From Candidatus Margulisbacteria bacterium GWF2_35_9 (lineage in GTDB: Bacteria > Margulisbacteria > Riflemargulisbacteria > GWF2-35-9): 32,158 nucleotides of DNA. Under the pieces are notes generated by a model, which was not told where the DNA came from, did no database searches, and saw only the letters and a list, made by a program, of their open reading frames with translations. A program made the translations under genes and the position numbers. The DNA lies in contig MFRH01000007.1 in assembly GCA_001783275.1 (NCBI GenBank), positions 1 to 32,158 on the forward strand. The letters are read 5' to 3'. Within the stretch, counting starts at the first letter, position 1; each line of letters starts with the position of its first letter. Positions 1 to 32,158 of the stretch are shown here, one piece after another.

Positions 1-692
1 AAATTGGTGGTAAGCCGATTCTCTGGCACATTATGAAAATCTATGCATTTCATGGGGTCAATGATTTCATTATATGCCTAGGTTACAAGGGCTACGTCAT
101 CAAAGAATATTTTGCGAATTACTTCCTGCACATGTCTGATGTAACTTTTAATATGTTCGAAAACAGGATGGAAGTTCATCGTAAAAACGCTGAACCATGG
201 CGTGTCACTTTAGTTGACACGGGTGAAGACTCAATGACAGGTGGACGTCTCAAACGTGTAGCCGGGTATCTTGAACCTAACGAACCATTCCTCTTCACAT
301 ATGGTGATGGGGTGGCTGATATTAATATTTCGGCAGAGATTGCTTTCCATAAAAACCATGGAAAACTTGCTACCGTTTGTGCAGTTCAACCTCCGGGCCG
401 TTATGGCGCTCTGATTCGGGAAAGGGATGCTGTGCTTGGCTTCCAAGAAAAACCTCCAGGTGACGGTGCTTGGATTAATGGCGGGTATTTTGTTTTACAA
501 CCTGAAGTACTTAATTTTATTGATGGGGATTCCACTTCATGGGAAGGAGAATCATTGGTAAAGATAGCCGAATCAGGTCAACTTGCTTCTTTTGAGCATC
601 GGGGCTTCTGGCAGCCTATGGATACCATGCGAGACATGAATCAATTGGAAGCTCTTTGGAATAACAGAAAAGCACCATGGAAAGTATGGTAA
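1..692 (+). CDS. rfbF: glucose-1-phosphate cytidylyltransferase, 5'-truncated by the window edge
   Basis: Frame is open from base 3 (IGGKPILWHIMKIYAFHGVNDFIICLGYKGYVIKEYFANY...), with FLFTYGDGVADI and the NGGYFVLQPEVLNFI region typical of RfbF; followed directly by rfbG. Confidence 0.93.
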   Translation, partial: IGGKPILWHIMKIYAFHGVNDFIICLGYKGYVIKEYFANYFLHMSDVTFNMFENRMEVHRKNAEPWRVTLVDTGEDSMTGGRLKRVAGYLEPNEPFLFTYGDGVADINISAEIAFHKNHGKLATVCAVQPPGRYGALIRERDAVLGFQEKPPGDGAWINGGYFVLQPEVLNFIDGDSTSWEGESLVKIAESGQLASFEHRGFWQPMDTMRDMNQLEALWNNRKAPWKVW

Positions 693-1774
693 ATAGTCAA
701 CTTTTTGGGAATATTTATCAAGGTCGTCGTGTTCTTCTTACCGGCCATACTGGTTTTAAGGGAAGCTGGCTTACTCTTTGGTTAAAGGAACTCGGAGGCA
801 ACATCACCGGTATTGCACTTCCACCGGAGGCCAGGCCAAATCATTGGGATTTGCTCAATCTGGACATTGAGGAACATCTTATCGATATTCGCGATTCCGA
901 TATCTTGAGAAAAACTATAAAAAAAACCCAGCCGGAGATAATATTTCACCTAGCGGCTCAACCGTTGGTCAGACGTTCATATAGTGATCCACTCGAAACC
1001 TGGTCCACCAATGTAATGGGGACAGTCAATCTTCTTGAAGCTTGCCGTGTTTGCCCATCTATTAAAGCAATTGTTGTTATAACCACTGATAAGTGTTATG
1101 AAAATGAGGAATGGATATGGGGTTATCGTGAAAATGACCGTCTGGGCGGCTATGATCCTTACAGCGCCTCTAAGGCAGGAACGGAATTGGTTGTTGCCAG
1201 CTATAGAAAATCGTTTTTCATTTACCCAGGAGCTCCGCTTCTTGCCACTGCTCGGGCTGGGAATGTGATTGGTGGTGGCGATTGGTCAGAAGACAGGTTG
1301 ATACCAGACATTGTCCGTTCGGTGCAGAATGATGTGAACCTTTTAATTAGATCACCGCAAGCAACACGTCCCTGGCAGCATGTTTTAGAATCACTATCAG
1401 GGTATCTTCTTCTTGGGCAAAAGCTACTCTGCTCCGATAAATCATTTGCTGAAGCATGGAATTTTGGGCCGGGCTTTGAAGGAAATCAAAATGTCGAGAA
1501 GATAATTACCTTGATGAAAAGCACTTGGCCTGCTATTCGGTGGCAACAGGTCGACGAACCACGACCTCATGAAGCATTATTATTGCAACTTGATAGCACG
1601 AAAGCCAGACAAAAGCTCAATTGGAAGCCAGTTTGGTCATTTATAGAAGGGGTAACCGAAACGGCCAATTGGTATAAAACTTGCCTGGAAACCGGAGCGA
1701 TAATTAGCAATGACCAAATCAAAAGATATATCTCTAAGGCTAGAGAGGATAGGATAACTTGGACGCGAATATGA
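677..1774 (+). CDS. rfbG: CDP-glucose 4,6-dehydratase
   Basis: GRRVLLTGHTGFKGSWLTLWLKELG, LAAQPLVRRSY, TTDKCYENEEWIWGYRENDRLGGYDPYSASKAGTE; extended-SDR motifs characteristic of RfbG. Confidence 0.95.
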   Translation: MESMVNSQLFGNIYQGRRVLLTGHTGFKGSWLTLWLKELGGNITGIALPPEARPNHWDLLNLDIEEHLIDIRDSDILRKTIKKTQPEIIFHLAAQPLVRRSYSDPLETWSTNVMGTVNLLEACRVCPSIKAIVVITTDKCYENEEWIWGYRENDRLGGYDPYSASKAGTELVVASYRKSFFIYPGAPLLATARAGNVIGGGDWSEDRLIPDIVRSVQNDVNLLIRSPQATRPWQHVLESLSGYLLLGQKLLCSDKSFAEAWNFGPGFEGNQNVEKIITLMKSTWPAIRWQQVDEPRPHEALLLQLDSTKARQKLNWKPVWSFIEGVTETANWYKTCLETGAIISNDQIKRYISKAREDRITWTRI

Positions 1775-2322
1775 GAATTATAAGCACAAAAATCGATGGA
1801 GTTTTCGTAATTGAAAATGATCCCATAATAGATTCAAGGGGGGCATTTACCCGCTTGTTTTGTGAGAAAGAATTTTCTTCAATCCTTGGTAACCGGCATA
1901 TCGTCCAAATTAATCATTCCATTACCCGGGGAATCGGCTCTATTCGTGGTTTGCATTATCAATGCCCACCTTTTGCCGAGATGAAAATTATATGTTGTTT
2001 AAAGGGGCGGGTGTGGGATCTGGCACTTGATTTGCGCCAGGGATCACCCACCTTCTTACAATGGCATGCTGAGGAGCTCACACCTGAGAATGCAAAAGTT
2101 ATTGTGATCCCTGAAGGTTTTGCACATGGGTTTCAAGTGATGAATGAGAACAGCGAACTTTTTTATCTACATACCTCATTCTATGAAAAATCAGTTGAAA
2201 AGGCGGTAAAATATAACGATCCAACAGTGTCTATCCAATGGCCATTAGCAGTTACTGATATTTCAGAACGCGATAAAAATCATCCCGTGATAAATAAACA
2301 TTTTATCGGAATTAAATTATGA
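1771..2322 (+). CDS. dTDP-4-dehydrorhamnose 3,5-epimerase family protein (RmlC-like), probably acting on a CDP-4-keto-6-deoxyhexose
   Basis: DSRGAFTRLFCEKEF, GSIRGLHYQCPPFAEMKIICCLKGRVWDLALDLRQGSPTF, VIPEGFAHGFQ; ATG at 1771 overlaps the rfbG stop (ATGA). Confidence 0.88.
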   Translation: MRIISTKIDGVFVIENDPIIDSRGAFTRLFCEKEFSSILGNRHIVQINHSITRGIGSIRGLHYQCPPFAEMKIICCLKGRVWDLALDLRQGSPTFLQWHAEELTPENAKVIVIPEGFAHGFQVMNENSELFYLHTSFYEKSVEKAVKYNDPTVSIQWPLAVTDISERDKNHPVINKHFIGIKL

Positions 2323-3548
2323 ATTGTCGAAATTGCAATGCAGAGCTTTCTCTTAAGCTTATTGATCTTGGTAGTTCTCCACCATCTAATGCCTACCTTA
2401 ATGGGCAGACATTACACTGCTCAGAAAGATGGTTCCCGTTAAAAGTTTTGGTCTGCGAGTCTTGCTGGCTGGCTCAGACCGAAGAATACTCAAGTGCTGA
2501 AGAGTTGTTTAATGATGAATATGCCTATTTTAGTTCTTTTTCTGATAGTTGGTTAGCGCACGCTGAACACTATGTCACTACCATGGTAGAACGTTTTGGG
2601 CTAACTCATAAAAGTCATGTAATAGAGGTCGCCTCAAACGACGGTTATTTGTTGCAGTATATAAAACAGCGGGGTATTGCTTGCATGGGTATCGAACCAA
2701 CAGCTGGCACTGCTGCCGCGGCACGAATAAAGAGGATTGAAACGTTGGAGGAGTTTTTCGGTGTAAGCTTGGCAAACAAATTGAAGGACCAAGGAAAACA
2801 AGCTGATTTAATGATAGCTAATAACGTACTGGCGCATGTTCCTAATATTAATGATTTTTCAGCTGGTTTTTCCGTTTTACTTAAACCACAAGGTGCAGCT
2901 ACCTTTGAATTTCCACATTTGATGCAACTGATCGAACAGAACCAGTTTGATACCATCTATCACGAGCATTTTTCATACCTTTCCTTTACAACCGTAGTAT
3001 GGATTTTCAGTGCCAATGGACTTTCGGTTTTTGATGTTGAGGAACTGGACACCCATGGCGGTAGCCTAAGGGTATTTGCACAAAGAAAAGACACGGGCAT
3101 GCACCCAATTAGAAAGAAGGTGCAAGAACTTATTAATAGAGAAATCGCTGCCGGGATGAACCGAGCAGAATATTACATTGGCTTTCAGGACCATGCCAAC
3201 AGGGTGAAGAATGATTTTCTTTTTTTTCTTCTGGACGCTAAGCGTAGAGGAAAGAGCGTTGCGGCTTACGGGGCCGCTGCCAAAGGGAATACCCTGATGA
3301 ATTACGCAGGAATACGTCCAGATTTGGTGTCTTATGTTGTCGATCGCAATCCCGCCAAGCAGGGAAAGTCCATGCCTGGCAGCAGAATACCGATTGTAAA
3401 TGAAGAACACTTGTATAAACAGAAACCCGACTATGTAGTAATTCTACCTTGGAATTTGAGGGCAGAAGTTATGCAACAGCTTAAATACATCATTGATTGG
3501 GGTGGACGATTTGTGACAGCGGTTCCACATTTGGAGATCACCCCATGA
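2319..3548 (+). CDS. SAM-dependent sugar C-methyltransferase (zinc-binding N-terminus, class I MTase core, C-terminal C-methyltransferase domain)
   Basis: CRNCNA...CESCWLAQ paired cysteines, VIEVASNDGYLLQYIKQRG SAM motif, YHEHFSYLS, VAAYGAAAKGNTLMNYAG...YVVDRNPAKQGKSMPGSRIPI; ATGA overlap with upstream gene. Confidence 0.88.
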   Translation: MNCRNCNAELSLKLIDLGSSPPSNAYLNGQTLHCSERWFPLKVLVCESCWLAQTEEYSSAEELFNDEYAYFSSFSDSWLAHAEHYVTTMVERFGLTHKSHVIEVASNDGYLLQYIKQRGIACMGIEPTAGTAAAARIKRIETLEEFFGVSLANKLKDQGKQADLMIANNVLAHVPNINDFSAGFSVLLKPQGAATFEFPHLMQLIEQNQFDTIYHEHFSYLSFTTVVWIFSANGLSVFDVEELDTHGGSLRVFAQRKDTGMHPIRKKVQELINREIAAGMNRAEYYIGFQDHANRVKNDFLFFLLDAKRRGKSVAAYGAAAKGNTLMNYAGIRPDLVSYVVDRNPAKQGKSMPGSRIPIVNEEHLYKQKPDYVVILPWNLRAEVMQQLKYIIDWGGRFVTAVPHLEITP

Positions 3549-4384
3549 AGATTGCAGTAACAGGTGCAACGGGATTTATCGGGCAAAATATCGTCGCAGA
3601 ACTTGAACGGCGTTTAATAAATCCAATCTTAGTTTGCCTGCCCAATTCAGAAATTCCATTATCATTATCGAATCATTTCATTGTTCATATGGATCTGAAG
3701 GACCCACCAACTCATGCATTTGATCTTATGGAGCGGCCTGATGTAATTATGCATCTGGCCTGGGGAGGGCTGCCAAATTACAAATCACTTCATCATTTTG
3801 AAGAAGAACTACCGGCACAATATCGATTGTTGAAAGGATTAGTTGAATCTGGCCTGCAAAACCTGTTGGTGACAGGAACATGTTTTGAATATGGAATGCA
3901 GGCAGGGATTCTTAGTGAAGATTTGGAAACACGGCCCAATAATCCTTATGGATTTGCAAAAGATACGCTTCATCGTGAGCTTAAATACCTTCAGCAAATC
4001 AATTCATTTAATTTGACTTGGGCTAGACTTTTTTATCTGTATGGTGATGGGCAGTCGAAGAATTCTCTTTTCACGCAACTTAAGAATGCAGTAGAACGAA
4101 AGGAAAAGGTGTTTAATATGTCGGGGGGAGAGCAATTGCGAGATTATTTACCAGTTGCCGAAGTAGCGAAATATCTTGTTACTCTTGCGTTGAATCAACG
4201 AGATAACGGAATTGTTAATGTTTGTTCTGGTAGACCAATTTCTGTTCGAAGACTTGTAGAAGGCTGGATAGAGCAGAAAGGTTGGTCAATCAAGTTAAAT
4301 TTGGGACACCATCCTTACCCAGACTATGAGCAGATGGCTTTTTGGGGAAACAACGAAAAAATCGAAAAACTAATGAAACCATGA
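3545..4384 (+). CDS. NAD(P)-dependent epimerase/dehydratase/reductase (extended SDR)
   Basis: MKIAVTGATGFIGQNIVAELERR Rossmann motif, NPYGFAKDTLHRE (YxxxK); ATG at 3545 overlaps the upstream stop, so the tracked ORF start at 3497 is probably too early. Confidence 0.85.
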   Translation: MKIAVTGATGFIGQNIVAELERRLINPILVCLPNSEIPLSLSNHFIVHMDLKDPPTHAFDLMERPDVIMHLAWGGLPNYKSLHHFEEELPAQYRLLKGLVESGLQNLLVTGTCFEYGMQAGILSEDLETRPNNPYGFAKDTLHRELKYLQQINSFNLTWARLFYLYGDGQSKNSLFTQLKNAVERKEKVFNMSGGEQLRDYLPVAEVAKYLVTLALNQRDNGIVNVCSGRPISVRRLVEGWIEQKGWSIKLNLGHHPYPDYEQMAFWGNNEKIEKLMKP

Positions 4385-5436
4385 TAAATAATTACTTGGA
4401 GCTATATAAGGTTCAGAAATTACCAATTTACCAGAATCGCATGTATGATTCCGAGAATGAAGCAAGGGCATGTCCCAAAGGTGATGTTTGTTTGGTCGAG
4501 AATCTTGAAACCGGCCTTGTCTACAACACGGCATTCTGTCCGGAATTAATGGTATACGATGCGCACTATCAGAATGAACAGGCCGTAAGTTCCTTGTTCC
4601 TTGAACACTTGAAATCAGTTGCCAAGATTGTTGGGCGAAGTATGGGTTTGGATGGTTTGGTCGAGGTCGGATGCGGAAAGGGGTATTTTCTCGAGATGCT
4701 TTTAAGTCAAGGATTTGATATCATCGGCTTTGATCCCGCCTATGAAGGAACAAATGCTAGGATTGAGCGCTGTTACTTTAAACCTGGGATGGGTATCAAA
4801 GCAGCTAATATCATATTGCGTCATGTCTTGGAACATATTCAAGATCCCGTTAACTTTTTGATGCATTTGAGGGAAGCCAATGGTGGATCGGGCTTAATCT
4901 ATATCGAAGTGCCTTGTTTTAATTGGATTTGTTCCCATCGAGCCTACTTCGATGTTTTCTATGAGCATGTAAATTACTTCCGTTTAGCAGACTTTTACCG
5001 TATTTTCGGTAGGGTAATTGAAGCTGGACGACTTTTTGGAGGCCAGTATCTGTATATTGTTGCAGACTTGACGAGCCTTAAAATCCCACAATACGACATG
5101 CAACATCCTGTAAATTTTCCAGAAGACTTCCTGCATTGTTTTGAAGAACTTCGCAGAACGGAACATATTACAATATGGGGTGGTGCATCTAAGGGAGTTA
5201 TTTTAGCGTTGCTAAAAGAATATGCAGGAACTCCAGTCAAAACCGTGATCGACATCAACCCGGCCAAGCAGGGCAAGTTTTTACCAGCAACAGGTTTAAA
5301 AGTTCAATCACCGGCTGAGGCACTGCAAAACTTTCCTCTGGGGGGAATTATCTATATTATGAATTCAAACTATCGTGAGGAAATAAAAGAAATGACGGGT
5401 AACATCTTTAACTTAATGTGTATTGATCATGAATGA
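4381..5436 (+). CDS. class I SAM-dependent methyltransferase with C-methyltransferase-like C-terminal domain
   Basis: LVEVGCGKGYFLEMLLSQGFDIIGFDPAY, LRHVLEHIQDP, VFYEHVNYF, and IWGGASKGVILALL...TVIDINPAKQGKFLPATGLKVQ; ATG at 4381 forms an ATGA overlap. Confidence 0.8.
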   Translation: MINNYLELYKVQKLPIYQNRMYDSENEARACPKGDVCLVENLETGLVYNTAFCPELMVYDAHYQNEQAVSSLFLEHLKSVAKIVGRSMGLDGLVEVGCGKGYFLEMLLSQGFDIIGFDPAYEGTNARIERCYFKPGMGIKAANIILRHVLEHIQDPVNFLMHLREANGGSGLIYIEVPCFNWICSHRAYFDVFYEHVNYFRLADFYRIFGRVIEAGRLFGGQYLYIVADLTSLKIPQYDMQHPVNFPEDFLHCFEELRRTEHITIWGGASKGVILALLKEYAGTPVKTVIDINPAKQGKFLPATGLKVQSPAEALQNFPLGGIIYIMNSNYREEIKEMTGNIFNLMCIDHE

Positions 5437-6199
5437 ATTTGCAAAAGAAGTAATAGCCCGAATCATGGCTAACGGCCTGGACCAAGAAATGATTGGTGCT
5501 GGGAAGGAATTTTTACGCGTGACAATTACCGCCAAATATTCCTATAATTTTTCTTTTTTAGGCCGCCCGATTATTCAGTACCCACAAGACATGATCGCCG
5601 TTCAGGAACTGATCTGGTCCATCAGACCGGACTTGATCATCGAAACCGGCATTGCCCATGGCGGATCGCTTATCATGAGCGCATCCATGCTGGCACTGCT
5701 CGATTATTCCGATGCAGTGGAACGCGGTCAGATTCTTGACCCCATGAAACCACACCGAAAGGTCCTCGGAATTGACATCGACATCCGGGCTCACAACTGT
5801 GCCGCCATCGAAGATCATCCGATGGCCAACCGCATAGAGATGATCCAGGGTTCCAGCATTGCCCCCCAAATTATCGAACAAGTCAAAGCCAAAGCAGCGG
5901 GCAAAGAGCGTGTTCTGGTTATGCTCGACAGTAAACATACCCACGATCATGTATTAGCCGAATTGAAAGCCTATGCACCGCTGACCAGTAAGGGAAGCTA
6001 TTGCGTGGTATTCGATACCATTATTGAAGACATGCCTTCTGAAATGTTTCAAGACCGACCTTGGAGTCCCGGGAATAATCCTAAAACTGCAGTTGGGGAA
6101 TTTTTAAAAACCCACCCAGAGTTTGAGATTGATAAAAATATTGAGAATAAGTTGCTAATAACGGTAGCTCCGGATGGATATTTGAGAAGACTAATGTAA
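5429..6199 (+). CDS. cephalosporin hydroxylase (CmcI)-family protein, likely SAM-dependent O-methyltransferase
   Basis: IIQYPQDMIAVQELIWSIRPDLIIETGIAHGGSLIMSASML, VLGIDIDIRAHN, LVMLDSKHTHDHVLAELKAYAPL; ATG at 5429 (tracked ORF starts at TTG 5423). Confidence 0.85.
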   Translation: MNEFAKEVIARIMANGLDQEMIGAGKEFLRVTITAKYSYNFSFLGRPIIQYPQDMIAVQELIWSIRPDLIIETGIAHGGSLIMSASMLALLDYSDAVERGQILDPMKPHRKVLGIDIDIRAHNCAAIEDHPMANRIEMIQGSSIAPQIIEQVKAKAAGKERVLVMLDSKHTHDHVLAELKAYAPLTSKGSYCVVFDTIIEDMPSEMFQDRPWSPGNNPKTAVGEFLKTHPEFEIDKNIENKLLITVAPDGYLRRLM

Positions 6200-6250
6200 G
6201 CAACATTTTAATTTCACGGCAGGATAACAAAAACAAACAATTCTGAGCAA

Positions 6251-7318
6251 ATGTTTCAATTCAACGATCTCACAATTATTATTCCAACATATAGCAATCG
6301 ATACCGATTTGTGATTAGAACAGCCGAATATTGGAACAATACTGGGTCAGATATTATTATTCTAGATGAATCAATGGACCCTATGCCAAAGAACCTACAA
6401 CTCTTATTGCCTGAATCTTCTTTATACAAACACACCCCTTCTGAAAGTTTTTATGATAGGTTGAAAATTGCTACCAACCTTGTGAAGACACCATATGTAA
6501 TAATCTGTCCTGATGACAATTTTATGCTTCACAGTACCGTACATAAATGCATATTAAAAATTAAAGAACAACCGGAATTATTAGCATGCGCTGGAATATA
6601 CACTTGGTTCACCTGCTATAATGGTGATATATACAGTCTCGAAAAAATATCTGATCTAAGATTACATAATCCGCTAAGTGATAATATCAGTCAAAGATTA
6701 ATTGAATGTCAAGAAGTGATTTTTATGTATGGTGTGTGGAGAACTCGCACGCTCAGAACCTGTGTTAAAATGCTCCCGGATAAGCATTCTTCACCTGCTG
6801 TTCTCTTGTGCACACTTCAGTGTGGGCTGGCATATATGGGAAAGTGGGGTGAGATAAGAGAATTGATGTGGCTAAGGAGTTATGAAAAGCCATCAGCTTC
6901 AAAAAAAAATGGGACAAACCGAAATATCAGGTTTCAGACATGGTATGAAGAGAAAGCATACCAATCAGAAGTACAGGAGACATTCAGCAAGATGGTCGCA
7001 GTTCTTTCCGAGGAAACACAATCCAGTCAATTAGAAATTGATCAAAACCTAAAAGCCGCATTTAAAAATTTTGCCGAATTGTCCATACGACAATACGAAA
7101 AGGAACAATCTAATAATAGGGTTAAAAAGAGAAGGCGAATTATTCAAATTATTGCACCCTTATCTTTCAAAAAGGCCTGGCGTTATTACAAATATAAAAA
7201 CCTACCACCTGGAATATTGTTAACTAGTCAATTGTCATGGCTTGAAGAAAATAATATTCAAATCGACATCGAAGAAGTTAACAACGTAAAACAATTTATT
7301 AAACGTTTTTATGCATAA
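6251..7318 (+). CDS. glycosyltransferase, GT2-like (TIGR00180-type)
   Basis: LTIIIPTYSNRYRFVIRTAEYWNNTGSDIIILDES, TPYVIICPDDNFML (DD-type metal-binding motif). Confidence 0.72.
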   Translation: MFQFNDLTIIIPTYSNRYRFVIRTAEYWNNTGSDIIILDESMDPMPKNLQLLLPESSLYKHTPSESFYDRLKIATNLVKTPYVIICPDDNFMLHSTVHKCILKIKEQPELLACAGIYTWFTCYNGDIYSLEKISDLRLHNPLSDNISQRLIECQEVIFMYGVWRTRTLRTCVKMLPDKHSSPAVLLCTLQCGLAYMGKWGEIRELMWLRSYEKPSASKKNGTNRNIRFQTWYEEKAYQSEVQETFSKMVAVLSEETQSSQLEIDQNLKAAFKNFAELSIRQYEKEQSNNRVKKRRRIIQIIAPLSFKKAWRYYKYKNLPPGILLTSQLSWLEENNIQIDIEEVNNVKQFIKRFYA

Positions 7319-7328
7319 TCTTTGAAAC

Positions 7329-8339
7329 ATGTTAAACCATAAATCTATCCTTATCACCGGTGGTACCGGCTCTCTCGGAAAAGCGCTCACAAAAACGATA
7401 CTTAAAAGGTGGCCAAATGTAAAGCGACTGGTCATTTTCTCACGAGACGAGCAGAAGCATTATCAGATGGGGCAGGAATTTCCGGCTACAATATATCCTG
7501 CGATGAGATATTTAATTGGTGATGTTAGAGATCTCGATAGGCTCAAAAGGGCATTTAATGGGATTGATTTTGTTATTCATACGGCAGCTATGAAACATGT
7601 AGATATAGCGGAATACAATCCCGATGAATGCGTAAAGACAAATGTCGGGGGCGCTGAAAACGTAATTAAAGCCGCAATTGGATCAAGTATTGAAAAGGTT
7701 ATTGCGATTTCAACAGATAAAGCATGTGCTCCAATTAATTTATATGGTGCGACAAAACTTACTTCTGATAAATTATTCATTGCGGCGAACAATATTAAGG
7801 GTACTCAGGAAATTAAATTTTCTGTCGTTCGTTATGGTAATGTGATGGGCTCAAATGGCTCAGTAATGCCCTTTTTCATAAAAAAAAGAAAAGATGGGGT
7901 ATTACCTATTACAAACCCTGATATGACGCGTTTTAATATTTCACTTCAAGCAGGAGTTGAAATGGTGCTTTATGCTATTGAAAATGCTTGGGGTGGGGAA
8001 TTGTTTATTCCAAAAATTCCATCATATCGAATTTTGGACGTTGCTGAAGCTATTGGTCCAGATTGTGAGCATAAAGTAATTGGTATCAAACCGGGAGAAA
8101 AAATTCACGAGGAAATGATTACTCGTTCAGATTCGTTCAGTACTTATGATCTTGGGAAATATTATGTTATTCTTCCTCAAGTTACAAACTGGCATAGGAA
8201 TGAATGGATTAAAACCTTCAATGCAGTTATGGTCCAGCCTGGTTTTCATTATTCTTCCGGTGAAAATACAGAATGGGAGACCGTTGAGAACTTAAGGAAA
8301 TTGATCAAAGAGCATATTGATCCTAATTTTAAGGTATAA
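7329..8339 (+). CDS. pseB: UDP-N-acetylglucosamine 4,6-dehydratase (inverting)
   Basis: KSILITGGTGSLGKALTKTIL, VIFSRDEQKHYQMGQEFP, TAAMKHVDIAEYNPDECVKTNVGGAENVI, STDKACAPINLYGATKLTSDKLF, PEMTRF-like PDMTRFNIS. Confidence 0.95.
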   Translation: MLNHKSILITGGTGSLGKALTKTILKRWPNVKRLVIFSRDEQKHYQMGQEFPATIYPAMRYLIGDVRDLDRLKRAFNGIDFVIHTAAMKHVDIAEYNPDECVKTNVGGAENVIKAAIGSSIEKVIAISTDKACAPINLYGATKLTSDKLFIAANNIKGTQEIKFSVVRYGNVMGSNGSVMPFFIKKRKDGVLPITNPDMTRFNISLQAGVEMVLYAIENAWGGELFIPKIPSYRILDVAEAIGPDCEHKVIGIKPGEKIHEEMITRSDSFSTYDLGKYYVILPQVTNWHRNEWIKTFNAVMVQPGFHYSSGENTEWETVENLRKLIKEHIDPNFKV

Positions 8340-8342
8340 TTC

Positions 8343-9500
8343 ATGAAGTCAATCATTCCTTATGGTAGGCAAAACATTACAGAAGACGATATCCAAGCGG
8401 TTGTTAATACACTGAAGTCTGATTTTCTAACACAAGGACCAAAAATTGCCGAATTTGAACAAGTGTTTGCAAATTATATAGGTTCTAAATATGCCCTGGC
8501 TGTTGCAAACGGTACAGCTGCCTTGCATCTATCTGCAATGTCATTGAATGTTGAACCTGGCCAAAAGGTTATCACAACACCTATAACATTTGTTGCTACC
8601 ACTAACTGTGTGCGCTATTGTGGCGGTGAGGTTGTCTTCGCAGATATTGACCCTAATACCTTTTTATTGGCCATCAACAAGGTCAGAAATTTATTGGAAG
8701 CATCACCAAAGGGCACCTACCAGGGTATTATTCCAGTTGATTTTTCAGGGAGGCCAGTGAATCTCGAGGCATTCAGAAAATTAGCAGACGAATATGATTT
8801 ATGGATTATCGAAGATGCCTGCCATGCCCCTGGTGGGTTTTTTATTGACAGCAATGGACAACAACAAAAATGTGGTAATGGCAATTACGCTGATTTAGCC
8901 ATTTTTTCTTTTCATCCTGTTAAACATATCACTTGTGGTGAAGGGGGTATGATAACCACAAATAGTAAAAAATTGTATGATCGATTGTGTAATCTTCGCA
9001 CACACGGAATTCAGCAAAATCCCGATTTTAAATTGTATAATCACGGGGGCTGGTACTATGAGATGCAGGAACTGGGTTACAATTATCGGCTCACAGACAT
9101 TCAGGCGGCCTTAGGAATAAGTCAGTTAACACGTGCAGAGGAAGGCATCATTACAAGAAGAAGAATTGCAAAGAGATACAATGATGAATTTGCCGGCAAG
9201 TCATTTATAAAGAGACAGTCTGGATTGGTGAATGGTCATGCATATCATTTGTACATTATAGAAGTGGAAGATAGAATAGGCCTTTATAAAAAACTTAGAG
9301 AGAAGAACATTTTCGCACAGATTCATTATATCCCTTGTCATTTAATGCCATATTACCGTCAGTTTGGGTGGCAAGAGAGGGATATGCCAAATGCTGAAAA
9401 ATATTATCAGCATTGCATCAGCTTACCAATGTATCCGACATTAAGCCAAGAGGAACAGCAATATGTAATAAATACTATCAATGCATTCTATAAAAGCTAA
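8343..9500 (+). CDS. pseC: UDP-4-amino-4,6-dideoxy-N-acetyl-beta-L-altrosamine transaminase
   Basis: MKSIIPYGRQNITEDDIQAVVNTLKSDFLTQGPKIAEFEQ, FSFHPVKHITCGEGGMI (PLP lysine), IHYIPCHLMPYYRQFG; directly downstream of pseB. Confidence 0.95.
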   Translation: MKSIIPYGRQNITEDDIQAVVNTLKSDFLTQGPKIAEFEQVFANYIGSKYALAVANGTAALHLSAMSLNVEPGQKVITTPITFVATTNCVRYCGGEVVFADIDPNTFLLAINKVRNLLEASPKGTYQGIIPVDFSGRPVNLEAFRKLADEYDLWIIEDACHAPGGFFIDSNGQQQKCGNGNYADLAIFSFHPVKHITCGEGGMITTNSKKLYDRLCNLRTHGIQQNPDFKLYNHGGWYYEMQELGYNYRLTDIQAALGISQLTRAEEGIITRRRIAKRYNDEFAGKSFIKRQSGLVNGHAYHLYIIEVEDRIGLYKKLREKNIFAQIHYIPCHLMPYYRQFGWQERDMPNAEKYYQHCISLPMYPTLSQEEQQYVINTINAFYKS

Positions 9501-10500
9501 AATTTATATCCTTCGAGAGCCTTATAAATTATTTTTAGAAGAGGAGATAATCAATATAGATGAATTATTCGACCAGGAGTTTATCGCTGAAACTATTTAT
9601 ACCGCTATTTCACCGGGAACAGAAACCGGAGCATATATTGGTTTATCCTCATTAAGGCCTGGTAATCCCTACCCCAGGATTATGGGGTATTGTAATATTG
9701 CTAAAATAATTTATATTGGAACAAAAGTTAAGGATGTAAAAATAGGCGATCACATTCTTACTTTTCAATCGCATAGAAGTGCATTTAAATGCCATGTGAA
9801 TGATTTTTATATTAAAATACTCGATGAATCAAATCTTAAGTTTATTACTACTTCTTATTTGTATCATTTGGGATATCATAGCTTACTGACCGCTTATGTT
9901 AGACAAGGTTATAATGTCGGCATCATAGGTGCAGGGACTTTGGGATACACTTCAAGCATAATGAGCAGTTTAGCGGGAGTGAAAACTTTTTTATTTACCA
10001 ATCAAAAAGAAGTTTCTTCACTATTGTTAAATAAAGATGTATTCTGTTTACAAAAAAGTGAACATGAAATTGGAATAATGACAGATTTAACGCACCAAAT
10101 AGGATTGGATGTAATTGTCAATACCTCAAATACATGGGATGATTGGATTTTGGCATTAAAGATTGTCAGAAAAGGTGGTATGATAGTTAATTTAGGCTTT
10201 CCGGGCCGCGGGCAGGAGCTACCCGGATTTAATCCTTTAGACCCACAATATGTTTATGTTAAGAATTTAACTATTAAAGCCTTATGCTTTATTAATGAAG
10301 GGGATGTGCCAGCATATGAAATCAGATTTAATATGAAAAATAATCTTATGTTTATAATTGATTTAATAAGTAAGGGTAAAATAAATGCTCCTGAATTGAT
10401 CACACATGAAATTTATTACACACAATTACAGAATCAATATAAAAACTATGCGAAGAGAAACAATTTTATGCTATCAACTCTGATCAATTGGAAAGACTGA
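9481..10500 (+). CDS. medium-chain dehydrogenase/reductase (MDR, alcohol-dehydrogenase-like) without obvious zinc-ligand cysteines
   Basis: ETIYTAISPGTETGAYIG, MGYCNIAKIIYIGTKVKDVKIGDHI, VGIIGAGTLGYTSSIMSSLAG Rossmann motif, IVRKGGMIVNLGFPGRGQE. Confidence 0.72.
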   Translation: MHSIKAKIYILREPYKLFLEEEIINIDELFDQEFIAETIYTAISPGTETGAYIGLSSLRPGNPYPRIMGYCNIAKIIYIGTKVKDVKIGDHILTFQSHRSAFKCHVNDFYIKILDESNLKFITTSYLYHLGYHSLLTAYVRQGYNVGIIGAGTLGYTSSIMSSLAGVKTFLFTNQKEVSSLLLNKDVFCLQKSEHEIGIMTDLTHQIGLDVIVNTSNTWDDWILALKIVRKGGMIVNLGFPGRGQELPGFNPLDPQYVYVKNLTIKALCFINEGDVPAYEIRFNMKNNLMFIIDLISKGKINAPELITHEIYYTQLQNQYKNYAKRNNFMLSTLINWKD

Positions 10501-11549
10501 AGACAGCGATAATAGGATTAGGAAGAATGGGAGCTGAACCATCTTCAAGACTTAAAGGGAAAATACCTGATGGTTGGTTGCCTATTAGTCATACTGAAGT
10601 TGCTATGACCATACCTCAATTAAGATTGTGTGCTTTGTGTGATAGTGATAAAGTAAAACTTGAACAAGTCGGCAAGCTTTATAAAATAGCTAATATCTAC
10701 ACTGATTATAAACTTTTAATTGATGAAGTCAGACCTGATTTTCTTTGCATTGCCACTCGCACTTTAGGGAGAACTGACATTATGAAGTATGCTTGTGAAA
10801 ATGGAGTTAAGATCATATATCTGGAGAAACCAATAAGCAGAAGCATTGGAGATTGCAGAAACATATTAAATATTTGTAAAAAATACGGTGTAATCATCGG
10901 ATATGGCGTAAACAGACGTTATCATAGCGCCTATAGAAAAGCAAAAGAGATAATGTGTTCAGGAAAAATTGGCAAATTAAGAGAAATCATTGTAGAACAC
11001 GGTCGATCTAATTTGTTATGGACTCATTCTCATTCGGCTGATGTTATCCAATTTTTTGCTGAAAGTAGTGAATTGGAATTTATCCAGGGCACCTGCACTT
11101 TTTCGGATGGGTATTACCCTGTCACCGAGTTGCTAATTGACGACGATCCCATCGTTGAGAATGCATTCATGAAATTTAAAAACGGCATTACAGCTTCCAT
11201 CAATCAGACCGGTGGAATAAATGTTCGACTTTCATGCACAAATGGCATTTTGACAATATATGCCGATGGAACCTATATAGAAATATTAAAAGGGAGTGGC
11301 TATTTTTCACAACGTGAACGAATACAAGTTGAATCACTCCAAAGTGCAACTATTACAGCATTTCAAGAGTTGATCGATTCATTAAACAATGAAAAGCCTA
11401 AACCAATCACTCCTGCCGAAATCGAGACAGGAATGCTGATTTTACACGGAATTGTATATTCATCTTTGAATAACGGTAAGAGAATTGCACCCGAAGTTGT
11501 TCCTGAACAAATGACTATTACAGGAAAAAGCGGGAAATTTTATGCTTAA
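10488..11549 (+). CDS. Gfo/Idh/MocA family oxidoreductase (TTG start)
   Basis: LKTAIIGLGRMGAEPSSRLKGK, PDFLCIATRTLGRTDIMKYACENGVKIIYLEKPISRS (EKP motif), GVNRRYHSAYRKAKEIMCSGKIGKLREI. Confidence 0.85.
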   Translation: MERLKTAIIGLGRMGAEPSSRLKGKIPDGWLPISHTEVAMTIPQLRLCALCDSDKVKLEQVGKLYKIANIYTDYKLLIDEVRPDFLCIATRTLGRTDIMKYACENGVKIIYLEKPISRSIGDCRNILNICKKYGVIIGYGVNRRYHSAYRKAKEIMCSGKIGKLREIIVEHGRSNLLWTHSHSADVIQFFAESSELEFIQGTCTFSDGYYPVTELLIDDDPIVENAFMKFKNGITASINQTGGINVRLSCTNGILTIYADGTYIEILKGSGYFSQRERIQVESLQSATITAFQELIDSLNNEKPKPITPAEIETGMLILHGIVYSSLNNGKRIAPEVVPEQMTITGKSGKFYA

Positions 11550-12567
11550 AAGCAGGATTGTATTTAGAGCCGATGGAAACAGTCAGATAGGCTTAGGGCA
11601 TATTTACAGATGTGTTGCCATGATCCAGATGCTTGTGTATGAGTTTAATTGCTTGTTCATTACAAATAAACCTGACGCTAAAATAGCTGACCTTATACGT
11701 TCATATTGTTCACTTCATACAATAAAGGTACAAAACAAAGATGAAGAAATTGACGTATTAGAAGGCATTTTAACCTCCGGTGATATTGTTGTAACCGATG
11801 GTTATGATTTTGATCCCGAATACCAAAATCAAATAAAGCAAAGGGTAAAAAAATTAGTGATGATCGATGATTTGGCTCAAATGTATTTTATTGCAGATGT
11901 AATCATTAATCATGGAGGTACACCTATTATTGCAAAGTATCGAAAAGAAAAGGAGACAAAACTTCTGATTGGATTTGATTATCTGCTATTAAGAAAAGAG
12001 TTTCTTGAAACCGCCCGTAAACCGAGGACTATACATAAAACAAATACTGTATTTATATGTATGGGAGGAGCGGATCCGTTCAAAATAACAATTAAAGTAT
12101 TAAAAGCGTGTTTAAAAACTAGGTTTATTGAAAAGATTATAATAGTTACAGGTAACGAATACCGGGATCAAGCTGAGTTGGATTATTTAATTCGAAACAA
12201 TAAGGGGAAAAATATCTTGCACAAATGCAATATCGACGCCTTCATGATGACCAGGTTAATTTATGAGAGCCAAATAGCAATTTGTCCTTCAAGTACTATA
12301 GCACTTGAAGTTTGCTGTACTCAGGCTGGTCTGATAAGTGGAACTGTAATTAATAATCAGAAAGCAATCCACAAGCAACTGGTCGAAGCAGGTTGCTGTG
12401 TATCGGTCGGAGATTTCAAAAAAGCGTCATTAAAGCTAATGATTATTGCTCTTAAACGATTCAATGACCTGAACTTTACCCGGTCAATGATGATCAGGCA
12501 GTCAGTAAAAATTGACAGAAAATCCGGCGAAAGAATAGTAAATCTATTTAAAGAACTTTCGGCTTGA
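11542..12567 (+). CDS. pseG: UDP-2,4-diacetamido-2,4,6-trideoxy-beta-L-altropyranose hydrolase
   Basis: IVFRADGNSQIGLGHIYRCVAMIQML, VTDGYDFDPEYQ, VMIDDLAQ, NTVFICMGGADPFKIT, CPSSTIALEVCCTQAGLI. Confidence 0.92.
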   Translation: MLKSRIVFRADGNSQIGLGHIYRCVAMIQMLVYEFNCLFITNKPDAKIADLIRSYCSLHTIKVQNKDEEIDVLEGILTSGDIVVTDGYDFDPEYQNQIKQRVKKLVMIDDLAQMYFIADVIINHGGTPIIAKYRKEKETKLLIGFDYLLLRKEFLETARKPRTIHKTNTVFICMGGADPFKITIKVLKACLKTRFIEKIIIVTGNEYRDQAELDYLIRNNKGKNILHKCNIDAFMMTRLIYESQIAICPSSTIALEVCCTQAGLISGTVINNQKAIHKQLVEAGCCVSVGDFKKASLKLMIIALKRFNDLNFTRSMMIRQSVKIDRKSGERIVNLFKELSA

Positions 12568-13442
12568 GAATATTAAGTTTCGGAATATTAGTAAGTGGTA
12601 ATCTGGGTAAACATTGTCTGGAGTTTATCTTGAAATGTCAAAAGGTAAATTTTGTATTGACGGATAAAGAATCGATAGGAATCATTAATCTTTGTACAGT
12701 CTTAAATATTCCCATATTTATTGGTAATCCAAGACAAGGTAAGGCGAAAGGTTTTATTGATCAGTTTGATACCGATATAATTTTTTCAATTAACTATATT
12801 TATATCGTTGAGCAGGATATTATCAAATATCCTAAGAGCTATGCGATTAATTTTCATGGATCATTATTACCAAAATACAGAGGCAGGTCACCTCATGTGT
12901 GGGCTATTATTAATAATGAAAAAACAACAGGTATTTCTGCTCATCTTATTACGGAAGAATGTGATGCAGGCTGTCTGATTTATCAAGAGATTATCCCTAT
13001 TCCTGAAGATATTACTGGAGCCGAAATCTTAACAGAATTTAAAAAGCAGTATCCGATTGTCATATCAATAGTTATTGATATGATACAAAAAGACACTATT
13101 AATCCCGTAAAACAAGATAATAGCAAAGCCACTTGGTTTGGTAAACGAACTCCAGCAGATGGAATAATCAATTGGAATTGGCAAAAGGAGCAATTAAGAA
13201 ACTGGATACGCGCCCAGACAAAGCTATACCCGGGAGCTTTTACATTTTATAATCATCAAAAAATCACAATTTATAGAATTGAATACTGTGATTATGGTTT
13301 TAATCAATTTGATGAAAATGGTATAATCCTGGATATTAGAGATGGAGTAATAGTTAAAACGCCAAATGGCGCAATAAGGATTTTGGATTACGATTCTGAT
13401 ATCCCAATAGAGTTTAAAAAAGGAGGAATGTTTCATGGATGA
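12564..13442 (+). CDS. sugar N-formyltransferase (methionyl-tRNA formyltransferase-like), TTG start
   Basis: YAINFHGSLLPKYRGRSPHVWAIINNEKTTGISAHLITEECDAGCLIYQEIIPI keeps the Asn-x-x-His / Asp catalytic residues of the Fmt fold; C-terminal WNWQKEQLRNWIRAQTKLYPGAFTFY. Confidence 0.9.
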   Translation: MRILSFGILVSGNLGKHCLEFILKCQKVNFVLTDKESIGIINLCTVLNIPIFIGNPRQGKAKGFIDQFDTDIIFSINYIYIVEQDIIKYPKSYAINFHGSLLPKYRGRSPHVWAIINNEKTTGISAHLITEECDAGCLIYQEIIPIPEDITGAEILTEFKKQYPIVISIVIDMIQKDTINPVKQDNSKATWFGKRTPADGIINWNWQKEQLRNWIRAQTKLYPGAFTFYNHQKITIYRIEYCDYGFNQFDENGIILDIRDGVIVKTPNGAIRILDYDSDIPIEFKKGGMFHG

Positions 13443-14487
13443 TATCAATATCGGGAACTTTAAGATTGGAAAGAACCTCGAACCTTTAATAGTAGCAGAG
13501 ATGAGTGGTAACCATAACCAATCTCTCGAGAAAGCTTTATCTATAATTGATTCAGCTGCAGATGCTGGGGCACATGCCATTAAGCTACAAACTTATACAG
13601 CAGATACCTTAACAATCAATGTGAACCATGGTGAGTTCGTTATTTCAGACCCAGCCTCTCTGTGGTGTGGTAAAAACCTTTATGAATTATACCAGCAGGC
13701 ACATACCCCCTGGAAATGGCACAAGGCATTATTCGACCGTGCTAGAGAGCGTGGGATTATCTGTTTCAGTACCCCGTTTGATGAAAGTGCTGTTGATTTT
13801 CTTGAAGAACTTGATGCCCCAGCATATAAAATTGCATCTTTTGAAAATAACCACTTCCCTTTATTGAAGAAAGTTGCTGCAACGGGTAAACCTGTAATAA
13901 TGTCAACAGGCATAACCTCATTATCTGATCTTAGTTTGGCGGTTAACGTATTACGGAAAAACGGATGTAAGGATCTTGCATTACTTAAATGTACCAGTAC
14001 CTATCCAGCTTCTCCCGAAAACTCCAATGTTTTAACCATCCCCCACATGTCGGAGTTATTTCAATGTCATGTAGGCTTATCAGACCACACATTAGGGATT
14101 GGAGTGGTAATTGCCTCGGTTGCACTAGGTGCAAGAATAATAGAGAAACATTTTACATTAAATCGGGCTGAGGGAGGTGTTGACAGCGCATTCTCACTTG
14201 AGCCTCATGAGTTTAAAATGCTTGTCGAAGAAAGTATAAGAGCATTTAAGGGAATAGGTACCGTAAACTACGGTATACTTGACGCAGAACAAAACAGTTT
14301 GACTTTTAAACGGTCAATTTATATTGTTGAAGACCTAAGAGTGGGAGCAACCTTAACAGAGGAAAATATTCGAATTATCAGACCAGGACTGGGGATGTCA
14401 CCCCAGTACTATGAAACCATATTAGGAAAAAAAATCAATAAAGATGTAACAAAAGGTACCGCATTAACATTTGATCTGATTGGTTAA
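13435..14487 (+). CDS. pseI: pseudaminic acid synthase
   Basis: IGKNLEPLIVAEMSGNHNQSLEKALSIIDSAADAGAHAIKLQTYTADT, CFSTPFDESAVDFLEELDAPAYKIASFE, VGLSDHTLGIGV, EKHFTLNRAEGGVDSAFSLEP, C-terminal SAF-like region. Confidence 0.96.
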   Translation: MDDINIGNFKIGKNLEPLIVAEMSGNHNQSLEKALSIIDSAADAGAHAIKLQTYTADTLTINVNHGEFVISDPASLWCGKNLYELYQQAHTPWKWHKALFDRARERGIICFSTPFDESAVDFLEELDAPAYKIASFENNHFPLLKKVAATGKPVIMSTGITSLSDLSLAVNVLRKNGCKDLALLKCTSTYPASPENSNVLTIPHMSELFQCHVGLSDHTLGIGVVIASVALGARIIEKHFTLNRAEGGVDSAFSLEPHEFKMLVEESIRAFKGIGTVNYGILDAEQNSLTFKRSIYIVEDLRVGATLTEENIRIIRPGLGMSPQYYETILGKKINKDVTKGTALTFDLIG

Positions 14488-14488
14488 C

Positions 14489-15196
14489 ATGGGAAAGACA
14501 TTAGCAATAATTACGGCTCGCGGGGGAAGTAAGCGAATTCCGGGAAAGAACATTAAAAACTTCTTAGGACAACCTATTATCAATTACTCCATTTCAGCAG
14601 CTTTGAATTCGGGCTGCTTTGATGAGGTAATGGTATCGACTGACGATACCAGAATTGCTGTAATTGCAAAAAAAGCAGGTGCAACGATTCCTTTTATGCG
14701 ATCTGAAAATACATCCGGTGATTTTGCTACTACAGCAGATGTGATTTTAGAAGTTTTGGACGAATACAGGAAAATCGGACTTACATACGAATATTGTTGT
14801 TGTATATATCCGACTGCAATCTTTCTAACGGCTGAAAAACTGATTACCGCATTCGATAAATTGCTTATAACAAATGCAGAATCGGTTATTCCTGTTGTTC
14901 GTTATAGCTTTCCTATTCAGAGATCGTTTAAAATTGAGAATGGTTTTGTCAGAATGAACTGGCCAGAGCATATGAATACCAGATCTCAGGATCTGCCGCC
15001 GGCCTATCATGATTGCGGGCAATTCTATTTTTTAAGAACAGATGCATTCTTAAAGACTAAAAGGTTGTTTACAGATTTTACCATCCCTTATGAGATGCCA
15101 GAATCAGAAGTTCAAGATATCGATAATGAGGAGGATTGGAATATAGCCAAAATAAAATATACATTCCTCTTGGAGAAATTTAAATCAAATGTATAA
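14489..15196 (+). CDS. pseF: pseudaminic acid cytidylyltransferase
   Basis: LAIITARGGSKRIPGKNIKNFLGQPIINYSISAALNSGCFDEVMVSTDD, CCIYPTAIFLT, DIDNEEDWNIAKIKY; ATG at 14489 preferred over TTG 14480. Confidence 0.94.
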   Translation: MGKTLAIITARGGSKRIPGKNIKNFLGQPIINYSISAALNSGCFDEVMVSTDDTRIAVIAKKAGATIPFMRSENTSGDFATTADVILEVLDEYRKIGLTYEYCCCIYPTAIFLTAEKLITAFDKLLITNAESVIPVVRYSFPIQRSFKIENGFVRMNWPEHMNTRSQDLPPAYHDCGQFYFLRTDAFLKTKRLFTDFTIPYEMPESEVQDIDNEEDWNIAKIKYTFLLEKFKSNV

Positions 15197-16136
15197 GGCA
15201 TTAGTAATCGGTTGCGGCAACATAGGGGCATTATATGATCTAAACAATGATCAGGTTCAAACGCATACAAAAGCCTTCCATTTTGATCCCAAGTTTTCAT
15301 TATCAATATTTGATATCAACAAAATAGTTGCAGAAAAAATTGCTTATAAATACCATTGTGAAGTTGTTAAAGATATCGACGAAAAAAAACTGAATTCATT
15401 TGATTGTGTAAGTATCTGTACCCCAACTAATACACATTACAGTTTTCTTAAACAGTCGATTTGTGCCGGTGTTCAGTTAATTATTTGCGAGAAACCTGTT
15501 TCTGATAAAATAAATGAATTAAACGATGTAAAAACCATTTATACCAAGGGAAAATCCAAAATATTAATCAATTATATAAGAAGATTTCAACCAGCATTCA
15601 TTGAATTGAAAAAAACTATATCAACTTTATTAAAAAACGAAGCTCTTACTAACATTAATATCCGATATCATAGAGGTTTTATTAATAATTGCAGCCACGC
15701 CTTTGACACAATTGAATTTCTTACAGGTTCTGAGATATGTTTAACAGAAATTAAAAAGCATAACATAATTTTTGACCATTTTGATAACGATCCAACCATG
15801 TCATTACAAGCCAAATGGAAAGATACAAATATAAATGTTACTGGGTTAAGCAATGTTTGCTTTTCTCATTTCGAATTTGAATTGTATTTTGAGTATTATA
15901 AAATTCACATAAAAGACTCAGGACAGAATATTGTAATATATAAGGCAAAAAAAGCTGAGGGATTTCTTCAACCACTCAATATTCTAGACCAATATACCCG
16001 CGAGCAATGTTTAAACAATTATATGAAACATGTTATTGATAAAGCTTATCAATTATTGAGCAATAAGAAACAAGAGGATAATTTCCTTCAATCAATAAGT
16101 CTTAATAAAAAGATGATAAATTATTTAAAAAATTAA
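15189..16136 (+). CDS. Gfo/Idh/MocA family oxidoreductase
   Basis: YKALVIGCGNIGALYD, FDCVSICTPTNTHYSFLKQSICAGVQLIICEKPVSDK. Confidence 0.87.
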   Translation: MYKALVIGCGNIGALYDLNNDQVQTHTKAFHFDPKFSLSIFDINKIVAEKIAYKYHCEVVKDIDEKKLNSFDCVSICTPTNTHYSFLKQSICAGVQLIICEKPVSDKINELNDVKTIYTKGKSKILINYIRRFQPAFIELKKTISTLLKNEALTNINIRYHRGFINNCSHAFDTIEFLTGSEICLTEIKKHNIIFDHFDNDPTMSLQAKWKDTNINVTGLSNVCFSHFEFELYFEYYKIHIKDSGQNIVIYKAKKAEGFLQPLNILDQYTREQCLNNYMKHVIDKAYQLLSNKKQEDNFLQSISLNKKMINYLKN

Positions 16137-16137
16137 T

Positions 16138-17427
16138 ATGGCAATTCTTGCTATTAAAGGTGGCACTCCTATTCGTACGAAGTTATTCCCTGCATACAAC
16201 AATATTGGAAAAGAAGAAAAACGTGCTGTAATGAAGGTGCTGGACAGTGGAAACCTTTCCCAATTTTTGGGAGCATGGCATAAAGATTTTTATGGTGGAC
16301 CAACTATTCAGAAATTTGAAAAAGATTGGGCAAAAATTTTCCTATCAAAATATGCCATTACAGTTAATTCTAATACATCAGGCTTATTTACAGCTATTGG
16401 CGCCTGTGGAATTAAACCAGGCGACGAAGTAATTGTATCTCCATATTCCATGAGCGCAAGCGCCGTTGCGCCTATCATTTATGGTGCAGTACCTGTATTT
16501 GCTGATGTCGACTATGATAATTTCGGATTAAACCCTGAAAGTATTGAAAAAAGTATCACTCCAAGAACAAGGGCAATACTGGTAGTCCATATTTTTGGGA
16601 ATCCTGCGCGTATGGATGAAATTATGGCTATAGCAAAAAAGCATAATCTATATGTAATTGAAGATTGTGCACAAGCCCCGATGGCAACCTACAAAAGAAA
16701 ATATGTTGGGACCATTGGAGACATTGGAATTTTCAGCTTGAATTATCATAAGCATATACATACAGGTGAGGGAGGAGTAATAGTTACCAATAATGATAAT
16801 TTGGCTGAAAGGTGTTATCTAATTAGGAATCATGGAGAAAATATTGTTGAACCTAAAGGAGTAAAAGATGCAATCAATACATATGGCTATAATTTCCGCA
16901 TGACGGAGATTGAAGCTGCAATTGGAATTGAACAATTAAAAAAACTTCCGAACTTAATAGAAGAGCGTTTAAAAAATGCTGTGTATTTATCAAAAGAAAT
17001 TGCCAAATTACCTTACTTTATTCCGCCAGTGGTTGAACAAGAGAGTAAACATGTCTATTACCAGCAGGCGTTTAAGTTCAAAAAAGATATAGCTGGAATT
17101 GATCGTAACACTTTTATCAATGCAGTTAAAGCAGAAATACCATCTGCTATATTAAGGGAAGATACTCCACTTATAGGTGCGGGTTATGTGAAACCGTTAT
17201 ATTTACAACCTTTATATCAGAAAAGAGCTTTACACTGTTCATTTAATTGCGAAAAATATAAAGGTCATGTTGATTACAGTAAAGGTATTTGCCCAATTGT
17301 TGAGAAATTGCACTTTGAGGAACTTATTACACTTGAATATATGCGGCCAGGCATGAGTAAGGTAGATCTGAATGATGTAATAGCTGCTTTTTATAAGGTA
17401 GCTCAAAATATTAATGAGCTAAAATAG
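16138..17427 (+). CDS. DegT/DnrJ/EryC1/StrS family aminotransferase
   Basis: AIKGGTPIRTKLFPAYNNIGKEEKRAVMKVLDSG, CGIKPGDEVIVSPYSMSASAVAPI, VIEDCAQAP, GDIGIFSLNYHKHIHTGEGGVIVTNN (PLP lysine). Confidence 0.93.
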   Translation: MAILAIKGGTPIRTKLFPAYNNIGKEEKRAVMKVLDSGNLSQFLGAWHKDFYGGPTIQKFEKDWAKIFLSKYAITVNSNTSGLFTAIGACGIKPGDEVIVSPYSMSASAVAPIIYGAVPVFADVDYDNFGLNPESIEKSITPRTRAILVVHIFGNPARMDEIMAIAKKHNLYVIEDCAQAPMATYKRKYVGTIGDIGIFSLNYHKHIHTGEGGVIVTNNDNLAERCYLIRNHGENIVEPKGVKDAINTYGYNFRMTEIEAAIGIEQLKKLPNLIEERLKNAVYLSKEIAKLPYFIPPVVEQESKHVYYQQAFKFKKDIAGIDRNTFINAVKAEIPSAILREDTPLIGAGYVKPLYLQPLYQKRALHCSFNCEKYKGHVDYSKGICPIVEKLHFEELITLEYMRPGMSKVDLNDVIAAFYKVAQNINELK

Positions 17428-17428
17428 A

Positions 17429-18391
17429 TTGAGAACCAAGCTTAAAGGGAAAATATTATTTGTTTTTAGTGACCCAGGAGGGGCGAAACCTTGCCTTTCA
17501 CTGATAGAAGAAAATAACCTTTCTAACGTAATTGCGGTATCCGATAGGCGATATTCATTCTATCATAGTTTTAAAACTCCGGTTAAAATTGTAAATAAGA
17601 ATTTTGAAGAACTAATTAAAATTATTAACCCCGAACTGATATTTACCGGCACATCATATACATCAAATATTGAGCAACAATTCATTAACATTGCTTTAAA
17701 AAATAGAATTCGTTGCTATTCATTTATAGACCACTGGACTTCTATTTCAAAAAGATTTAAAAATTTAGATGGTAAAATGATTTTGCCGGATCAAGTATGG
17801 GTGATTGACGAGCGGGCAAAACAGTTAGCTATTGAGGAAGGTATTGATAAAGACAGGTTGGTTATTTCCGGGAATCCTTATCACGATTGGTTATTAAATT
17901 GGAAACCCACAATAAATAGAGAAGCCTTTTTTAAACAAGTAGGATTACAACATATAAATCAAAAAATTTTAGTGTATGCCCCTGATCCGCTTTCGAATGT
18001 TAAAGGGAAAGAAGTATTTGGATTCGATGAGTTGTCAGCTACTTCAGTATTGGTTGAACTATTCAAAAAGTATCCAACTAAACTGAAAGGATGGAAGATT
18101 TTAGTTAAAGCGCATCCTAATCAGGATAGAGACAAATTAAATAAAATCATTGAGAGGCATAAAACTTTTTATATACTTCCTGAAGAAGTTGATATAAATT
18201 TAGCATTATTTTATGCAGATGCTGTAATAGGGTTTTTCTCTTCAGTTTTGATTGAGGCGACAATTATGAATAAACCCGTTTTGCGTTTTTTAGATGGACT
18301 GACTAAAAATGATCCGATTGTTGGTTTAAATGTTGGTATGATTACGAATAGAAACACCTTTATCACAATGCTTTCAAAAATTACTCTATGA
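17429..18391 (+). CDS. GT-B-like / CDP-glycerol-glycerophosphotransferase-like protein, function unknown; candidate glycosyltransferase
   Basis: ILFVFSDPGGAKPCLSLIEE, GNPYHDWLLN, ILVYAPDP, WKILVKAHPNQDRDKLNKII, FYADAVIGFFSSVLIEATIMNKPVLRF; TTG start. Confidence 0.55.
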   Translation: MRTKLKGKILFVFSDPGGAKPCLSLIEENNLSNVIAVSDRRYSFYHSFKTPVKIVNKNFEELIKIINPELIFTGTSYTSNIEQQFINIALKNRIRCYSFIDHWTSISKRFKNLDGKMILPDQVWVIDERAKQLAIEEGIDKDRLVISGNPYHDWLLNWKPTINREAFFKQVGLQHINQKILVYAPDPLSNVKGKEVFGFDELSATSVLVELFKKYPTKLKGWKILVKAHPNQDRDKLNKIIERHKTFYILPEEVDINLALFYADAVIGFFSSVLIEATIMNKPVLRFLDGLTKNDPIVGLNVGMITNRNTFITMLSKITL

Positions 18392-18936
18392 TATTAAAAA
18401 AAGACATTTTTCTGGCCGGTGAGCATATTTATCTTAGAATCTTGAATGAAAGAGATATTGAAGGTAATTATGCTATTTGGCTTAATGACCCGGAAATAAC
18501 AGCTTTCAGCTCACATGGTAGATTTCCAATGACTGTAGAAAAGCTGAAAGAGTTTGTGAAGGGATCTTATCTATCTAATTCATGTCTTGTATTTGCTATT
18601 ATTCATAAAGAGACTGATGAGCATATCGGAAATATTAGTTTGCAATGTATCAGTTGGATAGATAAAAGCGCAGAAATTGCATTTCTTTTAGGAGAAAAAA
18701 GATACTGGGGTAAAAATATAATGTTTGAAGCAGGCAGTTTATTGATTAATCACGGTTTTAAGATGTTAAATCTTCATAGGATATATTGTGGAACATCAGC
18801 AGAAAATATTGGAATGCAGAAGCTAGCTGATAAATTGGGTATGATAAAAGAAGGCGTTAGAAAAGATGCCATTTATAAAAATGGTAAGTTTATTGATATT
18901 ATCGAATATGGGATAATATTAAAACAAATTGTATGA
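18388..18936 (+). CDS. GNAT family N-acetyltransferase (RimJ/RimL type); possible sugar-amine acetyltransferase
   Basis: IYLRILNERDIEGNYAIWLNDPEIT, HIGNISLQCISWIDKSAEIAFLLGEKRYWGKNIMFEAGSLLINHGFKMLNLHRIYCGTSAENIGMQKLADKLGM. Confidence 0.88.
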   Translation: MILKKDIFLAGEHIYLRILNERDIEGNYAIWLNDPEITAFSSHGRFPMTVEKLKEFVKGSYLSNSCLVFAIIHKETDEHIGNISLQCISWIDKSAEIAFLLGEKRYWGKNIMFEAGSLLINHGFKMLNLHRIYCGTSAENIGMQKLADKLGMIKEGVRKDAIYKNGKFIDIIEYGIILKQIV

Positions 18937-20063
18937 ACTATTGTAAAAAATGTTTGCAGCCAGATACTAGACCCGGCATAAAATTTGATCAGCATGGCAT
19001 TTGTCCTGCATGTATTTATTATGAGAGTTTGAAAGAAGTTGATTGGGAGGAACGTAAAAATGAATTAGATTTAATAGTAGCTTTTGGGAAAGCCAATAAT
19101 CATTCCGGATATGATTGCATTATAGGAGTAAGTGGGGGGAAAGACAGTCTCCGACAAGCTATTTATGTTAAAGAAGTTCTAAGGATGAATCCTTTATTGG
19201 TTAACTTATCATATCCGCCTGAGCAGATTACGCCTAGGGGCGTAGAAAATGTCTCTAATATGATCAGACATGGATTTGATTGTATTTCTGTTAATCCTGC
19301 TCCACAAATATGGAGAAAATTAATGCGCAAAGGATTTTTCGAGTATACTAACTGGGCAAAATCTACCGAGTTTGCTTTGTTTAGCAGTGTTCCTCGGTTG
19401 GCAATAGCTTACCAGATACCTTTAATATGGTGGGGAGAGAATGCTGCTTTGCAACTAGGAGATCTGTATGTGATGGGAAAAAGTGGAAGTGACGGCAATA
19501 ACCTTCGTAAAATGAATACCCTTGGTGGTGCCGATATTTCTTGGCTATTAAGTAAAGAAATTAAAAAAAAACAGATACTTCAATATTGTTATCCTTCAGA
19601 AAAGGAAATGGTAGATGCCAATTTGCGGATAACTTTTCTAGGCTATTTTTGGAAAAACTGGTCACTAGTAGATAATGGAACTTACTCTGCTCTCAGAGGA
19701 CTTGAAATACGAAATGAAGCACCTCAAGATATTGGTGATTCGGAAGGAGTCACCTCATTAGATGAAGATTGGGTAGGATTGAATCAAATGATAAAATATT
19801 ATAAATATGGTTTTGGAAGAATCACTGATTATGCAAACGAAGATATTAGGTTAGCAAGAATTGCGCGCGAAGAAGCTATCGAAATAGTGAGAGATTATGA
19901 TGGATGTTGTTCTCCTAGATATATATTAAGTTTTTGTAATTATATTGGAATTACTATTGTGGAATTTTGGAAACAAGTAGATAAATCGGTTAATAAGGAT
20001 CTGTTTGAAAAAAATAAAGATGGGAAGTGGATGCCTAAATTCAAAGTGGGAATAGGGCTATGA
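18933..20063 (+). CDS. N-acetyl sugar amidotransferase (WbpG/PseA-like), canonical PP-loop
   Basis: NYCKKCLQPDTRPGIKFDQHGICPACIYYE (four-Cys zinc motif), YDCIIGVSGGKDSLRQAIYVKEVL (SGGKDS PP-loop), IPLIWWGENAALQLGD. Confidence 0.9.
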   Translation: MNYCKKCLQPDTRPGIKFDQHGICPACIYYESLKEVDWEERKNELDLIVAFGKANNHSGYDCIIGVSGGKDSLRQAIYVKEVLRMNPLLVNLSYPPEQITPRGVENVSNMIRHGFDCISVNPAPQIWRKLMRKGFFEYTNWAKSTEFALFSSVPRLAIAYQIPLIWWGENAALQLGDLYVMGKSGSDGNNLRKMNTLGGADISWLLSKEIKKKQILQYCYPSEKEMVDANLRITFLGYFWKNWSLVDNGTYSALRGLEIRNEAPQDIGDSEGVTSLDEDWVGLNQMIKYYKYGFGRITDYANEDIRLARIAREEAIEIVRDYDGCCSPRYILSFCNYIGITIVEFWKQVDKSVNKDLFEKNKDGKWMPKFKVGIGL

Positions 20064-20683
20064 AGCAACTTAAAATTGTGATTATTGATTATGGAGTTGG
20101 AAATACTCATTCTGTATCAAATGCTATCAAACACCTTGGCTACAAGCAGCTCAAAATATCTGATAATGAACAAACGATAAAAGAAGCAGATGTGCTCATA
20201 CTTCCCGGGGTCGGAGCTTTTGATGAATGCATGAAAAATCTCAAAGACAGTCACCTTGATACAATACTTGGGGAACAGGTGCTGGAAAACAAAAAACCAA
20301 TCCTTGGGATTTGTGTCGGCATGCAGATGATGGCAGAATTTTCTGAAGAGAACGGTATACACCAAGGATTGAATTGGATACATGGAATGGTAAAAAAATT
20401 AGATTTACCAAAAAATTTTGCTGTTCCACATGTTGGTTGGAACAATGTAACAATTGAACACAACGAACCAATTTTTAGTCGCAATGATGAAAACTGTAAT
20501 TTTTACTTCGACCACAGTTATTATTTTCATTGCAATGAGGAATATGTATCGGCATGGTGCGACTATGGAGTAAAAATTACGGCTGCAGTGCAGCAGGACA
20601 ATATATTTGGAGTACAGTTCCATCCGGAGAAAAGCCAGACCAACGGGCTTAAACTTTTTCGAAGCTTTTTTAATTCAATATAA
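20060..20683 (+). CDS. hisH: imidazole glycerol phosphate synthase subunit HisH homologue (glutaminase), probably supplying ammonia for sugar amidination
   Basis: IVIIDYGVGNTHSVSNAIKHLG, ILPGVGAFDECM, ILGICVGMQMMAE (catalytic Cys), GVQFHPEKSQTNG (His, Glu). Confidence 0.93.
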   Translation: MKQLKIVIIDYGVGNTHSVSNAIKHLGYKQLKISDNEQTIKEADVLILPGVGAFDECMKNLKDSHLDTILGEQVLENKKPILGICVGMQMMAEFSEENGIHQGLNWIHGMVKKLDLPKNFAVPHVGWNNVTIEHNEPIFSRNDENCNFYFDHSYYFHCNEEYVSAWCDYGVKITAAVQQDNIFGVQFHPEKSQTNGLKLFRSFFNSI

Positions 20684-20685
20684 TC

Positions 20686-21552
20686 GTGTTAAAAAAAAGA
20701 ATTGCAGCCACTTTATTGGTAAAAGATGGTATCGTTGTTCAAAGCATTGGATTTAACAAATATTTGCCTGTGGGTAAACCGGCCATTGCAGTTGAATATC
20801 TGAATCAATGGGGTATCGATGAGATTATTTTGCTTGATATTTCAGCAACCTGCAAGCAGATTTCTCCTGATTATTCAATGATTAAAAAAGCATCATTGAA
20901 ATGTTATGTTCCTTTATCAGTAGGTGGAGGAATAACGGAAGTAAGACATATCCGGGAACTCATGCACTGCGGTGCTGATAAATTATCCTTGAACCAATCT
21001 GCAATATTTAATACCGATCTTATTTCGGAAGCCGCACATATATTTGGGAACCAATGTGTGGTAGTTTCTATCGATGGTGTTAAAGTGGGCAATGGCTATT
21101 GTGTCTATGATTATATTAAAAAGACTAATTTAAAGATCTCTCCTGCTGAAATGGCCAGTAAGGCTGAAGAAGCTGGTGCCGGAGAAATACTGATCAATTC
21201 TGTTGATAGGGATGGAATGTATTCAGGATATGATATTGAACTCATTAATTCAGTTTGTGAAAAAGTTACCATTCCTGTAATAGGTTGTGGAGGAGCAAAG
21301 AATGCGAAAGATATGATTGATCTTTTCCAAAATACATCCGTTTCGGCAGCATGTGCTGGTAATTTCTTCCATTTCACAGAACACAGTGTCAATGTAACCA
21401 AAGCCAGTATATTGAAAAGTATTAATGTAAGATTGGAAACCTATGCTAACTATAAGGAAAATAACATTAACGAAGACTTCCGCCTATCCAAAAAGGCAGA
21501 TAGTGTATTGGAAGAAATGTTGTTTATGAGAATTGAAAAAGAAGTTATATGA
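20686..21552 (+). CDS. hisF: HisF-like protein, divergent paralogue (GTG start)
   Basis: MLKKRIAATLLVKDGIVVQSIGFNKYLPVGKPAIAVEYLNQWGIDEIILLDISAT, VPLSVGGGITEV, VVSIDGVKV, GEILINSVDRDGMYSGYD, IPVIGCGGAKN. Confidence 0.92.
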   Translation: MLKKRIAATLLVKDGIVVQSIGFNKYLPVGKPAIAVEYLNQWGIDEIILLDISATCKQISPDYSMIKKASLKCYVPLSVGGGITEVRHIRELMHCGADKLSLNQSAIFNTDLISEAAHIFGNQCVVVSIDGVKVGNGYCVYDYIKKTNLKISPAEMASKAEEAGAGEILINSVDRDGMYSGYDIELINSVCEKVTIPVIGCGGAKNAKDMIDLFQNTSVSAACAGNFFHFTEHSVNVTKASILKSINVRLETYANYKENNINEDFRLSKKADSVLEEMLFMRIEKEVI

Positions 21553-22805
21553 AATATTGTAAGCGTTGTTTATATCCCGAAAATCATCCATTGAATATTA
21601 TTTTTGACAATGATGGTATATGCAGTGGTTGCCGAGTACATGAAGAAAAGGATCAGTTAGACTGGGAACCAAGGGGTAGAAAACTAAAAAGTATACTTGA
21701 CAATTATAAAAACCTCTCAGGAAATAATTATGATTGTATCATTCCAGTTAGTGGTGCCCGTGATTCTTATTTTATTGTTCATACCGTCAAGAAGTTATAT
21801 GGCTTGAACCCTCTCCTGGTAACGTATAATAAGCAGTACAATACAGATGTAGGTATTCGAAACCTCGCAAATCTCAGGATATTATTTGACTGTGATATAA
21901 TGACACTGACTGTAAATCCCGAGACAGTAAAAAAGATCACAAGGGCCAGTTTACGAAAATCTGGAAGTATTTACTGGCATTGTCTTGCTGGGCAAACGGT
22001 TTTTCCGGTGCAAATGGCGGTTAAATTTAAGATACCACTTATCATATGGGGGGCTCACCAAGGTATTGACCAAGTTGGCATGTTTTCACATTTGGATGAA
22101 GTTGAAATGACAAGGAAATACCGCAAAGAACATGACTTGATGGGGTATGAAGCTGAAGACTTAATTGATGAATTTGATGAAATTAACGAACAGGATATTG
22201 TTCAATTTAAATATCCTGATGATAAAGAAATTGAAAGGATTGGTGTAAGAGGAATTTATCTTAGTAATTTTATACGGTGGGATACCAAGGCGCAGCATGA
22301 GAAAATGATTAAATTATATAATTATGAAACACACGAGCAAACCCGCACATTCGATACATATAACGATGTAGACTGTTACAATTATTCTGATGTACATGAT
22401 TATATTAAATACTTAAAGCATGGATATGGAAAGATTACAGATCATGCCAGTCGAGAAATAAGGCTCAGAAGAATGACCAGGGAACAGGGTATCAAATTAG
22501 TAAAACAATTCTCAACTATTAAGCCCAATAATTTAAATCTTTTTTTAGATTGGATTGGAATGACAGAAAACAGTTTTCATTTCATCATTGACAAACATAG
22601 GAACAAACAAATTTGGAAGCGAAATGAACATTGGGAATGGGAACTCACTCAAAATATTATTCCTGATGCAATCGGCGATGATATAAATCAAAAGACCAGC
22701 TTGGAATTAGCTGAAAAATGGAGTGACTTCTATTTGACTCCACACAAGAACAGCACGGATAGAAAAGGGGAGTATATTTTAGTAGGGAAAGGGTTTATAT
22801 CCTAA
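21549..22805 (+). CDS. second N-acetyl sugar amidotransferase-like protein with variant PP-loop (SGARDS)
   Basis: KYCKRCLYPENHPLNIIFDNDGICSGCRVHEE (four-Cys motif), YDCIIPVSGARDSYFIVHTVKKLYGLNPLLVTYNKQ, IPLIIWGAHQGIDQVG, YLKHGYGKITDHASREIRLRRMTREQGI. Confidence 0.85.
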   Translation: MKYCKRCLYPENHPLNIIFDNDGICSGCRVHEEKDQLDWEPRGRKLKSILDNYKNLSGNNYDCIIPVSGARDSYFIVHTVKKLYGLNPLLVTYNKQYNTDVGIRNLANLRILFDCDIMTLTVNPETVKKITRASLRKSGSIYWHCLAGQTVFPVQMAVKFKIPLIIWGAHQGIDQVGMFSHLDEVEMTRKYRKEHDLMGYEAEDLIDEFDEINEQDIVQFKYPDDKEIERIGVRGIYLSNFIRWDTKAQHEKMIKLYNYETHEQTRTFDTYNDVDCYNYSDVHDYIKYLKHGYGKITDHASREIRLRRMTREQGIKLVKQFSTIKPNNLNLFLDWIGMTENSFHFIIDKHRNKQIWKRNEHWEWELTQNIIPDAIGDDINQKTSLELAEKWSDFYLTPHKNSTDRKGEYILVGKGFIS

Positions 22806-22870
22806 TTAACTTTCGTTGAATTAACAGTAATTTTGAAAACATCTATTTAAAAAGAAATTTAAAGTCTATT

Positions 22871-24295
22871 ATGCTTTCAAAAGAGCGTTTAGTTATTCTT
22901 TCAGTCCCGTTTCAACGGATAAATCGTGTTTTGCTGGGGCCGCATATAATAAATTTATTGCGCGAGCAAGCCGACATATTAATTGTTAGCCCATTTGCTC
23001 ACGATTCCGATTTTCAGGAAGAATTTGGAGGTGAATCAATACATTTCCTGCATTGGTCTGTACCCAAAAAATTTAAGCAACCATACGGCAAACTTTTGGG
23101 AATCTCTGAGATTATGCGTATGCAAGGTTACTGGCAACGTTTTCGAAATAAGGGGATGGCATATTTTTTATCAGTAAGCCGTTTAATTACCAAACCTGAC
23201 GGGAATGATGTAACGCTCCCAGTAACAAAACAATTCCTCCTTAGACTTTTAAGTATTATTGGAATATGGTCAAAAGCATGGAAAATCATAGATCGACTAA
23301 TCGGTCCATCAATTTTTGTTGTCACTCAACTTGAGAGACTGATTCAAGACTATAAATACGTAACACTTGTTCAGTCTGCATCCTGGGGTATTCAGGATCG
23401 AATGCTAGCCTGGAATGGTAGAAAAAAGAAATGGCGGTCAGTTTTAGTGCCTTACACAACTGATCAACTATATTTTTGTGGTTATTTGATGTCTGACTTT
23501 GATGCTATCTGCTCACAAGGGCAAGCAGAGAGGAATTTTGCTACCAGCTTTCATAATTTGCCTCAGCAACGCATCTTTAATCTTGGGTCTTCTTGGTTTC
23601 GTCATATTGATTTAATTAAAACAAATATTTTAGAGAAAAAACCTGTCATTTTATCAAAGATGCAAAGGGTGATTATGTATGCTGGAGTTTCTACTAAAAG
23701 TTTCTATAGATATGCTCAATATGCAATAATTGACGAATTATTGAAAGCAATTAACAATAATATTTTGGACAACGTAAGATTAGTTATTAGGCCTGTAGTA
23801 GCAGATGAAATTGAAAGGTCGGAATTTATTAGTCGCTATGGGAACTATACAAACTTACAGTTACAATGGCCTCAATCAAGCTGTTTGGGGTTAAGCAAAA
23901 AATTCTCAACGGAAGTTCGTGACATGCAGGTAGAACTAACAGAATACGTTGAACAATTGGGCGAGGTAAATTTAGTCGTAATGTCAGCTCTTACCTCCCT
24001 ATCATTTGATGCCGCATATTTGGGTGTTCCTTCAATTTGTGTTTTTGTTGATAAAAGTAAGGTAATGAAGTTTCGACATTTGGAATTACTGCTTGATTCT
24101 AATAAAAAATTTATCGGATTTGAGGATTGTCCAGTTTTACATCAATTAGATGAATTGGTGCCATTTATAAAGGAATTGCTTAATAACCCTGTTAAATCTA
24201 AAGAGCTTGCGTCAAGGGTAATAAAAGACTGGGATTATCCTGAAGCTGATTTCAAATCCATTCTGTCAAAAGTTGTAAATGGATCACCATGTTAG
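22871..24295 (+). CDS. uncharacterised surface-carbohydrate protein, GT-B-like; possible glycosyltransferase
   Basis: Single long ORF (474 aa); SAWGIQ-like VQSASWGIQDRMLAWNGRKKKW, FDAICSQGQAERNFAT, NLVVMSALTSLSFDAAYLGVPSICVFV pattern resembling the donor-side half of GT-B proteins. Confidence 0.5.
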   Translation: MLSKERLVILSVPFQRINRVLLGPHIINLLREQADILIVSPFAHDSDFQEEFGGESIHFLHWSVPKKFKQPYGKLLGISEIMRMQGYWQRFRNKGMAYFLSVSRLITKPDGNDVTLPVTKQFLLRLLSIIGIWSKAWKIIDRLIGPSIFVVTQLERLIQDYKYVTLVQSASWGIQDRMLAWNGRKKKWRSVLVPYTTDQLYFCGYLMSDFDAICSQGQAERNFATSFHNLPQQRIFNLGSSWFRHIDLIKTNILEKKPVILSKMQRVIMYAGVSTKSFYRYAQYAIIDELLKAINNNILDNVRLVIRPVVADEIERSEFISRYGNYTNLQLQWPQSSCLGLSKKFSTEVRDMQVELTEYVEQLGEVNLVVMSALTSLSFDAAYLGVPSICVFVDKSKVMKFRHLELLLDSNKKFIGFEDCPVLHQLDELVPFIKELLNNPVKSKELASRVIKDWDYPEADFKSILSKVVNGSPC

Positions 24296-24876
24296 TCCAC
24301 CTGACAAAAAAAATTAGGTTAAGAATCTCCTATCCAATTTGGCTGGAGATCGAGCGTAAGCCACAATTAGAATTATACCTGCCCAAGAAACAAAATAATA
24401 TAATAATACCCTTAACACCAGAAGGTTATCGTCTCAGAGTTTATAATTCTGAAGACGAAGAGCCGCTAAGAAGACTGTTAAATCGGGCGGGTTTTTCGTT
24501 TAGTCCTATTAAAATCAAACAAGCCATATCAATTTGCTTACCGAATGGGTGTTTTGTCGTTGAATACGAACAGACAAAGCAGCTTGTGGCAACTATGATG
24601 GCACGCCATCTAGCATCTCAGCTTCATCCGTTTGGTGGTCGAATTGACTGGCTGGCAACTGACCCCGAACATCGAAAACTTGGTCTTGCTAATATCTGCG
24701 CAAGGAGTGCCACTCAAAGACTTATTCAGGCGGGTTATGAAAATATCTGGGTTACTACAGATGATCATCGCATCGGTGCGCTTAAAATATTTCTTTCTAT
24801 TGGATTTCAACCAGCATTGTCGGACGCCTTGAGTAAAAGATGGAAAAACATTTTCGAAAAATTACATATACCTTAA
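24289..24876 (+). CDS. GNAT family N-acetyltransferase
   Basis: YRLRVYNSEDEEPLRRLLNRAGFSF, RIDWLATDPEHRKLGLANICARSATQRLIQAGYENIWVTTDDHRIGALKIFLSIGFQP. Confidence 0.82.
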   Translation: MLVHLTKKIRLRISYPIWLEIERKPQLELYLPKKQNNIIIPLTPEGYRLRVYNSEDEEPLRRLLNRAGFSFSPIKIKQAISICLPNGCFVVEYEQTKQLVATMMARHLASQLHPFGGRIDWLATDPEHRKLGLANICARSATQRLIQAGYENIWVTTDDHRIGALKIFLSIGFQPALSDALSKRWKNIFEKLHIP

Positions 24877-24901
24877 AACAACCATTTAACTGATAGAAAA
24901 A

Positions 24902-26233
24902 ATGAAATATGAAGACAATCAAGAGACTAATGTATGCATTTTGGGTTTAGGATATGTAGGATTGACCTTGGCTACAATTTTCGCTGATGTCGGGATTAAA
25001 GTAACCGGGATCGACCGAGACGAAATCCTCATCAATAATTTGAATGTTGGCAAACCTCCTTTTTTTGAAAAAGGCTTGGTTGAAATGCTTTCTGCAAATG
25101 CTCATTTACCATTTCCTCCAACATATTTAGTTGGCCTGAAAGAACCATGTGCGACCATTTATATCATCACCGTCGGCACTCCGATCATGCGGCCATCACT
25201 GGAGCCTAATCTTGACTATGTGCGCAACGCAACCAAGGAAGTAGCAGCAGTCCTACGCGCCGGTGACCTTGTGATACTCCGCTCCACAGTTCCTATAGGC
25301 GTGACCCGAAATGTTGTACTACCAGCGCTCGAGTCTATAAGCGGTCTCGTTGCGGGAAAGGGCTTTGACCTAGCTTTCTGCCCGGAAAGAACCATTGAGG
25401 GGAAAGCACTTACGGAACTGCGTGAACTCCCGCAAATAGTAGGCGGTTATAACAAAAGTAGTACTGAACGGGCAGCAAATCTGTTTCGCAATACAACGCA
25501 AACAGTTATCGATGTGGGTTCAATCGAAGCATCAGAGATGCTGAAAATCCTTGATAATACTTATCGGGACTTGATGTTCGCCTACTCAAATCAAATGGCT
25601 CTTTTGTGCGCAAACCTTGGTCTTGATATGACACCCATCGTCCGGGCTGCAAACCAAGGCTATAACCGAAACAGAATTCCAGTCCCGAGTCCTGGAGTTG
25701 GAGGTGCCTGCCTTTCCAAGGACCCATACATATTGGCCAGCGTATGTCGGCAAGCAGGAATTGACCCGGAGTTATTTATCTTAGGCCGTCAAATCAACGA
25801 ATTTATGCCACTTCACGCGGTGCAAAAGGTGGAAGTCGAATTAGAGAAACTGGGAAAGCCGCTGAAGGATTCAACCATTCTGGTTCTTGGATTCGCTTTC
25901 AAAGGCCAACCGGAGACTTCGGATATGCGTGACTCCCCAACAATTGACTTAGTCAATTATCTGAAGCAGAAAGGTTCTCGTGTAATTGCTCATGATCCGC
26001 TTGTGTCTCGTGAAGAAATTAAAGCCCTTGGGGTTGAAGTAACGACGATTGAAAATGGCTTCGCCCATGCTGATGCGGTCATCATTATGCTAAACCACAC
26101 GGTCTATCAGGATTTAGATATGCATTATCTGATAGAAAAAGCTAAAAAGCCGTTAGTGCTGATGGACGGTTGGCATCTTTATAGCAAAACCGACATGGAC
26201 AGATTATCTGGGCTTGTTTATAGAAGCATTTAA
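24902..26233 (+). CDS. nucleotide sugar dehydrogenase (UDP-GlcNAc/ManNAc or UDP-glucose dehydrogenase family)
   Basis: VCILGLGYVGLTLATIFADVGIKVTGIDRD, ILRSTVPIGVTRNVVLP, FCPERTIEGKALTELRELPQIVGG, PSPGVGGACLSKDPYIL (catalytic Cys), VLGFAFKGQPETSDMRDSPT. Confidence 0.94.
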   Translation: MKYEDNQETNVCILGLGYVGLTLATIFADVGIKVTGIDRDEILINNLNVGKPPFFEKGLVEMLSANAHLPFPPTYLVGLKEPCATIYIITVGTPIMRPSLEPNLDYVRNATKEVAAVLRAGDLVILRSTVPIGVTRNVVLPALESISGLVAGKGFDLAFCPERTIEGKALTELRELPQIVGGYNKSSTERAANLFRNTTQTVIDVGSIEASEMLKILDNTYRDLMFAYSNQMALLCANLGLDMTPIVRAANQGYNRNRIPVPSPGVGGACLSKDPYILASVCRQAGIDPELFILGRQINEFMPLHAVQKVEVELEKLGKPLKDSTILVLGFAFKGQPETSDMRDSPTIDLVNYLKQKGSRVIAHDPLVSREEIKALGVEVTTIENGFAHADAVIIMLNHTVYQDLDMHYLIEKAKKPLVLMDGWHLYSKTDMDRLSGLVYRSI

Positions 26234-26249
26234 AACCAAAAGATCTACA

Positions 26250-27221
26250 ATGAAAGAAAAAGTATTGATTACAGGTGGCAATGGATTTCTTGGTGCTGCA
26301 TTGGCGATTGGCCTTGTACATCGAGGGTATCAGGTCAGAGTGTTTGATAATAACTCCCGTGGCCATCCTAGGCGTCTTGAAAGTGTTCACTATGATATTG
26401 AGTTTGTGGAAGGCGATATTCGGGACCAGGAGGCAGTTTATCGTGCGACATCTGGGATGGACTGGGTTTTTCACTTGGCCTTCGTGAATGGCACTCGTCA
26501 TTTTTATGAGCAACCAGGATTGGTTCTGGATGTCGGTGTGCGAGGAGCGCTAACTACCATGGATGCGGTTAAGAAGTATGGTATTCAGCGATATATCGTG
26601 GCGTCATCATCCGAGGTGTACCAAGAGCCATCCCACGTGCCGACAAAGGAAAACGAGCGCATTATTATCCCTGATGTCAGCAATCCACGTTTTTCTTACA
26701 GTGGTGGAAAGATCATAACCGAGTTACTAACCCTTCATTATCTCACGGAAAAAGACGCCAAACGAATTATTTTTAGGCCTCATAATGTCTATGGCCCCGA
26801 TATGGGCTGGGAGCACGTGGTACCGGAGTTCATGCGCCGCGTGCGTGAGGGGCTTCATCAAGCGGTTGATGGTCGCTTGAAGTTCCCTATACAGGGCTCC
26901 GGAAAGGAGACTCGGGCATTTTGTTATATCGATGATGCGGTTGAAGGAATCATCATTGCTGCTGAGGGAGGTGATGATGCGAATATCTATCACTTGGGCG
27001 TGGATGAGGAGGTTGAGATCACCGATGTCGCAGAGCGGATCGGACGAATCGCCGGTGTTAAGCTTGATCTTGTGACGCAAGAATTACTGTCTGGTGGCAC
27101 GTCTCGTCGCAGTCCCGACATCACCAAACTTCGCTCGTTAGGCTACCAGCCTAAGGTGAGCCTCGACGAAGGGCTTCGCCATTGCTGGGCATGGTACGCA
27201 AAGGCACCCTTAAATATTTAA
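26250..27221 (+). CDS. NAD-dependent epimerase/dehydratase (extended SDR)
   Basis: EKVLITGGNGFLGAALAIGLVHRGYQVRVFDNNSRG, ASSSEVYQ, FSYSGGKIITELL (YxxxK), RPHNVYGPDMGWEHVVPEF; ATG at 26250 preferred over ORF start 26214. Confidence 0.92.
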   Translation: MKEKVLITGGNGFLGAALAIGLVHRGYQVRVFDNNSRGHPRRLESVHYDIEFVEGDIRDQEAVYRATSGMDWVFHLAFVNGTRHFYEQPGLVLDVGVRGALTTMDAVKKYGIQRYIVASSSEVYQEPSHVPTKENERIIIPDVSNPRFSYSGGKIITELLTLHYLTEKDAKRIIFRPHNVYGPDMGWEHVVPEFMRRVREGLHQAVDGRLKFPIQGSGKETRAFCYIDDAVEGIIIAAEGGDDANIYHLGVDEEVEITDVAERIGRIAGVKLDLVTQELLSGGTSRRSPDITKLRSLGYQPKVSLDEGLRHCWAWYAKAPLNI

Positions 27222-27232
27222 GTAAAGAAATT

Positions 27233-28348
27233 ATGCTGAACAAAATACCTGTTGCAACAGCCGTTTTTACGGATGCCGAAGCCGAAGCAGTTTATCAAGT
27301 GGTAAAGTCCGGATGGATCACCATGGGCTCAAAAGTGGCTGAATTTGAGCATGCTTTTGCTGAGTACGTCGGCGCTCGAAACGCTATAGCTATGTTCAAT
27401 GGAACTGTCACATTGCATTCTACACTCGCTGCACTCGGTATCGGACCTGGTGACGAGGTGGTAGTACCAACTCTGACTTATATCTCCACAGCAAATGTTG
27501 TACTTTATCAGGGTGCAAATCTGAGACTTTGCGAATGTGATCCAACTACGTATAATGTACGGGTTGAAGATCTTGATAAAATTGTAACAGAAAGAACTAA
27601 AGCAATTATCACAGTGGATATGAATGGTTTACCCATTGATTACGATCCGATTGTGCAATTCGCCGCAGAACGTGGTATTGCCTTAATTGCTGATAGTGCA
27701 GAGAGCCTTGGCGCAATTTATCGTGGTAAACAAGTTGGTACCCAGGCCATGGTTCATTCATTCAGTTTTTTCGGCAATAAGAATATAACGACCGGTGAAG
27801 GTGGCATGATTACAACAAATAACGATCAATTGGCAAAAGAGCTACGAATCCTGCGCAATCAAGGTCAGGAGGGCCGCTATAACCATACTCATTTAGGTTA
27901 TAATTATCGTATGACGGAAATGCAGGCAGCTATCGGTCTCGTTCAACTGGCAAGCTTGGAAACGCGACTTACCGGAAAGCGACTAGTAGCTATGAAATAT
28001 AATAGGTTTTTTTCAGATTCAAATCTTTTATCCCTGCCGAAAATACCCCCATACGTTGATAATCATGCTTGGTATATGTATGCGCCGGAATTTCATCCTT
28101 CGGTCAATCGAGATGCGGTTGTACGTGACTTAGAATTGTTGGGCATTGAGACCCGTTTGAGTTTCCCACCCGTGCATATTCAGCCCTATTATGTTGAGCG
28201 CTTCGGCTATCGTCGGAATGATTTTCCGGTTAGTATCGAGGCTTGGAATCATTTAATCAACTTACCGATTAGCCCAAATCTCACAGATGATGAGATTAAT
28301 CGGGTGGGAAGTGCCACACTTCATTCCGCCGCTGCGAATGTGCATTAA
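27233..28348 (+). CDS. DegT/DnrJ/EryC1/StrS family aminotransferase
   Basis: NKIPVATAVFTDAEAEAVYQVVKSGWITMGSKVAEFEHAFAEYVG, LIADSAESLGAIYRGKQVGT, FSFFGNKNITTGEGGMITTNN (PLP lysine), LGYNYRMTEMQAAIGLVQL; ATG at 27233. Confidence 0.94.
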   Translation: MLNKIPVATAVFTDAEAEAVYQVVKSGWITMGSKVAEFEHAFAEYVGARNAIAMFNGTVTLHSTLAALGIGPGDEVVVPTLTYISTANVVLYQGANLRLCECDPTTYNVRVEDLDKIVTERTKAIITVDMNGLPIDYDPIVQFAAERGIALIADSAESLGAIYRGKQVGTQAMVHSFSFFGNKNITTGEGGMITTNNDQLAKELRILRNQGQEGRYNHTHLGYNYRMTEMQAAIGLVQLASLETRLTGKRLVAMKYNRFFSDSNLLSLPKIPPYVDNHAWYMYAPEFHPSVNRDAVVRDLELLGIETRLSFPPVHIQPYYVERFGYRRNDFPVSIEAWNHLINLPISPNLTDDEINRVGSATLHSAAANVH

Positions 28349-28456
28349 ATATACGAAGTATCTATCTTCTTTCCGAATAACAATTATATACCTAACAAGC
28401 ATTCTCATAACATCTTTAATCATTGTCAGCGAACAATTGTTTGTATCAAATCCCTT

Positions 28457-28972
28457 ATGTTTATAGATAAAGATCAATACAACCAGATAATCCGAATTTT
28501 TCCGCGCATTTGTTCAGATATATGGATTCTGAATGAAGCCGGGAAGACTCTCTTGATGTTCAATGCGAACCAGCCCTTCAAGGGGCAGTGGTGGTTCCCG
28601 GGTGGTCGTGTTCATTTCGGGGAATCACGGTTACAAGCGGCATATCGAAAGCTTAAAGAGGAATGTGATTTGCGCGTGGCATCGGAGTTGGTCGAGTTGG
28701 GAACCTTCGATTTGTTTGTCTCGACAGCAGAAATGAAATACCATGATGTGACCACTTTATTTAAGTTCGTCATTCCAACCAATACAATTATTAAAACAGA
28801 TAGCCAAGCTTTGGATCACGGCTGGTTCACTCAATCAGAATGCGCTCATCTAGACTTGAATCCATATGTAATCCGAAACATAAACACAGCGTGTTCGTTA
28901 GGCGAAAAGCCAGCGGCCTTAAATTCAACATTGCCATTGGCTATGTCGGCTTTGAACTCGGAAAAGAAGTAG
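28457..28972 (+). CDS. Nudix hydrolase, GDP-mannose mannosyl hydrolase-like with altered Nudix box
   Basis: QPFKGQWWFPGGRVHFGESRLQAAYRKLKEECDLRV. Confidence 0.86.
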   Translation: MFIDKDQYNQIIRIFPRICSDIWILNEAGKTLLMFNANQPFKGQWWFPGGRVHFGESRLQAAYRKLKEECDLRVASELVELGTFDLFVSTAEMKYHDVTTLFKFVIPTNTIIKTDSQALDHGWFTQSECAHLDLNPYVIRNINTACSLGEKPAALNSTLPLAMSALNSEKK

Positions 28973-29065
28973 CCGTTGGCTATGGCATTGGCTCAACATC
29001 CGAACGAACAGTGCCCTTTCTCTTTGAAAAACAGTCCATCAATATTGATGCAAATCGCTAATACT

Positions 29066-30319
29066 ATGGATACAACATCACAGTTTTCGTGCCACAATCT
29101 TCGAATACTTTTTGTAGGCCAATATCCACCACCTTTTGGCGGAATAGCCACTCACTTGGTGTCATTAATTCCAAGTTTAGTTGACCATAGTGCGAGTGAC
29201 ATTGCCGTGATTTCATTTGACAAGGGAAATAGGCTGGAACTGGTCAATGAGATACCAATTTACCGGTTTGATTTAAAGAAAAACTTCAGGATTCTTGCAA
29301 ATCCAAAACAATGGTTATTGATTGCACGTGTTGTTAAGGATCTTGGTTACCGTGGAATCGGATTTTCACGGCTAATTAAAGAGATGATCGCTACGATATT
29401 GGTAAACGAAATTGCAAAAAAACATAAGAGTAATGTGGTGAGTATTTACCACAGTACTAACTTGATGGTGCTGCCGTTAAGTAATTTATGGAGGAATAAA
29501 CGAAGTATTGTTCTCACGGTTTTCGGAGAAGTTTACGGTTCTTCATCGTTTATGAATCGAAATCGCAGTATCATTGGTAAAGTTATTTCGGTTCCTCAAG
29601 CTGTCGTCGCTACTAGCTATCATTGTGCAAGCAGTTTCTCTAACCTTGGTATAAATCGGACAATAGAGCCGGTATATTATGGGGTTGATCTCGGTAACGT
29701 TACTTCGCCTGAAGACCGCCAGCGTTTCAGAGAAGAGAATAATATTAAACCAGATGAGGTTGTCCTCTTATTTATGGGACGTTTTCTGGTCGAAATGGGT
29801 TTGGATGTTATTCTATCCTCAGCGAAAACACTATTTGAGAAGAGTACCAATTTGCGCCTACTTCTTGCAGGTGCGAAAGGTGATTTGTCAGAGCAAGCTA
29901 CAGCACTTGCGAACAAATTTCCAGAAAAAATTATCGTGATGCAGGATGTGTCTTTCGCCAAACAGCGCTTTTTATATAGTGCAGCAGATGTTTTAGTTGC
30001 TCCTTCATTTGATCAGCGAGCTTGCATGGGAATTGCTATTAAGGAAGCTATGGCTGCGAGATTACCAGTGATTGGCGGTGCGGGTGGAGGCGTACCGGAA
30101 GCAATTGTGGATGGAGAAAATGGATTTTTAATACCTTTGGATTCAACCGGCACTGTTGACCGTAAGCTTTTTATCGATTCTATATTGCGCTTAGTAGCAG
30201 ATTCAGAGCTTAGACTAAAAATGGGAAAAGCGGGTCGGGCCAGAGTAGAAAACCTCTTTAGTGTAAAACGAACAAACTTGCGTATGTCAGAGATATTCAT
30301 GAATGCCTTACCGCGTTAA
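29066..30319 (+). CDS. glycosyltransferase family 4
   Basis: LRILFVGQYPPPFGGIATHLVSLIPSLV, VYYGVDLGNVTSPEDRQRFREEN, VLLFMGRFLVEMGLDVILSSAKTL, ADVLVAPSFDQRACMGIAIKEAMAARLPVIGGAGGGVPEAIVDGENGFLI; ATG 29066 suits the domain start better than 28976. Confidence 0.92.
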   Translation: MDTTSQFSCHNLRILFVGQYPPPFGGIATHLVSLIPSLVDHSASDIAVISFDKGNRLELVNEIPIYRFDLKKNFRILANPKQWLLIARVVKDLGYRGIGFSRLIKEMIATILVNEIAKKHKSNVVSIYHSTNLMVLPLSNLWRNKRSIVLTVFGEVYGSSSFMNRNRSIIGKVISVPQAVVATSYHCASSFSNLGINRTIEPVYYGVDLGNVTSPEDRQRFREENNIKPDEVVLLFMGRFLVEMGLDVILSSAKTLFEKSTNLRLLLAGAKGDLSEQATALANKFPEKIIVMQDVSFAKQRFLYSAADVLVAPSFDQRACMGIAIKEAMAARLPVIGGAGGGVPEAIVDGENGFLIPLDSTGTVDRKLFIDSILRLVADSELRLKMGKAGRARVENLFSVKRTNLRMSEIFMNALPR

Positions 30320-31607
30320 TATAGAGCTGTTTCAAATGTTAAAACGACACATTTCACTTTTCTACGGATCCATCAGTGTTAAAAGAGGATTACATGCTCT
30401 ATGGTGTTGGAGTGCAGGCTTGTTTGAAACGCCCGATAAGAGTCGGGTACGCTTAGCGCAAGCTGTCAATGAGCACTTCAGCGATGGAGCTGTTTTCGCA
30501 TTCGGTAGTGCCCGTTCCAGCTTGGCCGCATGCCTGAAAGCAACCGGGATAGGTCCGGGCGATGAGGTTCTTTTATCAGCCTACACTTGTTTGGCAGTGC
30601 CCATTGGGGTAATAGCATCGGGCGCCAAACCTATTTATATGGATATCAATCCGGACACCCTAAATGTCGAAACGGCCGATGTCATAGCCGCCCTCACCCC
30701 AAAAACTAAAGCTGTCGTGGTGCAACATACATTAGGAAAGCCTGCACCTATTCAACAGATTGTTGCTGCCTTGAAAGGACGGGGAATAGTCGTGATTGAA
30801 GATTGTGCCCTTGCGTTGGGATCCCAAATAAATGGGCTTTATACCGGGACATTTGGTGACGCTGCGATCTTTTCTATGGAGTTATCAAAAACATTGTCAT
30901 CGGGCTGGGGTGGCATTCTCTTGGTTAACAATCCAAAACTGGAGCAGGATGTTAAAATGCTTTATAAAAGCCTTCCAGAGGCAGGCGCACTGTCATCATT
31001 GCGCGATCTCTTGCAGACCGTCATTTCTGCGTGGTGTTCTCAGGCTGTATTTTCTAACTTGCTTGGGAAATACATTATGGCTGCTGGCTTTAAGAGTCAT
31101 GTTTTTCGCAGTTCTACCCCCAAGGCGGAATTCGATGGTCATATCTCACCTCGGTTTATGGTCAAGATGGGAAGAGCACAATTAGCGTTGGCAGTTTTAC
31201 AATGGGAAAACCTTAAACTTATTGCAGCAGACTGTGTTTCCAATGCAAATATTATTAGAGCAACACTTCACCGATTGGATATACCAACACCTGGTGTACC
31301 CAATGCAAATGAAATCGCTGTTGCCCCCCGGGTTTCATTTTTAGTGGCCAACAGGCAGTTTTGCCAAACCTTTTTTAGTGCTAAAGGCATCGAGTTGGGG
31401 CAGTGGTTTAATGGCCCCCTTTCGCCTGTTCCAAGATCACGCTTATTCAATTACTTTCCCGGGAAATATCCGGCTGCAGAGAAGGTGGCTGCACGGGTGG
31501 TTAATCTGCCGTGTCACGGTCGTCTCTCACAGGCAGACCTTGCACATGTGGTTGCTTCTTTGGAAACCTTGGCAAAAAAGCAAAGTAGTAATCTCTATTT
31601 TGATTAA
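30303..31607 (+). CDS. DegT/DnrJ/EryC1/StrS family aminotransferase-like protein, divergent
   Basis: VFAFGSARSSLAACLKATGIGPGDEVLLSAYTCLAVPIGVIASGAKPIYMDINPDTLNV, VVIEDCALALGSQINGLYTGTFGDAAIFSMELSKTLSSGWGGILLVNN; alternative ATG at 30336. Confidence 0.85.
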   Translation: MPYRVNIELFQMLKRHISLFYGSISVKRGLHALWCWSAGLFETPDKSRVRLAQAVNEHFSDGAVFAFGSARSSLAACLKATGIGPGDEVLLSAYTCLAVPIGVIASGAKPIYMDINPDTLNVETADVIAALTPKTKAVVVQHTLGKPAPIQQIVAALKGRGIVVIEDCALALGSQINGLYTGTFGDAAIFSMELSKTLSSGWGGILLVNNPKLEQDVKMLYKSLPEAGALSSLRDLLQTVISAWCSQAVFSNLLGKYIMAAGFKSHVFRSSTPKAEFDGHISPRFMVKMGRAQLALAVLQWENLKLIAADCVSNANIIRATLHRLDIPTPGVPNANEIAVAPRVSFLVANRQFCQTFFSAKGIELGQWFNGPLSPVPRSRLFNYFPGKYPAAEKVAARVVNLPCHGRLSQADLAHVVASLETLAKKQSSNLYFD

Positions 31608-31632
31608 GCTTGTTTAAATCATGCTTAATCAA
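31600..31632. repeat. perfect 10-bp inverted repeat with 13-nt spacer at the 3' end of the aminotransferase gene; possible hairpin
   Basis: ttgattaagc (31600-31609) ... gcttaatcaa (31623-31632); includes the TAA stop at 31605-31607; no U-tract follows on the plus strand. Confidence 0.6.
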
Positions 31633-31717
31633 CCAAAAGCCCCTAATTCTTTTGTTTTGAAGCGTTTGGCTTGACTACCAAGATAACTTATACTTCAATT
31701 TACATTATCGGATGCCG

Positions 31718-32158
31718 ATGAAACAAATTCTCATAAAAAACGGTAAAGTAATTGTTGAAAATGTTCCTTCGCCGGAGGTAAGTAAAAAATGCATTCTTGT
31801 TCAGGTGACCCATTCCTGTGTCAGTGTGGGTACGGAGATGGCGGGCATTAAGGGTTCTGGGCAATCACTTTATAGCCATGCTCTGAAGCAACCGAAAAAA
31901 GTGAGACAGGCGCTGCAGATGGTTTGGGATCAAGGTATCCGGCGAACTGTTGATTTTGTGATCGGTAGATTAGGCACCGCGAGTCCAACCGGGTACTCCG
32001 CCGCAGGTCAGGTGGTTGCCCTAGGTGACGAAGTGATTGGTTTTCAGATAGGCGATTGGGTCGCCTGCGCTGGTGCAGGGATTGCTAATCATGCCGAGGT
32101 GATTGATGTTCCGGTGAATCTTGCTGTGAAAATACCGCAGGGTTTATCTACTGAGTTG
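31718..32158 (+). CDS. MDR-type (alcohol-dehydrogenase-like) oxidoreductase N-terminus, 3'-truncated by the window edge; possibly a bi-domain MDR + Gfo/Idh oxidoreductase
   Basis: Open frame from ATG 31718 to the end (147 codons): MKQILIKNGKVIVENVPSPEVSKKCILVQVTHSCVSVGTEMAGIKGSG...SPTGYSAAGQVVALGDEVIGFQIGDWVACAGAGIANHAEVIDVPVNLAVKIPQGLSTEL; absent from the ORF track because it has no stop in the window. Confidence 0.8.
   Translation, partial: MKQILIKNGKVIVENVPSPEVSKKCILVQVTHSCVSVGTEMAGIKGSGQSLYSHALKQPKKVRQALQMVWDQGIRRTVDFVIGRLGTASPTGYSAAGQVVALGDEVIGFQIGDWVACAGAGIANHAEVIDVPVNLAVKIPQGLSTEL

Follow-up and report, generated by a model that had tools for sequence, protein, structure and literature searches.

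In a bacterial nonulosonate locus, two amidotransferases of one family (AT1 and AT2) bracket a single HisH-type glutaminase and a single HisF-type barrel, in an order that recurs in genomes from many phyla. AT2 has lost the standard ATP-binding motif across nearly its whole clade and is otherwise under strong constraint, and from these sequence patterns we consider it fairly probable that the four genes encode one glutamine-dependent heteromeric amidotransferase, in which AT1 would be the catalytic half and AT2 the non-catalytic half.

Layout and genomic setting of the cassette

The window, i.e., the whole stretch of DNA that was analyzed, spans 32,158 nucleotides of contig MFRH01000007.1 from Candidatus Margulisbacteria bacterium GWF2_35_9. 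An earlier note on this DNA had described two amidotransferases around one HisH/HisF pair, joined by 4-bp overlaps and a 2-nt gap and placed inside a pse cluster; the open reading frames and the junctions, which we read directly from the sequence, agree with this description, and PseB, PseC, PseG, PseI, and PseF each score above their NCBIfam equivalog cut-off. The features of the locus are as follows:

7329..15196, + strand: Pse core, with PseB, PseC, (a zinc dehydrogenase-like protein and a Gfo/Idh), PseG, a formyltransferase, PseI, and PseF
15189..18936, + strand: upstream module, with a Gfo/Idh dehydrogenase (15189), a DegT aminotransferase (16138), a putative glycosyltransferase (17429), and a GNAT acetyltransferase (18388)
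18933..20063, + strand: AT1, N-acetyl sugar amidotransferase (376 aa; TIGR03573, 292 bits)
20060..20683, + strand: HisH-type glutaminase (207 aa; TIGR01855, 234.9 bits)
20686..21552, + strand: HisF-type barrel (288 aa, GTG start; best family TIGR03572 WbuZ, 253.1 bits)
21549..22805, + strand: AT2, AT1 paralogue with altered PP-loop (418 aa; TIGR03573, 356 bits)

AT1 overlaps HisH, and HisF overlaps AT2, by an ATGA (20060-20063 and 21549-21552, respectively), and HisH and HisF are separated by two nucleotides (TAA-TC-GTG, 20681-20688). The nonulosonate island of the window also holds a formyltransferase, two Gfo/Idh proteins, a second DegT aminotransferase, a GNAT protein, and putative glycosyltransferases. 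Its GC content is 0.32-0.40 across ~6 to 24 kb vs. 0.41-0.46 in the flanks, and this AT-rich region is consistent with a transferred island. A canonical hisF (329 bits) is present on another contig of the same genome, which means that the cassette HisH/HisF is not its only histidine-type enzyme.

Distribution of the four-gene order

Genome contigs were scanned with AT1, which returned 61 homologue loci from named genomes. AT1-HisH-HisF-AT2 was found in the same order and orientation in 55 of these, and since it is conserved to this extent in other genomes, the arrangement is far beyond chance. The rarity that the earlier note had implied did not hold, the order being widespread and two amidotransferases in one nonulosonate region being already known from Campylobacter (PseA and PtmG). 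One further locus (L046) ends inside the cassette at a contig end, and five (L060, L061, L062, L064, and L069) carry an AT1-type enzyme, ~43-46% identical to the AT1 of the window, with HisH, HisF, and AT2 absent nearby. The carriers cover at least six phyla (Bacteroidota, Pseudomonadota, Verrucomicrobiota, Cyanobacteria, Chloroflexi, and Actinomycetes). Searches at the family level retrieved the paired spacing from seven Sphingomonadaceae genomes (seed included), and the cassettes of genomes G1483 and G1059, read directly, are further cases.

Within the phylum sample (74 genomes), no carrier of a complete AT1/AT2 pair was found besides the genome of the window, the only other AT2-type gene being that of genome G046, and the plasmid records held no cassette AT2, with single family members at ~31% identity or less. 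The G046 gene (locus L202), the one AT2 found outside a cassette, is located at a chimeric ORF of PseC and HisF, which has the appearance of a deletion or misassembly. Apart from this chimeric contig, every AT2 that we found lies beside HisH/HisF and an intact amidotransferase.

An eroded ATP site in a strongly constrained protein

AT1 and AT2 are 31% identical, and both pass the curated cut-off of the TIGR03573 WbuX family (203.2 bits). AT1 has an intact PP-loop (SGGKDS, residues 67-72), the GEN glutamate (E169), and a Zn tetracysteine (CXXC...CXXC; C4/C7/C24/C27). The SGG core and E169 are kept in all 62 members of the AT1 clade, where the PP-loop reads SGGKDS, and the tetracysteine is invariant in the AT1 and AT2 clades alike. 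The AlphaFold model of AT1 (pLDDT 89.7) has LpNASAT (8wex) as its top PDB match (TM 0.83), and the model of AT2 (pLDDT 88.0) matches the same structure (TM 0.74), so that both proteins are confidently predicted to fold as members of the amidotransferase family. We propose AT1 as the catalytic subunit.

In the AT2 of the window, the PP-loop reads SGARDS (residues 68-73) and position 169 is Ala instead of the conserved Glu. These changes extend through the clade: the pocket Glu is absent in 59 of 59 members (Ala in 57), the SGG/TGG core is gone in 51 with the GG pair left in eight, and SGGXDS is unmatched in 57, the full SGGxDS being found in two (SGGQDS and SGGHDS). The loss of the Glu by itself proves nothing, since this residue is also missing in more distant relatives with an intact-looking SGG[VLI]DS. 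Moreover, AT2 retains the PP-loop Asp and Ser which, together with the two complete motifs, means that some ATP binding is possible. AT2 also keeps the Zn cysteines and the equivalents of D61, D71, N106, K291, G293, and R312, and it has 84 columns that are at least 97% invariant vs. 58 in AT1, its specific invariants including many polar residues around HQG..Q.G..SH. The motif loss is therefore selective while other columns are highly invariant, which implies that AT2 is strongly constrained for something other than a standard ATP loop. Taken together, the sequences suggest that AT2 may be a non-catalytic, HisF-docked partner of AT1.

We also considered AT2 as a decaying remnant and ruled this out, because the protein has its full length and, apart from the ATP loop, exceeds AT1 in conservation. 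The earlier note had named decay of one amidotransferase in relatives as one observation that would speak against its interpretation; AT2 is intact and strongly conserved, and erosion is confined to the ATP-site motif.

Phylogeny and origin of AT2

The phylogeny of both amidotransferases, likewise proposed in the earlier note, was built from 221 family members and resolved AT1 (n = 62, support 1.0) and AT2 (n = 59, support 0.91-0.97) as separate clades, each monophyletic, a split that persisted after masking of the PP-loop and GEN columns. Among the nearest non-cassette relatives, 45 of 47 keep both the SGG and the Glu. The closest relative of AT2 (genome G169) is more degenerate still (VGTGDD, Glu to Val) and is encoded in the order HisH-HisF-AT2'-AT1', where AT2' is next to an intact amidotransferase. 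Then follow the sisters in G203 and G060, which have an intact SGGKDS and are associated with HisH/HisF; the one in G203 is fused with HisF in a single 696-aa ORF, which argues that the AT2 lineage docks on HisF. From these sequences we propose that AT2 may be derived from a HisF-docked amidotransferase that lost the use of ATP.

HisH and HisF

HisH and HisF are a known heterodimer. The cassette HisH passes the TIGR01855 cut-off (234.9 vs. 105.4 bits), and its motifs GICVG (cysteine) and QFHPEKS (His/Glu) are present in all cassettes displayed; we propose it as the ammonia source. HisF, which has a C-terminal extension, falls below the equivalog cut-offs of both WbuZ (253.1 vs. 299.7 bits) and AglZ/HisF2 (226.1 vs. 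310 bits). In the window its first cyclase Asp (D11 position) is replaced by Leu (CLD to TLL) and D130 is kept, and across the cassettes the D11 position is lost in 54 of 55 and the D130 position in 45 of 55. Owing to the loss of these residues in most cassettes, HisF can be a conduit or a scaffold at most, and we propose the former, for ammonia. The cassette HisF proteins form one clade (n = 60, support 0.96), G169 included.

Co-variation of the four proteins

Mirror-tree analysis with partial correlations was performed over 41 loci, along with a separate 25-locus, eight-gene version. The distances of AT1 and AT2 gave r = 0.89 and a partial correlation of 0.69 (5-95% subsampling range 0.36-0.79). 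Part of this may stem from rate effects within one family, as paralogues with similar rate profiles can correlate for reasons besides contact, and the locus pairs lack independence. For HisH and HisF the values were r = 0.85 and partial 0.68, and all other pairs, including the adjacent AT1-HisH and HisF-AT2, had partial correlations of at most 0.19. When the subgroup of the window was removed, AT1-AT2 and HisH-HisF were still the strongest (0.68 and 0.80, respectively), and AT1-HisH rose to 0.35. As these two correlations are the strongest, the outer and the inner genes behave as two pairs. We also note that AT1 and AT2 correlate although their genes are not adjacent.

Sugar module, substrate, and alternative roles for AT2

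A PseI-like synthase, 41-75% identical to that of the window, is present in most loci, while a few have a distant NeuB-type enzyme only (27-33%), and in the window the substrate is probably a pseudaminic acid derivative. Gfo/Idh and DegT are both found upstream in 40 of 55 cassettes. DegT is missing from at least seven cassettes for which the full 10 kb of upstream sequence was covered, and the order in L061 is Gfo-DegT-GNAT-AT1 without HisH, HisF, and AT2; the cassette with its AT2 and the Gfo/DegT module thus separate in both directions, and AT2 is not tied to this module. The idea of AT2 as the enzyme for a Gfo/DegT-derived amino group is weakened accordingly. A 2,3-diamino sugar of the WbpB/E/D type was also considered as a possible second substrate; the DegT protein scores higher against KdnA (183 bits) than against WbpE (110 bits), and no solved enzyme is close to it. 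In addition, nonulosonate loci with a single amidotransferase (L205 and L273) indicate that amidation as such does not require two of these enzymes.

The earlier note had left two readings side by side, a hetero-complex in which one subunit is catalytic and the other is not, and two amidinated positions or sugars. The clade-wide motif loss and the pairwise co-variation favor the former, and the latter is weakened in that AT2 does not track Gfo/DegT. If both amidotransferases were active on one nonulosonate, they could modify two different N-acyl positions, such as C5 and C7 or an amino group added at C8, with a shared HisH/HisF. Two full-length family members do stand beside one HisH/HisF, AT2 has its PP-loop Asp/Ser and a highly conserved polar pocket, the Gfo/DegT/GNAT set could supply a further N-acetyl group, 8-amino-nonulosonates are natural in Flexibacter maritimus (PMC3210612), and an unrelated lineage (G060, L204) has the order AT-HisH-HisF-AT with the PP-loops of both amidotransferases intact. 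Nevertheless, we regard this explanation as unlikely, given that the ATP loop and the pocket Glu are eroded throughout the AT2 clade, that cassettes occur without Gfo/DegT, and that L061 combines Gfo/DegT/GNAT with AT1 in a locus without AT2.

It is less probable again that AT2 is active with a changed chemistry, for instance with the altered loop binding another nucleotide or a nucleotide sugar instead of hydrolyzing ATP, and catalyzes an independent step. The strong AT2-specific invariants would fit such a role, as would the third structural match of AT2, the APS reductase 2goy, which has a PP-loop fold and matches weakly (TM 0.28). The APS reductase family has a modified, non-ATP-hydrolyzing loop. 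Against this, the neighboring genes indicate no new reaction or substrate, and AT2 was not found away from HisH/HisF and an intact amidotransferase, the one chimeric contig excepted. That the two amidotransferases serve two different sugars from one cluster, like PseA and PtmG, is the most improbable explanation, for despite the Campylobacter precedent (PMC13317340; PMC13130089) and the extra dehydrogenase and aminotransferase genes upstream, AT1 and AT2 are one inherited unit in 55 loci where the other sugar genes vary, PseI alone is found directly upstream of the cassette in L044, L047-L049, L051, and L272, and no AT2 was found that had its own sugar pathway.

Proposed mechanism and significance

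In the heteromeric enzyme that we favor, HisH would split glutamine and the ammonia would be carried by the HisF barrel, in which the cyclase residues of the histidine pathway are lost. AT2, with its fold, zinc site, and conserved polar pocket retained, would dock HisF and/or hold the sugar. AT1 would bind ATP via its intact PP-loop and activate the N-acetyl oxygen, which ammonia would then replace, so that the N-acetyl group of a nonulosonate would become an acetamidino group. The predicted relay would hence run from the HisH glutaminase over the HisF conduit and AT2 (docking) to AT1 (ATP-dependent amidination). More tentatively, and as a proposal that we hold at slightly less than an even chance, the two dead copies (a cyclase-dead HisF and an ATP-site-dead AT2) could form an ammonia/substrate relay between HisH and the live AT1, which would make the cassette a widespread four-subunit enzyme and, in bacterial sugar amidation, the equivalent of Ctu1/Ctu2.

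On flagella and surface glycans, acetamidino sugars are relevant to adhesion, phage binding, and serotype. We found no worked-out account of how the HisH/HisF ammonia supply is coupled to the amidotransferase, and a conserved catalytic/non-catalytic pair in many phyla would be a testable system for this coupling. A further consequence is that genome-based predictions of how many positions are amidinated may be too high if they rely on the count of WbuX-family genes.

Comparison with known systems

In the open-access literature that we searched, no description was found of a two-amidotransferase HisH/HisF cassette or of a conserved catalytic/eroded pair around HisH/HisF. The cassette belongs with the WbpG/WbuX-HisH-HisF acetamidino systems, from which it is set apart by the pairing of its amidotransferases and by its dead HisF subfamily. 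Like the cassette, WbpG-HisH2-HisF2 of P. aeruginosa O5 and WbuX-WbuZ of E. coli O145 are surface-sugar systems in which a TIGR03573 enzyme is encoded together with a HisF-like barrel and a HisH glutaminase. However, they have one amidotransferase where the cassette has two, and the cassette differs from them further in its HisF, which scores under the cut-offs of both WbuZ and AglZ/HisF2 and lacks cyclase residues, and in the altered ATP loop of AT2.

Campylobacter PseA and PtmG, the Pse5Ac7Am and Leg5Am7Ac synthases, are assigned to pseudaminic and legionaminic acids, respectively (PMC13317340; PMC13130089). As in the cassette, two family members lie in one nonulosonate region, so amidotransferase multiplicity alone is not new. 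In length, PseA (1137 bp, ~378 aa; PMC13130089) corresponds to AT1. Whereas PseA and PtmG are assigned to two sugars, AT1 and AT2 bracket HisH/HisF as one inherited unit.

The closest solved structure for both AT1 and AT2, LpNASAT of Legionella pneumophila (PDB 8WEX), from which the idea of an ATP-to-AMP chemistry for the family comes, is a homodimer in the crystal with a poorly conserved interface (PMC10607449). It has the Zn tetracysteine in common with the cassette proteins, and it is a single amidotransferase with an intact SGGKDS, in contrast to the pair described here. A works-like model for the putative AT1:AT2 complex, to which motif loss and co-variation point indirectly, is the tRNA thiolase Ctu1/Ctu2 (Ncs6/Ncs2), a PP-loop heterodimer from a homodimeric ancestor in which the second subunit diverged, retaining the zinc sites and lacking the catalytic cluster, and in which both subunits are required in vivo (PMC10067955). 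The thiolase differs from the cassette in its reaction, substrate, and family, and it has an Fe-S cluster and no HisH/HisF.

Clade-specific residues and gene arrangements

The tryptophan at position 244 of AT2, the amidotransferase with the altered PP-loop, is conserved in AT2 and the close relatives and is Tyr or Phe in distant relatives, whereas the matching residue 242 of AT1 (18933-20063) is Asp, Glu or Asn across the AT1 clade, so that AT1 as well carries a clade-specific change.

We found a single AT2 without an AT1 (L202, genome G046). Directly upstream of it, one ORF (6387-7385 of that locus) joins the N-terminal part of PseC to the C-terminal part of HisF, likely reflecting a deletion or a misassembly.

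Amidotransferases and HisF were also seen in other arrangements. An AT-HisH-HisF-AT order in a different lineage (L204, 6671-10386, G060) is an independent bracket arrangement, and its two amidotransferases, both with intact SGGKDS PP-loops, may be two active enzymes. L203 (7350-11265, G169) is a second arrangement of the degenerate/intact pair: after HisH-HisF comes an amidotransferase whose PP-loop reads VGTGDD, and the intact amidotransferase lies behind it. In L205 (8359-10446, G203), a single 696-aa ORF fuses HisF to an N-acetyl sugar amidotransferase with SGGKDS intact, within a Pse-type cluster.

Genomic context and predicted sugar

The entire Pse and amidation cluster lies in an AT-rich island (6000-24000; GC 0.32-0.40 vs 0.41-0.46 in the flanks), and the complete AT1/AT2 pair was absent from all other genomes sampled in the phylum. 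Two features of the island bear on the sugar:

12564-13442, formyltransferase, between PseG and PseI
15189-17427, Gfo/Idh dehydrogenase and DegT aminotransferase (429 aa)

The Gfo/Idh-DegT module usually, not always, adjoins the cassette; its DegT scored higher against KdnA (8-amino-Kdo transaminase) than against WbpE, and the module may supply the nonulosonate with an 8-amino group. Since the Pse cluster contains this formyltransferase and no PseH above its cut-off, the core sugar may be N-formylated; Pseudoalteromonas distincta offers a known example, a 7-formamido pseudaminic acid (cited in PMC3210612).
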